Origin: Nocardioides alcanivorans | GTDB lineage: Bacteria > Actinomycetota > Actinomycetes > Propionibacteriales > Nocardioidaceae | Assembly: GCF_021555175.1 (NCBI RefSeq) | Contig: NZ_JAKGRW010000011.1 | Span: 19,988-83,987 of the forward strand | Reading direction: 5' to 3' | Length of the DNA: 64,000 nt | Notes under the pieces: model-generated | What the model was told of the DNA's origin: nothing | Seen by the model: only the letters and a program-made list of their open reading frames with translations | Database searches by the model: none | In this document: in pieces, positions 1 to 64,000 of the stretch | Layout: every line of letters begins with the position of its first letter | Numbering within the stretch: the first letter of the stretch is position 1 | Program-made: the position numbers and the translations under genes

Positions 1-534
1 GGAGGTGCCGATGTAGAGGTCACCCTCCAGGGTCGAGACGCCGAGTTCGATGTCGGTGGCACCACCGGTGATCACGGACCAGCTCCCGGTCCCGACCAGG
101 TCGAAGGCCTCCACGTCGGTGCCCATCGCACCCTCGCGGTCCCACTGCGCGAAGGTGAGCTCGGCGCTACCAGCAACGCCGGAAGTGTCGGTCGTGGCCG
201 TCATCGTGCCACCCATCCGGTTGACCGGACTGGGCTTGAACAGATCGATGTAGGCCTGGTCGAAGCGCAGTGCCGCAGTCAGCGTCGGCGTCGCGGTGTC
301 GCCGTCGGCCAACTCGTCCGGGGCGTCCGTGTCGAATGTCAGCGTGGCTGCTCGCTCCCCGCCGTAGGAGGCGAAGCCGCCAGCCAGCTGAAGGTCACAG
401 GTGTAGCTGATCGGGCCAGCCGCTGCCTGCGCCGGGGCGGCCAACAGGACTGCAGGCACAGCAAGCGCGCCTGCAGCCAGGGCAGTGGTCGCGAACGCCG
501 CCACTCCCCTGCGCTTGTTTGATCGGAACTGCAT
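1..534 (-). CDS. Secreted protein of unknown function, 3' end outside window
   Basis: The reading frame is open from an ATG at 534 to the window edge, so the C-terminus is missing. AGGAGG lies six to seven bases before the ATG. Residues 1 to about 38 form a signal peptide with a basic start (MQFRSNKRRG), an Ala/Leu-rich core and an AQA-AAG cleavage region. The mature part begins GPISYTC and is rich in Thr, Ala and beta-strand-like stretches. This resembles the small secreted DUF6801-type domains of actinomycetes and the protein at 4356–5597, but that family call is weak. The operator-like site at 588–601 lies 53 bases upstream, so the gene probably belongs to the same regulon as the downstream catabolic genes. 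Whether it carries a sortase signal cannot be seen. Confidence 0.7.
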   Translation of the reverse strand, partial: MQFRSNKRRGVAAFATTALAAGALAVPAVLLAAPAQAAAGPISYTCDLQLAGGFASYGGERAATLTFDTDAPDELADGDTATPTLTAALRFDQAYIDLFKPSPVNRMGGTMTATTDTSGVAGSAELTFAQWDREGAMGTDVEAFDLVGTGSWSVITGGATDIELGVSTLEGDLYIGTS

Positions 535-587
535 GTTTCCTCCTCGGGCGGCCACGACTCGGGTGTGGCCTACGTCTCACGAGGGAG

Positions 588-601
588 AATATACGATATC
601 T
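588..601. promoter_or_regulatory. Regulon operator site 1
   Basis: AATATACGATATCT stands in a GC-rich intergenic stretch (535–652), 53 bases before the start of the secreted-protein gene. Its core ATATACGATATCT is identical to the core at 11233–11245 and 29736–29748. Binding by the GntR protein at 29872–30582 is inference. Confidence 0.6.
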
Positions 602-652
602 GATAGTAGGCATAGCCCCAGTCAAACGTTCCCCGCAACTTTTCGTACGTCG

Positions 653-1503
653 TCAGCGACCGGCCCGCGCCAGCACCAGCCGGGCCTGCCTGGCCACGGC
701 TTCGTCAAGCATTCGACCCCGGGAGTCCAGCGCGATCCCCGAGCCAGCGGCAGCCATGGCGGCCAGCACGTCCCGCGCCTCGGCGACGACCTCCTCGCCC
801 GGAGTGAAGACGTCGTTGACGACCGCGACCTGCGCAGGATGGATGCACGCCCGCCCGACGAACCCCAGGCGCGCCAACGCCTCGGTCGAGGTCCGCAACG
901 CATCGAGATCACGGAAGTCGGTGGACACCGGAGCGATCGGCGGCGCGATGCCCGCCGCCGCCGACGCCACCACGATCTGCGAGCGCACCCACAACAGCTC
1001 ACGCTCGTCAGGCCCGAGCGTCACACCGAGGTCGGCCCTCAGGTCGGCCTCCCCACCTGGAGTCGGTGCACCCGGGGAGCCGCTGCGATCTCGGCAGCCC
1101 GCAGGATCGCGGCACCACTCTCCAGGAGCGGCACGATGCGCGCCCCGGATCCGAGCGAGTCCAACAGCCGCGCGGCCGCGACCACGTCGTCGCGGACCTC
1201 GGCCTTCGCGAGTACGACGCCAGACAGCGCACCGGACGTCGCAATCGCGCGAATGTCATCGAGGCCAACCGCCCCCGAGTTGACCCGCACCCAGACCCCC
1301 ACGTCGGTGTTCGGCAGCCCGTCGAGCCACGCCGCCACGATGTCGCGCGCCAGCTCCTTGCGGTCCGGCAGCACCGCGTCCTCGAGGTCGACGATGAGCT
1401 CGTCGGCGCCGCGCCCGAGCGCGGAGCGCAGCTTGTCGGGAGCATCCCCGGGCACGTAGAGCGCAGAGCGGGCGACTCGCGGAGGCACGGCTTCGGTGGT
1501 CAT
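653..1503 (-). CDS. HpcH/HpaI aldolase / citrate lyase beta-type C–C lyase (frame broken)
   Basis: The product (283 residues when restored) has the CitE-like TIM-barrel pattern: SALYVPGD near the start, DLEDAV at about residue 38 with the acidic metal ligand region, VRVNS, VPLLES, and a C-terminal GRACIHPAQV. The family cleaves malyl-CoA, citramalyl-CoA and similar thioesters, releasing pyruvate or glyoxylate and an acyl-CoA. The frame breaks at the C4 run 1051–1054; one more base gives VGEADLRADLG and continuous homology. The start ATG 1503 overlaps the stop of the upstream hydrolase (TGATG). The three-gene unit 2520 to 653 reads from the operator at 2554–2570. A citramalyl-CoA-like lyase would fit the maleate/malate chemistry suggested elsewhere; the substrate is inference. 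Confidence 0.8.
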
Positions 1504-2200
1504 CAGGAACCTTTCGGGGAGACGGCGGCAGCCAGCTCGAGCAGCAGGAGTGCCACCTCGGCAGGGGCGGTGATCGGGGCGTCGTGGCCGGACTCGAGCG
1601 TGCGGTGGGTGCGCCCCGCGGCGGTGAGGCGCGCCCGAGTGACCTCCGACGGGTAGCCGGCGGGAGTGCGAGCACAGAACACGTACTCCTCCGCCACATC
1701 CGGCGGAACGGCAGGAACCGGATCGAGCGCCGGGCCCACGGGAGAGCGGGTCATCCGGGCATCCACCCATGCGGAGAGCTCGGCGCCGTACTCGCCCGCA
1801 TCCGCCTGTCGTGGCGCCATCGACATGTCGCGCGGAGGATCGCCGCCGGGTCTGGGCAACAGATCGACCGCCCGCTGGCCCGGCACCGGCACGGCTCCGT
1901 CGAGATGCACCAGCAGACCGACCCGGCCGGGGAGGCGAGCAGCGACGCCAGTCGTCACCAGGGCACCTTGGCTGTGGCCGACGAGGACCGCGTCGCGCAG
2001 GTCCTCCAGCTCGACCAACCTCGCGACCTGGTCGACCCAGACGTCGAGCGACGTGACCTCCGCGAGCCGAGCCACGTGCTCCCCGCTCCGATCAGGCTCG
2101 GCGCGTGCACGTCATGACCGGCTGCGATCAGCAACGGCCTGACGCGCGACCACGCCCAGCCGCCACGGAAGGCGCCGTGCACCAGCACGAAGGCCGTCAC
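1503..2200 (-). CDS. Alpha/beta hydrolase (esterase-like, frame broken)
   Basis: The restored protein of 232 residues starts MTAFVLVHGAFRGGWAW, the usual HG oxyanion strand, and has the nucleophile elbow VGHSQGA at about residue 85 and a C-terminal ESGHDAPI that supplies the catalytic His. It belongs to the small esterase/methyl-esterase-like branch of the alpha/beta hydrolases. The frame breaks at the C4 run 2081–2084; adding one base joins IGAG to EHVARLAEV. The start overlaps the stop of the preceding monooxygenase-like gene (ATGA at 2200) and the stop overlaps the next start. In a chlorophyll-type pathway an esterase for the C13 methyl ester or another side chain is possible, but the sequence does not fix the substrate. 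Confidence 0.78.
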
Positions 2201-2520
2201 GGTCGCCGCGGATCCGGCTCGTCGAGCACGATCTCGAGGTATTCACGCGGGTAGGAGTCGTAGGGCTCGAGGTGCTCATACATCAGTTCGGTGTGGGCGA
2301 CGTACCCGTCGGCCTTCGTGCACTCCTCGTAGCTCTCGACCGAGTCGAAGAAGCGCAGGTGAGTGAAGTGCTGACGGTCCTCGACCCCGCGTACCAAGCG
2401 GCGACCCCGAAAGCCCGGGTGGGCCCGGAAGAAGCGGCCGAACCGTTGGTTCAGCTCGATGTAGGCGAGAGCATGCTCCTCGCCGTCCTTCGTGCGTGCC
2501 TGACTCACCACGACGATCAT
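2197..2520 (-). CDS. Antibiotic-biosynthesis-monooxygenase (ABM) domain protein
   Basis: This 107-residue single-domain protein has the dimeric ferredoxin-like ABM pattern: MIVVVSQARTKDG for strand 1, a helix with HPGFRGRRLV, and FFDSVESYEECTKADGY as the second helix. The superfamily contains cofactor-free quinol oxygenases and the IsdG/MhuD haem-degrading enzymes. The Asn/Trp/His set of IsdG is not evident here, so haem cleavage cannot be claimed. It starts at ATG 2520 with AGGAGG nine bases upstream. It is the first gene of a three-gene unit and its start lies 33 bases from the operator 2554–2570, which it shares with the divergent RCCR-like gene. Confidence 0.75.
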   Translation of the reverse strand: MIVVVSQARTKDGEEHALAYIELNQRFGRFFRAHPGFRGRRLVRGVEDRQHFTHLRFFDSVESYEECTKADGYVAHTELMYEHLEPYDSYPREYLEIVLDEPDPRRP

Positions 2521-2553
2521 CAGCAGCCTCCTAGCGCAGATCCCTGGCAGAAT

Positions 2554-2570
2554 AGATCATATATGTATAG
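2554..2570. promoter_or_regulatory. Regulon operator site 2 (divergent promoter)
   Basis: AGATCATATATGTATAG lies between divergent genes starting at 2520 (minus) and 2580 (plus). It contains the ATCATATATG half shared with sites 39957–39974 and 44530–44543. It ends nine bases before the GTG at 2580, leaving no room for a Shine–Dalgarno sequence on that side, so it probably overlaps a −10 element. Confidence 0.6.
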
Positions 2571-2579
2571 CCTGCACGG

Positions 2580-3407
2580 GTGACCAGCAGCAGACAGACC
2601 AAGACCATTCCCGAATTCCTTGCCGAAGCGCCCGACGTCGACAGCCATGACCTGTGGCGTCAGTTCTGGGAGATCCTCAGCGAAGCGAAGGACAAGATCA
2701 CCGCCGTCCTGCCCGTGCAGCCCCACCCCAGCTCGGCAGGGCTGGGGGCGTGGGACACCGGCGACGGCAACTACGAAGGTTCGCTCAACACCTTCAGCGG
2801 CGACCCCGACAACGGCGCCGAGTGGCTCGTGCACTCGTGGATCGGCAACCGGAGCGCGTCGATCCTCGACATGAACCTCCAGGTCTGGCTCGGTCCACAC
2901 ATCGACGTCCCGCACCTGATCATCGTCTTCGGCACCGTGCCCAACGTCTTCCACTACAGCGACCTCGTGCCGCGCCACGACCTGATGGTCGACCTCGACC
3001 ATCTGCACCGCTACTACGAGCCCCAGAACGAGGAGTGGCTCGGCCTGCGCGGCGACGACCGGTTCACCTGGTCGGTCAGCCACGGCACCTACATGCGTGC
3101 CTTCCTCTCCCCCTTGGGCAACTCCTATTTCGCCGACCGGAACGACGACGTGGTCGAGACGCTCCGCAAGGCCGTCCACCGGCGTGTCGACACCTGGTTG
3201 CAGTGGGTCGCCGAAGCCGAGCCCGTGCCGGTCGAGGAGCGCGCGGCACTGCGCGCCCGCGACCACGCCGTGCGCGTCAACGGCTACACCCTCGACCCGA
3301 TGAACGAGCTCTCGAAACGCTTCCTCGGCGCCGAGCGCGTCGACGAGCTCGTCGCGGTCCGCGCAGGTCTCTCGCAGATCGCCGAGATCGAAGGACGTGC
3401 CCGATGA
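2580..3407 (+). CDS. Red chlorophyll catabolite reductase (RCCR)-like protein 1
   Basis: The product has 275 residues and is clearly a paralogue of the protein at 21126–21935. Shared blocks are VWLGP..xVPH (about 100–110), SDLVPRHDL followed by VD (about 128–138), RYYEPQNEEW (about 142), MRAFLSPLGNSYF (about 174), WLQWVAEAE.VP (about 205) and DPMNELSKRFLG near the C-terminus. These match my memory of plant RCCR: the LD.PPRKDLV, FVRSVFSPTA and C-terminal Asp/Arg-rich blocks. Plant RCCR reduces the opened chlorophyll tetrapyrrole with ferredoxin. The acidic residue I associate with E154 of the plant enzyme is not present, so substrate or chemistry may differ. The GTG start has no Shine–Dalgarno sequence and the mRNA may be leaderless. 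The next gene overlaps by ATGA. Confidence 0.7.
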   Translation: MTSSRQTKTIPEFLAEAPDVDSHDLWRQFWEILSEAKDKITAVLPVQPHPSSAGLGAWDTGDGNYEGSLNTFSGDPDNGAEWLVHSWIGNRSASILDMNLQVWLGPHIDVPHLIIVFGTVPNVFHYSDLVPRHDLMVDLDHLHRYYEPQNEEWLGLRGDDRFTWSVSHGTYMRAFLSPLGNSYFADRNDDVVETLRKAVHRRVDTWLQWVAEAEPVPVEERAALRARDHAVRVNGYTLDPMNELSKRFLGAERVDELVAVRAGLSQIAEIEGRAR

Positions 3408-4264
3408 AGGTGCTCGTGATCGGAGCCGGTTTCGTCGGCTCCGCAGCTGCCACCAGACTCGTCGAACTCGGCCATGAAGTGACCGTCACCGCCACCAGTG
3501 CCGAGAAGGTGGCCGCCCTGCGCGAGCGCTTCGACAACGCCGTACTCCTCCGTGGCTCGGAGGCCGACACCGTCCGCGGCGCCGTGGCGGGCCAGGATGC
3601 GGTGGTCGTCACCGCAGGCCCGTCCGCCCAGGGCTCGATGACCCCCGAGGGTCGCGCCAGGACCTACCACGACGTGCTCGTGAGGACGGCGGAGAACGTC
3701 GCCGCCAACGTGGGCCCGCAGACGCGCGTGGTCTCCTTGTCGTCGCTCTCCGTCTACGGCAACGCGGCGAACCACCTGCCACGCATCGACGAAGGATCGC
3801 CGGTCACCGACTCGGACGACCCCAGCCCGAGCAACTTCTTGGCAATGGAGAAGACCTACTCCGCGTTGGGCGAGCGTGCAGTCGTGCTGCGCTGCGGAGA
3901 CATCTTCGGGCCCGGCGACCCGCCGATCGCCGAGAAGGTCGCGATGGCGCACGAGTACCTCGGTGGCTCGGTGCCGTTCTCGGGCGACGCCCTGCTCTAT
4001 CGGTTGTACGTCGAGGATGCGGCTGACGCTGTCGTCCACGCGCTCGAGCACGACTTGTCGGGCGTCTTCAACCTGACCCATCCGGAGCTGCCGCCGACCA
4101 ACGCCGCCCTCTTCGACACGTTGTCCGCCGACCAGGGCCTACCGGCACTGGTCTATCGCGACGAGATCGCCTCCCCCGCGTCACCGATCTCGGTCGCACG
4201 ACTGACCGAGGCCGGCTTCACTGCCACGCGCTCCTTCGATCCCGCACTCGCCGACCTAGGTTGA
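3404..4264 (+). CDS. NAD(P)-dependent epimerase/dehydratase-type Rossmann protein
   Basis: The 286-residue product begins MKVLVIGAGFVGSAAATRL, a GxGxxG dinucleotide-binding motif of the extended SDR family. SSLSVYG (about 112–118) gives the Ser region and MEKTYSALGE (about 147) occupies the YxxxK region as KTYSA, an imperfect active site. RLYVEDAADAV (about 202) is the usual HVDDVA-like motif. ATG 3404 overlaps the stop of the RCCR-like gene (ATGA), so the two are co-translated and presumably work on the same compound. Possible roles are reduction or epimerisation of a side chain; nothing in the sequence decides this. It ends before a strong hairpin at 4296–4336. Confidence 0.75.
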   Translation: MKVLVIGAGFVGSAAATRLVELGHEVTVTATSAEKVAALRERFDNAVLLRGSEADTVRGAVAGQDAVVVTAGPSAQGSMTPEGRARTYHDVLVRTAENVAANVGPQTRVVSLSSLSVYGNAANHLPRIDEGSPVTDSDDPSPSNFLAMEKTYSALGERAVVLRCGDIFGPGDPPIAEKVAMAHEYLGGSVPFSGDALLYRLYVEDAADAVVHALEHDLSGVFNLTHPELPPTNAALFDTLSADQGLPALVYRDEIASPASPISVARLTEAGFTATRSFDPALADLG

Positions 4265-4295
4265 CACTTCGCTGGAATGAACTTCCATCGAAGGC

Positions 4296-4336
4296 AGAAG
4301 CCCCGGACCTCGATCGGGTGAGGTCCGGGGGCTTCT
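4296..4336. terminator. Bidirectional hairpin terminator
   Basis: AGAAGCCCCGGACCTC (4296–4311) pairs with 4320–4336 (GAGGTCCGGGGGCTTCT) with one bulged G, across an eight-base loop. It lies between the convergent epimerase gene (stop 4264) and the LPXTG protein gene (stop 4356), so it can end transcripts from both sides. Confidence 0.75.
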
Positions 4337-4355
4337 GGCTCTCAGGCCAACGGAG

Positions 4356-5597
4356 TCAGGCTTCGTTGCGGCGCCGTGGCAGGAAGAGGAAGAGCGCTCC
4401 ACCCAGCAGCACGAAGGCGCTGGCCCACAGCCCGAACATGAGCAGCGGTGCCCCGGATCCGGTCTTCGGCAGCGACGACGTGCTCGTCGAGGTGGTGTTG
4501 GTGTCCCCGGTGTCGCCGGGGTCGTCACCACCGTCGTCACCGATGCCGACGACCATCTTGCTCAGCTTTCCGCTGCCCTTGCACTCGGAATAGATCTTGA
4601 CGCCGGCCATCTCACCGAAGTCGAAGTCGAAGCCGGTGATCTCGACGTCCAACTCGTCCTCATCGGTGGTGATCGACGCAGTCATCGTCGGCACCGCAAC
4701 CTCGCCGTAGGAAGGAGCATTGACCGTGGAGGTCTCAGCGAAGGAGACCTTCTTCCCGCCGACCTCGGCCTTCGCGGTGACCTTCATCCGCCCGTTCTCG
4801 ATGGGCAATGGCGCCAGGCCCGGGATCTTCGAGAAGTTGAGCCGCAGGCTCACCTTGCTGTCGTCGGCCGAGGCCCGGGAACCCGACATCGTGACCGTCG
4901 GCTTGTAGTCGAAGGGACTGCCGAGCTCCTGCAGGACGCAGCTGAACGAGACCTTGCCCTTGGCGGGCGTCCCCTTCTTGTTGCCCTTGTCCGTGGGCTC
5001 GTCCGTCGGCGTGGCGGTGGGGGTCGGCGAAGCGGTGTCGGTCGGAGTGGGCACGACGACCGTGCCGTCCTCCACCGTGATCGGGTCGAGTGCCCAGTCA
5101 CCCGTGCCCGTCACCGGGCACTTGGTGGTGAGTCCGGACACCGTGAATGCGACGCTCTTCACGGTCACGTCCAACGTGTCGTGGGTGTCGTCGAGGATCC
5201 CGACGACCGGCGGCACGGGCACTGGAGCGTTGGGGGCCGCGGTGACCGCCGCGGATCCGGTGAGCGTGACCGTCGAGGTGACCCCGTCGACCTCGACGAC
5301 GACTTCGCCGGTCATCGGAAGACCGTTGATCGCCACCGGCGCGATTCCCGGCAGGTTGCTGAACTGCAACGACAGCGACGTCGTGGCGCCGTCGGTGATC
5401 GCCTCGGCGTCCACCGTCGCGTCCCAGCCGAAGGCAGGGAACGTGGCGGTCTGGCAGTTCATCGTCATGCCACCGGCAGGGGCCGGAGCGGCAGTGGCCG
5501 CACCGCTGCCGAGCCCGACCGTGGACGTCACCAGGCCGACCGTCGCCAGCGCGACCGCAGCGGGACGACGCCAGCGAGGAGTTGGAGTCACCGTCAT
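4356..5597 (-). CDS. LPXTG-anchored surface protein with two similar secreted domains
   Basis: The 413-residue product starts at ATG 5597 (MTVTPTPRWRRPAAV), with a signal peptide ending near AATAAPAPA. Two related domains follow, beginning MNCQTATFPAFGWDATVD and FSCVLQELGSPFDYKPTVT; each has SLSLQFSNLPGIAP / SLRLNFSKIPGLAP, so this is an internal duplication of about 170 residues. A Thr/Pro linker lies between. The C-terminus has LPKTGSG, a hydrophobic helix and PRRRNEA, a complete sortase signal. It resembles DUF6801-type domains (weak). It is coupled by ATGA to the upstream LPKTG gene and follows the ABC transporter genes on the same strand, which suggests surface capture of the same substrate. 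Confidence 0.8.
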   Translation of the reverse strand: MTVTPTPRWRRPAAVALATVGLVTSTVGLGSGAATAAPAPAGGMTMNCQTATFPAFGWDATVDAEAITDGATTSLSLQFSNLPGIAPVAINGLPMTGEVVVEVDGVTSTVTLTGSAAVTAAPNAPVPVPPVVGILDDTHDTLDVTVKSVAFTVSGLTTKCPVTGTGDWALDPITVEDGTVVVPTPTDTASPTPTATPTDEPTDKGNKKGTPAKGKVSFSCVLQELGSPFDYKPTVTMSGSRASADDSKVSLRLNFSKIPGLAPLPIENGRMKVTAKAEVGGKKVSFAETSTVNAPSYGEVAVPTMTASITTDEDELDVEITGFDFDFGEMAGVKIYSECKGSGKLSKMVVGIGDDGGDDPGDTGDTNTTSTSTSSLPKTGSGAPLLMFGLWASAFVLLGGALFLFLPRRRNEA

Positions 5598-6201
5598 GCC
5601 ACACCCCCGGGCGACGGAAGGCAACGCGCAGGGCACCACCGGCGAGCAACAGGACGCCGCCGCCGATGACGAGGATCGGCAGCAGGTCGCCGGCACCGGT
5701 CTTGGGCAGCTCACCGGCCGCCTCGTCGTCGGACGGCGCCTCCGGCTCCGGGTCGGTCGGCGCCGGCGCGGCGGCCCCGAAGGTCACCGGCTGGTCGTGG
5801 GAGTTGGCCGCAATCGTGGCGGCATCCGACGTGGTGGGCAAGGGGCCGATGCCGATCACGCACTTGTCGACACCGCAGTCGATGCCGGAGAACTTCTGCA
5901 TCACGGTGATCTCGAACTCGCCGATCGAGCCGTTGGCGTCCGCGTTGCGGAACGTCGCGCCCGACAGGTAGCAGTCGCCCGGACCGGTGTAGCCGTCCTT
6001 GCACAGGCCGACCGCGATCTGCTTGAGGTTGGGTTCGAACCCCGTCCCGCTGACCGTGATCTTCTGGCCGTCACTCAGCCCGTCGAACGCGCTGATCTGG
6101 ACCGACGGGGCCGCAAGGCTCGGCGGCGCACAGATGATCGCGACGACGAACAGCGCGATGGTTCCCGCCAGGAACTTGGTCAGTCTCTTTGCGCTTCTCA
6201 C
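5594..6201 (-). CDS. LPXTG-anchored surface protein (frame broken at the 3' end)
   Basis: The product (202 residues when restored) starts with GTG 6201 after GAGGAG, and has a signal peptide (MRSAKRLTKFLAG to SLAAPS), a domain with SVQISAFDGLSDGQKITVSG (an Ig-like or neocarzinostatin-type fold is likely) and Cys pairs at GLCKDGYTG.GDC and DCGVDKC. A Pro/Glu linker precedes LPKTGAG, a membrane helix and AFRRPG. As written the frame runs on into the next gene. One more base in the C5 run 5604–5608 creates a TGA that overlaps the next ATG (ATGA), as expected for a tail-anchored sortase substrate. The Cys-rich Ig-like domain could bind a hydrophobic ligand, as neocarzinostatin does, but this is speculation. 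Confidence 0.75.
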
Positions 6202-6227
6202 GTGTTTCTCCTCGGTGGGACGGAACT

Positions 6228-9109
<2,882 letters not shown>

Positions 9110-9113
<4 letters not shown>

Positions 9114-9850
9114 GCCACCTCACCTCCGAGCATCAGAGCCTGGATCCGACTGGGGTCGGCACTGAGCACCGCCGCCGATTCCTCGGCGATGATCGCGCCC
9201 TTCTCCATGACGTAGGCGCGGTGCACCAGCGAGAGCGCAACGTTGACCGACTGCTCCACCACCAGCACCGAGGTACCGCGCTCGTTGAGCCGACGGACGA
9301 GCTCGCACAGGCCACCCACCACGACGGGTGCGAGGCCGAGGGAGAACTCGTCGATGACGAGCAGCTTGGGATCGTTGACGACAGCCTTGGCGAGGGCGAG
9401 CATCTGACGTTCACCGCCGGAGAGCGTCGACGCCGGTTGGTTCCGGCGCGCATTGAGCCGTGGAAAGATCGCCAGCGCGGCCTCGACTGCTTCGCGGACC
9501 CACTTCTGGTCCTTCGTCGCATAGCCGTGCATACGGAGGTTGTCGACCACGGTGAGCGAGCCGAACGAGGCCTGACCGATCACCTGACCGAGCCCCTTCT
9601 CCACCCGCTTGCGAGGCGACCAGTACGTGCTGTCCCACCCGCCGATGTGCACGGACCCCGAGTCGGGCTTGAGCAGTCCACCGATCACCCGGAGCGTCGT
9701 CGACTTGCCCACCCCGTTGGGGCCGAGCAGGGCCACCATCTCGCCCTGCTCGACGTACAGGCTCGTGCCGAAGAGGACCTGCACCGGTCCGTAGGAGGCG
9801 TTGACATCGGCCAGGCTCAGCGCCGGCGCTTCACTTCGAGAAAGAGACAT
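9110..9850 (-). CDS. ABC transporter ATP-binding protein, LivF type
   Basis: The 246-residue product has ALLGPNGVGKSTT (Walker A, about 38), TLSGGERQMLALAKA (signature, about 140), LLVIDEFSLGLAP (Walker B, with the SxGLAP typical of LivF) and VVEQSVNVAL (switch His replaced by Ser-Val, which is common as EQ.V..AL in LivF). It would pair with the fused LivG domain of 6228–9113 to form the heterodimeric ATPase. ATG 9850 lies inside the 3' end of the restored LivK gene, and its stop overlaps the fused permease start, so transporter genes are translationally coupled. Confidence 0.88.
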
Positions 9851-11194
9851 CTTCGCCCTCGTAGACGAAGCAGGCGCAGCCTTCGTCGAAGCGCATCATC
9901 CGGTAGGCACCCGCGGCCGCACGGCTACCGCCACCGAGGCCGTTGCCGAAGCCGGAGGCCGTCTCGAAGGCGGCACCGTCCCGGTCCACGGCCGCGCTCC
10001 ACGTCGTCGCGTTGAACGTGCCGTCGCCGACCCCGTCGCTGCCGAGCTTCAACAGTCGCGCCGCGTCGCAATAGGGAATCGCGAACCGCGCGTTCTCCCG
10101 GGTCTCGAAGGTGATGCCGCCTTCGGCGTAGATGTCGAGGCACTCCTGCTCGGCGCCCGGCTGGGGAAGCTCAGCTGCTCGTCCGCCAGGTCCTGCGCCG
10201 GCTGGAACCCGATGCCGACCATGCCGACCATCGTCTCGGCCGGGACCGTCTTGGGGTTGTTGACGAAGAACGACGGGTTGTCGAACGTCGAGATGCCGTA
10301 CGTCGCATCGAGGCCCTTCGACCCGGCGATCGTCGCGAAGATCGAGGCCAGCCGGGAACCACCGAGGAAGAACACCCGGTCGATTCCCTTGCTGGCGAAC
10401 GTGATCGCCGCCTGCTCCTCGCCCATGAAGATGGTCCCCATGTCGGTGGTGTCGACCCACCCGACCTCGACATCGAGGCCGAGTTCCTCGAGCTGCTTGA
10501 CGGCCTTGCCCTCGACGGCTCGACGATTGACCGGGTTGTCGGCCGCCACGATCGCGACCTGGTCACGTCCGTCGAAGAATCCCTGCGCGTCCATCGCTTC
10601 GATGTAGGAGCGGGTGAAGGCGTCGTACTCGGGGTAGCTGGCGGTCCACAGGTGGGGGTCGAGCTCCGCGTAGAGCTTGGCGTCGCTCGCGACCAGCGTT
10701 GCGTCGAGCACCAAGGTGTTGCGCTCGTCGTAGCACGGACGGGCATTGGACTGGAACTGTCCGGTCAGCACCACGGCGAAGGCCTGGTCGTCCTGACTGA
10801 CCTGGTTGCAGAGCTGCTCCTCCGCGGCCGGCGAGTCCACCTCGGCGTTGTACCAGCGGAAGACCGCGTCGAGTTCGCGTCCACCGAGCCCGCCGTTGTC
10901 GTTGACCCACTTCTCCAGGGCCTCGACCTGCTTCTCCGGATCGCCGATCGACGCGGTGTTGAACCCCGTGGCGTCCTGGACCCCACTCAGGTCCACACCC
11001 ACGAAGACGACCTTCACGCTGTCGTCGGTGACGCCCGGACCCGCGACCGTGGGGTCGGCGCTGCCACCGCCGCCGGGCATCAGCGCGCCGCAGCCCGCCA
11101 GTGCCAGCGCGGCGACCGACCCTGCCGCGGCAGTGCGCAACCAAAGGGCGTTGTCGCGACGCCGTGTGGCGTTGCGCTCCGCTGCCTGTGCCAT
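9831..11194 (-). CDS. ABC transporter substrate-binding lipoprotein, LivK type (frame broken)
   Basis: The restored 454-residue protein has a lipoprotein signal: RRRDNALWLRTAAAG, then LALAGCG with the lipid-modified Cys at about residue 34. The body has the type I periplasmic-binding pattern (VFVGVDLSG, GRELDAVFRWYNAE, FFLGGSRLASIFATI). ATG 11194 is preferred because GAGAGGGAG lies directly before it; a GTG at 11215 is an alternative. The frame breaks at the G4 run 10163–10166; one more base joins LSFP to QPGAEQECLDIY. The C-terminus has several Cys residues (ECLDIY, PYCDAARLL, EGCACF), which is more than usual for the family. It is the first gene of the transporter unit, 37 bases from operator 11232–11247. 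Confidence 0.82.
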
Positions 11195-11231
11195 GTGCTC
11201 CCTCTCGTCCGACACCGTGGACGGACCAAAC

Positions 11232-11247
11232 TATATACGATATCTAC
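11232..11247. promoter_or_regulatory. Regulon operator site 3
   Basis: TATATACGATATCTAC lies in the 11216–11275 intergenic gap, upstream of the transporter operon. It shares ATACGATATCTAC with 29738–29750, and both read in the same orientation relative to their minus-strand genes. Confidence 0.62.
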
Positions 11248-11275
11248 TTGCGGGACGAGACTCCCGTCACAGATT

Positions 11276-13245
11276 TCACAGCTGGGTGAGATCGCGCTCT
11301 CGACAACGCTCGATCCACCGGTCGACGGCCCCCTCGTCGACCACCGCATCGGCGGCCTCTCCGCTCGTGGCGACCTGCAGGGCCCACCAGCGTTCGAGCG
11401 TGTCGAGGTCGATGACCGCTTCGCCATCAGCGACCCCGAGGGTCTCGGTCACCGGCGGGGTGCCAGCTGCGATCAACGGCGCGGCGGGCGCCATGAAGCG
11501 GCGCTGGAGCGCCCAGGCGACCAGGAGCACCCCGAGCCCGTTGAGGCCGAGGAGACCCCAGGGGTAGGTCTCCCAGGTGAGTCCGAACTCGCCCCTCTCA
11601 CCGTCGCCGACTCGACCGGTGATCGTGTAGGTGCCGTGGGCACCGACCGGAAGTGCGATCGGCACCGTGATGCGCGCGACCTGCCCCGGCTCGAGCCGGC
11701 CGATGCCGTCGCTGAGGAACACCGGCTCCGGGTCTCCCTTGCCCACCGCGATGCTCAGCCCCGGCGCGGTGATCGCGACGTCGCCGAGGTTCTCGACGGT
11801 CAGGCGCAGCTCCCGCTCCGGCGCAGCACCGAAGAGATCCTGGATGCGGGTGGCCCCACGAAGCTCGGCCGAGGTGACGGCCACGTCGCCCTGGGCCGCA
11901 GGCAGGTCTGCACCGGGAGCCGGGACCTCGTTGACCGGCAGGTCGACCGTCGGCGGGGTCTCCATGGATGGCGCCGCCTGCGACGTCGTCGACGGGCTGC
12001 TGCTGGCAGAGGTGTTGGGGCTGGCGGTGCTGCCCTTGCTCTCGTCATCACCACCCTCCTTGCCGGGGGCGCAGTGCCTCCGAGGTCAACGTCGATGGCC
12101 GCCTCCAGGGCGCCGCCGGCACGCGCCTGCTGGGCACGCAGCTCACTCACCTCGATGCCCTTCTTGACCTTGACCACCCCGGCGACCCTGCCGAGCCCAC
12201 CGGCACGCAACCGACGCTGGCCGACCTGCTTGCCGTTGTCGTCGAAGGCACGCACGCGCACGTGGCGGGTCGGATCCCAGTCGGCGCCGGCGAAGCGCAG
12301 TCGGGTGGCCTTCGCGTTGTCGCGCAGGGAGAGGGTCGGCGCCCCGAGCAGTCGAAGTGGAGCGACCGCCTCGTTGCCGAGCTCATCCTTGACCGCGACC
12401 GTTCCCCCTCCCGGCACGACCGAGGCGATCACGGGCAACGTGGCCTGACCGGCGCCGTCGGCCGAGGAGGTCGGCGTGCTGACCGGCTCACAGGTCGCGG
12501 CGTCGCACACGGCGGCACTGACTGCACCGTCCGAGGCAAGCCCGGACCAGCTGATGCTCACCGCATCACCAGCGCGGGCGGCGTACCGGACGTCCTGCCC
12601 CTGCACGGAGTCGATGGCGACCGATGGAGCCGGAGCGACGTCGAAGGCTGCCGTCACGTTGGTGTCGAGCGGGTCCGTGGCGGGATTGCTCCCGCCGACG
12701 TCACTGGCCTCCGGGTTCGTCTGGCCGTTGCAGACGACACGCTGATCGAGATCGGCGACAGTGAAGACCACGTTGCGGAGCACCAGGGTGGTGCCACCCG
12801 GAGCCGCGAGCTCGACCGCACCCTCGACACTCACCTCGGGCAGCGACTCCGTCGCATCCTCGGCAGTGAGGTCCACGGACACCGGCGGCAGTTCGGTACG
12901 CACCTGGTCCGCTCCGACGAGGTCGAACCAGTACGTCGCCGAGTCAGCTTCCTCGAGTCCCGTCGGAAGGGTCATGGCGAGGGCGAAGGTGCGTTGACCC
13001 CCGACCGACGTGGCTCCGGAGGTCGTGAGGTCGAGCAGGTTCTCGCTCCCCCACGGGATCTGCGGGTCTGCGGCATCGATGCCACCGGTGGCGTCGTCGA
13101 GGTCCGTGCCCGCCGCGGGCACGTAGCTCCAGCACCCGCCTTCCAGCGCGACTGGCGCAGCAGAGGCACTGGCCACGAACCCCGGCAGCGCGGATCCCAG
13201 CACCACCCCCATCACGAGCAGGGGCCTTACGCTTCGGTCCAGCAT
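11276..13245 (-). CDS. Large secreted/membrane-anchored protein of unknown function (frame broken)
   Basis: ATG 13245 follows GGAGG and begins a signal peptide (MLDRSVRPLLVMG to ASASAAP). The restored product is 656 residues. The first part has beta-rich segments and Cys pairs (VVCNGQTNPE, AAVCDAATCEP); the middle has a Lys/Arg-rich stretch; then a Ser/Thr-Pro linker; then a CARDB-like segment (ELRLTVENLGDVAITAPGLSIAVG). A single membrane helix near GLLGLNGLGVLLVAWAL precedes a cytoplasmic tail of about 80 residues. The frame breaks at the G5 run 12065–12069; one more base gives PPGKEGGDDESKGS. No LPXTG motif is present. It is divergent from the sortase gene and shares operator 13298–13310, which suggests a part in the same envelope machinery. 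Confidence 0.72.
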
Positions 13246-13297
13246 CGAGCAATCCTCCAGCGGTCGTCCTGCGGATCCACCCGGATCACTGACGCCT

Positions 13298-13310
13298 AGA
13301 TGATATATCT
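13298..13310. promoter_or_regulatory. Regulon operator site 4 (divergent promoter)
   Basis: AGATGATATATCT lies between the secreted-protein gene (start 13245, 52 bases away) and the sortase gene (GTG 13317, six bases away). AGAT and ATCT form a partial palindrome around GATATATC. It places the sortase and its neighbour in the regulon. Confidence 0.55.
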
Positions 13311-13316
13311 GTTTCT

Positions 13317-13976
13317 GTGAGGAGTGCATCAGGTCACATCATTTCGGCAGTGGCCCGCGTCGTGGCGGAGCTGCTGCTGACCGTCGGCCTGCTCTTCGCC
13401 GCCCTCGCCTTCTACCTCCTGGTCTGGACCAATGTGCAGACGCAGGCGGCCCAACGCGACCTGCTCCAGGAGTTCCGGTCCCAGCAGGAGAAGAGTCCCG
13501 GGCGCAGCACCGAACCGAGCACCGGCGAGGGCGTCAACGTGCTGCACATCCCTCGCCTGGGCAAGGACTGGGAGTGGGTCGTGGTCGAGGGCGTCGACCT
13601 GGACACGCTCAACGACGGCCCCGGACACTTCCCCGACACCGCCCTCCCGGGCGAGAAGGGCAACTTCGCGGTCGCCGGTCACCGGGCCACGCACGGCGAA
13701 CCGTTCGCGCACCTGGACACGCTCGTCGAGGGCGACAAGATCCATGTCGAGGCTCCGGACGGCTGGTACACCTACCAGGTGACCTGGAGCCAGATCATCG
13801 CCCCGACCAGCACCGAGGTGCTGGCTCCGTCCCCTGGACAACCCGGCAAGAAGCCCAAGGTCCAGTCGATGACGCTCATCACCTGTCATCCCCGCTGGGG
13901 CTCGACCGAGCGCCTGGTCGTCGGGGCCCAGCTGGTCGAGCACCGCGCCCTCGGCGCTGGCGCTCCCCGGACCTGA
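13317..13976 (+). CDS. Class E sortase
   Basis: The 219-residue product has an N-terminal membrane helix (VVAELLLTVGLLFAALAFYLLVW) followed by the sortase barrel. Catalytic residues are visible: His in VAGHRATHGEP (about 122), Cys in TLITCHPRW (about 188) and Arg in STERLVV (about 197). The TLxTCHP form is typical of class E enzymes in high-GC Gram-positives, which usually recognise LAXTG but also LPXTG. The likely substrates are the two LPKTG proteins at 4356–6201. GTG 13317 is the start, with no convincing Shine–Dalgarno sequence, consistent with a leaderless transcript from the operator-overlapping promoter. The gene is followed by its usual small membrane partner. Confidence 0.88.
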   Translation: MRSASGHIISAVARVVAELLLTVGLLFAALAFYLLVWTNVQTQAAQRDLLQEFRSQQEKSPGRSTEPSTGEGVNVLHIPRLGKDWEWVVVEGVDLDTLNDGPGHFPDTALPGEKGNFAVAGHRATHGEPFAHLDTLVEGDKIHVEAPDGWYTYQVTWSQIIAPTSTEVLAPSPGQPGKKPKVQSMTLITCHPRWGSTERLVVGAQLVEHRALGAGAPRT

Positions 13977-13989
13977 AGGACTGAACGCC

Positions 13990-14160
13990 GTGTATGCCTT
14001 CCTCTGGCGCCACCTGCCCGGCCCCACCCCCGTCAAGGTCATCGAGGCCCTCGCACTCCTGGTCCTCGTCTTCCTCCTGCTCATGCACGTCGTCTTCCCC
14101 GCCCTCGAACCCCACCTCCCCCTCGACGAGGTCACGGTCGGCCAGGGCTCCCCCACCTGA
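13990..14160 (+). CDS. Small membrane protein accompanying class E sortase
   Basis: A GTG-started frame of 56 codons begins VYAFLWRHLPGP and has one membrane helix (ALALLVLVFLLLMHVVFPAL) and an acidic, Pro-rich tail ending QGSPT. GAAGGA lies upstream, within the sortase stop region. Short proteins with W(R)xLPGP, one helix and LEPxLP are commonly found directly after actinobacterial class E sortases; that association is from memory. Its function is not known to me. Confidence 0.75.
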   Translation: MYAFLWRHLPGPTPVKVIEALALLVLVFLLLMHVVFPALEPHLPLDEVTVGQGSPT

Positions 14161-14284
14161 CCCGACCTCGACGTCACCGGGGCTGCCGTTGCCGGCGTGG
14201 CCGACTCCGGCTCGGCGCGCACGCGCAGATGAGAAGCGGTGCCGGCAGTAGTCTGGGCGCGGGGGTCCTCGAGGGAGCAACGAG

Positions 14285-14847
14285 ATGAGACCACTTCGAT
14301 ACTCGATCAACGTCACGCTCGACGGCTGCTGCCATCACGAAGCAGGCCTCCCCCGGACGAGGAGTCGATGCGCCACTGGACCGCCGAGATGGCGCGGGCC
14401 GATGCCCTGCTGTTCGGCCGGGTGACCTACGAGATGATGGAGTCGGCGTGGCGCCGGCCGGACACGGGCACGTGGCCCGAGTGGATGGATGAGTGGGAGA
14501 TCCCGTTCGCCGAGACCATCGACCGGGCAAGGAAGTACGTCGTGTCGAGCACCTTGCGCGGGGTCGACTGGAATGCCGAGCTGGTACGTGGCGACTTGGG
14601 TCAAGCGGTTCAGCGGCTCAAGCAGGAGCCGGGCGGTGGCCTGTGGGCGGGCGGGGTCACGCTTCCCCTGGCGTTGGCGGACCTCGGGCTGATCGACGAG
14701 TACGAGTTCGTCGTGCAGCCGGTCCTTGCCGGACACGGGCCGACCCTGCTCGCCGGTCTGCGCGAGCGGGTCCAGCTCGAGCTCGTGGATCGCCAGGAGT
14801 TCCGGTCGGGAGCAGTCGTCCTGCGGTACCGGCCCACGGGTCAGTGA
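14285..14847 (+). CDS. RibD C-terminal / dihydrofolate-reductase-like protein (frame broken)
   Basis: The restored 187-residue product starts MRPLRYSINVTLDGCCHHEAG and has the RibD_C features DALLFGRVTYEMMESAW (about 45–60), KYVVSSTL and GGGLWAGGVTLPLALADLGLIDEY (the NADPH-binding GGxxL region), ending in a VVLRY strand. The family reduces or isomerises small heterocycles with NADPH. The frame breaks at the C5 run 14350–14354; one more base joins EAGLP to PDEESMRHW. It is convergent with, and overlaps by seven bases, the last gene of the chlorophyll-type operon. No regulon site precedes it, and it may be an ordinary bystander. Confidence 0.75.
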
Positions 14848-15590
14848 TCGCGCAGGAGACTGCCGTAGCCGTGGAGCTTGTCGTCGATCCCGTTGTCACG
14901 CAGCGCCATCCACCAGGTGGCGGCGTTGATGGCGATGACGGGCTTGTCGAGCCAGCGCTCGGCCTCATCGGCGAGCTCGGTCATGCACAGGTTGGTGCCG
15001 CACTGCACGATCGCGTCCACGTCCGGGTCGTTGACGGCCAGCATCGACTCGCGCAACGTCTGCTCCGAGACGTGGGCGATCGACACGGCGCTGGGGCAGC
15101 TGAGGCCCTTGACCTCCCCCACGTCGAACCCGAGTTCGGTGAAGAACTTGCGCACGTTGGCATCACCGATCGGCGTGTAGGGAGTGACGACACCGATCTT
15201 CCTCACCCCGAAGAGCTTGAGGGCACGCTCGCACGCCTCCGCCCCGGTCGCCACTCCGAGGCCACCGGAGAGATCCTGGATCTGCTTCACGAACTCGCGG
15301 TTGCCCTCGACGCCGTCCCAGAAGGTCTCGGCACTCATGCCCATGACCATGTAGTCGGGTTCCATGGTCATGATGCCCTCGACGCAGTCGGCCATCGAGG
15401 CGCGAATCTGCTCGAGGAGCGCCTCCATGCCCTCGTCATCACCGATGCGACCATCACGGATCAGGATCCGCCCGTAGTGGGAGGTCACCCCGGGCACCCG
15501 CATCATGTCGAACTCGGGCTGCACGATCGTGTTGGTGCTCGGCGCGATGACGCCGAACTTGCGGCGCCAACCCAGTCGGTCCACGCTCAC
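14841..15590 (-). CDS. Maleate isomerase / arylmalonate decarboxylase family protein
   Basis: The 249-residue product belongs to the Asp/Glu racemase superfamily branch that includes maleate cis-trans isomerase: GVIAPSTNTIVQPEFDMM at the start (residues about 13–30), GVVTPYTPIGDANV in the middle and VQCGTNLCM with the second catalytic Cys at about 195. The first catalytic Cys position reads MGMSAETFWDG, without Cys, as in arylmalonate decarboxylases; it may therefore decarboxylate or protonate rather than isomerise. GTG 15590 overlaps the stop of the preceding membrane protein gene, so it is the last gene of the eight-gene operon from 21935. A maleate-type substrate is what oxidative tetrapyrrole breakdown would deliver, but that link is inference. 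Confidence 0.78.
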   Translation of the reverse strand: MSVDRLGWRRKFGVIAPSTNTIVQPEFDMMRVPGVTSHYGRILIRDGRIGDDEGMEALLEQIRASMADCVEGIMTMEPDYMVMGMSAETFWDGVEGNREFVKQIQDLSGGLGVATGAEACERALKLFGVRKIGVVTPYTPIGDANVRKFFTELGFDVGEVKGLSCPSAVSIAHVSEQTLRESMLAVNDPDVDAIVQCGTNLCMTELADEAERWLDKPVIAINAATWWMALRDNGIDDKLHGYGSLLRDH

Positions 15591-16312
15591 GCGGGCACTC
15601 CTGACTGCTCGTCGGCGGAGCTCTCGTCCGCCTTGTCGGACAGGTGGTCACGCAGCCACAGTGCTCCCAGCAGGAAGCAGAGCTGGACCGCGGAGTTGGT
15701 CAGCTGTTCGGCCCACTGCAACTCCAGCGACTGGTTCGGCTGAGCGGCCAGCGGCGGCAGGATGTTGGTGCCGAGCGTGTAGATCACGAACAGGTAGCCG
15801 ACCGACTTCTTGCCCGCCCGGAAGGCGATGACCGCCAAGCTGATGGCCATCACGCAGGCCGCGACCGCAGCGGCGATCAGCAGGGGCCAGTTCTTGTACT
15901 CACCGGCAGACCAGCTCATCCAGCCGGCACCCAGTCCGGCAGCGAGCGGGAAGAGGACGAACGGCCACGGGCCGACCTCGCGCCCCTTCGCCAGACTCAA
16001 CGACGCCCACGCCACGGCTGAGAATCCGAACGCCAGGCACGGGAAGAGCAGGTTCTCCAGCACCGGGTAGTCCCAGCAGTTGCTCGCCACCAGGATCTTC
16101 CACAGCGCCTTGCACAACCCGCCCAGGGTGACCAGCAGGCCACCCACCAACGCCACCGAGTAGGCCCGGGGCACTCGGAGCCGGACCGCACCGGCCAGGA
16201 TCCAGAACGCGGCTCCGGCAAGCAGGACCGGGACGAAGTCCTCCACCGCCAACGGAACGTTGTATTCGGTGCAGACGTCCACACCGCGAGCGAGCACCAC
16301 CTGTGTCGACAC
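15587..16312 (-). CDS. Multi-pass membrane protein of unknown function
   Basis: The 241-residue product has about seven hydrophobic helices (for example VPVLLAGAAFWILAGAVRL, SVALVGGLLVTLGGL, LLFPCLAFGFSAVAWASL, AAAVAACVMAISLAVIAF) and a charged C-terminal tail (DKADESSADEQSG). NCWDYPVLENLLFP in the third loop is a possible functional site. I do not recognise the family. GTG 16312 lies five bases after the stop of the dehydrogenase gene and its own stop overlaps the next start, so it is firmly inside the operon. A transporter or a membrane cofactor-binding role are both possible. Confidence 0.65.
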   Translation of the reverse strand: MSTQVVLARGVDVCTEYNVPLAVEDFVPVLLAGAAFWILAGAVRLRVPRAYSVALVGGLLVTLGGLCKALWKILVASNCWDYPVLENLLFPCLAFGFSAVAWASLSLAKGREVGPWPFVLFPLAAGLGAGWMSWSAGEYKNWPLLIAAAVAACVMAISLAVIAFRAGKKSVGYLFVIYTLGTNILPPLAAQPNQSLELQWAEQLTNSAVQLCFLLGALWLRDHLSDKADESSADEQSGVPA

Positions 16313-16317
16313 GATTC

Positions 16318-17133
16318 TCAGGCCTCCCCGGTGGCGAAGATGTCGCGCTTGCGGAAGCCTGCCGACATGAAGCGACCCATCGCCTTCGGCTTGGTCAACC
16401 ACGCGACCCGGGTGCCGTGCTTGGTGGCGCCGAGCATCTGGTCGACGAGCCACGGCGTCACGGTCTCCACGCGGTCGCCCAAGATGTTGAACACGCGCCT
16501 GACCTTCTCGAAGCCCTCCGGGTCACCCGCGTAGTCACCGACCAACAGGTCGGTCGCCACGATGCCCGGCGACAGGAAACCCACCTTCACGGGCGTTCCC
16601 TTGGCGTCCTTCACGAGCGCCTCGGTGAGATAGTGCACGGCGCGCTTCGAGGCGCCGTACGTCGCCATGCCCGGCTGGTGCTCACCACGCGAGCCGAAGC
16701 CCTCCATGTTCCAGATCCAGCCGCCGCCGGCCTGCTCCGCCATGCCCGCCTGAGCGATGGCCGAGCCGTTGAACGCACCGATCAGATTGGTCTGCACCAC
16801 GGCGTCCACGGTTGCCGGCAGTTGGGCGACCAGCGGACCACGAGGCGCGGACAACCCAGCGTTGTTGATCCACAGGTCGACACGTCCGAAGTGCGCAGAC
16901 ACCGCGTCCCAGAGCGCCTGCACCGCAGCGCGGTCGGACACGTCGGTGACGAGGCCGAGCACCCGGCCCGGGTCGGCCAGGCCCGCACGCAGGACGGTGA
17001 CTCCCTCGTCGATCGACGCCTGCGAACGAGCGCAGACCGCCACCTGGTGCCCCCGAGCCAGCAGCTCGCGCGACAGGCCGAGGCCGATCCCGCGCGTGCC
17101 GCCGGTGACGACGACGACCCGTGCGGCACTCAC
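16318..17133 (-). CDS. Short-chain dehydrogenase resembling chlorophyll b reductase (NYC1/NOL)
   Basis: The 271-residue product has TGGTRGIGLGLSRELL (NAD(P) site, residues 10–25), WINNAGLSAPRGPLV (about 92), GGWIWNMEGFGS (about 141) and YGASKRA (catalytic Tyr/Lys, about 163). Several blocks go beyond generic SDR features and recall plant NYC1/NOL: the Trp in WINNAG with a following RGPL, FNM(D/E)G.GS before the Tyr, PGIV.T(D/E)LL, and a C-terminal W(L/Y)LT.P(K/R) with RKRDIF resembling the NYC1 RRGRWF region. NYC1/NOL reduce the 7-formyl group of chlorophyll b. GTG 17133 overlaps the preceding stop. The comparison is from memory; a general SDR of unknown substrate is the alternative. Confidence 0.7.
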   Translation of the reverse strand: MSAARVVVVTGGTRGIGLGLSRELLARGHQVAVCARSQASIDEGVTVLRAGLADPGRVLGLVTDVSDRAAVQALWDAVSAHFGRVDLWINNAGLSAPRGPLVAQLPATVDAVVQTNLIGAFNGSAIAQAGMAEQAGGGWIWNMEGFGSRGEHQPGMATYGASKRAVHYLTEALVKDAKGTPVKVGFLSPGIVATDLLVGDYAGDPEGFEKVRRVFNILGDRVETVTPWLVDQMLGATKHGTRVAWLTKPKAMGRFMSAGFRKRDIFATGEA

Positions 17134-18084
17134 CGCGGCTCCCAGGCCAACGACCCGTGCACGAAGTGCGTGGTGGTCTCGCCGTGCAACAGCTGCCAGA
17201 CGATGGCGAGCTCACGGGTCTCGGGATCGATCAGGAACTCGCGACCGCGGATCTTCTCGACACCGGTCTTGTCGGCGCCGACGAGGTGCTGGACCGTGAA
17301 GAGGGCTCGACCGTAGGACGTGGCGTTGCCGAAGACCTCAGGGCCCTCGAACATCGTGCGGGCGCCGTCGCGGTGGCGGTCGAACGTGTAGGCCCGCTCG
17401 AGGTCGCCACTCCAGGTGATCGTGTGCCGGGCCGAACGCAGCGACGTGGGCTCGTGCTCGATGCGCACCCGCACCTCCCCTCGGTCGTCTGATCGGCGCC
17501 GTTGAGGAAGAGGGTGCCGGTCCAGGCACCCGCCTGCTTGGTCGGGAGCACCTGGGGACGCGGGCCCCGCTCCACCTCGAGCTCGCGCCAGTCGTCGACC
17601 AACTGCTGCGTGGCCGGGTTGGTCTCCCGGTCGGTGGTGCGCTTGTAGACACCGTTGAAGACGGCGCAGACGGCCCAGCCGTCGTGCAGCACGGACGAGT
17701 AGACCTGCGTCTCCCCGTCTGCAAGCACCTGGTTCCAGGTGCGCAGGTCGGCCTGCCAGCCCGGCGAGTAGTAGTTGGCCTCGACGAAGAGGCCGTAGGG
17801 CTGCCCGGTGCCGTAGAAGTCGGGGCCGGTGTAGACCCGGTTCTCGTCGGAGTCGACGACCCCGAAGTCGAACTGCGCACCGAGCTCGAAGCGGTTGCGC
17901 AGCGGACCGGCTCCGGAGAGCTTGGAGTCCATCCAGTAGCGGGCGCCTTCGGCGGTCACCTCGCTCGCGCGGGCGATGTGCTCGAACCCGACGTGGTTGC
18001 CCTGGGCGTCGAAGAGGCCCGGGATCCCGTGCCACTCCCCTCGATCCGCTTCTGCCACTCGCTGGTCTCGACAGCCTCACTCAC
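17130..18084 (-). CDS. Two-barrel calycin-like protein, possible tetrapyrrole-binding protein (frame broken twice)
   Basis: The restored 318-residue product starts with GTG 18084, overlapping the preceding stop (GTGA). It has two similar halves, each opening with a W-x-G turn: EGEWHGIPGLFDAQGN (about 18) and AGAWTGTLFLNG (about 180). Alternating polar/hydrophobic strands follow, as in lipocalin/calycin folds and the cyanobacterial CpcS/CpcT or DUF3598 bilin-handling proteins. Breaks lie at the C4 runs 17477–17480 and 18037–18040; adding one base to each gives TTEGEVRVRIEH and RIEGEWHGIP. The fold call is tentative. Position between the bilin-reductase-like and NYC1-like genes supports a role as binding protein or lyase for a linear tetrapyrrole. 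Confidence 0.55.
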
Positions 18085-18821
18085 CGGACGACCTCGTTGG
18101 TGACGAGTTGGAGGCGCACGCTCTCGGCGACGTCCTCGCCGAGCAGTCGGCTGATCTGCGCCCACACCTTGTCGACGTCGGCGCTGAAGAGCAGGCTCCG
18201 GTTGCGCGCGTCGCGCACGGCGAGGTCGGTGTCGGCCAGGTCGTCGCGTACGTCGGCCGGCACGTCGCCCTCGACCAGCGAGAACCAGTGCTCGAGGTAG
18301 GCTTCGACCGGACCGTCGAGCTGCCCAAAGGCCTCTTCACTGGCGCGGTTGGCGAGCATCCACGACGACATGACGGTGAGCTGGCGCGGATCGAGCTGCG
18401 CCCTGGAGAGTCCCTCCATCTCGTGCACCTGGTGGAACGTCTCCGTCAACGGGGTGTGCGCCCAGTCGTTGTAGACCATGTGGGTGCCCGCGTCAGCTCG
18501 CTGGACCAGGTCAAGGTGGAACGCGTAGTAGTCACCCGAGTGGACCGAGTCCAAGGTGAAGTGCGGCACCGGCGATCCGTCGGGCATGAACGCGAAGACC
18601 ATGTGGCTGTCGAGTCCGATCTGGGGCACCACGATGCCGACGTAGACCGCCTTGGCGATCCGCTCGCCCCGGAAGATCCGCACGGAGCCGACCGGGTCTG
18701 GCCCCATCACGGAGACCAGCGTCTGGAAGGGACCGCCGTCGGCTCCCTCCACCTCGGTGAGCCCGGTCCGGGCCACGATCTTCTCGACGGTGCTGACACA
18801 CAGCTTCTCGGGCAGGCTCAC
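18081..18821 (-). CDS. Bilin-reductase/RCCR superfamily-like protein (divergent)
   Basis: The 246-residue product shows, in the same order as the two RCCR-like proteins, a VPHF strand (SPVPHFTLDSV, about 105), an aromatic strand leading to an HLDLVQRAD turn (about 122; compare FLDSVPRSN and YSDLVPRHD), a SSWMLANRAS helix region (about 169) and a VEAYLEHWFSLVE helix (about 187; compare VDTWLQWVAEAE). DSHMVFAF is an extra conserved-looking block. I infer the ferredoxin-dependent bilin reductase fold with low to moderate certainty. GTG 18821 overlaps the Rieske stop and its own stop overlaps the next start. A ferredoxin-linked reduction after ring opening would fit. Confidence 0.55.
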   Translation of the reverse strand: MSLPEKLCVSTVEKIVARTGLTEVEGADGGPFQTLVSVMGPDPVGSVRIFRGERIAKAVYVGIVVPQIGLDSHMVFAFMPDGSPVPHFTLDSVHSGDYYAFHLDLVQRADAGTHMVYNDWAHTPLTETFHQVHEMEGLSRAQLDPRQLTVMSSWMLANRASEEAFGQLDGPVEAYLEHWFSLVEGDVPADVRDDLADTDLAVRDARNRSLLFSADVDKVWAQISRLLGEDVAESVRLQLVTNEVVR

Positions 18822-20107
18822 GCCTTGGCCTCCTCGTTCTCACTCTTCACGGCAGATTCGGTGGAGCCTTCCGGCTCGTCGCCGGCCCCACCGGCCGGTA
18901 CGTCGGCACTCGGCTCCGGGTCGGGCATCACCAGGCGGCGCTCGACGCGGGGCTTCACGTCGGGCGAACCGGCGAGGATCTCGCGGCTACGCACCTCCTT
19001 GAAGTTCCACGCGCTGGCGAGTTCGGGCACTTCCTTGCGGATCGGCGACGGGATGACGCGGGCCTCGACCCGCGCTGGCCCCTCGCCGACGATCGTGTTG
19101 CCCTCGACGCTCCAGCCCTGGTCGATGAGCTCCTGGCGACGACGGCGATAGAGCACTGCGTTGTAGTCGCTCTTCACGTGCAGCTCCGACGAGAGGTCGA
19201 ACGGCAGCAGCTCCGGTCGGACCGCGTCGACGATGCCTTGGTCCTCGCGCAACACCTTGAAGATGCGGCGCTTCGCGTCGAGATCGGCCCACGCGCCCTT
19301 GAAGAAGCCGCGCAGGGCGACGAACTTGACCAGCGTGGTCTCTTCGTCGATCGGGATGTTGGTGTCGAAGATCTTCATCGGCCCCATCGGGGTGTTGACC
19401 TCGATGAGCACCATGTTGGGCAGGAACCAGGTGGTCGACACCTCCACCGGGGGCCGGTTGGCGAGGTCCTGCTTGTTGGGGTTGATGAGCCCCCACAGTC
19501 CCTTGGACCGCGGCGGGTGCAGGGTCACCGAGGCCTTGCAGTGCCACGGCGACTCCTCGGTCCGGAACTCCGGCACCTCGGGCTTCTCGCGGTTGCCGAA
19601 GACGCCTCCGTGCACGAACGGGGTGTGTGCGACGTCGACACCGTTCTCGAGGATCCGCTCGTAGTTGGACTTCCACAGGAACGAGCCGGTGACGGCGCGG
19701 TAGTTCACGGTGTCGTCGATCGCGGACCAGTCGGGGATCGGCGGCCGCTCCTCCTCGGGGAGGTCACCCATGTAGACCCACACGAAGGAGTAGCGCTCAA
19801 CGACCGGGTAGGAGTCGACGCGCGCCTTGCGCGGGATGCCTCGGTCGGGGTGGGCGGGGATCTTCACGACCTCGCCACCCGGGTTGTACTGCCAGCCGTG
19901 GTAGGGACACACGATGCAGTCGTCCTTCACCTCACCGCCCGACAGCGCGGCACCGCGGTGCACGCACAGGTCGGAGAGGGCGACGATCGAGCCGTCGCTG
20001 CCCTTGCGATAGAGCACCAGCTGCTGGCCCAGGATCTTGATCTTCTTGGGCTTCCCTGCGACGACGTCCTTGCTGAACTCGACGGCGTACCAGAAGTTCT
20101 TGAACAT
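18818..20107 (-). CDS. Rieske non-haem iron oxygenase, pheophorbide a oxygenase-like by context
   Basis: The 429-residue product has the Rieske [2Fe-2S] ligands Cys48-x-His50 (CVHRG) and Cys67-x2-His70 (CPYHGW). The mononuclear iron site is visible as Asn155–Asp158–His161–His166 (NGVDVAHTPFVH). The last 45 residues are an acidic, Pro/Ala-rich tail. Single-component-like oxygenases of this type include plant PaO, which opens the chlorophyll macrocycle, but also VanA-type demethylases and steroid hydroxylases. Sequence alone does not separate these; the neighbours favour the PaO reading. ATG 20107 follows GGAGGAG. No ferredoxin or reductase gene was seen nearby, so electrons would come from elsewhere. 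Confidence 0.85.
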   Translation of the reverse strand: MFKNFWYAVEFSKDVVAGKPKKIKILGQQLVLYRKGSDGSIVALSDLCVHRGAALSGGEVKDDCIVCPYHGWQYNPGGEVVKIPAHPDRGIPRKARVDSYPVVERYSFVWVYMGDLPEEERPPIPDWSAIDDTVNYRAVTGSFLWKSNYERILENGVDVAHTPFVHGGVFGNREKPEVPEFRTEESPWHCKASVTLHPPRSKGLWGLINPNKQDLANRPPVEVSTTWFLPNMVLIEVNTPMGPMKIFDTNIPIDEETTLVKFVALRGFFKGAWADLDAKRRIFKVLREDQGIVDAVRPELLPFDLSSELHVKSDYNAVLYRRRRQELIDQGWSVEGNTIVGEGPARVEARVIPSPIRKEVPELASAWNFKEVRSREILAGSPDVKPRVERRLVMPDPEPSADVPAGGAGDEPEGSTESAVKSENEEAKA

Positions 20108-20119
20108 GAGGGGCTCCTC

Positions 20120-21117
20120 CTAGCGTCGACGGGCGTCGGCGATTTCAGGTTGGTGATGGCCCAGCCATCGGTCTCGGGCCGCCAACGCCGAGGGGTCATC
20201 GCCAAGCGTGGCAGCAAAGAAGGTGACGAGGAGGTCGAACAGCACCTCTCGCAGGTGATCCTGGTCGGCTGCCGGCGGAGCCTCGAGGAAGCCGCGGGCC
20301 GAGGTCGGGTCTTCGGGGGCTGCCGGCAGCATGTGGCCGGCGTCGGCGAGTTCCACCAACCAGGCTTCGGTGGTCTCGGGCAGCGCCTCGCTCCAGGTGC
20401 GCTCGATCGGGTCGTGTCCCGGCGCGCCGGCCTCCTCGCCGTAGCGGATCGCACTGGCGGCCACGATTCCGTCAGCAGTGCCACCCACCAGCAGCACCGG
20501 CACCTCGACCGGTGCCGGCAGCAACGTCCCGGGGGCGTGCCCCAGTTGCTGCGACGCCATCGTGTGGGAACCGTAGGTCGCCACTGCCCGGACCTGCGGA
20601 AACCACTGCGGGCGTGCTGACTGCAGCGCCACGGTGCCACCGGCCGAGTGCCCGAAGAGACCGATGTTGCCGAGGTCGAGCAGCCCGGCCAACGGGCCGG
20701 CCTCCTGCGCCTGGGCGACCGCGTCGAGCACGGCAGCCAGGGCGGGGGTGGTCGGCTTGCTCCCGTAGGTGTCGGGCCCGACCGCGCTCAGGTCGACCCC
20801 GGGCGTCAGGCCGACCTGGCCCGGGAACAGCTCGGCCACCCAGTCGAAGGTGACCGCGACGATCCCGGCGCGCGCCAGTGCCACGGCAAGGTCGAGATAG
20901 CCGACGGACGCGACGTTGATGCCCGGCAGCACGATCACCACGGGGTACGGCGCTCCGGCAGGATCAGCGGCCAGCATGCCGCTCATCCGCTCGATGTCGT
21001 TGCTCGCCTCGAGCGCCGGGTGGCGCATCGTGAGGTGCACGGTGTCGAGGGAGCCGCGGCGCCGGGCACCCGGACAGCCGTCCGGTGGGTCCGGACCAGC
21101 GCGGGCTCAGCAGGCAT
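20120..21117 (-). CDS. Chlorophyllase-like alpha/beta hydrolase (N-terminal frame break likely)
   Basis: ATG 21117 has GAGGA nine bases upstream, inside the stop region of the RCCR-like gene, and is the expected start. The main frame is continuous from about 21060, so one base appears missing between 21055 and 21090; the restored length is 332 residues. PYPVVIVLPGIN gives the oxyanion strand, NIGLFGHSAGGTVALQ the nucleophile Ser (about 158), PVLLVGGTADGIV the Asp region and LADAGHML the His. The arrangement recalls plant chlorophyllase/dienelactone-hydrolase-type proteins (PYPVLLFLHG, GHSRGG). Chlorophyllase removes phytol from chlorophyll. A general esterase of the same fold is the alternative. 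Confidence 0.68.
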
Positions 21118-21125
21118 CGTCTTCC

Positions 21126-21935
21126 TCAGCGCTCGTGTGGGCGGGGCAGGGTGCGGTCGCCACCCCAGAGCGCGCGCACCAGTTGCTGGGTCATGTCGGG
21201 TCCGAAGAACCGCTCACCCATCTCGTTGGCCGGGTCGCGCTCGGCGATGTTGCGTCGGGTGGCCTCGTCACTCGCTGCCAGGGCGGCCTGCTCCTCGAGT
21301 GGCACCCGCTCGGCCTCGTCGACCCACTGCAGCCACCGGTCGAGATGGCGCTCGGCCACCTCGGTGACCAGCTTGGTGGTGCGCTCGTCGCCCGGTGCCA
21401 TGAAGCACATCGCGGTCGGCGACAAGCTGGCGCGGACGAAGGCACTGCGACTGACGAACGGCTGCAGGAAGTCGTTCTCGGCGGCGATCTGCTCCCACTC
21501 GTCGTTGAGTGGGCCGTAGTAGCGGTCGAAGGAGTCGGTGTCGACCAGGATGTTGGAGCGTGGCACCGAGTCCAGGAACATCCAACCCTGCGGAAAGGCG
21601 CCGAGCGCCATCCCGAAGTGCGGGACCTTGACCTGCGGCCCGAGCCAGATCGTCAGGTGCACGTTGACGAAGCCGAGGGCCGCGTTCTCCATGTGCGAGT
21701 GGATCATCCAGTCGATCTCGGGACCGGCATAACCTCGCACGCTGCCGGAGGGACCACCCTCCGAGCTGAACGACTCGAGCACCTCGGTCGAGGGGTCGCG
21801 CTCCAGGTCGAAACGATCGGCGACCTTGGTCGCCATCCGGTCGACCAGCGCCTTCCAGTCGGCAAGGAGTGCGGTGACGTCGGTCGGACCTGCCTCGTCG
21901 AAGTACTCCTGCACCGACTTCAGGTTCTGGCTCAT
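21126..21935 (-). CDS. Red chlorophyll catabolite reductase (RCCR)-like protein 2, first gene of the operon
   Basis: ATG 21935 is chosen because GAGGA lies at the right distance; an ATG at 21947 has its GGAGGG too close. The 269-residue product has VPHFGMALGAFP, FLDSVPRSNILVDTD, FDRYYGPLNDEW, FVRASLSPTAMCF, LQWVDEAERVPLEEQ and SDEATRRNIAERDP.NEMGERFFG. These align by eye, in order, with plant RCCR as I remember it (NFLFEFI, LDLPPRKDLV, FVRSVFSPTA, a C-terminal RDKSFRRKSIEEDLDLQFPRMFGEE-like block). The C-terminal Asp thought to matter in the plant enzyme appears kept (SDEATRR); the central Glu appears replaced by Ala. The operator 21972–21991 lies 36 bases upstream. Confidence 0.75.
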   Translation of the reverse strand: MSQNLKSVQEYFDEAGPTDVTALLADWKALVDRMATKVADRFDLERDPSTEVLESFSSEGGPSGSVRGYAGPEIDWMIHSHMENAALGFVNVHLTIWLGPQVKVPHFGMALGAFPQGWMFLDSVPRSNILVDTDSFDRYYGPLNDEWEQIAAENDFLQPFVSRSAFVRASLSPTAMCFMAPGDERTTKLVTEVAERHLDRWLQWVDEAERVPLEEQAALAASDEATRRNIAERDPANEMGERFFGPDMTQQLVRALWGGDRTLPRPHER

Positions 21936-21971
21936 GCGGTTCCTCATCCCTCCATCAAGAGCATGTGACAC

Positions 21972-21991
21972 AGATAATATATTCTATCTAC
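21972..21991. promoter_or_regulatory. Regulon operator site 5
   Basis: AGATAATATATTCTATCTAC stands 36 bases before the first gene of the chlorophyll-type operon. AGATA at 21972 and TATCT at 21985 are inverted, and the right end TATCTAC is shared with the sites at 11232 and 29735. Confidence 0.6.
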
Positions 21992-22043
21992 TCCGGAAGT
22001 GCGAGGGAATCACCCAACCTTCGAGCGGTGTCTCGCGATCCGG

Positions 22044-23476
22044 TCATGGCGTCGGATAGGCGCTGGCTGCCAGCCCGGCGGCGCCCGCCCGAAAGGCGCC
22101 GGGAGCGTGGATGACGCAGGGTTGCACATATTCGAGGAGACCCTCGTCGCCGTACTCCCGTCCCCAGCCCGATCGCTTCACTCCCCCGAAGGGGGCATGC
22201 AGCGCCATGCCGGTGCGGTTGTGGGTGTTGACGAAGGTGAAGCCGGCCTCCAGCCGGGCCGCCACCTCGAAGGCGCGGTCCTCGTCGGCGGACCACACCG
22301 AGGCGCCCAACCCCAGCTCGCCGGCGTTCGCACGCGCCACGACCTCGTCGAGCGACCCGTAGCCGAGCACCGGCAGGGTCGGGCCGAACTGCTCGGTGAC
22401 CACGATCGGGTCGTCGTCCGCAGCGCCGAGCACGAGGGTGGGGCGGACGAAGTGTCCGCGGGCCAGGTCTCCGACCACCGTGCCCAGCTCGCGTACGTCG
22501 GCTCCTGCGGCCCGCGCTCCGTCGACGAGCTCGCGGATGCGGTCGGCCGAGGCAGCGCTGACCACGGGCCCCATCGTGACCCCCGGGGTGAGCGGGTCGC
22601 CGACGTGCAGCACCCGCTGCGCCGCTGCCTCCAGCCCGGTCACGACCTCCCCAGTCGAGCGGCGGGCACATAGAGACGCTTGATCGCCATGCAGACCTGA
22701 CCGCTGGTCGCGAAGGCCGCCATCAGCATCCGCTCGTAGGCGGCGTCGTCGAGATCGGCGTCGTCGAGCACCACGGCAGGATCGTTGCCACCGAGCTCGA
22801 GCACGCTCGGCGTCAGCGACCTGCCAGCGAGCGACGCGATGGCACGACCCGCCGACTCCCCGCCGGTGAACGCCACCCGAGCCACCTGCTCGTGGGTGAC
22901 CAGTGCGGTGGCGGTCGCGGCCTCGCCGTGCACGACCTGCACGAGCCCTGCGGGCAGTGCGCCGGCGATCACGTCGAGCATCCGCGCAACTCCGAAGGGT
23001 GCCAGCGGGGAGGGCTTGACCACGATCGCGTTGCCGGCGACCAACGCCGGTGCCACCTTGAGGGTCGTGAGGATCAGCGGGGCATTCCAGGGCGTGATGG
23101 CGCCAACCACTCCGAAGGGACGGTGACGGACGGAGAGGCGACCGCGTTGCTCGTCGCTGGCCCGCTCCCGGAGCAGCTCCTCACCACGGCCGGCGTAGAA
23201 ACGCAGGACGGTGGCGGCGAACCCGGCCTCCCCGCGGGCGTCGCCGAGCACCTTCCCGGTCTCTCGAGCGGTGAGCTCGGCAATCGAGTCGAGTTCCGGG
23301 TCGAGCAGGTCGACGGCAGCCCGCACCAGGCGGGTCCGTTCGGCGACCGGTGTCGCCGCCCACAGCAGCTGGGCCTCCGCCGCGGTCCTGACCGCGACGT
23401 CGACTGCGTCCGAGTCGGAGACCTCGACCGTGCCGACCACCTCGTCGGTGCGCGCCGGGTTCTCGCGGGCGATCAC
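22044..23476 (-). CDS. Aldehyde dehydrogenase family protein (frame broken)
   Basis: The restored 477-residue product has FGVVGAITPWNAPL (about 128), GNAIVVKPSPLAP (about 150), FTGGESAGRAI, LELGGNDPAVV (general base Glu, about 230) and ATSGQVCMAIKR (catalytic Cys, about 265), then FGPTLPVLGY and the C-terminal FGGVKRSGWGREYG. The frame breaks at the C4 run 22649–22652; one more base joins PAARLG to EVVTGLE. GTG 23476 overlaps the stop of the FAD monooxygenase gene. It is the last gene of the six-gene operon from 29712 and would oxidise an aldehyde formed upstream. Confidence 0.85.
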
Positions 23477-24693
23477 GCCCCAGCTCCTCCGAGCACGGCA
23501 ACGGGCCTGCCGCTGCGCAGGGAGTTGATCATCGACGTGTTGAGCAGGTGTGCTCGCATCCGCTCCCGGTCGGCGGCCAGCGCGCGCAGTTCGTCGTGGT
23601 AGGCCCTCTGGGCATCCGGGTCGGTCTGGCGCAATCGTTCCCAGTTGTCGTGGGTGATGGTCTTGACGTAGGACAACGCCACCTGACGCCGTCCCTCGCA
23701 CGCAGCGTCGAGGTCGTCGAGGTGGCCGTTGCCGTCGAGGAGCGCGAGCAGCGCCCGCGCCTCGATGACCGCGTCGTGGACGCCGCTGTTCATGCCCATC
23801 CCGCCGAGCGGGTTGTTGATGTGCGCGGCGTCGCCCATGAGCACCAGCCGGCCCTTGCGGAAGGTGTCGGCGACACGCTGGTGCACGCGGTAGAGCGTGG
23901 TGTGCAACACCTCCCAGTCACGGCCGAGGTCGGCCACCCCGGCGAGCCGTACCTGGATCCGGGTCGGGTCGATCTCGACCTCGTCGGCCGTGTCCTGGTC
24001 GGTCGGGAAGAGCACCCGCCAGTGCTCCGGGGTCCGCAGCACCACCAGCCACTCGCTCGGGTCGAAGACGTAGTTGACCGCCGCGATCCCGGGCAGGATG
24101 CTCTCGAGGTCCTCGGTGGTGGAGGCCACCAGGAAGCGCTCCGGATAGGTCATCCCCTCGAAGGTGAAGCCGGCGCTCTGGCGCACCTGGGAATTCGAGC
24201 CGTCGGCGCCGATGACCCAGTCTGCCGTGAAGGTGTCGCCGACCTCGGTCGTCACGCTCGCAGAGGTGTCGGTGGTCGTCGCCTGCACCACCCGCTGCCC
24301 GAAGCGCACGGTGACCTGGGGCAACGCCTGCAGCGCCTCGAGCAGGATCGGCGTGAGCTTGCTCTGCTCGCACTGCACCCGGAAGGGGAAGCGGGTGTCC
24401 TCCGCCAGGATCCCCAGATCGAGGTCGGCGATGGGGCCGGTCTGCCGGTCCCGGTACTGGAAGCCCGTCGACACGATGCCGCGCGCCATCAGCGCATCGA
24501 GCACGCCGAGGTCGTCGAGCATCTCCAGCGACGGCGGGTGGAAGGTCGAGGCCCGCGACTCGGTCGCCAGTGCGTCTCCGGCTTCGAGCACGGTGACCCG
24601 GACCCCGCCCCGGGCCAGCACGAGTGCAGCCGTCAGTCCCACCGCACCGGCTCCTGCCACGATCACCTCGGTGGCGTTGCGCTGCTGGCTCAT
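23473..24693 (-). CDS. FAD-dependent monooxygenase (p-hydroxybenzoate hydroxylase group)
   Basis: The 406-residue product has the N-terminal VAGAGAVGLTAALVLARGG (FAD site, 11–29), the ADWVIGADGSNSQVR stretch (DG motif, about 165) and LVLMGDAAHINNPLGGMGMNSGVHDA (GD motif, about 295), all diagnostic of group A flavin monooxygenases. These enzymes hydroxylate aromatic rings or epoxidise and cleave activated double bonds using NAD(P)H and oxygen. ATG 24693 overlaps the preceding stop (ATGA). The substrate is unknown; a pyrrole or aromatic fragment is possible. Confidence 0.87.
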   Translation of the reverse strand: MSQQRNATEVIVAGAGAVGLTAALVLARGGVRVTVLEAGDALATESRASTFHPPSLEMLDDLGVLDALMARGIVSTGFQYRDRQTGPIADLDLGILAEDTRFPFRVQCEQSKLTPILLEALQALPQVTVRFGQRVVQATTTDTSASVTTEVGDTFTADWVIGADGSNSQVRQSAGFTFEGMTYPERFLVASTTEDLESILPGIAAVNYVFDPSEWLVVLRTPEHWRVLFPTDQDTADEVEIDPTRIQVRLAGVADLGRDWEVLHTTLYRVHQRVADTFRKGRLVLMGDAAHINNPLGGMGMNSGVHDAVIEARALLALLDGNGHLDDLDAACEGRRQVALSYVKTITHDNWERLRQTDPDAQRAYHDELRALAADRERMRAHLLNTSMINSLRSGRPVAVLGGAGA

Positions 24694-25604
24694 GAACCCT
24701 CCATCTCCCGGGCAGCCGTGGGGACGGCGTACCGCAATTCGTCTCTCAGTAGTTCGGGGAGCCCGACCAGGGCGGTCAGGTCGTCCCAGGGCATGCGCTC
24801 CACTGCTGCCGCGTGCCCGGTGCCGACGATCGCGGTCATGGTGCGTCGCACCGCGGCGGCCGCAGCCAACACCGCGGAGACCGGATGGATCACCAGCCGT
24901 ACGCCGGCACGCGCCAGCTGCTCGTCGCTCGGCCCGGCGTCGATCGGCCCACCGGCCTCGGACCGGTTGTAGACCTGCGGCAACGGACGTCCGTCGGCCG
25001 CCAGCGCAGAGCGGACGCTCAGCAACACGTCGAGCGTTGCCCCCTCCACGAAGACGGCGTCAGCACCTGCCTCCGCGAAGGCGCGACAGCGGTGCACCAC
25101 CGCGTCGACTCCTCGCACCGACAGGGCGTCGGTGCGGGCAACGATCACCAGGCCGGTGCCGGAGTCGGCGGCGGCCCGCACCCGATTCGCAGCCTCGTCG
25201 ACGTCGACGACCTCCTTGCCGCCCAGGTGACCGCAACGCTTCGGCGCGACCTGGTCCTCCAGGTGAAGGCCGGCGACACCGGCGGCTGCATAGACCTGCG
25301 TGGTGCGCCGGGCCTGCAACGCGTTGCCGTAGCCGGTGTCGGCATCGGCCAGCAACGGCACCGCGCCCAACGCCGGCACCAAGGAGCTGGCCCTGGCCGC
25401 GATGTCGGTGCCGTGCACGAAGCCGAGGTCGGGCAGGCCGAGGTCGATCGCGGAGACGGTCGCACCCGACAGGCAGGCCCCACGGGCCCCCGCCGCCACC
25501 GCCAACGCAGCCGAGACGGCGTCGTACACCCCGGGCAACCGGACCACGTCGGGGCCGGCGAGCAACTCCCGCAGTCGGACCGCGTTGGGGCTCGCGACGC
25601 TCAT
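24690..25604 (-). CDS. Isocitrate lyase / PEP mutase family C–C lyase
   Basis: The 304-residue product has DADTGYG (metal-binding Asp, about 87), LHLEDQVAPKRCGHL with the KRCGH catalytic signature (about 115–127) and IVARTDA. The KxCGH form is found in methylisocitrate lyase and in 2,3-dimethylmalate lyase, while PEP mutases lack it. Dimethylmalate lyase acts after dimethylmaleate in nicotinate fermentation; an alkyl-malate substrate would suit this locus. ATG 25604 overlaps the preceding stop, and the gene lies between an aldehyde dehydrogenase and a flavin monooxygenase in the same operon. Confidence 0.83.
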   Translation of the reverse strand: MSVASPNAVRLRELLAGPDVVRLPGVYDAVSAALAVAAGARGACLSGATVSAIDLGLPDLGFVHGTDIAARASSLVPALGAVPLLADADTGYGNALQARRTTQVYAAAGVAGLHLEDQVAPKRCGHLGGKEVVDVDEAANRVRAAADSGTGLVIVARTDALSVRGVDAVVHRCRAFAEAGADAVFVEGATLDVLLSVRSALAADGRPLPQVYNRSEAGGPIDAGPSDEQLARAGVRLVIHPVSAVLAAAAAVRRTMTAIVGTGHAAAVERMPWDDLTALVGLPELLRDELRYAVPTAAREMEGS

Positions 25605-27099
25605 CGCCCGTGCAGCGCGAAGCCGCCCTCGACCCCGACGACGCGGGTGCCGGTGAAGACGCGAATCGTCTCGACCGTGCCCTCCTCGCCCATGCCGGAG
25701 AGTCCCCAGGCAGGACGCGGGGTCATCAGGTGCAGGCTCATGATCGTCGAACCGTTGACCTTGACCTCTCCGGCACGGACTCGGCGTGCTGCAGCGAGCG
25801 CGGCGTCGGTGTCCGTGCCGACCACGTAGCCCTCGAGGCCGAAGGGGTCGCGTTGGCGAGCCGCACCGCCTCGTCGAGGTCGCCGTAGGTGTGAACCGTG
25901 GCGACGGGGCCGAAGACCTCGTGCACCGCGGACCCGCTCGGCACTGCTGAGATCAGCGTGGGTGCGAGAAAGTTTCCGCCCGCGGGCAGGTCAGTGCTGA
26001 CGTGTGCCTTGCCCCCGGCGGCCAACCGCTCGTCGATCTGCTCCAGCAACCGGTCCCGGTGCCCCGCATGGACGATCGGCCCGAACTCGGTGGCCGGGTC
26101 GAGCGGGTCGCCGACGCGCAGGTCGGCCAGTCGCTCACCGATCCGTTCGAGCACCTCGTCGGCCCGGTCGGCAGGGAGCACGAGTCGACCGAGGGCACGG
26201 CACCACTGTCCGTTGAGCGTGGTGAGCAGGTCGGCGGCGGCCCTGGCTGCCGCGTCGACGTCGGCGTCGGGCATGACGAGCAGGGGGTTGTTGCCGCCGA
26301 GCTCGAGCTGCAGTGCGGTGAAGTTGGCAGCGCAGGCGGCGGCGATGGCCCGACCCGCCTCCAGGCCTCCGGTGAAGGAGACCGCGCGGACCCGCTGGTC
26401 GTTGACCAACTGGCCACCGACCCTGGCACCACCCTGCAGCAGCTGGAAGGTTCCGGCCGGAGCGCCTTGTTCGGTCAGCACCCGCTCGACCACCTCGGCC
26501 AACGCAGTCGTCCCCCAGGCGGCGTACTCGCTGGGCTTCAGCAACGACGGGGCGCCGGCAGCCAGCGAGCTCGCGATCTTGTGGGCAGCCATGGGGGCCG
26601 GGGCGTTCCACGGGACCAGGCTCAGCGCGGGCCCGAGCGGCAGCCGGTGCACCTCGACCTCGTTGCCGTGCTCACCGACGGTCGTGTCGAGGAGTACGCC
26701 GTCGCGCAGTTGCTGCGCCGCGAGGTGGAACGCACCGGGAACGATCACGCCGACGATGCTGGTCTGGGTGACCGGCACCCCGGTGGCCATGGCCTCGAGT
26801 GCGGCGATCCGGGGCACCTCGGCGCCCAGTGCCGCGCCGATCGCGTCGAGGATCTCCGCCCGGCGCTCCGTCGGCACTGCCTGCCACGCCTCGGCGACGT
26901 GCACCCGGTGGGCAGCCGCGAGCGCCTGCTCCACCTGGTCACTGCTGCTGGCCCGGGCACGGCCCAGCGACTCCCCCGTGAACGGGTCGGCCAGGGCCAG
27001 CTCGAGCGTCTCGGCCGGGTCGCTCCAAGCGCCGTCGACCAGTTGCCGCAGACGCGGGACCTCGAGGTCGCCGCGGCCGACACCGGTCTCGTCGCTCAC
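25601..27099 (-). CDS. Aldehyde dehydrogenase family protein (frame broken)
   Basis: The restored 499-residue product has LSLVPWNAPAPM (about 160), PSLLKPSEYA, FTGGLEAGRAI, LELGGNNPLLV (Glu, about 265) and LNGQWCRALGRL (catalytic Cys, about 298), then FGPVATVHTYG and GLSGMGEEGTVE near the end. It is divergent from the ALDH at 22044–23476, so the two are not a recent duplication. The frame breaks at the G4 run 25844–25847; one more base gives NATPFGLEGYVVGTD. GTG 27099 overlaps the stop of the preceding flavoprotein gene. Confidence 0.85.
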
Positions 27100-28424
27100 T
27101 TGCCCTCCCCGCCCTTCGTGAAGCTGTCAGTGGTGGTGAGACCGGCCCATCCCTCGTTGTCGACCAGCATCTTGGCGAGATCGAGTTTGCCGCGTTCAGC
27201 CGGGAAGGCCTGGACGAGTCCCATTGTGGTGTCGCGCAGGGCGCGACCAATCTGATTGCCCATCAGCGCACCCGAGGTGCCGCACATCTTGAGGGCCAGG
27301 AGCGCCACCTCATGAGAGTGCTCGCAGATCGCGCCCTTGGCAAGCTTCCACGACTGCACGACCTCCTGCTTGGGCAGGAGGGGCGGGTCGCTCGCCTCGA
27401 GATCAACCTGGCGACGCAGCCACAGGTTGGCCTCGGCCAGGTGCTTCTCGCCCTCACCGATCATGACCTGGTGCATCGGGCTGGATGCGATCGGCTTGCC
27501 GGTGTCGGCGAACTTCGCCCCCATCGTGCGGTCGATGGCGTAGCCCCACACGCCCTGGGCGATGCCGGCATAGATCGCCGCGATCGCGATCTGGTTGCCG
27601 ACCCATGAGCCACGCGACATCTGGGTGGCGCGGGTGAAGGCACCGGGCACGGCGAGCGACAGCTCGTCGGGGACGAAGCAGTCCTCCATGACCAGGCCGT
27701 TGTTGTCGGAGGCGCGCATGCCCAGACCGACCCATGCGGCGCGCGGCCGCGCACCCGGGGTGTTGCGTGGCACCAGGAAGAGGGTGAGCGAATCCATGCC
27801 CTCGATGTCGTCGCGACGAGCAGTCACGAGGTAGTAGTCGGCCGAGCCGGAGAGGCAGCCGAACGACTTCTCCCCGTTGAGCACCCAGCCACCGTCGGCG
27901 CGGGTGGCCGTGGTGCGGATCAGCACGTTCGCGTTGGAGGCCTTGACCGCCTCGCTGGCGAAGTTCCCGATCGCCTTCTTGTCGCTGCCCATCAGACGGA
28001 GCACCTTCTCGGCAAAGGCACGTACGACGGGTGCCTCCTCCTCGTCGTAGAGCCCGGCGTCGAGCGCAGCCAACGGGAGCATGCCGCGCGACGACGAGGA
28101 GCAGTGGAAGAAGTAGGCCAGAGCGGTGGAGCCGCACACCGTGCCGAGGGCATAGGTGGTGGCGGCGAGGTCGCGCAGGCCGCCGCCGAGACCGCCGTAC
28201 TCCTTGGGCACGACGAGCCCGAGCAGGCCTGCATCACCGAGCAGCTTGAGGTGCCCGTGGGGCAGCGCCCCCGCTTCATCGGCCGACTCGGCCGCGTCCG
28301 CAATCGCGGGCAGGACCGATTCGACCAGACTGGCCCGCCACCGCTCCTCCTGCGTGAGGTCTGGGAAGACTCGTTCGGCGGTCAGCCTCGGGGTCTCGGT
28401 CTCTTCCACGAGCTTGGCGGTCAT
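27096..28424 (-). CDS. Acyl-CoA dehydrogenase-type flavoprotein (possible flavin monooxygenase)
   Basis: The 442-residue product starts at ATG 28424 with AGGAG eight bases upstream. It has the acyl-CoA dehydrogenase helical N-terminus (VPKEYGGLGGGLRDLA, about 75), the middle beta domain (GGWVLNGEKSFGCLSGSADYYLVTA, about 175) and a four-helix C-terminus. The usual WITNG reads GCLSG, and the catalytic Glu is not obvious. Because it directly follows a flavin reductase domain protein, it may be the oxygenase half of a two-component FMN monooxygenase of this fold (DszC/HsaA type) rather than a true dehydrogenase. That choice is inference. Its stop overlaps the next GTG. Confidence 0.75.
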   Translation of the reverse strand: MTAKLVEETETPRLTAERVFPDLTQEERWRASLVESVLPAIADAAESADEAGALPHGHLKLLGDAGLLGLVVPKEYGGLGGGLRDLAATTYALGTVCGSTALAYFFHCSSSSRGMLPLAALDAGLYDEEEAPVVRAFAEKVLRLMGSDKKAIGNFASEAVKASNANVLIRTTATRADGGWVLNGEKSFGCLSGSADYYLVTARRDDIEGMDSLTLFLVPRNTPGARPRAAWVGLGMRASDNNGLVMEDCFVPDELSLAVPGAFTRATQMSRGSWVGNQIAIAAIYAGIAQGVWGYAIDRTMGAKFADTGKPIASSPMHQVMIGEGEKHLAEANLWLRRQVDLEASDPPLLPKQEVVQSWKLAKGAICEHSHEVALLALKMCGTSGALMGNQIGRALRDTTMGLVQAFPAERGKLDLAKMLVDNEGWAGLTTTDSFTKGGEGK

Positions 28425-28434
28425 CCTGCTGCTC

Positions 28435-29712
28435 CTACGATCTGTGGGGTGCCGACCCGGGTCGGCACGGTGGGGGCTGGGCGGTGCCGCTGCCGTTGGG
28501 GGCAGGACCTCGCAAGGTCTGGGCAAGCTGGACAAGGGCCTCTGCGTCGACGGGGGTGTCGACGTCCACTTCGTCGAGCAGCCGGATCAGGTCTTCGGTG
28601 GCGACCGCCTCGTCGAGACCAGCAACCGTGGTGTCGAAGTGGCGCACCCCGCTCTTGAGGGCAGTGAGCGCCTTGACCAGTCCCAGCCGGTCGCGGTCGT
28701 GCAGCCCCAGTCGCAGCGGCACCGGGCGAGCCAGTGCCACGGCTTCCTGGAGCAGGCCACGCACCGTCAGTGGGGTCGCCCCTCCGGCCGTGTCGGGGAG
28801 CGCGATCTCGGCCACTCCGGCGCGGGCGAACTGTTGCACCGCGGAGAGCACCAGATCGAGCCGGACGGCGTCGAACGGATCGATGACCGTGACCGCAGCG
28901 CGGTCGGCGATGCCGTCCAGGGCCTCGACGGTGCGGGTGACGGCGGCAGGATCGGTGGGGTCGACGATGAACTCGACGGTGCCGATCCCCGATGCCAACA
29001 CCCGGTCCGCCTGGGCACGGTCGGCGACCACCACACTGGCGCGATCCATCGCGACGAAGCGTGGGAGCACACCCTCGACGGGCGTCCGGCCGTCGGAGAT
29101 GTCGGCGACCCGCACCCGCACCCCGGCATCGGCCACCTGGCCGGCGATCCGGGCGGTCTCCGGTCCGTGGCCCGCGGCGACCAGACCGGACACCACGCCA
29201 CTGTCGGAGAGGGTGGCCACGTCGGGGAGCACATCGGCGAACTGTCCCCAGCCACGCGAGTGGAAGAGCAGCGGCGCAGACTTGCGCGCAGCGTGGCCCT
29301 CCATCACCTCGCCGACGAAGATCGTGTGGTCGCCGCCCGGATAGGCGTGCACCACCCGACAGTCGAACCAGCCGAGCGCCGAGTCGAGCAGCGGTACGCC
29401 GGTGTCAGCAGTGGTCCAGCTCTCGCCGGCAAACCTGTCCTCGACCTTGTCCATGCCCGCGAACCGTCGACCGACATCGATCTGGTCCTTGGCCAGGACG
29501 TTGATGCCGAAGACACCGCTCGCGCTGATCAGCTGGTGGCTGTAGAGCGTCTTCGTCAGGCAGATCGACACCAGTGGCGGGTCGAGACTGACGCTGGAGA
29601 ACGAACTGGCAGTCATCCCGTGCCAGGCGTCGCCCTCCCCCAGTGTCGTCACCACCGTCACACCGCTGGGCCACTGCGACATCACGTCGCGAAACGTTGC
29701 TGGATCAACCAC
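28435..29712 (-). CDS. Fusion: flavin reductase domain + HMGL-like TIM-barrel domain
   Basis: The 425-residue product starts at GTG 29712 after AGGAGG. Residues 1 to about 160 are an FMN-binding split-barrel flavin reductase (FRDVMSQWPSGVTVVT, TASSFSSVSLDPPLVS, GVFGINVLA, GDHTIFVGEV). Residues about 165–410 resemble the isopropylmalate synthase/HMG-CoA lyase barrel: EIALPDTAGGATPLTVRGLL (about 325) and LRLGLHDRDRLGLVKALTALKSGVRHFDTT.AGL (about 358). The barrel's H-x-H metal motif reads GLHD and the GGCP loop is absent, so activity is doubtful. I do not know this fusion. It heads the six-gene operon, 22 bases from operator 29735–29750. Confidence 0.72.
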   Translation of the reverse strand: MVDPATFRDVMSQWPSGVTVVTTLGEGDAWHGMTASSFSSVSLDPPLVSICLTKTLYSHQLISASGVFGINVLAKDQIDVGRRFAGMDKVEDRFAGESWTTADTGVPLLDSALGWFDCRVVHAYPGGDHTIFVGEVMEGHAARKSAPLLFHSRGWGQFADVLPDVATLSDSGVVSGLVAAGHGPETARIAGQVADAGVRVRVADISDGRTPVEGVLPRFVAMDRASVVVADRAQADRVLASGIGTVEFIVDPTDPAAVTRTVEALDGIADRAAVTVIDPFDAVRLDLVLSAVQQFARAGVAEIALPDTAGGATPLTVRGLLQEAVALARPVPLRLGLHDRDRLGLVKALTALKSGVRHFDTTVAGLDEAVATEDLIRLLDEVDVDTPVDAEALVQLAQTLRGPAPNGSGTAQPPPCRPGSAPHRS

Positions 29713-29734
29713 AGGTCACCTCCTCTGGTAACAG

Positions 29735-29750
29735 AATATACGATATCTAC
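29735..29750. promoter_or_regulatory. Regulon operator site 6
   Basis: AATATACGATATCTAC lies 22 bases before the GTG of the operon 29712 to 22044. It is the closest match to a shared consensus, differing from the site at 11232–11247 in one of 16 positions. Confidence 0.62.
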
Positions 29751-29799
29751 TCTGATGTGAGAAGACCCGCGCACCCAGGTGCGCCTAAATGAGGGCCCC

Positions 29800-29813
29800 G
29801 GAATATATGATCC
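29800..29813. promoter_or_regulatory. Regulon operator site 7 (before the regulator gene)
   Basis: GGAATATATGATCC lies 58 bases before the regulator start. GGA and TCC are inverted around ATATATGA. Its presence suggests autoregulation. Confidence 0.55.
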
Positions 29814-29871
29814 GAAGGGAGGACTGCCCCGTGGCAGTCGCCGTCCCGCAAGCCACAGACTGGGGAGCCCC

Positions 29872-30582
29872 ATGAGCCGACGTAGCAACGGCGCCGCCGG
29901 TGTCCGCCCGATCGCACACCAGTCGCTGGTTGACCGGGTGACCGACGAACTGCACCGCGCGATCCTCAACGGGGACCTGGCCCCGGGGTCGACGGTCTCC
30001 ATCGTCGACCTGTGCGAGCGGTTCAGCATCAGCCACATCCCCGTGCGGGAGGCACTGCGCCGCCTCGAGAGTGAAGGCGTGATCAGCCTGCGGCCCGGCC
30101 GTTCCGCGCTCGTCGCCTCGGTGACGTCGGAGGAACTGCGCAACATCTATGCGTTGCGCAAGCTGATCGAGGGCGACCTCTGCCTGCGTGCGAGCAAGGC
30201 GATGACCGAGGAGCGTCTCGCCGACGCCCGCGAGGCGCTGGCCGAATACATCGAGATCGAGCGGGAGCCCGCCGCTCTGGCGGCCAAGCACCACGCCTTC
30301 CACGAAGCGATGCTGCTGGACGAGATCGGCCCCGCCGACGCCAACGTGCTGCGGCTGTTGTGGAAGGCCTCCGACCGCTACCTGCACCTGCTGATGGCCG
30401 ACCTCGACCACCAGCCCGAGACGCAGAAGAGCCGCATCGACGAGCACACCGAGCTCCTCGACCTCGCCGAGGCCGGCAAGGTCGAGGAGTTCCGCGACTC
30501 CTGGGTGGCCCACCTCGAGAGCACCGAGAAGGCCCTCCTGGCCGCACTCACCCGCCGCGAGGTCGAGACCGGATCCGCCTGA
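29872..30582 (+). CDS. GntR-family regulator, FadR (FCD) subfamily
   Basis: The 236-residue product starts at ATG 29872 after GGGGAG. The winged helix-turn-helix spans about residues 18–85 (DELHRAILNGDLAPGSTVS, LCERFSISHIPVREALRRLESEGVI, LRPGRSALVASVT). An all-helical FCD ligand domain follows, with HHAFHEAML (about 140) and RIDEHTELLDLAEAG (about 195), whose His/Asp residues bind metal and a carboxylate ligand in this family. Members usually repress and are released by an organic acid. It sits between two divergent regulon operons and has a site before its own gene, so it is the best candidate for the regulator of the eleven sites. Confidence 0.85.
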   Translation: MSRRSNGAAGVRPIAHQSLVDRVTDELHRAILNGDLAPGSTVSIVDLCERFSISHIPVREALRRLESEGVISLRPGRSALVASVTSEELRNIYALRKLIEGDLCLRASKAMTEERLADAREALAEYIEIEREPAALAAKHHAFHEAMLLDEIGPADANVLRLLWKASDRYLHLLMADLDHQPETQKSRIDEHTELLDLAEAGKVEEFRDSWVAHLESTEKALLAALTRREVETGSA

Positions 30583-30588
30583 GGCGGC

Positions 30589-32261
30589 TCAGCGGCTCGG
30601 CTCACCCACCAGCACGGCGGCCAGCTCCCACGGCCGACCGTCGACGACGTCCGTGCCCTTGCTGACCAGGCGATTGGTGGCGCACGCCGGACGCAGGGTG
30701 GCGATCTCGACGGCCCCCGCGGCGAACACCGGCTCCGGTCGACTGATCACGCCGGCGAACGGGTTCTCCCAGTCGCCCCACAGCGTGAAGTCACCGGAGA
30801 GGGGCACCAGCACCGAGCCGCCGTACGCATCGTGCCAGCGGGAGGCGACCGCCAGGTTGACCCGGTTCTCCGCCGCCCGCTCGAGGAGCAGCAGATCGGT
30901 GTCGTGCGGCTCCGCCACCGCGAAAGGCACTGCGACCACGTCGGCGTCGCCGAACGCCGCCAGGCGGAAGGTCTCCGGATAGAGGGCGTCGTCACCGACG
31001 ATCACCGCCAGGCGTCCCCACGGCGCCTCGTGGACGACGAGCCCGGCCGGCCCCGGCTCGAGGGCTGATCACCGTGGCGAACGCTGCGGTGCAGCTGCGG
31101 TTGGACCAGCTCGACCCCGGAGGCGCTGAGCACGGCTCCGACATGCCTGCCGGAATCCGCGAGGAGGCTGGTGACGACGAGCGTCTCCGTGCCCGAGAGC
31201 GCGGCGACGACAGCCTCCGGGAGCAACGCCGCATCCGCCGGCTGCGCAACGTCCCCACCCGGGTGGGCAGCAAGCTCCGGCAGCACGACCAGCTCGACAC
31301 CGGCGGCGATCGCCTCGTCGAGGAGCGGGCGGATCGACTCCCCCGCCTTCGGACTGAGTACGGCGGCGCGCACCTGCGCGGCACCGGCTGCGGCGGTGCG
31401 GCCCGTCGGGGCGTCCCGCGATCGGGGCATAGGCCTCCGGGCGCCGTGCCGCCATGACGTCGGTGCCGTCGGGGCGGGTCTTGACGTCCGCCAGGTCGAT
31501 GTCGATGTCGGCGACGACCACGGCCTCACCGCTGCGCGGACCGATCGCCACGATCGTGCCGTCGGGCGCCACGATCTGGCTCTCCCCGCCCCGTGCAGAC
31601 GATCGACCGGCACACCCACCTTGCTCGCCACCTGGTCGATGCTGTGCGCAGGCACCAGCGGACCGACCTTGTTGGCCGCCACGACCCAGACCTTGTTCTC
31701 GACCGCGCGCACGGGCACGTGCAGCGACGCCTCGTCGAGCGCGAAGGAGTTGAGGCTGTTGAGCAGCACCTGTGCGCCTTCGACGGCCAGCATCCGCGGG
31801 GTCTCGAAGATGACGCCGTCCATGCAGGAATAGAGGCCGAGTCGCCCGATCCCGGTGTCGATGACGCCGGCGCGATCGACGGCAGGGTCGAGGTGGTCGC
31901 GCTCGGAGCCCATCAGCACCTGCTTGTCGCTGACGGCCAGCACCGCGCCGTCGGGCCCGAACAGGATGTTGCTGCCGGTCACCCGCCCGTCGTCCTTGAG
32001 CAGGGTCACGTTGGCCATCAGGTGGAGTGAGTGCTCGGCGGCCTTTGCCGACAGGCGCTGCACGAAGCCACCGTCGAGGCGCTGGGCGAAGCGGCGCGCG
32101 TGCTCCCGGTCGGCATACCACGAGACGTGGTTGCCGAACTCGGGCAGCACCACGAGCTGAGCTCCCTGCTCCACGGCGGCGTCGATCATCCGCAGCGCGG
32201 TGGCGAGATTGGCCTCGACGTCCTCACCCACGGCGTACTGCACGGCAGCTGCGCGAATCAT
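30589..32261 (-). CDS. Double-domain carbon–nitrogen hydrolase (nitrilase superfamily; frame broken)
   Basis: The first domain (residues 1 to about 275) has the nitrilase triad regions: Glu in LVVLPEFGN (about 41), Lys in VTLLKDDGR (about 110) and Cys in GLYSCMDGVIFE (about 147). A second nitrilase-like domain (about 300–558) has LVVLPEL, but its Cys region reads AVIVGDDALYPE with Asp in place of Cys, so it is probably not catalytic. Four missing bases (C4 31584–31587, G4 31408–31411, G4 31424–31427 and near 31062–31064) restore 558 residues. ATG 32261 follows GAGGG. The family hydrolyses nitriles or amides; an imide-derived amide would fit the neighbours. It is divergent from the MFS gene. 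Confidence 0.72.
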
Positions 32262-32274
32262 CGCACCCTCATTT

Positions 32275-32290
32275 CATATATCGTCTACGA
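32275..32290. promoter_or_regulatory. Regulon operator site 8 (divergent promoter)
   Basis: CATATATCGTCTACGA lies between the nitrilase gene (13 bases) and the MFS gene (20 bases). It is a weaker match: the half ATATATCG is followed by TCTAC with one or two bases fewer than in the best sites. A short inverted pair GCTAC/GTAGC follows at 32295–32307. Confidence 0.5.
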
Positions 32291-32310
32291 TCTTGCTACA
32301 TGGTAGCCAC

Positions 32311-33726
32311 ATGGCCGGCCCCACGAGTGCGAGGAACACGGTTTTGACCGACATCCAGCCCGAGACCAACCCAACCGCATCGACGGTCTCCCTGCAGGTG
32401 CATGCGCGCGGCGGACGAGAACGCGTCGACCTGGCCGAGGACGCGCCCTTCGGCTGGTGGCCGGCCATCGTGATCGGCCTGGTCGCCTTCATCGACCGCG
32501 TGGAGATCAACCTCATCGCCGGGGCACTGCCCGCGATCCAGGACCACTTCGGCTTCAGCGACACGATGGCCGGCGCCATCCCGACCGCGGCCAGCATTGC
32601 GGCCGCCGCGCTCCTCCTGCCGGCAGGACGCCTGGCCGACCGCGCACCTCGCGTCGCAACCGTGGTCGTCGTGGTGCTCACCTGGTCGCTCTTCTCGGTG
32701 CTCAGCGGACTGGCCACCACGTTCGTGATGTTCTTCCTGGTGCGCATCGCGATCGGGGCGGCGGGTCAGCTCTACAACCCGCCCGCATCGAGCCTGCTGG
32801 CCGACTACTACCCCAACACCAGTCGTGGCAAGGCATTCGGGATCGAGCGCGCCGGCTACTACATGGGCCTGCCGGCAGGCGTCATCATCGGCGGTGCGGT
32901 CGCCGAGGCCCTCGACTGGCGGGCTGTCTTCTTCATAGCCGCCGTCCCCGGCGTGGTGATCGCGCTGCTGATGGCCACCGTCAAGGAGCCGCTGCGCGGC
33001 CTGGGCGACGCCATCGACCGCATGCGCGCCGCACGCGAGGAGACCGGCGCGGTCGGGGCGCCCGACGGCGCACAGGTGCCCGAACACCCGACCAGCAGTG
33101 CCGGCCTGCTCACCGATGCGAAGGCACTGCTGCGGATCGGCACCCTCAAGGGCGTGATCCTCACCCAGGCGATCCTCGCCCTCGGGGTCGCCGGGCTCTT
33201 CTACTGGCTCCCGACCTTCCTGGAGCGGGTGGAGGGGCTCGACGTCGATGCCGCCTCCGGCCTCGCCGGAGGGGTCGGCGGCACCGGCATCGTGGTCGGC
33301 ATCATCATCGGCTCACGCCTGGGCGACCACGATCGCGGCACCGGTTGGCGGATCCGCCTCTCGGCGGCGTGCCTGCTGATCGGGGCCATCGGCCTCACCG
33401 TGGCGGTCACCGTGCCCGGTCTCGGGCTCCGCCTGGCCATGATCACGCTGGCCTGCGTGGGCTTCGCGGGCGCGATGCCCAATCTGACGGCGGCGGCCGC
33501 CAACGTGGTGCCCTCGAGCACCCGCGGGATGGGCTTCGCCCTGCTGCAGTTCCTCACCACCCTCGGTGGCGCCTTCGGCCCACTGTTGGTCGGAGCGATG
33601 TCGGACGCCTTCGGCGACATCGGCACCGGCATGCTCTTCCTGCTGCCGCCGGTCTTCCTGGCCGTGATCATCCTCTGGGCGGTCCGGGGAAGTTACGAAC
33701 GCGACGCATCCGCCGCCTCCGCCTAG
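32311..33726 (+). CDS. Major facilitator superfamily transporter
   Basis: The 471-residue product has twelve predicted helices with the usual loop between helices 6 and 7 (about residues 225–265). LPAGRLADRAPR (about 100) is the MFS loop 2–3 signature. ATG 32311 has no good Shine–Dalgarno sequence and may be leaderless; a TTG at 32344 with GAGGAA upstream is an alternative. VEINLIAGALPAIQDHFGFSD in helix 1 resembles organic-acid and spinster-like transporters. The operator 32275–32290 lies 20 bases upstream. It may import a substrate or export an intermediate of the pathway. Confidence 0.83.
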   Translation: MAGPTSARNTVLTDIQPETNPTASTVSLQVHARGGRERVDLAEDAPFGWWPAIVIGLVAFIDRVEINLIAGALPAIQDHFGFSDTMAGAIPTAASIAAAALLLPAGRLADRAPRVATVVVVVLTWSLFSVLSGLATTFVMFFLVRIAIGAAGQLYNPPASSLLADYYPNTSRGKAFGIERAGYYMGLPAGVIIGGAVAEALDWRAVFFIAAVPGVVIALLMATVKEPLRGLGDAIDRMRAAREETGAVGAPDGAQVPEHPTSSAGLLTDAKALLRIGTLKGVILTQAILALGVAGLFYWLPTFLERVEGLDVDAASGLAGGVGGTGIVVGIIIGSRLGDHDRGTGWRIRLSAACLLIGAIGLTVAVTVPGLGLRLAMITLACVGFAGAMPNLTAAAANVVPSSTRGMGFALLQFLTTLGGAFGPLLVGAMSDAFGDIGTGMLFLLPPVFLAVIILWAVRGSYERDASAASA

Positions 33727-33728
33727 CG

Positions 33729-33785
33729 CCAACCTTCACTCAGCACCCGCGAACCTTCAGTTGGAAGAAGCGAACCCTCAGTTGC
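33729..33785. repeat. Left boundary repeats of endonuclease unit A
   Basis: Three related copies occur: CCAACCTTCACTCAG (33729–33743), CGAACCTTCAGTTGG (33750–33764) and CGAACCCTCAGTTGC (33771–33785). The first matches, inverted, 14 of 15 bases of the copies at 34832 and 34853. The third overlaps the stop codon of the endonuclease gene. Confidence 0.7.
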
Positions 33786-34808
33786 GTCGCCGCGGACCGC
33801 GCTCCGTCACCGACCGGGGAAACGTACGGCGGAACTCGGGAGCGCGTTCGGCGACCGCGGCTCGGACCTCGGCGATCCACTGCTCCCGCGCACCGGCGGC
33901 GAGATCCTCCTTCTCCACCACGATCACGATCCATCCCTCTCGGCGCAGTGCCTCACGGCGCAACCTGTCGTGCTCCTTTCGTTCCGGGTCCCGGTGGAAC
34001 TCCTTGCCGTCGTACTCGACGGCGATCTTGAGCAACGGATAGCTCAGGTCGAGTCGCACCTCGCCCCAGCCATCGACCTGCAACCTCCACTGTGGTTCGG
34101 GGAGAGGCAGTCCGGCTTCGACCAGATACCACTTGGTCATGGACTCGCCGGGCGACTCCACTCTCGACGAGGCGATCTCGACGAGCCGGCGCGCCTGGAT
34201 CACTCCACGTCGGCCACGGTGACGGCGAAGCTGCCGCTCGAGATCAACCCGCACCAGGGAACACTCCCGCATGATCGCCTCGAGGGCCGCCAACGCCAAC
34301 GCGGGACCGCGCAGGCAGGCAAGGTCGATCGCCGTACGCAACGGCGTGGTCACGGGTACGCCGTTGACGACGGTGATCTCATCGGGCCGGAGATCTCGCT
34401 CGCCGCCGTACATCTCCTTGCGGCGCGTGGGAGATCCTGCTGCGCTCACGACCTCCAGCGGTGGCGGTGCCTCGGTCTCGAAGTAGCGCAGACAATCGAC
34501 TCCGTGGAGCCAGGCTGCCGAACGGTCCGCAACCACGACGTGCGCGGGAAGCACCAAGGCCGCACACGCCGCACGCGTGGCCAGGTCGTCGGGCAGTGCG
34601 GAAGGCAAGTAGACCCCCGGCAGGGATGCCGGAGCTCACCGTGCTCGGTCAGGCGCTGCAGGGCCGGCTTGTCGAGGCCCATGTCGTGCGCTTGTTTCGT
34701 GGTGAAGGGCCGATCAGGAAGCATCATGCCCGCCGATGTTGCCCGGTTCTTGACGATCGCGCCGGCGTCATCCACAGGGCTCGTCAGCAGCGACACGATC
34801 GAGCCCAT
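33778..34808 (-). CDS. Solitary endonuclease-domain protein (DUF559/Vsr-like) with AbiEi-like N-terminus (frame broken)
   Basis: The N-terminal part (LPDRPFTTKQAHDMGLDKPALQRLTEHGELRHPCRGVYLP) is the winged helix seen before type IV antitoxin AbiEi-like domains. The C-terminal part has RLDLSYPLLKIAVEYDGKEFH followed by a Lys/Arg-rich helix and GWIVIVVEKEDL, the PD-(D/E)xK core of DUF559. The C5 run 34614–34618 lacks one base; restored length is 343 residues from ATG 34808. ATG 34727 (MLPDRPF) is an alternative start. The gene lies between the MFS and cupin genes without relation to their pathway, and repeats bound it on both sides, which suggests insertion as a selfish unit. Confidence 0.72.
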
Positions 34809-34831
34809 GCCCAAGTGCAGGCTCGATCGTG

Positions 34832-34867
34832 CTGAGTGAAGGTTCGCGGCTTCTGAGTGAAGGTTCG
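34832..34867. repeat. Right boundary repeats of endonuclease unit A
   Basis: CTGAGTGAAGGTTCG occurs twice without change (34832–34846 and 34853–34867), six bases apart. It is inverted relative to the left copies at 33729–33785. Confidence 0.75.
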
Positions 34868-35452
34868 TCAGTAGGTGTGGACGAGCGCGAAGCCGGGGAT
34901 CGTCGGCACCGCGGAGCCAACGGGGACGAACGCCCATCTCCGCGCCTCGAGCCAGAGCACCTCGACGTCACCGTCGAAGCGCGCGCCAGCAACGTCGTCC
35001 CGTCCGACCAGGTTGCCGACGAGGCCCGGCACCGGGCCACGGTCGAGGGCGGCGTCAGCGGTCAGCACCCTGACCTCACCCGCATCGTCGGCCTCCCCGT
35101 CGGCCCAGCCGCCGCCCGGGCCGGAGAACCACACGACAGCGAGCGTGCCGTCGCCGGTGACGGTCGCTGAGCGTGTCGCTCGCGGAGCGACGACCAGCAC
35201 CTGGCCCACGGCGCAGGCATGACCGCTCATCGTCAGGCTGCCCGCGAGCAGGACCATCTCCTCCCCGGCTGGCTGGTTGCCGGTGCTGTCGCGACGCCAG
35301 CCATCGGGAAACCGCACCATGACACTGCGGGTGCCCCGTCGGGCGTCGGCGTGCAGCATCACGATTCCTGCTGGCTGGTCGGCACCGGCAATGGCGTGCT
35401 CGCCCCAAGCGAGGTCATCGGCATCGAGGTCGACAACGGTCAGGTCAGTCAT
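34868..35452 (-). CDS. Cupin-like protein
   Basis: The 194-residue product has a first half with MVRFPDGWRRDS, GEEMVLLAGSLTMSGHACAVGQVLVVAPRATRS (the G(X)5HXH/G-x-P cupin pattern in a degenerate form; about 45–95) and a second half with VLWLEARRWAFVPVGS. It resembles ChrR/DUF4437-type cupins of two domains. ATG 35452 has AAGGAG seven bases upstream and overlaps the preceding stop (TGATG). It is the third gene of the operon from 37312. A metal-dependent isomerase, decarboxylase or dioxygenase are all possible; I cannot choose. Confidence 0.65.
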   Translation of the reverse strand: MTDLTVVDLDADDLAWGEHAIAGADQPAGIVMLHADARRGTRSVMVRFPDGWRRDSTGNQPAGEEMVLLAGSLTMSGHACAVGQVLVVAPRATRSATVTGDGTLAVVWFSGPGGGWADGEADDAGEVRVLTADAALDRGPVPGLVGNLVGRDDVAGARFDGDVEVLWLEARRWAFVPVGSAVPTIPGFALVHTY

Positions 35453-36106
35453 CACGCACTCCTTCGGAGCAGCTCGTGGATCTCGGTCTCCGACATCACG
35501 TCGGCATACTTGGCATCGAGGTCGAAGAGGTTCGAATCGTGGACGGCCTCGTCACGGTCGCCGCAGGCCTCGCGGGCCACCAGCGACCGGAAGCCACTCT
35601 GGGTGGCATCGAGCGCGGTCGCGCGCACGCAGCCGCTGGTCGAGAAGCCCAACGTGATCGTGGTGTCGACCCCCAGGGAACGCAGCGTCGGGGCGAGCGT
35701 CGTACCGAAGAACGCCGAGGCGTACTGCTTCGTCACCACCACCTCACCCCCACAGGGCGCGGTGCCGCAGGGAAATCGACGTACGGCGATCCCTCGGCGA
35801 ACGCCCTCAGGCCCGGCACCTTGACGGCGAAGAAGCCCGCGTCCACCAGGTCCGGCGCGAGCAGGACCCGCGTGAAGACGACGGGCACACCGGCACGGCG
35901 GGCGGCGTCGACGATGCGCGCAGCGCTGGCCCGGGCCGCTTCGAAACGGCCTCCGGCATCGGCGAACGGACCGTCATCGAGATAGGCACGACAGACGTCG
36001 ACAACGATCACGGCCGGACGCTCCCCGGACCGATCCGGCTGGCGAAGCCGACGGACTCGTAGTCGGCGGCACGCGAGGTGGCGCATGCGGCGTCGTGACT
36101 GCTCAT
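35452..36106 (-). CDS. Isochorismatase-fold amidohydrolase (frame broken twice)
   Basis: The restored 218-residue product has the catalytic triad of the cysteine hydrolases: Asp in VIVVDVCRAYLD (about 35), Lys in VVTKQYASAFFGT (about 120) and Cys in FSTSGCVRATALDA (about 153). The F-F-G-T and TSGCVRATA blocks resemble N-carbamoylsarcosine amidase and maleamate amidohydrolase (NicF) more than true isochorismatase. Breaks lie at the C4 run 36023–36026 and the C5 run 35747–35751. ATG 36106 lies one base after the CoA-transferase stop. A maleamate-type amide would connect it with the maleate-isomerase-like gene at 14841; this is inference. Confidence 0.8.
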
Positions 36107-36107
36107 G

Positions 36108-37312
36108 TCAGATGATCCCTCGACCGGCCAGCGCGGCCCGGGTCTCCGGGGAAGGCCGAGCAGGTCTCCGTAGACCTCGTCGTTGTGCTGGCCCAGGTCG
36201 GGGCCGGTCCACCGGATGGTGCCGGGCGTCGCCGAGAGCTTCGGCACCACGTTCTGCATGCGCAGCTGGCCGAAGGTCTGGTCGGGCACCTGCACGATCG
36301 ACTCGCGAGCCCGGAAGTGCGGGTCCTCGAGCATGTCGGCTGCCTTGTAGATGCGGCCCGCGGGCACACCGCCGGTGTCCATCAGCGCCAACAACTCCTC
36401 GGCGTCGACGGTCTTCGTCCATTCCGAGATCAGGTCGTCGAGCTCCTGTTGTGCCTGACCACGCCCGACGTGCGTGGAGTACTGGTGCCCGGGCTCCGAC
36501 CACTCCGGATGGCCCATCAGCGCGAACAGCCGCGAGGAGACGCTGTCCTGGTTGGCGGCGATCAGCACCAGCTGGCCGTCCCTGCTGGGATATACGTTGG
36601 ACGGAGCCACGTTGGGCAGGACCGCCCCGGTGCGCTCGCGCTGGTAGCCGACGACGTCCCACTCGGTCACCAGCGACTCCATCATCGCCAGCACCGACTC
36701 GTAGATCGATGCGTCGACGACCTGCCCCTCGCCGGTGACGTTGCGGTGCTGCAGAGCCGAGAGGGCGCCGACGGTGGCGTGCATGGCGGCGAGCGAGTCA
36801 CCGATGGAGATCCCGGCGCGCGAAGGCTGCCGATCGGGATCACCGAGGACGTAGCGCAGGCCGCCCATCGCCTCACCGATCGAGCCGTAGCCGGCTCGGT
36901 TGGAGTAGGGACCGGTCTGGCCGTAGCCGCTGACCCGCACGAAGATGATGCCGGGATTGACCGCCCTGAGCCGCTCGTAGGAGAGGTTCCACTTCTCGAA
37001 CGTCCCGGCCCGGAAGTTCTCGACCACGATGTCTGCCTCGGCGACCAGCCTCAGGAACAGCTCCTGCCCCTCCTCCTCACGGAGGTTGAGGGTCACGGCC
37101 CGCTTGTTGCGGCCGACGACCGGCCACCACAACGAGTTGCCGTCGGTGCGTCCCCACTCGCGCATCGGGTCGCCCGTGCCGGGAGCCTCGATCTTGATCA
37201 CGTCGGCGCCTTGGTCGGCCAGGAGAGTCGCCGCGAAGGGGCCGGCGAGCAGCTGACCCGCCTCGAGCACACGTACGCCGGCCAGGGATCCGGAAGGAGA
37301 AGCCTCAGTCAT
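36108..37312 (-). CDS. Class III (CaiB/BaiF) CoA-transferase (frame broken)
   Basis: The restored 401-residue product has GVRVLEAGQLLAGPFAATLLADQGADVIKIE (1–45), REWGRTDGNSLWWPVVGRNKRAVTLNL, VENFRAGTFEKW (about 105) and the catalytic Asp in GISIGDSLAAM (about 168). It transfers CoA between carboxylic acids; family members act on carnitine, malate/citramalate, mesaconate, formate and bile acids. The frame breaks at the G4 run 36148–36151; one more base gives LPPETRAALAGRGII and a stop at 36108. ATG 37312 has no Shine–Dalgarno sequence and the operator begins five bases upstream, so the transcript may be leaderless. Confidence 0.85.
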
Positions 37313-37317
37313 GAGCA

Positions 37318-37334
37318 AATCATATATTCGATAG
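37318..37334. promoter_or_regulatory. Regulon operator site 9 (divergent promoter)
   Basis: AATCATATATTCGATAG lies between the CoA-transferase gene (five bases) and the HMGL gene (36 bases). Read on the minus strand it gives CTATCGAATATATGATT, matching the ATATATGAT half of sites 29800 and 44530. Confidence 0.57.
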
Positions 37335-37370
37335 GATACTTTGACAGCCCCACTTCCCGAGGGATGGACC

Positions 37371-38315
37371 ATGACAACCGCACCGAGCATCCAGACCCCG
37401 ATCGAGATCGTGGAGGTCTCACCCCGCGACGGCCTCCAGAACGAGGCCCGCCTCCTGCCCACGGCGACCAAGGTCGAGCTGGTACGCCGCAGCGTCGCCG
37501 CCGGCATCGGCCGCGTCGAGGTCACTGCGTTCGCCCGTCCCGATCGCGTGCCCCAGATGGCGGATGCCGAGGAGGTGCTCGCCGAGCTGCGCCACGACGA
37601 CGGCCTGACCCGCATCGGCCTGGTCCTCAACCGACGCGGCCTGGACCGTGCCGTGGCCGCCGGGTGCGACGAGATCACCGCAGTCGTGGTCGCCTCCGAC
37701 GGGCTCGCACTCAAGAACCAGGGTGTCGACACCGCAGCCCAGGTCGCCACCTGGAAGCAGGTCGCCGCCGACGCCCGTCAGGCCGGGGTCCGAACCAGCG
37801 TCATCATCGCTGCCGCCTTCGGTTGCCCCTTCGACGGTGAGGTGAGCACCGAGCGTGTCCTCGAGGTCGCCCGCGGCGTGCTCGACGGCGGCCCGGACGA
37901 ACTCGCGATCGCCGACACGATCGGCGTGGGTGTGCCGCCCCAGGTCACCGAGATCGTGACCGGCCTGCGCCGACTCAATGATGACATCGCGCTGCGCGCG
38001 CACTTCCACAACACCCGCAACACCGGCTATGCCAACGCCGTCGCCGCGGTCGCCGCCGGCGTGACAGTGCTCGACGCCTCTGCCGGCGGCATCGGAGGGT
38101 GCCCCTTCGCGCCCGGCGCCACCGGCAACATCGCGACCGAGGACCTGCTCCACCTGCTCGGCCGCAGCGGGCAGCCGGTGCGCTCGACCCGAGCAGATGG
38201 CCGACCCGTCGAGGCGGTGGAGGTCGCAGCCACCGGCACCTGGATCTCCGAGCAACTCGGCCTGCCGCAGGCACCCGCGATGCTGGGCCGTGCCGGGATC
38301 TTTCCTCCGCCCTGA
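37371..38315 (+). CDS. HMG-CoA lyase family protein
   Basis: The 314-residue product has VEVSPRDGLQNE (metal-binding Asp, 14–25), VTAFARPDRVPQMAD, HFHNTRNTGYANAVAA with the H-x-H ligands (about 224) and GGIGGCPFAPGATGNIATED with the catalytic Cys (about 256). All residues needed for 3-hydroxy-3-methylglutaryl-CoA-type cleavage are present. ATG 37371 follows GAGGGATGG. It precedes an acyl-CoA ligase gene on the same strand. The true substrate may be another branched 3-hydroxyacyl-CoA made by the local CoA-transferase or ligase. Confidence 0.85.
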   Translation: MTTAPSIQTPIEIVEVSPRDGLQNEARLLPTATKVELVRRSVAAGIGRVEVTAFARPDRVPQMADAEEVLAELRHDDGLTRIGLVLNRRGLDRAVAAGCDEITAVVVASDGLALKNQGVDTAAQVATWKQVAADARQAGVRTSVIIAAAFGCPFDGEVSTERVLEVARGVLDGGPDELAIADTIGVGVPPQVTEIVTGLRRLNDDIALRAHFHNTRNTGYANAVAAVAAGVTVLDASAGGIGGCPFAPGATGNIATEDLLHLLGRSGQPVRSTRADGRPVEAVEVAATGTWISEQLGLPQAPAMLGRAGIFPPP

Positions 38316-38365
38316 CCGGCCCCACCCCACCGCCCTACCCAAGAAAGACCCCGCGAGGAGCACAC

Positions 38366-39910
38366 ATGGCCATCCAGCCCGGCGGCGCGCCGCTCTCCAT
38401 CGTCAGCGGCCTGCGCGAGTTCGCCGGCGCCACCCCCGACGCGACCGCTGTCATCGACGGCGACCGCCGCCTCACGTTCGCCCAGGCCGACGACCGCGCC
38501 AGCCGACTGGGACGCCACCTGCAGTCACTCGGTCTCACTGTCGGCGATCGGGTCGCGGCGCTGATCGGCAACCGGCTCGAGTACCCCGAGGTGGCGGCCG
38601 GCATCGCCAAGGCCGGTCTCGTCATGGTGCCCCTCAACCCGCGCCTGACCGCACCCGAGGCGGGGTTCATCCTCGAGCACAGCGGCGCCACCGCCCTGGT
38701 TCTCGACGACGCACTGGCGCCGATCGTCGCTGCGCACGTCGCCACCACCGACCTGCCCTGCCTCTCGCTCGTGACCGCCGGCAGCACCGCGACCCTTGGG
38801 ACGTCGTACGACGAAGCCCTGGCGGCCGCGGACGACCGCGACCCGGGCATCGTGGTGGGCGAGCGGGATCCCTTCTGCATCGCCTACACCTCCGGGACGA
38901 CCGGCCGCCCCAAGGGTGTGGTGATCTCCCATCGCAGCCGGGCCCTGACCTTCATGATGAGCTCGCTCGAGTGGGGCCTCGGCTCGGGCCGGGTCTCCGC
39001 TGCCGTGGCACCGATGTATCACGGCGCGGGCTTCGCCTTCGGTTATGCGCCGGTGCACACCGGCGGCACCGTGAGCATGCTGCGCGGCTGGGACCCAGCT
39101 GCGTTCCTCGACCTGGTCGAGCGCGACCGCGTCCAATCGGCCTTCCTCGTGCCCACCCACGCACAGGGCCTGCGGGCGTTGGGCGACGAGGCGTTCGAGA
39201 GCCGCGACCTGTCGAGCCTCGACACCCTCTACTTCAACGCGGCCGCCCTCCCGTGGGCACTCAAGCAGTGGGTGATGGAGCGCTTCCCCCAGTGCGGCGT
39301 GCACGAGCTCTACGGCTCCACCGAGTCCGGCATCATCACCAACCTCCGGCCGGTGCACATGCGCGAGCGCCCCGGCTCCGTCGGCCACCCCTGGTACCTC
39401 ACCGAGGTGCGAGTGGTCGACGGCGAGGGCAAGGAGGTCGCCCCGGGTGAACCCGGCGAGCTCTTCAGCCGCTCCCCGTTCCTGATGAACGGCTACCTGG
39501 ACGACGACGAGGCGACTGCCGCCTGCACCACCGACGACGGCTTCGTGACCTGCGGCGACATCGCCGTACGCGACGAGGACGGATTCATCTCGATCGTCGA
39601 CCGCCTGAAGGACCTGATCATCTCCGGCGGCACCAACGTGTATCCGCGCGAGGTCGAGGAGGTGCTGGCCAGCCACCCCGACGTGGCCGAGTGCGCCGTG
39701 GTCGGCGAGGCCGACGAGCAGTGGGGCGAGACCGTGGTGGCCCACGTCGTACTGCGCGACGGTGCCACGTTCGACCCGGAGCTACTCGACCAGCACTGTC
39801 GCACCGCCTTGGCGGGCTACAAGCTGCCCCGACGCTGGTACGCCGTCCCGCCGCTCCCACGCAACGCAGGCGGCAAGGTGCTCAAGCGGGAGCTCACCGC
39901 GCCCCGTTGA
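38366..39910 (+). CDS. Acyl-CoA synthetase (AMP-forming ligase)
   Basis: The 514-residue product has the AMP-binding motif IAYTSGTTGRPKGVVISH (about 172–189), LYGSTESGI (about 314), FVTCGDIAVRDEDGFISIVDRLKDLIISGG (about 393–422) and the C-terminal catalytic Lys region AGGKVLKRELT. The length is usual for medium-chain or aryl-acid ligases. GAGGAG lies before ATG 38366. It is probably co-transcribed with the HMGL gene 50 bases upstream and activates a carboxylic acid intermediate. Confidence 0.87.
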   Translation: MAIQPGGAPLSIVSGLREFAGATPDATAVIDGDRRLTFAQADDRASRLGRHLQSLGLTVGDRVAALIGNRLEYPEVAAGIAKAGLVMVPLNPRLTAPEAGFILEHSGATALVLDDALAPIVAAHVATTDLPCLSLVTAGSTATLGTSYDEALAAADDRDPGIVVGERDPFCIAYTSGTTGRPKGVVISHRSRALTFMMSSLEWGLGSGRVSAAVAPMYHGAGFAFGYAPVHTGGTVSMLRGWDPAAFLDLVERDRVQSAFLVPTHAQGLRALGDEAFESRDLSSLDTLYFNAAALPWALKQWVMERFPQCGVHELYGSTESGIITNLRPVHMRERPGSVGHPWYLTEVRVVDGEGKEVAPGEPGELFSRSPFLMNGYLDDDEATAACTTDDGFVTCGDIAVRDEDGFISIVDRLKDLIISGGTNVYPREVEEVLASHPDVAECAVVGEADEQWGETVVAHVVLRDGATFDPELLDQHCRTALAGYKLPRRWYAVPPLPRNAGGKVLKRELTAPR

Positions 39911-39956
39911 CGGTCGAGGTGCGGACCGCCCCCTTGACGCAATCGCCCTGTCCTCC

Positions 39957-39974
39957 GATATCATATATACATTC
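39957..39974. promoter_or_regulatory. Regulon operator site 10
   Basis: GATATCATATATACATTC lies 24 bases before the bicupin GTG. TTGACG at 39934–39939 could be a −35 element, with the operator covering the −10 region, an arrangement suited to repression. Confidence 0.58.
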
Positions 39975-39998
39975 ATCACCCCTATCGACGGAGGCGCT

Positions 39999-41294
39999 GT
40001 GCGACCGCATGTGGAACTCATCCAGGAAGACGACTACGTCTGGCACGGTGCCGAACTGCCGGGCGGCGAGGGCCGGGCCAGCGAACGGCGGCTGTCGGTC
40101 GACGAGGAGGACGGTTCGTCCTCGTTGCGCGTCGACTTCCACACCGAGTGGGGCCGCGGCCCGGGCATCCATCACGCCAACAGCGAGTACTACGTGCTCG
40201 ACGGCGAGATCGACTACGGCGGCCGGAAGATCGGCAAGGGCGGCTACCTGTACGCCCCCAAAGGGGTGCCCAACGACTACCTGAAGGTCGCCGAGGGCAC
40301 GAAGCTGCTGCACTACCGCGAGTACGGCGATGCCGGCTTCGACCCGGTCGACTCGTTGGGGTCCGCCCAACGCTGGGCCGATGCCCGTGAGGACGTCATC
40401 GTCATCGACTCCGAGGCGATGAACTGGGATGCGGTGCCCAACCCGGGGCCGATGCCCGGTCTCTTCATCAAGTACCTGCACGTGGACCCGGTGACCGGCT
40501 TCTACACCCGGCTCGTGCACGCCCAGGAGGGCTGGTCGGACCACCGCCTGGCCCATCACCCGTGCTACGAGGAGGCCTACACCGTCCAGGGGCACATGGA
40601 GTACAACTTCGGCACCCTCGACCTGGGCACCTACTTCTTCCGCCCCGCGCGGGTGAAGCACGGCCACTTCACCACGATGGAGGGCGGCGCCACCTGGCTG
40701 CTGCGCTCCGACGGCGAGCTGAAGAACTGGTACACCCAGAACGAGTGGGTGCGCTGGGGTGGCGACGGCGTCAACTATGGCGGCCCGCAAGGTCTCGACG
40801 AGTCGGTGCACCCCGCCGTCCGGCACTCGCACTCCACCCACGACATGGCCGAGCCGTGGCGAACCGAGGAGGATCTTCGCCAGCTCACCGCCTCGTGGCA
40901 GTTCCAGATCGACCAAGGACACCAGAACACCCCGATCAAGCATCAGGGCACCGGTGCCGACCCCTCGATCATCGCGATGATGAAGGCGATGGACGCGGCC
41001 AACCTGCAGGGCGGTCATGGTGGGGAGCACGACCACTCGCACGATCACGACCACTCGCACGACCATGACCACGCACACGAGGAGGCGGCGACGCCCGAGC
41101 GCGAGGTCATCCGTCTCGATTGGGGTTGGTCGGGGCGCGACGTCGAGGACCCGGAGGAGCGCACCGCGGAGGACTCCCACAACTGGGGCCGCCTGATCAA
41201 CTGGAAGGACGGCGACCCCATCCCCGCCCCGATCATCTCGAGTCTGCCCGTCCGCAGCCGCTCGCGCGGCCGCTGGGACGGCGACGGAATGTGA
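39999..41294 (+). CDS. Bicupin protein with His/Asp-rich metal-binding segment
   Basis: GTG 39999 follows GGAGG. The 431-residue product has two cupin domains: GPGIHHANSEYYVLDGEIDYGG (about 50–71, HH…E) with the later His at KLLHYRE, and SDHRLAHHPCYEEAYTVQGHMEYN (about 178–201) with VKHGHF (about 224). At about residues 346–365 lies a run of His and Asp alternating as HDHSHDHDHSHDHDHAH, typical of nickel, cobalt or zinc storage segments. A C-terminal domain with LDWGWSGRD and NWGRLINWKDGDPIP follows. Possible roles are an oxygenase, isomerase or metal-handling protein. A metal-binding protein in a tetrapyrrole locus may be relevant to removal of Mg, but this is speculation. Confidence 0.72.
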   Translation: MRPHVELIQEDDYVWHGAELPGGEGRASERRLSVDEEDGSSSLRVDFHTEWGRGPGIHHANSEYYVLDGEIDYGGRKIGKGGYLYAPKGVPNDYLKVAEGTKLLHYREYGDAGFDPVDSLGSAQRWADAREDVIVIDSEAMNWDAVPNPGPMPGLFIKYLHVDPVTGFYTRLVHAQEGWSDHRLAHHPCYEEAYTVQGHMEYNFGTLDLGTYFFRPARVKHGHFTTMEGGATWLLRSDGELKNWYTQNEWVRWGGDGVNYGGPQGLDESVHPAVRHSHSTHDMAEPWRTEEDLRQLTASWQFQIDQGHQNTPIKHQGTGADPSIIAMMKAMDAANLQGGHGGEHDHSHDHDHSHDHDHAHEEAATPEREVIRLDWGWSGRDVEDPEERTAEDSHNWGRLINWKDGDPIPAPIISSLPVRSRSRGRWDGDGM

Positions 41295-41308
41295 TCGGGC
41301 GTCCCTGA

Positions 41309-42088
41309 GTGTCTTCTCCCCTGCTCACGGGTGCAGCGCATGCGGCGGCCGAGGTCACCTCGGCCGCCGCCGGCGAACCCACGCACGGACTGTCAATGTT
41401 CACCGTGGCGGTCGTGCTGCACATCGTCCTCTTCGTCTACTGGCTCGGCGGCGACCTCGGCGTCTACTACTCGAGCCGCTTCATCATCAAGCCCGAGCTG
41501 CAGCCCGAGACCCGGGCGATCGCCGCCAAGATCATGGTCGGCTGCGACATGGCACCGCGCTTCTCCCTCATCCTCTTCGGGGCGAGCGGGGTCACGCTCA
41601 TGTACTACGGCCCGCTGGGTGACAAGTTCTTCTTCACCTGGTGGATGCTGGCCCTGGTCTGGATCGCGACCCTCGCCTGGGCCCTTCTCTCCCTCCAGGA
41701 GGCGCGCAGCGGCGGCACGCCGTCGCACGGCTTCTACCACCGCGCCGACCTGGCCATCCGCTACCTCGCCGCGTTCGCCCTCGTCGGGTTCGGCGCCTAC
41801 GCGATCATCGTCTCCGAGCCGTTCGGCGTGGACACCAATCCGAAGTGGCTCGGCGGCAAGGTCGCGGCGTACGGCGCGACGATCTTCTGCGGCATCATGA
41901 TCCGCCGCGCCCTCAAGCCCTTCGGCCCGACCTTCGGCGCCCTGATGACGACCGGCTCCACCCCTGAGGTCGAGGACGGCATCGTCGGCTCGATCCGCCG
42001 CAGCGAACCCTGGGTCTACGCCATCTGGTTCCTCGTCCTCCTGGCCGCGGTCCTCGGCGTCGTCAAACCGGGCCAACTCGCTTTCTGA
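41309..42088 (+). CDS. Multi-pass membrane protein (CopD/DUF2214-like, weak)
   Basis: The 259-residue product has about six helices. The first, MFTVAVVLHIVLFVYWLGGDLGVYY (about 30–54), carries a His and an Asp as in cytochrome-b-like or CopD-type membrane proteins. HGFYHRADLAIRY and RRSEPWVYAIWF carry further conserved-looking polar residues. GTG 41309 is taken as the start, 14 bases after the bicupin stop; ATG 41396 is an alternative just before the first helix. It is likely co-transcribed with the bicupin. The function is not known to me; electron transfer or uptake are possible. Confidence 0.65.
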   Translation: MSSPLLTGAAHAAAEVTSAAAGEPTHGLSMFTVAVVLHIVLFVYWLGGDLGVYYSSRFIIKPELQPETRAIAAKIMVGCDMAPRFSLILFGASGVTLMYYGPLGDKFFFTWWMLALVWIATLAWALLSLQEARSGGTPSHGFYHRADLAIRYLAAFALVGFGAYAIIVSEPFGVDTNPKWLGGKVAAYGATIFCGIMIRRALKPFGPTFGALMTTGSTPEVEDGIVGSIRRSEPWVYAIWFLVLLAAVLGVVKPGQLAF

Positions 42089-42103
42089 CCGGGGCGAAGC
42101 GCG

Positions 42104-42164
42104 GTAGTCCCGGACAAACTTGTAGTGAAATCGACGAAAGCGCTACAAATTCGTCCGGGACTAC
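42104..42164. repeat. Left boundary hairpin of endonuclease unit B
   Basis: GTAGTCCCGGACAAAC plus TTGTAG (42104–42125) pairs with 42143–42164 in 20 of 22 positions across a 17-base loop. The same sequence, with the same loop length, recurs at 43338–43404 after the endonuclease gene. Confidence 0.8.
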
Positions 42165-42240
42165 CCGCCTTTGACCGGCGGACCGCGGAGCCTGTGGAGA
42201 ACCGGAGCGAAGTGTCGGTCCGGCCGTCCAGCATGGCGGC

Positions 42241-43317
42241 ATGGAGACAACGCGGCCCTGGAACGACGGCGCGCTGGTCTGCGACCTTCCCGGCGGGGTC
42301 CGGCCAGGCCTGGTGTTGCCGACGCGCGCTGATCCACACGGTCAGGCAGGCCCGACCCCGGGGCAGGTCCGCGGCCCCAACTGGCGGCGTACGACGTGGG
42401 GCCGGTTCGTGCCGGCAGACACCTCGATCGACAGTCCGGAACAACGCATCCTCGAGGCGAGCATGGTGCTTCCGTTCGCTGGCTGCGTCAGCGGGTGGTC
42501 AGCCCTGCGCTGGGTCGGCGGATTCTGGTTCACCGGCACCCGCGCCGATGGATCCCACCTGCCCGTGCAACTGCACACCGGTGACCACAACATTCGCGAA
42601 CAGACCGGCTTCACGGTGAGCGAGGAACGCATCAGCTTCCTCGACATGCGCGTCGTCGACGGGGTACCTGTCGCGTCTCCCGCTTTCGCCGCAGCCTTCG
42701 AGATGCGCTACGCACCCCACCCACGCGAAGCGCAGGTCGTCTTCGAGATGGCCGCCTACAACGACCTCGTCTCGAAGGCAGAACTTGCTGACCTCCTCGT
42801 GATGCTGAACGGCTGGACCGGCATCCCCCAAGCGCGCGCAACGCTCCCGCATCTCGACGAGAACCACTGGTCACCCCAGGAGGTCCGCCTGCACCAGATC
42901 TGGTGCCACGACGCCGACCTTCCGCCCATGCTGGCCAATCACCCGATCTTCGACCGCGCCGGCAACCACATCGCCACCCCTGACCTCCTCGACGAGGAGG
43001 CAGGACTCGTCGTCGAATACCACGGTGCGCACCACCTGGACCTGCACCAGCACCGGAGCGATCGGAACCGCGAAGAGCGCATCCGCCATGTCGGTCTCGA
43101 ATACCTGAGTACTGCCGCAGGCGACAGCCACGACGTCCCCACCCTCGTCGGACGCTTCCGTCGATCCCGGGCACGCGCCCGCTTCGCCGCCCCCGCCGAA
43201 CGGGCCTGGAGCACCCACCTTCCCCACTGGTGGGTCCCCACCTTCACCGTCGACCAGCGCCGAGAGCTTCGGGGCAGCAGCCACGAGTCCTGGCTCGCGC
43301 TACGTCGTACCGCCTGA
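42241..43317 (+). CDS. Solitary endonuclease-domain protein (DUF559/Vsr-like)
   Basis: The 358-residue product has the same layout as the protein at 33778–34808. Its C-terminal core IATPDLLDEEAGLVVEYHGAHH (about 241–262), followed by an Arg/Glu-rich helix (RSDRNREERIRH) and a short strand, is the PD-(D/E)xK pattern with Asp, Glu and EYHG in place of EYDG. The N-terminal half (SGWSALRWVGGFWF, VASPAFAAAFEM) matches the AbiEi-like linker region. It is unrelated to the flanking genes and is enclosed by two nearly identical hairpins at 42104–42164 and 43338–43404. No partner toxin, integrase or methylase gene is next to it. Confidence 0.75.
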   Translation: METTRPWNDGALVCDLPGGVRPGLVLPTRADPHGQAGPTPGQVRGPNWRRTTWGRFVPADTSIDSPEQRILEASMVLPFAGCVSGWSALRWVGGFWFTGTRADGSHLPVQLHTGDHNIREQTGFTVSEERISFLDMRVVDGVPVASPAFAAAFEMRYAPHPREAQVVFEMAAYNDLVSKAELADLLVMLNGWTGIPQARATLPHLDENHWSPQEVRLHQIWCHDADLPPMLANHPIFDRAGNHIATPDLLDEEAGLVVEYHGAHHLDLHQHRSDRNREERIRHVGLEYLSTAAGDSHDVPTLVGRFRRSRARARFAAPAERAWSTHLPHWWVPTFTVDQRRELRGSSHESWLALRRTA

Positions 43318-43337
43318 GGCCCCAGGGTTCACGACCA

Positions 43338-43404
43338 GGGATAGTCCCGGACAAACTTGTAGTGAGATCGGCGATTTCCCTACAAGTTTGTCCGGGACTA
43401 TCCC
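43338..43404. repeat. Right boundary hairpin of endonuclease unit B
   Basis: A perfect 25-base inverted repeat (43338–43362 with 43380–43404) encloses a 17-base loop. The arm contains TAGTCCCGGACAAACTTG, shared with the left hairpin, and the loop start TGA(G/A)ATCG is also shared. Confidence 0.85.
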
Positions 43405-43433
43405 GCCGGGGGCGGGGCCGCGCCGGCTGTTGC

Positions 43434-44524
43434 TCAGACGTCGGTGGGCATCACGTTGGTGCCGGACTTCATCCGTTCCCGGAAGGAGCCGGTGGGCCAC
43501 TCACGATCGACCAGCTTCTCCATGAAGCCGCGCAGGGTCCGGGTGCCGTACGCCGGGGCGACGTGGTCAACGACCGACCAGTACTTCGCGGCCTCCAGGT
43601 AGTAGGCGACCGGCTTGAGCTGCTTGCTGACCTTGCCCAGGCGGGTGAGGCGGGCGATCTTCCGGTCCCACGACGCCATGGTGACGACCTCCCAGTCGGG
43701 GGTGCGGCCGTTGAGCTCGAACATCATCCGACCGGCGTCCTTGAGGGTCACCACGTTGTCCTCGACCCAGGGGCCACCGACGGGGAGCACCCTGCCGAGT
43801 GCGTCGTCACAGAGCACCTGGTTGGTGATGAACTCCGCCAGGTCCTCCCGGGCGATCGGGTTGACCACGTTGTATTCGCCGTGGTCGAAGATCCGGTACT
43901 TCAGGCCGTTCTTGACGTCACCGAAGGTCATCGACAGGTAGGGGTAGTAGGCGGTGGGGCGGATGATCGTCCAGGGCAGCGCACCGTGGTGCTGGCCGAT
44001 CAGTTCACCCTCGACCTGCAGCTTGTAGACCTGCGGGATCAGTTCGGGGCGGTAGGCACCGAAGTCACTGACATGGATGAACTGCTTCACCTCGTGGGAC
44101 ACGGCGGCCCTGATCCCGTTGACGACGGCCTCATGGTCGACGAGACGGCACTCCTCGGCATCATTGGGACGCCGACCGCTCAGCAACGAGATCACCACGT
44201 CGACCCCTTCCGTCGCAGCGGTCACGTCGCCCGGGCGCGTGGGGTCGCCAGCGACGATCTCCGCGTCGGCGAACTCGGCATCGTTCTTCACCTCCGGGTT
44301 GCGAGCCAGCACGACGGGGCGGTAGCCGCGTCGGGCCAACTCGGGCGCCAGAGCGCGACCGATGTAGCCGGTGCCGCCGAGGAGCAGCACCCGCTCCCCG
44401 CTCCCTGACCGGTGGGCCCGGTCACGTAGGTATCGGAGGCGCTGGTCAGCAGCCGCTCGCGGAGCTCTCGGCTGTGCTTCTGCGCGGCTGCGACGTCCAG
44501 GTCGGTGATAGTGCTGTAGGCCAT
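43434..44524 (-). CDS. NAD(P)H-dependent reductase resembling divinyl chlorophyllide 8-vinyl reductase (frame broken)
   Basis: The restored 363-residue product starts at ATG 44524 (MAYSTITDLDVAAAQ), six bases from the operator, without a Shine–Dalgarno sequence. VLLLGGTGYIGRALAPELARRGY (about 46) is the Rossmann motif. The later blocks follow plant DVR/BciA as I remember it: VDVVISLLSGR, LVDHEAVVN, WTIIRPTAYYPYL, G(L/K)YRIF.HG, PI..(E/Q)DLA.FI...VL, VLP.GGP....L.DAG.M.FEL.G..P, and Y.LEAAKYW..D..AP.YGT.TL. DVR reduces the 8-vinyl group of chlorophyllides. One base is missing in the C4 run 44396–44399. Other NmrA-like reductases are the alternative. Confidence 0.7.
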
Positions 44525-44529
44525 GGATA

Positions 44530-44543
44530 GATCATATATGATC
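44530..44543. promoter_or_regulatory. Regulon operator site 11 (perfect palindrome)
   Basis: GATCATATATGATC is a perfect 14-base palindrome five bases before ATG 44524 and 96 bases before the divergent secreted-protein gene. It gives the clearest dyad symmetry of the set. Confidence 0.65.
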
Positions 44544-44639
44544 AACGCCATACGTGGGTCGCTCAGGCGAAAACGTGATCCGCTACTGTGGTCGGCGGGG
44601 AGGGACACCCATCACCTGACTGAGGTTCTCGAGGTTCTC

Positions 44640-45923
44640 ATGTCCCGTCGTCCGCTTCCGCTCCTCGCACTCCTGGCCCTGGTGGCAGCGCTGCTGCAGG
44701 CCCCTGTCGGCCAGACCGGCGCCCTCCCGTCCGCCTCCGCGGCGAAGGCCGAGCCGTGGGCCTACCTGTCGTACGCCGGCGGCACGATGGTGCGCGCCCT
44801 CGGCACCACCATCTCCTCGGACCTGACGTCACAGTCGACGATCTCGGGCACCAAACTGCCCAACAAGATGACCTCCTCGGTCGCCGAGGTGAAGGTCGCA
44901 CCGAACAAGCTGGTGCACGTCAGCGCGGTCAAGACCAGGACCCAGGCCAAGAAGCTCAAGAAGGGCGCCAAACTGGTCACCCGCTCGCGCACCGGCAAGG
45001 TGAAGCTGCTCGGCGGCCTCATCCAGGCAGACGCAGTGGTCACCAAGAACGTCACCAAGGGCACCCCCAAGGGCCTGGCCGCCCACTCCGACACCCGCTT
45101 CGTCAACCTCAGGATCGCCGGTGCCCAGCTGCCGATCGACCTTCCGGAGAACTTCCGGATCGTCATTCCCGGCGTCGCCATGGTCGAGGCCAACGTCAGC
45201 CAGGTTGCCCAGAAGCACGGTGTCGCCACCAACACCGGCTATGCCCTCGCCGTGTGGCTTCTCAGCGACCGCGGTCCCGCGCCCATCGGCAGCCGGATCA
45301 TCCTCAACCCGACCTACTCGCTGATGTCGGTGCCGGTGCCCAACGACAACCCCGCGCTCGGTGGGTTCGCCTTCGGCACGGACGTCAACGTCGTGGTCAC
45401 TGACGCGGTGAAGGGCCAGGTCGGGCGTACGGCGCAGGCCACCACCCCGCCCAACGGCACCGGCGGCCGCAAGGACTGGAACCGCACCGCCGAGGTCAAC
45501 GTGCCGGGCGTCGTCCGGGTCGGAGCGGTCGAGTCCTTCACCTCGGGCAAGGCGCGCAAGGGCTACGGACGGATCGTCAACCAGAACCGGATTGCGGGGG
45601 TCGACCTCTTCAACGGCCTGATCACCGCCGACGCGATCAAGGTGCGTGCCAAGTCGACCTACAGATCAGGCAAGTTCAAGCCGAAGGAGAAGTTGACCTT
45701 CGTCAACCTGACGATCGCGGGCAGGAAGATCCCCGTCAACATCGGCAAGAACACCACGATCAACGTCGCTGGGCTCGGCAGGGTGGTGCTCAACCAGCGC
45801 ATTCGCAAGGACGGTTCCAACAAGATCCGCGGCCTCTACGTCAAGGTGCTCGAACCCGGCAACGGGGTCGAGGTGGGCGCGACGATCGAGTTGGCGGTCG
45901 CGGCCACCTGGGTCTGGAAGTAG
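44640..45923 (+). CDS. Secreted two-repeat protein, choice-of-anchor P type
   Basis: The 427-residue product starts at ATG 44640 with a signal peptide (RRPLPLLALLALVAALLQAPVG to ASAAKA). It has two repeats of about 170 residues: LLGGLIQADAVVTK…FVNLRIAGAQLPIDLPENFRIVIPGVAMV and LFNGLITADAIKVR…FVNLTIAGRKIPVNIGKNTTINVAGLGRVV. This arrangement matches actinobacterial choice-of-anchor P proteins. No LPXTG or C-terminal helix is visible, so it is probably released or held by other means. It is divergent from the 8-vinyl-reductase-like gene and may or may not be controlled by the palindrome at 44530. Confidence 0.75.
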   Translation: MSRRPLPLLALLALVAALLQAPVGQTGALPSASAAKAEPWAYLSYAGGTMVRALGTTISSDLTSQSTISGTKLPNKMTSSVAEVKVAPNKLVHVSAVKTRTQAKKLKKGAKLVTRSRTGKVKLLGGLIQADAVVTKNVTKGTPKGLAAHSDTRFVNLRIAGAQLPIDLPENFRIVIPGVAMVEANVSQVAQKHGVATNTGYALAVWLLSDRGPAPIGSRIILNPTYSLMSVPVPNDNPALGGFAFGTDVNVVVTDAVKGQVGRTAQATTPPNGTGGRKDWNRTAEVNVPGVVRVGAVESFTSGKARKGYGRIVNQNRIAGVDLFNGLITADAIKVRAKSTYRSGKFKPKEKLTFVNLTIAGRKIPVNIGKNTTINVAGLGRVVLNQRIRKDGSNKIRGLYVKVLEPGNGVEVGATIELAVAATWVWK

Positions 45924-45971
45924 CGCAGGGACCTGCGTGACCGATGTCGGTGGCCCTCATAGGGTGGCCCC

Positions 45972-47657
45972 ATGACTGCGAGCGAGCGCACTGTCGACCG
46001 GATCAGCGAACACTACGTCGAGGACGCTGCGGCGCTCGACCCGGTGACCGCCACCTATCTGGGCATCGCCGGCCACGACGACCGGCTGCCGGATCTCTCC
46101 CCTGATGGCTTCGCGGCCCGCGAGGAACTGACGCGGGCCGCGCTGTCCCGGGCCACCGCGGCCACGCCGGTGGACGAACGTGAATCGGTCGCCCGCGACG
46201 CCTTCCTCGAGCGCCTCGGTCTCGAGGTGGAGCTCAGCGACGCCGGCCTTGCCCGGAGCAACTTCTCGGTGATCAGCAGCGGCTTGCACGAGGTTCGCGA
46301 GGTCTTCGACCTCATGCCTCAGGAGGGTGAAGAGGCCTGGGCCAACATCGCGAGCCGACTGGCCGCCGTACCGCAGGCAATGCAGGGCTACCGAATCACG
46401 TTGGCCGAGGAGGCAGCCCGCGGGCGGGTCTCCGCAGCCCGGCAGTACGCCGAGGTCGCCGACCAGGTGGCCAGCTGGACCGGGCAACGCGGCTCCGCCG
46501 GCAACGTCTTCACCAATCTCGTGGCCGGGTGCGAGATCGACGGCTCCCTCAGGCAGGAGCTCGAGAAGCATGCCACCGCCGCATCACGAGCCGTCGCCGA
46601 CTTCGGTCTCTTCCTCTCCGACGAGATGGAACCGCAGGGACGTGACGTGGAGGCCGTCGGTCGCGACCACTATGCCCTCGCCTCGCGCAGCTTCCTGGGC
46701 GCCACCATCGACCTCGAGCAGACCTATGCGTGGGGATGGGAGGAGCTCAAGCGCATCGAGGACGAGATGCTCCTCATCTGTGACGGCATCGTCTCGGACA
46801 GCAGCATCGATGAGGCGGTCGCCGCACTCGACGCTGACCCGTCGACGCGGATCCACGGCAAGGAGGCCTTCCGCGACTGGATGCAGGAGCTGGCTGACCG
46901 AACCCTCGCAGAGCTGGCCGACGTCCACTTCGACATCCCCGAGCCGATCCGGCGGATCGAATGCCGCTTGGCCCCCACCAACGACGGCGGCATCTACTAC
47001 ACCGGCCCCTCGGAGGACTTCTCCCGACCAGGTCGCATGTGGTGGGCGGTGCCCGACGGCATCGAGGAGTTCTCTCCCTGGCGCGAGGCGACCACCGTCT
47101 TCCACGAGGGCGTGCCCGGCCACCACCTCCAGATCGGCCAGACTGCCTATCGCAAGGAGTCGCTCAACCGCTGGCAGCGCCTCATGTGCTGGGTCAGCGG
47201 TCATGGCGAGGGCTGGGCCCTCTATGCCGAGCGGCTGATGGACGAGCTCGGTCACCTCGACGATCCGACCTGGCGTCTCGGCATGCTCGACGGCCAGGGT
47301 TTCCGCGCGGCGCGCGTGGTCGTCGACATCGGCATGCACCTGCAGCTCGAGATCCCCCACGACAATCCCTTCGGGTTCCACCCCGGCGAGCGCTGGAGGC
47401 CGGCCCTCGGCCTGGAGTTCATGCGCCAGCACGCCCGCATGGACGACGCTCAGATCGTCTTCGAGGTCAACCGCTACCTGGGTTGGCCGGGGCAGGCCCC
47501 GAGCTACAAGGTCGGCGAGCGGATCTGGCTCGAAGCACGGGAGCAGGCCAAGGCCCGCAAGGGCGCTGACTTCGACCTCAAGGCCTTCCACCGGGCAGCG
47601 CTCGGCCTCGGCTCCCTCGGCCTCGACCCGCTCACGAAGGCGCTGGCCCGGCTGTGA
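45972..47657 (+). CDS. DUF885 family metallopeptidase-like protein
   Basis: The 561-residue product has the zinc motif HEGVPGHHLQ (about 380) with a downstream SGHGEGWALYAERLM (about 413), characteristic of the DUF885 family. Length is usual. Members are thought to be peptidases, mostly of unknown substrate. No signal peptide is seen, so it is cytoplasmic. The stop overlaps the maf start (GTGA), so the two are co-translated. No regulon site precedes it; this marks the change from the catabolic region to general metabolism. Confidence 0.85.
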   Translation: MTASERTVDRISEHYVEDAAALDPVTATYLGIAGHDDRLPDLSPDGFAAREELTRAALSRATAATPVDERESVARDAFLERLGLEVELSDAGLARSNFSVISSGLHEVREVFDLMPQEGEEAWANIASRLAAVPQAMQGYRITLAEEAARGRVSAARQYAEVADQVASWTGQRGSAGNVFTNLVAGCEIDGSLRQELEKHATAASRAVADFGLFLSDEMEPQGRDVEAVGRDHYALASRSFLGATIDLEQTYAWGWEELKRIEDEMLLICDGIVSDSSIDEAVAALDADPSTRIHGKEAFRDWMQELADRTLAELADVHFDIPEPIRRIECRLAPTNDGGIYYTGPSEDFSRPGRMWWAVPDGIEEFSPWREATTVFHEGVPGHHLQIGQTAYRKESLNRWQRLMCWVSGHGEGWALYAERLMDELGHLDDPTWRLGMLDGQGFRAARVVVDIGMHLQLEIPHDNPFGFHPGERWRPALGLEFMRQHARMDDAQIVFEVNRYLGWPGQAPSYKVGERIWLEAREQAKARKGADFDLKAFHRAALGLGSLGLDPLTKALARL

Positions 47658-48255
47658 CGCGCCTCGTCCTGGCCTCGAAGTCCCCGGCCCGTCTCGCCAC
47701 CCTGCGCGCCGCCGGCATCGAACCGGAGGTGATCGTCTCCGGAGTCGACGAGTCCCAGCTGGAGGGCCTGCCTCCGGCCCAGCTCGCCCTCGGCCTCGCC
47801 CGACTCAAGGCTGCCGCAGTGGTCGACCGGGTCACCGGTGCCGGGCTCGTGCTGGGTTGCGACTCGGTGCTCCAGCTCGACGGCGCAGCCCTCGGCAAGC
47901 CCCAGGATCCCCGAGATGCGATCGACCGCTGGCAGGCGATGCGCGGACGCTGCGGCGTACTCCACAGCGGGCACGCTCTGCACGACCTGACGAGCCGCAC
48001 GACAATCAGCGACGTGGCCAGCACCACGGTGCACTTCGCCGAGGTCTCCGATGCGGAGATCGAGGCGTACGTCGCCACTGGGGAGCCACTCCACGTTGCG
48101 GGCGCCTTCACCATCGACGGGCTCGGCGGCGCCTTCATCACGGGCATCGAGGGTGACCATCACAACGTGGTCGGTGTCAGCCTCCCCTGGTGCGCCGGAT
48201 GGTGACCGACCTCGGTCACCGTTGGACCGACCTCTGGAACCTTCAGCCACGCTGA
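47654..48255 (+). CDS. maf: Maf-type nucleoside triphosphate pyrophosphatase (frame broken near 3' end)
   Basis: The product (200 residues when restored) has LVLASKSPARLATLRAAGI (3–21), the GCDSVL motif (about 73), GKPQDPRDA and the C-terminal [30 protein letters not shown]. Maf proteins hydrolyse non-canonical or methylated nucleotides. As written the frame ends at 48205 in WCAGW; one more base in the C4 run 48184–48187 gives SLPLVRRMVTDLG and a stop at 48255, which is the usual Maf ending. The restored 3' end overlaps the convergent dehydrogenase gene by 13 bases. Confidence 0.85.
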
Positions 48256-49106
48256 CCGCTCTTGCGCTGCTTGGCGACGTACCTGATCGACGCTCGCTCC
48301 ATGATCCGGGGAAGGAACCGGTTCAGACGCCAGGCGAACCGGGTCTGGACTGGCTCGATCACCAGAGGTTTGTCGGCCACGACTGCTTCGAGCACCTTCA
48401 CCGCCAGTTCGTCGGGGTCGACGGCCTTCTTGATCCCTTGACCCTTGAGGTAGTAGTCACGACCGTTGATCGAACCGAACTCGCCCTTTTCGAGGATCGG
48501 GGTCTCGACGGCCCCGGGGCAGATCACCGTGATCCCGACGCCGTGGCCTGCCGCTTCGGTGCGCAAGGCCAAGGAGAGCCCGACCACCGCGTGCTTGGTC
48601 ATGACGTAGGAGGTCAGCAGGCCGGCCGCCATGAGACCGCCCGCAGACGCGGTGTTGACGATCTGGCCGCTCTGCTGCGCGACCATCCGCGGGTAGGCGG
48701 CGGCAACACCGTTCACGACCCCACGGATGTTGATGTCGATGATGGCGTTCCACTGCGCCAGGGACAGTTGTTCGCTGTCACCGATCAAAGTGATGCCAGC
48801 GTTGTTGAACAACAGGTCGATGCTGCCTCTTGCCTCGACGATCGACTCGACCGCTGAGGCCACGGCGCCGGCATCGGTCACGTCGAGCGCGAGACCCGTC
48901 GCCGTTCCGGGACCCACGAGCGAGGCCGCCACCTTCCGGGCCCCCTCACCGTCGATGTCCCCCAGCACCACGTGGCAGCCGGCGGCAACCAGCGCCCGCC
49001 CCAGCGACGCGCCGATCCCTGAAGCGCCCCCGGTGACCAAGGCCGACCGTCCCCTGAGTGCCGCGAGGTCCACCTGCTTGCGCCGCGCGGTGTCGATGAC
49101 TCCCAC
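48243..49106 (-). CDS. Short-chain dehydrogenase/reductase
   Basis: The 287-residue product has ALVTGGASGIGASLGRALV (NAD(P) site, about 22–40), LDVTD, LLFNNAGI (about 100), TASAGG with the catalytic Ser (about 152) and YVMTKHAV (Tyr/Lys, about 166), then CPGAVETPI. It is a classical SDR. The C-terminal extension (FAWRLNRFLPRIMERASIRYVAK) is typical of lipid- or sterol-related actinobacterial SDRs. GTG 49106 is the start. No neighbour indicates the substrate. Confidence 0.85.
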   Translation of the reverse strand: MGVIDTARRKQVDLAALRGRSALVTGGASGIGASLGRALVAAGCHVVLGDIDGEGARKVAASLVGPGTATGLALDVTDAGAVASAVESIVEARGSIDLLFNNAGITLIGDSEQLSLAQWNAIIDINIRGVVNGVAAAYPRMVAQQSGQIVNTASAGGLMAAGLLTSYVMTKHAVVGLSLALRTEAAGHGVGITVICPGAVETPILEKGEFGSINGRDYYLKGQGIKKAVDPDELAVKVLEAVVADKPLVIEPVQTRFAWRLNRFLPRIMERASIRYVAKQRKSGQRG

Positions 49107-49194
49107 TACCGTCCCCTGACGTTCGTCCGGCGTTCCTGACTCGCGTCAAACTATCTCGCGACGTGACTCACGTCACGCGGCGATCCCAGCGAGC

Positions 49195-49731
49195 TCAGTT
49201 GGCCGCGCTTCGGCCGGCGGCAGCGTCCACGCCCTCGTCCAGCTCCGGCAGCGGCTCGGCGACGGTGCCGGCGAGCGTCGTCTGCTGGTAGGACGGCACG
49301 GCGAAGACCAGCCTGCGGAAGAGATAGAAGCGGGCGGCGGTGCCCATGTTGAGTCCGACCACGTTGGCGGCGATGTTGTCGGACAACGGGTCGGAGAGGC
49401 CGAGCACGTGACGACTGAACCACAGGCATGCGATCGGCAACGCCATCGTGATCACGTTGATCACCACGTAGGCGGTCACACCGCCGTCGGGATGAGCGGA
49501 CTGCCGGTTCTTGAATGCCCACAACTTGGTGCCGTGGTAACTGATCCACATGCCGATCGTGTTGGCGATGACATAGGACGTGGTGGGCCGGTCCTCGAGC
49601 CACGGATCATCGATGACGAAGAGGCCGTGCGCGAGGAAGTTGAAGATCACGAAAGCCACCAGCGTCGCTGCACCGCCGACGGCGCAGAAACGCATGACTT
49701 CCTTCAGCAGTCGCCTGCCGCGTGTCCCCAT
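49195..49731 (-). CDS. GtrA family membrane protein
   Basis: The 178-residue product has four membrane helices in the GtrA pattern: FCAVGGAATLVAFVIFNFLAH, ANTIGMWISYHGTKLWAFKN, VVINVITMALPIACLWF and ANVVGLNMGTAARFYLFRRLVF. GtrA proteins take part in transfer of lipid-linked sugars during cell-envelope polysaccharide modification. ATG 49731 is the start, 12 bases after the Nudix gene stop. The C-terminal tail is acidic and Ala-rich. Confidence 0.82.
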   Translation of the reverse strand: MGTRGRRLLKEVMRFCAVGGAATLVAFVIFNFLAHGLFVIDDPWLEDRPTTSYVIANTIGMWISYHGTKLWAFKNRQSAHPDGGVTAYVVINVITMALPIACLWFSRHVLGLSDPLSDNIAANVVGLNMGTAARFYLFRRLVFAVPSYQQTTLAGTVAEPLPELDEGVDAAAGRSAAN

Positions 49732-49742
49732 GGTTGTCAAGG

Positions 49743-50351
49743 TTAACGGCCCTCGTGTCGCGAACTCACGGCCACACTTGACTCCTCGACCGTCGGGAGG
49801 TCGTGGGGAGTGGCGGGCGGCGCCTCCAGCAACGCCAGGAGCTCGGGCATTCCCACGGGCCAGATCAACTCGCCCGTCGACGCCATCTCGTCGCGGGTCC
49901 ACCACTTCAGCCCGTGGACCGTCGCGAGCTCCTCCTCCGTCAACGCTGCAGGCACCGGGTCGAAGGCAGGAGTGCGGACGGCGTAGAAGGTGTCGTGCTG
50001 GTCGACGACGACATCGCTGTAGCCATGCCAGACCTTGCGCCGAGCGAGCGGTCCCACGACGCGGTCAGGGGTGATGACCAGCCCGGTCTCCTCGTGGAGC
50101 TCTCGCAACACGGCGGCCATCTCGTCCTCACCCGGATCGATGCCGCCGCCAGGCGTGATCCACCAGCGCGCCCCGGTACCGGGATCGGAGTCGCCCACCA
50201 GGAGCACCCGGTCGGACTCGTCGACCACGAGCACCCGCACCGTCGACCGACGGCGCAACGGCCGGTCGCCCGGGTCCGCGGGCACCTGGAAGGTTCGAGT
50301 CACCGACTCATCAAAGCAGGACGAAACGCCGCGCGTGGAATCGAGCGTCAC
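49743..50351 (-). CDS. Nudix hydrolase
   Basis: The Nudix box is complete: GGGIDPGEDEMAAVLREL followed by HEETGL (about residues 68–91). The core VRVLVVDESDRVLLVGDSDPGTG precedes it and KWWTRDEMAS follows. The start GTG 50351 overlaps the acyl-CoA dehydrogenase stop (GTGA) and gives 202 residues; a second GTG at 50303 would omit a 16-residue extension. The family cleaves nucleoside diphosphate-linked compounds; the substrate is not evident. Confidence 0.85.
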   Translation of the reverse strand: MTLDSTRGVSSCFDESVTRTFQVPADPGDRPLRRRSTVRVLVVDESDRVLLVGDSDPGTGARWWITPGGGIDPGEDEMAAVLRELHEETGLVITPDRVVGPLARRKVWHGYSDVVVDQHDTFYAVRTPAFDPVPAALTEEELATVHGLKWWTRDEMASTGELIWPVGMPELLALLEAPPATPHDLPTVEESSVAVSSRHEGR

Positions 50352-51562
50352 TCCACGGGCAGGCCGAGCCCACGCGCGATGAGCATCCGCTGCACCTCGC
50401 TGGTGCCCTCGCCGATCTCCAGGATCTTGGCGTCACGATAGAAGCGGGCGACCGGGTACTCCTCCATGAAGCCGTAGCCGCCGAACACCTGGGTGGCGAT
50501 CCGGGTGGCCGTCACCGCCGACTCCGAGGAGTAGAGCTTGGCGATCGACGCGGCGTGCTTGAACTCCGCCGTCGAGGGCCCGCCCGAGCCGCCCATCGCG
50601 TCCTTCATGGCGGCGGCCCTGTAGGTGAGCAACCTCGACGCGTGCAACATCACCTCGAGGTCGGCGATCTGGAAGGCGACCCCCTGCTTGTGACCGATCG
50701 GGCCGCCCATGGTCTGCCGTTCCAGCGCGTAGGTCGTGCACAGGTCGACGCATGCCTGGAGCAGTCCGGTGGCCAGGGCGGCGATGGCCACCCGGCCGTC
50801 GTCGAGGGTGGCGAGGAACTGGGAGTAACCGCGGCCGCGCTCCCCCAGCAGGTTGGCGGCCGGGACCCGTGCGTCGACGAACGTCAGCGGGTGCGTGTCG
50901 GAGATGTGCCAGCCGAGCTTGTCGTACGCCGGCTCGGCGGTGAATCCGTCGGTGCCCGCCGGCACCACGATCGTGGAGATCTCCGCTCGCTCGCGCCCGC
51001 CATTGGCCAAGCCCGTCGAGACCCCGGTGCATGCGGTCACGGTGACCAGTGACGTGATCGCGGAGCCGGAGTTGGTGATGAACTGCTTGGAGCCGTTGAC
51101 GACCCACTCGTCGCCGACGAGCTCAGCCCGGGTCCGGGTGGCCCCGGCGTCGGAGCCGGCGCCAGGCTCGGTGAGACCGAAGCCCGCCAACCGCCGACCG
51201 GCAACCAGGTCGGGCAGCCACTGCTGCTTCTGCTCCTCGGTGCCGAAGGTCAGGATCGGATTGATGCCGAGACCGACTCCGGCCTCCAAGGTGATGCCCA
51301 TCGACTGGTCGACCCGCCCCAACTCCTCGATGGCGACGCACAGGGAGGTGAAGGGGCCGTCCTCGGGAGCGAGCCCGGCGCCGCCGTACTCCTCCGGGGA
51401 GGTGAGCCCGAAGAGTCCGAGCTCGCCCAGCTCCTGCACCACGTCGACCGGGAAGTGGTGGTCGCGGTCCCACTGCGCCACGTGTGGAGCGATCCGGCTC
51501 TCCGCGAAGTCTCGGACGGTACGACGGAACTCCTCGTGCTCGCGCGACAGCTCATAGGTCAT
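50348..51562 (-). CDS. Acyl-CoA dehydrogenase
   Basis: The 404-residue product has all usual features: SPEEYGGAGLAPED (about 56), GFGLTEPGAGSDAGATRT (FAD contacts, about 130–147), VNGSKQFITNSG (about 155), GRVAIAALATG, and QVFGGYGFMEEYPVARFYRDAKILEIGEGTSEVQRMLIAR at the end, with the catalytic Glu in EIGEGTSE. It oxidises short- or branched-chain acyl-CoA. It is a better match to the family than the flavoprotein at 27096–28424. It is outside the regulon. Confidence 0.9.
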   Translation of the reverse strand: MTYELSREHEEFRRTVRDFAESRIAPHVAQWDRDHHFPVDVVQELGELGLFGLTSPEEYGGAGLAPEDGPFTSLCVAIEELGRVDQSMGITLEAGVGLGINPILTFGTEEQKQQWLPDLVAGRRLAGFGLTEPGAGSDAGATRTRAELVGDEWVVNGSKQFITNSGSAITSLVTVTACTGVSTGLANGGRERAEISTIVVPAGTDGFTAEPAYDKLGWHISDTHPLTFVDARVPAANLLGERGRGYSQFLATLDDGRVAIAALATGLLQACVDLCTTYALERQTMGGPIGHKQGVAFQIADLEVMLHASRLLTYRAAAMKDAMGGSGGPSTAEFKHAASIAKLYSSESAVTATRIATQVFGGYGFMEEYPVARFYRDAKILEIGEGTSEVQRMLIARGLGLPVE

Positions 51563-51629
51563 GGGTCACACCCTAGCGGACGAGGTTAGGGTTCGTTAAC
51601 CCCTCGTGCGTGGCGATTACGGTGTTCGC

Positions 51630-52211
51630 ATGACGTGGATCGGGCCGCCCACCTGGCAACTGCACTACGACCCGAAGACGCACCTGCTCGAGATCCAGGA
51701 CGCCACCGGACGACCGCGCGCAAGGCTCGATCCCTTTCCCCCGACGGTCGACCCCGATGCCGGCTTCTTCCGCAAGATCGACCAACGTCTGAGCCAGGGG
51801 GTCGGCCCGGTCATCTGGCACCAGGACCACGGTCGGCTCGCCGACGGCCAGACCGCCACGGTCCAGCTGCCCGACGGCAACACCGGCCGACTGGCCAACG
51901 GACGCACCAAGGGCTGGCGTCGGGTGCATCGCAACGGCACCATCCAGCTCGCGGGGCGCGCGTACGCCGTCACCCACCACGGCCGTCGACGCACCAGGTT
52001 GAGCCGCGACGGGGCGGAGCTGGTGCGAATGCGTCGTCCGGTCCGGTTCCTCAACGAACACAAGGCCGATGAGCCGTTGCGGGCACGAATGAGGCTCAAC
52101 CAACCCCTCGATCAGGTCGACGAGCTCGCCGCAGTGTTGACCATGACGGTGCTGGGGCCGACCGGTCGACCGGGCTGGTGGTCACAACTCTTCGACGAGT
52201 TGAGCTTCTGA
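51630..52211 (+). CDS. Conserved-looking protein of unknown function
   Basis: The product of 193 residues starts at ATG 51630 (MTWIGPPTWQLHYDP). It is soluble, Arg- and Asp-rich, and has short beta-hairpin-like segments (HLLEIQDATGRPRARLD, GTIQLAGRAYAVTHHGRRRTRL). The end (LDQVDELAAVLTMTVLG) resembles actinobacterial proteins related to the LURP-one/scramblase-like fold only weakly. I do not recognise it. A GTG at 51606 would extend the protein by eight residues. Confidence 0.55.
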   Translation: MTWIGPPTWQLHYDPKTHLLEIQDATGRPRARLDPFPPTVDPDAGFFRKIDQRLSQGVGPVIWHQDHGRLADGQTATVQLPDGNTGRLANGRTKGWRRVHRNGTIQLAGRAYAVTHHGRRRTRLSRDGAELVRMRRPVRFLNEHKADEPLRARMRLNQPLDQVDELAAVLTMTVLGPTGRPGWWSQLFDELSF

Positions 52212-52337
52212 CCCACTACGACGCGGATCGTCCATCCTTCGGTGCCCCTCGCAGCCCCCGGGACCGCTCGTCCTAGAATCCGTGGATGGCGCAGCCATGC
52301 CCGCGCCAGTCAGACATCCCGCAGTCGAGGAGAACGC

Positions 52338-54121
52338 GTGCCCGAGATCAAGCCCCTGAAGAAGGTCCTCATCGCCAACCGCGGTGAGATCGCCGTTCGT
52401 GTGATCCGGGCGTGCAAGGACGCGGGCATCGGCTCCGTGGCCGTCTACGCCGAGCCCGACCGCGATGCCCTCTTCGTGCGGCTCGCCGACGAGGCCCACG
52501 CCCTCGGCGGCGCCACCCCGGCGGAGTCCTACCTCTCGATCGAGAAGCTCCTCAAGGTCGCCGCCGACTCCGGCGCCGACTCCGTGCACCCGGGCTACGG
52601 CTTCCTCGCCGAGAACGCCGAGTTCGCCCAGGCCGTGATCGACGCCGGCCTGATCTGGATCGGCCCCTCCCCGAGGCCATCGATGCACTCGGCGACAAGG
52701 CCAAGGCCAAGCACATCGCCGAGCGGGCCAACGCGCCGCTGGCCCCCGGCACCAAGGACCCGGTCAAGGACGCCGACGAGGTCGTGGCACTGGCCAAGGA
52801 GTTCGGCCTGCCGATCGCCATCAAGGCCGTCTTCGGCGGCGGCGGTCGCGGCCTCAAGGTCGCCCGCACCCTCGAGGAGATCCCCGAGCTCTACGAGTCG
52901 GCCGTGCGTGAGGCCGTCACCGCCTTCGGCCGCGGTGAGTGCCTCGTCGAGAAGTTCCTCGACCGCCCCCGTCACGTCGAGACCCAGTGCCTGGCCGACC
53001 AGCACGGCAACGTGGTCGTCGTCTCCACCCGCGACTGCTCGCTGCAGCGCCGCCACCAGAAGCTGGTGGAGGAGGCGCCCGCGCCGTTCCTGACCGATGA
53101 CCAGAACAAGCGCCTCTACGAGTCGTCGAAGGCCATCCTCAAGGAGGCCAACTACGTCGGCGCCGGCACCTGCGAGTTCCTCGTGGCCGCCGACGGCACC
53201 ATCTCGTTCCTCGAGGTCAACACGCGCCTCCAGGTGGAGCACTGCGTCTCGGAGGAGGTCACCGGCATCGACCTGGTGCGCGAGATGTTCCGCATCGCCG
53301 CCGGCGAGGAGCTCGGCTACGGCGACCCCGAGGTCAAGGGTCACTCGATCGAGTTCCGGGTCAACGCCGAGGACCCGGGCAACAACTTCATGCCGGCCCC
53401 CGGCACCCTGACCGAGTGGGCCCCGCCGAGCGGCCCCGGCATCCGCCTCGACGCCGGCTACGAGAAGGGCGAGACCATCCCGGGCTCGTTCGACTCACTG
53501 GTCGCCAAGCTGATCGTCACCGGCAAGGACCGGACCCAGGCCATCGAGCGCTCGCGTCGCGCCATCGCCGAGTTCAAGATCGGTGGCATGCCCACCGCGC
53601 TGGCCTTCGACGAGGTCGTGCTCAACGACCCGGCCTACGTGGCCTCCTCCAACCCGACCGGCGAAGGCTCGTTCGACGTCTACACCACCTGGATCGAGAC
53701 CGACTTCGTCAACGACATCGCGCCCTACGCCGGCGAGGCGGGCGAGGCCGAAGAGGCCGGCGAGCGCCAGAAGGTCGTCGTCGAGGTCGGCGGCAAGCGC
53801 CTCGAGGTCGTGCTCCCCGCAGGCCTGGGTGGCATCTCCACCGGTGGTGGCGCCGCGGCCAAGAAGCCGAAGCGCAGCGCCAAGAAGGCCGGTGCTGCCG
53901 TCTCCGGCGACTCCGTCACCTCCCCGATGCAGGGCACCATCGTCAAGGTCGCCGTGGAGGAGGGCGCCACCGTCGCCGAGGGCGACGTCATCGTGGTGCT
54001 CGAGGCCATGAAGATGGAGCAGCCGCTCAAGGCCCACAAGGCCGGCACGGTGACGGGTCTCGAGGCCGAGGTCGGTGCGACCGTCACCAACGGTGCGGCC
54101 ATCTGCGAGATCAAGGACTGA
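52338..54121 (+). CDS. accA3: Acetyl-/propionyl-CoA carboxylase alpha chain (biotin carboxylase + biotin carrier; frame broken)
   Basis: The restored 594-residue product has [16 protein letters not shown] (about 10), [25 protein letters not shown] (ATP grasp, about 162), [10 protein letters not shown] (about 290) and a C-terminal biotin carrier with [17 protein letters not shown], Lys of MKM being the biotin site. It carboxylates biotin for acyl-CoA carboxylases that supply malonyl-CoA. GTG 52338 follows GAGGAG. The frame breaks at the C4 run 52669–52672 ([12 protein letters not shown]). As this subunit is normally essential, the break is almost certainly a sequence error, which bears on the other frame breaks. 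Confidence 0.93.
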
Positions 54122-54131
54122 TCAGGTCGCC

Positions 54132-55355
54132 ATGTTGCCGGGTTCGGGCCCGGACGCCTTCGCCGGCTCCGTCGACGAGATCCTCGCTGCCCTCGACCAG
54201 GACCCTGTCCTGGTCGAGGAGGTGATGGGCAACGGCAACACGGAGTCGATCAGCGCTGAGCTCAGCGCCAAGGCGTCCACGAGCCCGGTCCCGGTCTTCG
54301 TCGTCCTCACCAAGGCGCCGCCGGAGCTGACCACCGACAACACCGCCGAGGAGTTGTTGACGCTCCTGCACGCCCAGAGCGGGTGGGACGGGGTCTGGTT
54401 CGTCTCCACGGCCGACATCGGCCACACTGCTGTCGCCGTCTACGGCGACGTGGCACCCGGCATCGACAACGCCGAGACCGTCCTCTCCAGCGCCCTCAGC
54501 CAGGCGACAGGGGCCGCCAACACACTGATCCACCACGACTGTCGGCACTGCTCGGCGTCGCCAGCCGCCGACGCCGGGCTGGTGCTCGACATCCTCAACA
54601 CCGGTATCCCCCAGACCTACGGCGAGCAGCCACTCTCCGACGAGCAGATCGAGGCCTACACCACCTCGACCTGGGTGAAGCCCGACACCCAGACGGCGTT
54701 CTACGATCGCGCGGAGCTGCCCACGCCCGGGCTCTACGCGATGGTGGCCACCCTCACGGCCGTCTGCGTCTTCGTCGCGGGCTACCGTCTGGTCCAGGCC
54801 ATCGGAGGTCAAGGACATCCGCGCCTCGGCACGGCAGCCGCCGACGCCGGTCGTGCCCGCCCCGCGCGCCCTGTCGACCCCCAAGTCGAGTTGGAGCGAG
54901 CCCGCTCGCGGGCCGTCTCCGCAGTGGCCAAGCTGGGCCGGACGCTGGAGCGCAAGGGCGATCGGATCGACTGGAAGCGCCGCGACATCGCCGCTGCATG
55001 TCTCGAGCGAGCCGAGTCGCGGACGACGTCGGACGACCTGCTGGAGGTGGTCGGCGCCGAGGTGCTCGCCGACACCGGCCTGCACGCGATCGCGCGCACG
55101 GAAGGGCAGTATCGCGGCTGCTACGTCGACCCCCGCCACGGCAGGGCCGCCACGGAGGCATCACTCGGCGGCGGTCTCCACGTGCCGGTCTGCCCGACCT
55201 GCGACCGGCGGCTCACCACCGGCGCCGCACTCGAGCCACTCCTCGAACGTCGCCGCTTCGGCTCGCGGCGCGCCTACTACGAGGGATCGTCGGTGTGGGC
55301 CACCACCGGGTTCGGCTCGCTCGGTGGCGACTGGTGGCAGGAGGTGCCACGGTGA
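54132..55355 (+). CDS. Membrane protein with TPM-like N-terminus and C-terminal Cys motif (family member 1)
   Basis: The 407-residue product has an N-terminal soluble domain (VFVVLTKAPPEL…WDGVWFVSTADIGHTAVAVYGD) similar to the two following gene products, a helix LYAMVATLTAVCVFVAGYRLV (about 205–225), and a C-terminal domain with GCYVDPRHGRA…VPVCPTCDRRL (about 340–375), a probable zinc site. The end RAYYEGSSVWATTGFGSLGGDWW recurs in 56052–57222 as RHYFETGVEPWSSSGYGSLEPDLL. GTGA joins it to the next gene. It probably forms an envelope complex with its two neighbours. I do not know its function. Confidence 0.65.
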   Translation: MLPGSGPDAFAGSVDEILAALDQDPVLVEEVMGNGNTESISAELSAKASTSPVPVFVVLTKAPPELTTDNTAEELLTLLHAQSGWDGVWFVSTADIGHTAVAVYGDVAPGIDNAETVLSSALSQATGAANTLIHHDCRHCSASPAADAGLVLDILNTGIPQTYGEQPLSDEQIEAYTTSTWVKPDTQTAFYDRAELPTPGLYAMVATLTAVCVFVAGYRLVQAIGGQGHPRLGTAAADAGRARPARPVDPQVELERARSRAVSAVAKLGRTLERKGDRIDWKRRDIAAACLERAESRTTSDDLLEVVGAEVLADTGLHAIARTEGQYRGCYVDPRHGRAATEASLGGGLHVPVCPTCDRRLTTGAALEPLLERRRFGSRRAYYEGSSVWATTGFGSLGGDWWQEVPR

Positions 55356-56044
55356 ACCGGGTCGTACGTGGCCTGACCTCGGTCGTCGTGGCTGCCGGCC
55401 TGGCGGGCGGCTCCGCAGTCCTGGCCACCCAGGTCCTGCGGGAGAAGCGTGAGGACGCCGTGGCGGCCCAGGCGGAGCCGCTGAAGGCCGAGCACCGTGT
55501 CGACCGGGTCGTCAACGTCCTGGAAGGGCTCGCCGACGACGGCGTCTACGTCGCTCCCGACGCCCGAACCATGCTCGACGAGGCCGGCGAGCGCAAGGTC
55601 GCCGAGGCGATCGCCGCTTCCGAGACCCCCGTGAGGGTCGTGGTCTGGACGAACACCCGCTTCGCCGGTGCCTCCGGCTTCGACATCGTGCAGCAGTTGG
55701 AGTCCGGGCTGGAGGAGAGCGGCGAGCGCGGGGTCTACCTCATCTGGGAAGGCCCCGAGAAGGGCACTGCCGACACGTTCGGCCCCTACGGCTACGTGTC
55801 CATGTCGCCCTACGAGGACTTCGCCGGCGACCCGGCCGTGACCCTCCCGCAGCTCGTGGCGCAGGTCGACACCGAAGTGCGGTGGAGCGAGCCGAGTGAG
55901 GACTTCGACTACTGGGGCGGCGTCGGCGGCGGCATCGCGGCGGGCGCCCTCATCAGCGTCGGGGCGCTCCTGGGCCTCGGTCTCGCCTACGGGCTGATCG
56001 TGCTCGTGACCAAGCGACGCCTGCCGGGCGGATGGAAGTGGTGA
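55352..56044 (+). CDS. Membrane protein with TPM-like extracytoplasmic domain (family member 2)
   Basis: GTG 55352 overlaps the previous stop. The 230-residue product has an N-terminal helix (LTSVVVAAGLAGGSAVLATQVL), a soluble domain with DDGVYVAPDARTMLDEAGERKVAEAIAASETPVRVVVWTNTR (about 60–105; compare VDHVYVHPSLRSLVSEADEAALEDQV in the next gene), and a C-terminal helix GGIAAGALISVGALLGLGLAYGLIVLV. The layout is that of TPM/LemA-neighbour-type membrane proteins. It lacks the C-terminal Cys domain of the other two. Confidence 0.65.
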   Translation: MNRVVRGLTSVVVAAGLAGGSAVLATQVLREKREDAVAAQAEPLKAEHRVDRVVNVLEGLADDGVYVAPDARTMLDEAGERKVAEAIAASETPVRVVVWTNTRFAGASGFDIVQQLESGLEESGERGVYLIWEGPEKGTADTFGPYGYVSMSPYEDFAGDPAVTLPQLVAQVDTEVRWSEPSEDFDYWGGVGGGIAAGALISVGALLGLGLAYGLIVLVTKRRLPGGWKW

Positions 56045-56051
56045 GCAGCTG

Positions 56052-57222
56052 ATGGCTGATCAGGACCTGGCGGAGATCCACGAGGAGCTCACCGTCGACC
56101 ACGTCTACGTCCACCCCTCGTTGCGCTCGTTGGTGAGCGAGGCCGACGAGGCTGCGCTGGAGGACCAGGTAGCGCAGACCGCCGACCCGACGTACGTCGT
56201 GGTCTGGCCCTTCCGTAGCGGTGACACCTACGGTGGCAAGGCCTCCGACCTGCTGACCCGGCTGCACCACGCCTACCCGGAACCCGGGATCTATCTCTCC
56301 ACGACCACCCAGCTGGAGGCGACGGACTACTCCGGCGTCCGCGTCGACGGGCGCCAGTTCGGCGTCGCCGGGGAGGCGGACGGCCGGCTGGGCGACTACT
56401 CGATCACCAGCATCGTGGACCTGGAGAAGCACCAGGACCTGCCCTCCGCGCTCTCCCGCACCGTCGAGGTGCTCGAGATGGAACCTGCCGAACGCGACGA
56501 GCTCCACGACGAACTGCTGTCGCAGCACCGCAAGGAGTACCTCGCGGAGAACCCCCGGAGGACGAAGGGTCCCCCGTCGTCGGCGGCGTGGTGACCGGCG
56601 TCCTCGTGCTCGTCGCCGCCTTCGTTGCGTGGCGTGTCGTGGTCTCCTTCCGACGCAACAAGCAGCCGGCGCCGCTGCCGAAGTCGGCGATGCAGCGGAT
56701 CCGGGCGGCGCAGGGTCGCGAGCTGTCGGCGCGAGCTGGCACGGAACTGCAGGCACTCGGCGACAAGCTCGACGAGCTCGAGATCGCCCCCGTGACGATC
56801 GGGAGTCCTGGCAGTCCGCGCTCGACCACTACGCAGCCGCGCGCCGATTGCTCGACCCTGCAGACCCGGACCAGCTCGACGTGGTCGGGGCACTCGTGCT
56901 GACCCAGCGAGGTGAGCATGCCCTGGTCGCCGCCCGTGCTGGGCGAGCATGGGAGCCGATCCGGACCTGCTTCCTCAACCCGTTGCACGGGCGAGCCGAC
57001 CGCGAACGTCAGGTCGAGTGGCAGGGCCGCACCCTCGACGTACCGATGTGCACCGCCTGCCGCACCGCGCTGCAGAAGAAGAAGGTGCCCGACATCCTCG
57101 ACGTCGTACGCCGGGGCGAGCCGCGGCACTACTTCGAGACCGGCGTGGAGCCGTGGTCCTCGTCGGGCTACGGGTCGCTGGAGCCCGACCTGCTGAAGCT
57201 GCTCAGCCGGCGCGGAACGTGA
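56052..57222 (+). CDS. Membrane protein with TPM-like N-terminus and C-terminal Cys motif (family member 3; frame broken twice)
   Basis: Restoring one base in each of the C5 runs 56571–56575 and 56787–56791 joins three open segments into a 390-residue protein with the layout of 54132–55355: an N-terminal soluble domain, a helix (VVTGVLVLVAAFVAWRVVV, about 178), a helical linker (DDRESWQSALDHYAAARRLL) and a C-terminal TCFLNPLHGRADRER…VPMCTACRTAL zinc-like motif. The shared C-terminus shows that members 1 and 3 are paralogues. The 3' end overlaps the convergent SpoIID-like gene by 20 bases. Confidence 0.7.
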
Positions 57223-58408
57223 ACCAGTTGGAGCGCAGGCCGAGCGTGAAGCGGAAGGTGTCGCCGGAGACGGTGACATTGCCCTTCTTGCCCACCAGCA
57301 CCACCTTCTGGGCCCGTCCGCCCCACGCCCCGTGACCGTTGCGTTCGGGGACTCGGATCTTGTCGAGTTTGCCGATCGCCGGCCACGCTGACTGGATCCG
57401 GGTTCGGGAGACCTTGACCTCCCAGGTGTGCACCGGGTTGCCGGCCCAGCCGTCGTAGGGGTCTGCCTGTGCTGGCAGGTAGGGGAACTGGTTGGCTGCG
57501 GTGAAGCCCCCACTGCTGGAGCTGAACTGGGTGAAGGCGGGAGCGCCCTTGTGGTGCAGCACCACCTTCTTGGTGGCCTTCACTGCTGCATTGGCGGCGG
57601 GATGTTCGGCGTCATAGCCGCCGTAGACCTGACAACTGACCGTGTCGCACAACTGGTAGTGACCGGCGCGCGGGTGCCGCATCTCGTAGGCGGCGTAGGT
57701 ACGCGCGGCAACGGCCTGGGACCGGACTGCGGCACGGTGCCACGTCGCCGGCATCTCCCGAGGGATCACGCCCTTGACGTAGTTCTCGAGGGAGACCTCG
57801 TTGACGGTGTCGCGCGCGGGCCCGGCAAGCGCCAGTCGCCCGCGATAGCGGGCCCGGTCACCGCCGGGGAGCCTCAGCGAGATCGGCTTGCCACCGGCAC
57901 GGAACTGGGCCTCTCCCTTGAACCGCCACCACTGGTGCCAGCCGCCGGCCTTGTAGGCGATGACCGTGCGTCCCTGCTTGTCCACCTTGATCCGCCAGCG
58001 CTTGGGTTGAGCGCCCTTGACCTTCGTGGGCAGTGCACGAGCCTTCTTCTTCGCGATCGACCGGACCCTGAGACCGTTGCGCGGGTCGACGACCAGAGCA
58101 GGCCTGGTGTCGGCGGAGATGTGCACGCGGACCCGCCCACCCTTCTGGGCGCGCTTGGTGCCGGGGTAGTAGAACGCCAGGATCTTCTTCCAGCCGACGC
58201 CCTGTCGCGCCGCGCCCTGGGCGCCGTACTGCGACATCCCGTGGCCGTGGCCGTAGCCGCGTCCGCGGACCACGAAGTCGCCGTCGGCCGGTACGGCGAA
58301 GTCAGCGTTGGCTGCGTTGTCGTTCGGTTCCGCAGCCGCCGGGCCCGCGAGTGGGGTGAAGGCGGCGAGCACGAGCGCGAGGAGTGCGGCACGAACGGCG
58401 AACCTCAT
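57203..58408 (-). CDS. SpoIID/LytB domain secreted protein
   Basis: The 401-residue product starts at ATG 58408 after AAAGG and has a signal peptide (RFAVRAALLALVLAAFTPLAGPAAAEP). GRGYGHGHGMSQYGAQGAARQGVGWKKILAFYYPG (about 48–82) and LENYVKGVIPREMPATWHRAAVRSQAVAARTYA (about 205–237) are the SpoIID signatures, followed by FSSSSGG. SpoIID is a lytic transglycosylase acting on denuded glycan; in non-sporulating actinomycetes such proteins probably remodel the wall. Confidence 0.88.
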   Translation of the reverse strand: MRFAVRAALLALVLAAFTPLAGPAAAEPNDNAANADFAVPADGDFVVRGRGYGHGHGMSQYGAQGAARQGVGWKKILAFYYPGTKRAQKGGRVRVHISADTRPALVVDPRNGLRVRSIAKKKARALPTKVKGAQPKRWRIKVDKQGRTVIAYKAGGWHQWWRFKGEAQFRAGGKPISLRLPGGDRARYRGRLALAGPARDTVNEVSLENYVKGVIPREMPATWHRAAVRSQAVAARTYAAYEMRHPRAGHYQLCDTVSCQVYGGYDAEHPAANAAVKATKKVVLHHKGAPAFTQFSSSSGGFTAANQFPYLPAQADPYDGWAGNPVHTWEVKVSRTRIQSAWPAIGKLDKIRVPERNGHGAWGGRAQKVVLVGKKGNVTVSGDTFRFTLGLRSNWFTFRAG

Positions 58409-58529
58409 GAATGCCTTTCGGTTGCGGAGACGTCCTTGGTCTCGATGACAACATGCCGGTGGGGGTCGCGTCCATCGGGTGATCGGCTCGCCGCTGCCCG
58501 CGGTTGGGTCATTGCGGCAGGATGGCGAC

Positions 58530-59546
58530 ATGGAATTTCGACGCCTCGGGCACTCCGGCATGCAGATCTCCGAGATCACCTACGGAAACTGGCTGACCCA
58601 CGGGTCGCAGGTCGAGGACGACATCGCGACGCGGTGCGTGCGCGCCGCCCTCGACAGCGGGATCACCACCTTCGACACCGCCGACGTCTATGCCAACGGG
58701 CGGGCCGAGGAGGTGCTGGGTGCTGCGCTGGCCGGCACCCGCCGCGAGTCGATCGAGGTCTTCACCAAGGTCTACTTCCCCGTCGGCCCGGAGCCTCTGG
58801 GCAAGAACGACACCGGGTTGTCGCGCAAGCACATCCTCGAGGGCATCGACGGGTCGCTGCGACGGCTGGGGATGGACTACGTCGACCTCTACCAGGCGCA
58901 CCGCTACGACCTGTTCACGCCGCTCGAGGAGACCATGGAGGCCTTCGCAGACGTCGTGCGGTCGGGCAAGGCCCTCTACATCGGTGTCAGTGAATGGCCG
59001 GCGGACAAGTTGCGTCAGGCCCACGCGCTGGCACGGGAGCTGAAGATCCACTTGGTCTCCAGCCAGCCGCAGTATTCGATGCTCTGGCGCACCATCGAGG
59101 ACGAGATCGTGCCGACCAGCCGTGAGCTCGGCATCGGCCAGATCGTCTGGTCGCCGGTCGCGCAGGGTGTGCTCACGGGGAAGTACCTGCCGGGCCAGCC
59201 GGCTCCCGAGGGCTCGCGGGCCACCGACGACAAGGGCGGCTCCACCTTCGTGCAGCGTTTCATGCGCGACGAGGTGCTCGAGCGAGTCCAGCAGCTGAAG
59301 CCGATCGCCGCCGACCACGGTTTGAGCCTCGCCCAGCTGGCCGTGGCGTGGGTGCTGCAGAACAACAACGTCTCCGCAGCCCTGATCGGTGCCTCCCGCC
59401 CCGAACAGGTCGAGGAGAACGTCAAGGCAGCCGGTGTGAAGCTGGGCGCCGACGTCCTCACGGCGATCGACGACGTGCTCGCGGACGTGGTCGAGCGCGA
59501 CGGCGCGAAGGTCGCCCAGTCGACGCCGCAGCAGCGCCTGGTCTGA
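58530..59546 (+). CDS. Aldo/keto reductase
   Basis: The 338-residue product has the catalytic set Asp/Tyr (FDTADVYANGRAEE, about 50–58), Lys in VFTKVYF (about 82), and His in QAHRYD (about 124), with a C-terminal ALIGASRPEQVEEN NADPH site (about 297). It is most like the AKR branch related to potassium-channel beta subunits and general reductases. ATG 58530 is chosen because upstream in-frame sequence is intergenic in character. The substrate is unknown. Confidence 0.88.
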   Translation: MEFRRLGHSGMQISEITYGNWLTHGSQVEDDIATRCVRAALDSGITTFDTADVYANGRAEEVLGAALAGTRRESIEVFTKVYFPVGPEPLGKNDTGLSRKHILEGIDGSLRRLGMDYVDLYQAHRYDLFTPLEETMEAFADVVRSGKALYIGVSEWPADKLRQAHALARELKIHLVSSQPQYSMLWRTIEDEIVPTSRELGIGQIVWSPVAQGVLTGKYLPGQPAPEGSRATDDKGGSTFVQRFMRDEVLERVQQLKPIAADHGLSLAQLAVAWVLQNNNVSAALIGASRPEQVEENVKAAGVKLGADVLTAIDDVLADVVERDGAKVAQSTPQQRLV

Positions 59547-59558
59547 GCTCGTTGCCGC

Positions 59559-60278
59559 TCAGCCCGCGATGCGCTCGCGCCAACGCTCCAGACGCGCCTC
59601 GTCGGCGCCGTTGGCGAGCAACCAGCCGCGGGTCCCGCCCTGGTGACCCTCGAAGACCTCGACGACCTCGGTGATCGCCTCGCGTGGGCTGAGCAGCCAG
59701 GTGTTGTTGAAGGCATCGGCGTTGGGTTCGCGGCCGGCCGCACGGGCGGCCGCTGCCCAACGCTCGATCAAGGCGTCCATGTTTCCCGCCGTCTGGACGT
59801 AGTCGTCGATGACCGCTTCGGGCTCGACGTCGGCAGCCAGCAGGAGGCTGGCGACCACGATGCCGGTGCGGTCCTTGCCGGCCGCGCAGTGCACGAGAGC
59901 CGGCCCCTCGAGGTCGTCGCCGACGATGTTGGCCACCGCGGCCAACCGGTCCGGGGCCTGCTTGAGCAGGAACCGGTAGAGGTCGACGAGCTGCCCCTGT
60001 GCGCGCAGGTCGGTCGGCACCGCTGCCTCGTGGATCGGGTGGTGGCGGAAGACCGCCGGCTCGGTCCAGTCGTAGCGGACCCGCGCGACCTCGGCGTCGG
60101 AGCGCAGGTCGATGACGACGGCCGGCGGCCACACCTTCACCTGGTGGGGCGTGACGTCGCCGGGCCAGAAGGCGTCTCCGCGGTAGAGCACGTCGGAGTT
60201 CGTGACCCCGCCACCCTGGATCGGCAGGCCGCCGACGTCGCGGAGGTTGACCAGGGTGTTCAGCTGCGGCTCGCTCAT
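59559..60278 (-). CDS. Tyrosine-protein phosphatase (MptpB/SiwP-like)
   Basis: The 239-residue product has NLRDVGGLP near the start, VVIDLRSDAEV (about 54) and the CX5R active site in VHCAAGKDRTGIV (about 130), the typical signature of actinobacterial dual-specificity phosphatases such as MptpB. GGGAG lies before ATG 60278. It follows the LpdA-like gene by 14 bases on the same strand, so the two may be co-transcribed. Confidence 0.85.
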   Translation of the reverse strand: MSEPQLNTLVNLRDVGGLPIQGGGVTNSDVLYRGDAFWPGDVTPHQVKVWPPAVVIDLRSDAEVARVRYDWTEPAVFRHHPIHEAAVPTDLRAQGQLVDLYRFLLKQAPDRLAAVANIVGDDLEGPALVHCAAGKDRTGIVVASLLLAADVEPEAVIDDYVQTAGNMDALIERWAAAARAAGREPNADAFNNTWLLSPREAITEVVEVFEGHQGGTRGWLLANGADEARLERWRERIAG

Positions 60279-60292
60279 GGTGCCATTCTCCC

Positions 60293-61692
60293 TCACAGTC
60301 GGTGGAGCCGGCGGGCTGCCTCAGCGACTGATCCGCTGTTGGACGGATAGACGGTGAAGGCACCGGCCAACTCGTCGACCGTGAGCGACTCCGCGACGGC
60401 GAGGCTGACCGGGTGGATGAGCTCGGAGGCGCGCGGGCCGACCACCACTCCCCGACGACGATGCCGGTCTCGGGGCGAGCGAAGAGCTTCACGAAGCCGT
60501 CCTCGACTCCCTGCATCTTGGCGCGGGCGTTGCCCGAGAGCGGGAGCAGCACCGAGACGACCTGGATCTCGCCCGCGTCGACCGCCTGCTGCGACCAGCC
60601 CACGGTGGCGATCTCGGGGGCGGTGAACACGTTGGAGGCCACCTGCTTGAGATCGAGTGGGTTCACCGCGTCACCGAGGAAGTGCCACATCGCGATCCGG
60701 CCCTGCATGGCAGCGACGGAGGCGAGCATGAGTACGCCGGTGCAGTCGCCCGCCGCATAGACGTTGCGGACCGAGGTCCGCGAGACCCGGTCGACCTTGA
60801 TGAAGCCACCCTGGTCGAGGGCGACGCCGGCCTCCTCCAGACCCAGGTCCGCGGTGTTGGGCACCGACCCGAGAGCGAGGATGCAGTGGGAGCCGGTGAC
60901 GGTGCGCCCGTCGGTGAGGGTCACGGTGACCTCGTCGGCGTCACGCACCACCGACTCCATGCGCGATTGCGACAACACCTGCATGCCGTGCCGCGTCGCG
61001 ACCTCCTGGAGGAGCGCCGAGGCGTCGGCGTCCTCGCCGGGCAGCACCCGGTCACGGGAGGAGACGAGGGTCACCGGTACGCCGATGGCAAGGTAGGCGC
61101 TGGCGAACTCGGCCCCGGTGACACCGGAGCCCACGACGATCAGGTGGCTGGGCAGTTCGTCGAGGTCGTAGACCTGCTCCCAGGTGAGGATGCGCTCGCC
61201 GTCGGGCTGGGCGCTGGGCAGGGTGCGTGGGGAGGCGCCGGTGGCCAGCAGGATCGTGTCGGCCTCGATGCGCTCGGTCGTGCCATCGGCGAGCTCGGCG
61301 ACGACCGTGCCCGGGCCGTCCAGGCGTCCGGAGCCGCGCAGCACCCGGATGCCGTCACGGGTCAGCCGGCGTTCGATGTCGGCGGACTGCTGGGATGCCA
61401 GTCGCAACACCCGCTGGTTGACCGCGGCCAGGTCGACGGTGAGGTCCTTGGCGATGTCGCCGCCATAGTTGGGCAGCCGGATGCCGAGCTCGCGAGCGCC
61501 GCGGACGTCGGTCATCAGCTCGGCCGTCGCGATGAGGGTCTTGGAGGGCACGCAGTCGGTGAGCACGGCCGATCCACCCAGACCGTCCCTGTCGACCACG
61601 GTCACGTTGGCGCCGAGCTGGGCCGCGACATGGGCCGACTCGTAGCCACCCGGGCCGCCACCGATGATCACGACTCGTGACTGCTGCATCAT
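60293..61692 (-). CDS. lpdA: NAD(P)H quinone reductase/dehydrogenase, LpdA-like flavoprotein (frame broken)
   Basis: The restored 466-residue product has VVIIGGGPGGYESAHVAAQLGA (FAD site, 7–28), VVGSGVTGAEFASAYLAIG (NAD site, about 175) and YAAGDCTG (about 310). The redox site reads GGSAVLTDCVPSKT, keeping only one Cys of the CxxxxC disulfide, as in mycobacterial LpdA (Rv3303c type), which is a quinone reductase and not a lipoamide dehydrogenase. The frame breaks at the C4 run 60450–60453; one more base gives VVGGVVVGPRASELIHP and a stop at 60293. Confidence 0.85.
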
Positions 61693-61740
61693 GCGATTCC
61701 CCTCATCCACCACGTGTGTTCGTTGTCTGCTGAATGACGT

Positions 61741-61772
61741 CGCCCCGCACCTGACCAAGCAGGTGCGGGGCG
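61741..61772. terminator. Hairpin terminator after lpd
   Basis: CGCCCCGCACCTG (61741–61753) and CAGGTGCGGGGCG (61760–61772) are a perfect 13-base inverted repeat with a six-base loop. It lies between the lpd stop (61787) and the next gene start (61692). No T-run follows. Confidence 0.7.
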
Positions 61773-61786
61773 GCGTACATCTGGGA

Positions 61787-63196
61787 TCAGAAGTTGATCA
61801 TGTGGCCGGAGATGCCGTGGACGGCTTCCTTGACGGCTTCCGACAGTGTCGGGTGGGCGAAGACGTTGCGGGCGACCTCGTCGGCGGTGAGGTCCCACTT
61901 CTGGGCCAGCGTCAGCACGGGCAGCTGCTCGGTGACGTCGGGGCCGATCATGTGGGCGCCGAGGATCTCGTTGTGCTCGGCGTCGGCGACGACCTTGACG
62001 AAACCGACGGCATCGCCGAGGCCCTGCGCCTTGCCGTTGGCAGAGAACGGGAAGGTAGCCGTCTTGACGTCGTAGCCCTTCTCCTTCGCCTGCGCCTCCG
62101 AATAGCCGAAGGAGCCGATCTGGGGCTGGCAGTAGGTCGCCCGCGGGATCATGTCGAAGTCGATCTCGATGGTCTCGACGTCGGCGATGGTCTCCGCGGC
62201 GACGATGCCCATCGCCTCGGCGACGTGGGCGAGCATCATCTTGCCGGTGACGTCGCCGATCGCATAGATGCCGGGCACGTTGGTGCGCCCGCGGGCGTCG
62301 ACGTCGATGGCGCCACGCTCGGTGAGCTCGACGCCGGCGTCCTCGAGGCCGTAGCCCTCGACGCGCGGAGCGAACCCGAAGGCGGCCAGCATGCGGTCGG
62401 CCTCGAGCACCTGGCTGTCGCCACCTGATGCGGGGCTGACGGTCACCTTGACGCCGGAGCCGGTGTCCTCGACGTTCTCCACCTTGGTGGAGGTGAGCAC
62501 CTTGATGCCGAGCTTCTTGTAGTGCTTGGCAAGTTCCTTGGAGACGTCTGCGTCCTCGGTCGGCACCATGCGGTCGAGGAACTCGACGATGGTGACGTCG
62601 ACGCCGAAGTTCTTGAGCACGTAGGCGAACTCGACACCGATCGCGCCGGAGCCACCGATGATGACCGAACCCGGGAGGTTGTCGTCGAGGATCTGCTCCT
62701 CGTAGGTCACGACGTTGGCACTCTTCTCCATGCCAGGGAGCATCCGGACCTGGGCGCCGGCGGCGATGATCAGGTTGTCGCACGTGTAGGGGGTGACCTG
62801 ACCGTCAGCGGCCTTCACGTCGACGCCCTGCTTGCCGTCCTTCGCGCCGGTCAGGGTGCCCCAACCGTCGATCTCGGTGATCTTGTTCTTCTTCATCAAG
62901 AAGTGGACACCCTTGACGATGCCGGCAGAGACCTGGCGGGACCGCTTGTGGGTGGGACCGAAGGACATCGTGGCGTCGCCCTCGATGCCGAACTTCGCCT
63001 TCTCGTGCGTGAGGGTGTGCGCCAGTTCGGCGTTCTTCAGCAGCGCCTTGGAGGGGATGCAACCGACGTTGAGGCAGACACCTCCCCAGTACTTCTCCTC
63101 GATGACGGCGACACTCTGGCCGAGCTGTGCCGCACGGATTGCGGCGACGTATCCACCGGGACCGGCGCCAAGGACAAGGACGTTGAAGTGGGTCAC
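61787..63196 (-). CDS. lpd: Dihydrolipoamide dehydrogenase (E3)
   Basis: The 469-residue product starts at GTG 63196 ([26 protein letters not shown]). It has the complete redox disulfide [16 protein letters not shown] (about 36–51), [16 protein letters not shown] (NAD site, about 178) and the C-terminal His–Glu pair in [13 protein letters not shown] (about 443). It reoxidises the lipoyl groups of 2-oxoacid dehydrogenase complexes. No complex subunits lie next to it. Frame and length are normal. Confidence 0.93.
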
Positions 63197-63220
63197 GACG
63201 TCCAGACTATCCTGCTCATC

Positions 63221-63673
63221 GTGACGCTCTACGCCGCCTACGGGACCAATCTGGCCCCGGCCCGAATGAGTGAACGCTGCCCGCATTCACCGCTGCACGC
63301 GACGGGCTGGCTGGAAGGCTGGCGCCTGACCTTCGGCGGTGAGGAACACGGCTGGGACGGCGCACTCGCCACCATCGTCCAGGACTCGTTCGAGCAGGTC
63401 TTCGTCGCCGTGTACGACGTCACCGACGACGACGCCAAGAGCCTCGAGTCGTGGGAGTCCGCCGAGCCAGGGCTCTATCTGCGCACCAAGGTCAGGGTGA
63501 AGACCCTGCGGGGCGACGTGGTCGCCTGGACCTTCGTGCTCGACGCCTACGAGGGCGGGCTCCCCTCGGCCTCCTACCTGGGGGTGCTGTCCGACGCGGC
63601 AGAGGCGGCCGACGCCCCCGAGGACTACGTGCGGGCGCTGCGACACCGCCCGTGCCGCTCAACCGGCCTCTGA
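63221..63673 (+). CDS. Gamma-glutamylcyclotransferase-like protein
   Basis: The 150-residue product starts at GTG 63221 ([16 protein letters not shown]). LYAAYGTNL matches the YG(S/T)NL glycine loop of the family, [21 protein letters not shown] follows, and [20 protein letters not shown] contains the acidic residue region of the active site. [15 protein letters not shown] is also typical of the actinobacterial group. It is divergent from lpd with 24 bases between starts. The substrate in this group is not known to me. Confidence 0.8.
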
Positions 63674-63689
63674 CGCCTCCCCGCCGGTC

Positions 63690-63835
63690 GAGCCTCTCCC
63701 CGCTGGCCGAGCCTGTACTCGTTGGTCGAGCCTGTACTCGTTGGTCGAGCCTGTCGAGACCACTGCCGTACCCCATTGGTCGATCCCGGTACGTCGTTGG
63801 TCGAGCTTGTCGAGACCTTCCGTCCGGGGTGTCGA
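63690..63835. repeat. TCGAGC-type intergenic repeat cluster
   Basis: TGTACTCGTTGGTCGAGCC occurs twice in tandem, and GGTCGAGCCTGTCGAGACC and GGTCGAGCTTGTCGAGACC occur as single copies. The units are partly palindromic (GGTC…GAGACC). Such elements are scattered between genes in many Nocardioides-like genomes, from memory. Confidence 0.7.
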
Positions 63836-64000
63836 GACCCTGCCCCGGGCCGTGCCGTCCGGGGCAGCCTCCGTCGCTGGGGCGGCGCGTCGTGCGCACG
63901 GCTCCGCGTGTTGGTTGCGTCGGACGGGCGCCCGCCGCGGCCAAGCCCCTTGACGCTCCGTCGGCAACCCCGGACGTCCCACCCCGGCCCCGTGTCCCCG
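63836..64000. other. Gene-free right end of window
   Basis: After the gamma-glutamylcyclotransferase-like stop at 63673 and the repeat cluster I see no convincing gene up to the window end. Open frames here run through the repeat and have no recognisable features. Confidence 0.5.

Follow-up and report, generated by a model that had tools for sequence, protein, structure and literature searches.

A conserved actinobacterial gene cluster built around an RCC-reductase family gene and its tentative link to the breakdown of a chlorophyll-type pigment

Introduction

Does an actinobacterial operon in which a red-chlorophyll-catabolite-reductase (RCCR) family gene accompanies a Rieske oxygenase serve to degrade a chlorophyll-type pigment? 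The plant PAO/phyllobilin pathway mainly stops at phyllobilins, and the microbial fate of chlorophyll nitrogen and carbon is an old question, which would become testable in culturable strains if this were true. Production and degradation of chlorophyll amount to about 10^12 kilograms a year, according to PMC7318184. Among the matches listed from the open-access PMC literature (subscription papers lay outside its scope), no bacterial RCCR-containing catabolic cluster was described, nor any bacterial genes taking a tetrapyrrole past phyllobilins. We analysed 64,000 nucleotides of Nocardioides alcanivorans (the window), for which an earlier note, made from the letters alone, had proposed an eight-gene operon for tetrapyrrole breakdown resembling the plant pathway.

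An eight-gene operon with a conserved core

Open reading frames confirmed the operon at the coordinates claimed: its eight genes run along the minus strand, from 21935 down to 14841 of the window, coupled by 4-base overlaps (at 18821/18818, 17133/17130 and 15590/15587) or by short gaps. In order of transcription they are:

RCC1, 21126..21935, minus strand: RCCR family, 269 aa (PF06405)
HYD, 20120..21117, minus strand: alpha/beta hydrolase, chlorophyllase/PETase/dienelactone-hydrolase neighbourhood (DLH and PF07224 scans)
RIE, 18818..20107, minus strand: Rieske non-haem iron oxygenase with VanA-type C-terminal domain (PF00355 and PF19112)
FBR3, 18081..18821, minus strand: second, divergent protein of predicted RCCR/ferredoxin-dependent-bilin-reductase fold (predicted model)
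CAL, 17130..18083, minus strand: predicted two-barrel calycin, DUF3598/BFA1-like fold (predicted model)
SDR, 16318..17133, minus strand: short-chain dehydrogenase/reductase (PF00106, 128 bits)
MEM, 15587..16312, minus strand: membrane protein (present in 45/80 loci)
AMD, 14841..15590, minus strand: arylmalonate-decarboxylase/maleate-isomerase superfamily, C-terminal cysteine only (PF17645)

In the window assembly HYD is broken near 21055 (by eye), its N-terminal part being out of frame, and the CAL frame shows breaks near 17480 and near 18035 (the latter by eye). Since the orthologues of both genes show no such breaks and the nearby aldehyde-dehydrogenase (ALDH1) and CN-hydrolase (CNH) genes are likewise split, assembly indels are the likely cause.

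We found 148 loci and kept 80 for examination, to which all locus counts refer; their genes were called by a purpose-written GC3-based script, with no trained gene finder. A four-gene core (RCCR-like, Rieske oxygenase, RCCR-fold, calycin) was present in 79/80 loci and in identical order in 78, and it recurred in two actinobacteria of far greater divergence. Six operon genes were present in 77/80 loci and in order in 65, and all eight were in order in 43. Such orderings indicate an arrangement beyond chance (the Fisher values take no account of relatedness among the genomes, and the tree comprised 48 rows). The cluster is an actinobacterial one with conserved company and, for the core, conserved order. 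RCC1 had zero matches among 72,556 plasmid records, and plasmid-borne copies were not found.

Two proteins of the RCCR fold and a calycin

The RCCR-like reading of the first gene was borne out by HMM search: RCC1 matched PF06405 with an E-value of 4.9e-16 and 59.1 bits, above the curated cut-off of 24.9, against 32.1 bits for the bilin reductases (Pfam). Similarly, the RCC1 family profile reached E 1.5e-18 with the Arabidopsis RCCR chains and E 1e-8 with bilin reductases. Glu154 and Asp291 of Arabidopsis RCCR (numbered as in Arabidopsis, with chain 2zxk offset by 34) are acidic residues with roles in catalysis. The DPAN motif and an Asp at the Asp291 position are kept in 80/80 loci; at the Glu154 position RCC1 has Ala, so that one RCCR acidic residue is missing. 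By its sequence RCC1 is a member of the plant RCC-reductase family PF06405, with a putative RCC-reducing activity.

FBR3 had no Pfam match at E<=1, PF06405 and PF05996 included. Sequence searches with FBR3 and CAL against solved structures gave nothing meaningful, and fold comparison was used instead, with models built from 30 FBR3 and 26 CAL sequences picked for diversity. The predicted FBR3 model (pLDDT 95.7) matched RCCR and bilin reductases, as the earlier reading of the fourth gene as bilin-reductase-like had anticipated, and profile comparison with RCC1 gave a probability of 98.6. FBR3 is an RCC1 homologue with a predicted RCCR/bilin-reductase fold, one also seen in a subunit of the chloroplast FtsHi motor complex; the fold common to FBR3 and RCC1 is that of the ferredoxin-dependent bilin reductases PcyA, PebA, PebB, HY2 and PebS. 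FBR3 bears an acidic residue at the RCCR Glu154 position.

The fifth gene, previously called two-barrel calycin-like, kept that assignment: a model made from a CAL orthologue has the predicted DUF3598/BFA1 two-barrel calycin fold. Its closest structures are no tetrapyrrole enzymes. Unlike known DUF3598/BFA1 calycins, with which CAL shares only 9-14% identity, 0/26 members matched any Pfam model of that type at E<=1.

The remaining operon enzymes

All 78 RIE orthologues carry the CxH...CxxH cluster ligands and the N..D..H....H iron-site pattern, and RIE itself matches PF00355 and PF19112. The Rieske oxygenase named in the earlier note therefore stands; its assignment to PaO is not supported, as a scan of RIE at E<=1 failed to reach PF08417, the PaO domain, and nothing in the window's genome matched it (2/14 control genomes match, 1 above cut-off). 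Among solved structures, SxtDIOX/SxtT, methylxanthine demethylases and dicamba demethylase come nearest to RIE, SxtDIOX being the best.

HYD matched DLH with 22.7 bits (cut-off 21); with its N-terminus out of frame, the window copy had no PF07224 match at E<=1. Among the 58 of 76 orthologues covered by the Pfam scan, 27 matched PF07224 at E<=0.001, and 35 each matched PETase and DLH. PF07224 scores varied between orthologues, from 31.6 bits (L053; cut-off 26) and 15.2 bits (L042) to none (L034). The motif GHS[RA]GG is present in 77/86 family members, and the secreted hydrolase L088:18746-19711 did not match PF07224. The chlorophyllase-like label is ambiguous for the family, which by these scores appears to sit between chlorophyllase and PETase, dienelactone hydrolase matching as often as the latter.

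SDR, read as NYC1/NOL-like in the earlier note, looks generic: its NCBIfam matches were all to generic SDR models, the best at 123.7 bits against a cut-off of 255; no solved chain matched at E<=1e-22, which is uninformative as to NYC1/NOL. MEM had no Pfam family above cut-off.

AMD matched PF17645 with 62.5 bits (cut-off 25.9). Maleate cis-trans isomerase uses two catalytic cysteines, arylmalonate decarboxylase a single C-terminal one. The C-terminal cysteine pattern was found in 65/65 sequences, as was MGMSAETFW at the place of the first cysteine; aligned to 2xed, AMD has Met at the first position and keeps the second cysteine. We therefore rejected maleate isomerase, and of the earlier maleate-isomerase/decarboxylase label only the decarboxylase half survives. 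AMD is arylmalonate-decarboxylase-like in its predicted class, and falls below the NCBIfam equivalog cut-off for arylmalonate decarboxylase NF052327 (56.4 vs 225 bits).

A second RCCR-family locus and a wider, putatively catabolic cluster

The feature exceeds the eight genes: related genes extend to about 32 kb of the window on one side and, on the other, past RCC2 and beyond the window start. The RCC2 locus contains:

HYD2, 1503..2075, minus strand: alpha/beta hydrolase adjoining RCC2 (PF12697, 37.6 bits vs 26.3)
ABM, 2197..2520, minus strand: small monooxygenase-family protein adjoining RCC2 (PF03992, 25.7 bits vs 23.1)
RCC2, 2580..3407, plus strand: second PF06405 protein (52.7 bits vs 24.9)

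Among the genomes drawn, 7/7 of the same genus carrying RCC1 had an RCC2-type second copy 17-23 kb from it. ABM was considered as an IsdG/MhuD-type haem monooxygenase and set aside: it reaches the PF03992 cut-off, yet by eye two of the three IsdG active-site residues are absent, and no NCBIfam model matched. A haem oxygenase within the cluster was likewise rejected, since each of the 7 RCC1 genomes has one located elsewhere.

Between the two loci and upstream of the operon lie:

Branched-chain-type ABC importer, permeases and ATPases, 6228..9850, minus strand (PF02653 and PF00005 in 6228-9113)
SBP, 10049..11215, minus strand: candidate substrate-binding component of the importer, assigned through linkage only (no Pfam match)
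SURF23-family secreted surface protein, 11800..13329, minus strand (no NCBIfam match)
Sortase, 13317..13976, plus strand: same family as class E sortase L119:4207-4875
ALDH1, 22044..23500 (5' end approximate), minus strand: aldehyde dehydrogenase in two reading frames (PF00171 in 22044-22643; match in 61/80 loci)
FMO, 23473..24693, minus strand: FAD-dependent aromatic-hydroxylase-type monooxygenase (PF01494, 203 bits; 56/80 loci)
PEPM, 24690..25604, minus strand: PEP-mutase/methylisocitrate-lyase superfamily lyase (PF13714; 22/80 loci)
ALDH2, 25738..27099, minus strand: aldehyde dehydrogenase (PF00171; 60/80 loci)
ACAD, 27096..28535, minus strand: acyl-CoA-dehydrogenase-fold protein (PF02770/PF02771/PF08028; 45/80 loci)
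FLR, 28435..29712, minus strand: flavin reductase with C-terminal HMGL-like domain (PF01613, 156 bits; PF00682, 46.2 bits; 46/80 loci)
GntR-family regulator, divergent, 29779..30582, plus strand (PF00392, PF07729)
CNH, 30589..32261, minus strand: carbon-nitrogen hydrolase, apparently split in the window assembly, with a long extension at its C-terminus (PF00795 in 31002-32261; 76/80 loci; orthologue median length 545 aa)

PEPM scored 202.8 bits with prpB, under the cut-off of 354.4. For an ACAD orthologue the FadE16- and HsaA-like NCBIfam matches stayed under their cut-offs; ACAD may be the oxygenase partner in a two-component flavin monooxygenase. The sortase relative L119:4207-4875 reached 218 bits with NF033747 (cut-off 160), and the Streptomyces SURF23 member L117 is weakly WxL-like (PF13731, 22.1 bits, below the cut-off of 25). 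IclR-type regulators were seen near the cluster in other genera.

Recurring near the core were a putative two-component monooxygenase, cyclic-amide hydrolases, amidases, CoA-transferases, mesaconyl-CoA-hydratase-like and citramalyl-CoA-lyase-like enzymes, neocarzinostatin-like secreted proteins (NCS), sortase and the ABC importer. With families defined on the same flanks in which they were later counted, and 20 control windows taken at hand-picked places in the same 11 genomes, LIV-type importer genes occurred in 10/20 extended flanks vs 2/20 controls and the SBP family in 8/20 vs 0/20; NCS proteins occurred in 8/20 flanks. The STAY-GREEN Mg-dechelatase model PF12638 matched in 0/17 genomes, and since control genomes were also unmatched, nothing follows from this.

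Proposed pathway

Taking the whole operon with the recurring imide/CoA and capture/import genes, tetrapyrrole catabolism, as earlier suggested, emerges as the best reading. We propose that the cluster degrades a chlorophyll-type pigment, the substrate that we infer, via imide-type fragments to central metabolites, and give this a probability of about 0.45; action on a tetrapyrrole of any kind is fairly probable. Capture and uptake of the pigment, or of a piece of it, would fall to secreted neocarzinostatin-like and surface proteins together with the ABC importer. HYD would cut an ester and AMD remove the exposed carboxyl, for example on the chlorophyll isocyclic ring, and RIE would open or oxygenate the ring system. 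The linear product would then be reduced by RCC1 and FBR3 with ferredoxin electrons; because RCC1 is acidic at the Asp291 position and FBR3 at that of Glu154, sequential action or a mixed dimer is possible. CAL may hold the linear pigment, which SDR, FLR/ACAD, FMO and the aldehyde dehydrogenases would cut into one-ring imides. Release of ammonia would follow through cyclic-amide hydrolases, CNH and an isochorismatase-like amidase, and the branched dicarboxylates would be split by CoA-transferases, MmgE/PrpD, the mesaconyl-CoA-hydratase-like and citramalyl-CoA-lyase-like enzymes and PEPM.

A bolder version, which we consider rather doubtful, is complete bacterial mineralisation of chlorophyll: surface capture through secreted chromoproteins with a sortase-linked layer, import, ring opening by a non-PaO Rieske enzyme, reduction by paired RCCR-fold partners, each supplying one of the two acidic residues that plant RCCR uses in catalysis, and a dedicated maleimide-to-CoA route whose end products from the four rings would be acetyl-/propionyl-CoA, pyruvate and ammonia.

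If confirmed, the degradation of a chlorophyll-type pigment by this cluster would reveal a bacterial route for recycling a pigment that is among the most abundant on Earth. It would supply genes that carry tetrapyrrole breakdown further, as well as an environmental marker for the process, and many heterotrophic actinobacteria would join the plants and cyanobacteria to which RCCR-type enzymes are usually tied. A ligand would also be suggested for orphan DUF3598-like calycins and for neocarzinostatin-like proteins outside enediyne clusters.

Alternative substrates and functions

The RCCR-fold proteins could instead have been recruited to a non-tetrapyrrole aromatic or N-heterocyclic substrate in a general ring-catabolic cluster. 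The solved relatives of RIE point that way, as do the monooxygenases, aldehyde dehydrogenases and cyclic-amide hydrolases, which come from general ring-catabolism families; the acidic residue missing from RCC1, the fold shared with the FtsHi motor complex subunit and the nearest structures of CAL fit it too. We judge this somewhat unlikely. Haem-derived bilins (biliverdin, bilirubin, urobilins) would be the substrate if an unlinked haem oxygenase supplied them, RCC1 and FBR3 reduced them and RIE with the monooxygenases cut them. The haem oxygenase does sit elsewhere in the 7 RCC1 genomes, which counts against this scheme, RCC1 fits RCCR better than the bilin reductases by both scores given above, and the operon's ester hydrolase and decarboxylase-type gene would be superfluous for bilins with free propionates; we hold it to be unlikely.

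Outside this setting, what neocarzinostatin-family proteins are known to hold is enediyne chromophores, and their presence in the flanks would suit a cluster for detoxifying photosensitising porphyrins or for making a secondary metabolite out of a pigment rather than for feeding on one. Recurring CoA-transferases, lyases and aldehyde dehydrogenases are typical of catabolism, however, and stand beside importer genes, and no biosynthetic synthase was noticed in passing; such a function is very improbable.

Comparison with known systems

Like the plant PAO/phyllobilin pathway (PPH/CLH, PaO, RCCR), the cluster joins a hydrolase of esterase type to a Rieske oxygenase and a member of the RCCR family, the three being proposed to share one substrate. 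It differs in its actinobacterial carriers, in adding a second predicted RCCR-fold protein and a calycin, in a Rieske enzyme outside the PaO family, and in that it would continue into imide and CoA chemistry. Thus the analogy drawn in the earlier note holds for the RCCR family and loosens elsewhere: RIE is not PaO, HYD appears to lie between chlorophyllase and PETase, SDR is generic-looking and AMD arylmalonate-decarboxylase-like.

In Isd systems haem is captured by sortase-anchored proteins. The sortase, secreted putative ligand-binding proteins and ABC importer beside RCCR-fold genes recall this arrangement; unlike there, neocarzinostatin-like and weakly WxL-like proteins replace NEAT domains, the importer is LIV-type, and ABM beside RCC2 departs from IsdG as described above.

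The bacterial pre-PcyA clusters described in PMC10151467 are likewise gene clusters of non-photosynthetic bacteria and contain bilin-binding globins, V4R and iron-sulphur proteins; the cluster studied here differs in its Rieske oxygenase and catabolic set, and 'actinobacteri' and 'Rieske' have 0 occurrences in the main text of that paper. With itaconate/mesaconate degradation (RipABC; Ict/Ich/Ccl) the wider cluster shares a CoA-transferase, a RipB-like hydratase and a RipC-like lyase, whereas its own enzymes all score below the NCBIfam cut-offs and have imide hydrolases as well as RCCR-fold proteins for neighbours.

Distribution and gene order of the operon

A scan for relatives of RCC1, the RCC-reductase family (PF06405) protein, over 84,980 species genomes gave 148 places, of which the best 80 were retained and are counted here. 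The core, consisting of RCC1, the Rieske oxygenase RIE, the divergent RCCR-fold protein FBR3 and the two-barrel calycin CAL, was co-located in 79 of the best 80 loci and ran RCC1-RIE-FBR3-CAL on one strand in 78, confirming the gene set of the earlier note as real and conserved; in L030 the four genes are rearranged. The hydrolase HYD and the SDR accompany the core in 77/80 loci (exceptions L037, whose stretch stops directly past CAL, L059 and L075). The six genes are in order in 65, and HYD and SDR are sited further along in 11, Acidimicrobiia MAGs included. The arylmalonate-decarboxylase-like AMD was found in 65 loci, the membrane protein MEM in 45, and all eight genes in order in 43. Carriers include Nocardioides, Mumia, Streptomyces, Actinomadura, Actinoplanes, Micromonospora, Nocardia, Catellatospora, Thermomonospora, Nonomuraea and Acidimicrobiia MAGs. 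PF06405 occurs in 3 of 396 genomes drawn from the phylum, the window's genome among them, and is therefore not common. In the other two (L154, L155) RCC1 identity is only 41-43%, yet the core order is kept.

In Nonomuraea corallina (L075, 10001-10819) RCC1 stands without the rest of the core, with flavin reductase and ABC transporter genes nearby. Between CAL and HYD of an Acidimicrobiales locus (L034:13623-16538) lie a second, very divergent calycin-like gene (26% CAL match), a DUF3891 gene and two further genes that match no Pfam family. Four genes intact in orthologues are broken or split in the window (17130-18083, 20120-21117, 22044-23500, 30589-32261), probably by assembly indels; the assembly has 57 contigs, 91.9% completeness and 6.5% contamination.

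RCC1 and FBR3

RCC1 and FBR3 form two clades (support 100/100), both holding the deep branches L154 and L155; the pair is therefore old and was retained together. The second PF06405 protein of Nocardioides, RCC2, falls on the RCC1 side. Positions were compared by alignment, RCCR residue numbering being offset by 34. At Glu154 and Asp291 of RCCR, which we take to be catalytic, RCC1 carries Ala and Asp respectively (Asp in 80/80), while FBR3 has a PH...D motif (79/79) whose Asp aligns with Glu154; a DPxN motif was found in 0/79 aligned FBR3 sequences. RCC1 and FBR3 are thus complementary at these two positions, and may perform sequential reductions or form a mixed dimer.

Recurring families in the flanks

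Flanks were extended in 11 genomes, giving 20 stretches, and the called proteins were clustered into recurring families. An imide/CoA set comprises a dihydropyrimidinase-like cyclic amidohydrolase (IMIDASE), a PF04199 cyclase-family hydrolase, an isochorismatase-like protein, MmgE/PrpD, an HMG-CoA-lyase-family protein and CaiB-type CoA-transferases (CoAT), one scoring 245 bits with succinyl-CoA:mesaconate CoA-transferase (cut-off 700). Its MaoC protein exceeded the PF19315 (mesaconyl-CoA hydratase) cut-off and reached 202.8 bits with RipB (cut-off 340); a RipC-like lyase scored below cut-off. A surface/import set comprises neocarzinostatin-family secreted proteins, surface proteins with weak, below-cut-off WxL likeness, a class E sortase and a LIV-type ABC importer. 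Neocarzinostatin-family (enediyne chromoprotein-like) proteins lie near the cluster at L042:19196-20002, L067:5846-6253 and L117:13274-13978 (the last 48.9 bits with PF00960, cut-off 25); their NCBIfam chromoprotein scores are below cut-off.

Table. Families in extended flanks and control windows (n=20 each; families defined on the same flanks, controls hand-chosen in the same 11 genomes)
Family, flanks, controls
CoAT, 12, 1
LIV importer, 10, 2
Neocarzinostatin-like (NCS), 8, 0
Surface family SURF23, 8, 0
Putative substrate-binding protein (SBP), 8, 0
MmgE, 7, 0
Isochorismatase-like, 7, 0
MaoC, 6, 0
IMIDASE, 5, 0
CYCLASE, 5, 0
CitE, 3, 0
ALDH, 3, 2

In the window's genome the genes CoAT, CYCLASE, MmgE and IMIDASE follow one another at 8-13 kb of the contig; the distance from RCC1 to the imidase, which falls just beyond the window edge, is 27.8 kb. 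Of 37 genomes of the genus, all 7 that have RCC1 also have an imidase orthologue (at least 72% identity), versus 2 of the 30 that lack RCC1. In L154, inspected by eye, a HyuA/HyuB-type pair adjoins CoA-transferase, cyclase and MmgE genes at the imidase's usual place; it would be a replacement leaving the reaction type the same. A second imidase-like gene lies elsewhere in the window's genome (G000:C19:420128-421569; two pieces, 74% and 61% identity).

Substrate of the cluster

The operon joins two RCCR-fold proteins and a calycin to an esterase-type hydrolase and an oxygenase with ligand patterns present in 78/78 orthologues; plants process chlorophyll with an esterase, then a Rieske enzyme, then RCCR. 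Breakdown of a tetrapyrrole, most likely a chlorophyll derivative, is our leading but tentative reading (probability about 0.45), held there because the FBR3 fold is found in the FtsHi motor complex too, because the structures nearest to CAL belong to proteins other than tetrapyrrole enzymes and because chlorophyll-type substrates are counted apart from tetrapyrroles at large. That the substrate is some tetrapyrrole is rather probable, taking in haem-derived bilins, the rival substrate favoured by haem oxygenase being commoner in RCC1 genomes (7/7 versus 13/30 without RCC1). Oxidative cutting of tetrapyrroles gives one- and two-ring fragments, maleimides and hematinic acid among them (PMC7318184), and imidases count among cyclic amidohydrolases (PMC4437985); the imide/CoA set would therefore meet the cell's downstream need. 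From families and linkage we infer the mechanism as a whole, in which cyclic-imide hydrolase, amidases, CoA-transferases and itaconate/mesaconate-type enzymes would process the fragments. CoAT, MmgE and IMIDASE genes also stand together without RCC1 in G032 (L156) and G014 (L157), which counts against the tetrapyrrole reading, so the set may serve a purpose of its own.

Several observations on single enzymes speak against the chlorophyll reading. RIE is not PaO, its best solved relatives being SxtDIOX/SxtT, methylxanthine demethylases and dicamba demethylase, and the cysteines of AMD rule out a maleate isomerase. Of 58 HYD orthologues, 35 matched PETase and 27 chlorophyllase, and the solved structures closest to these orthologues are those of polyester hydrolases and cutinases. 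Three secreted HYD paralogues were scanned with PF07224 (cut-off 26 bits): L105 (29.8) and L111 (30.9) lie above, L025 (25.1) below.

Relation to known systems and upstream neighbours

As the earlier note supposed, no described bacterial operon of such composition was found in the open-access literature as far as searched. The only comparable system, the plant chlorophyll pathway, surely shares just the RCCR family and mainly stops where the second half of the actinobacterial cluster would start.

Upstream of RCC1, matches in the 80 loci, many of which stop short of these genes, were: carbon-nitrogen hydrolase CNH 76, aldehyde dehydrogenases ALDH1 61 and ALDH2 60, monooxygenase FMO 56, flavin reductase 46, ACAD-type protein 45 and the lyase PEPM 22. 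At 28435-29712 of the window, and in Thermomonospora (L053:1138-2421), the flavin reductase is fused to a partial HMGL-like domain. In L053 (7972-8253), ALDH1 and CNH are separated by a small Dabb (PF07876) protein of a family found in 21 loci.
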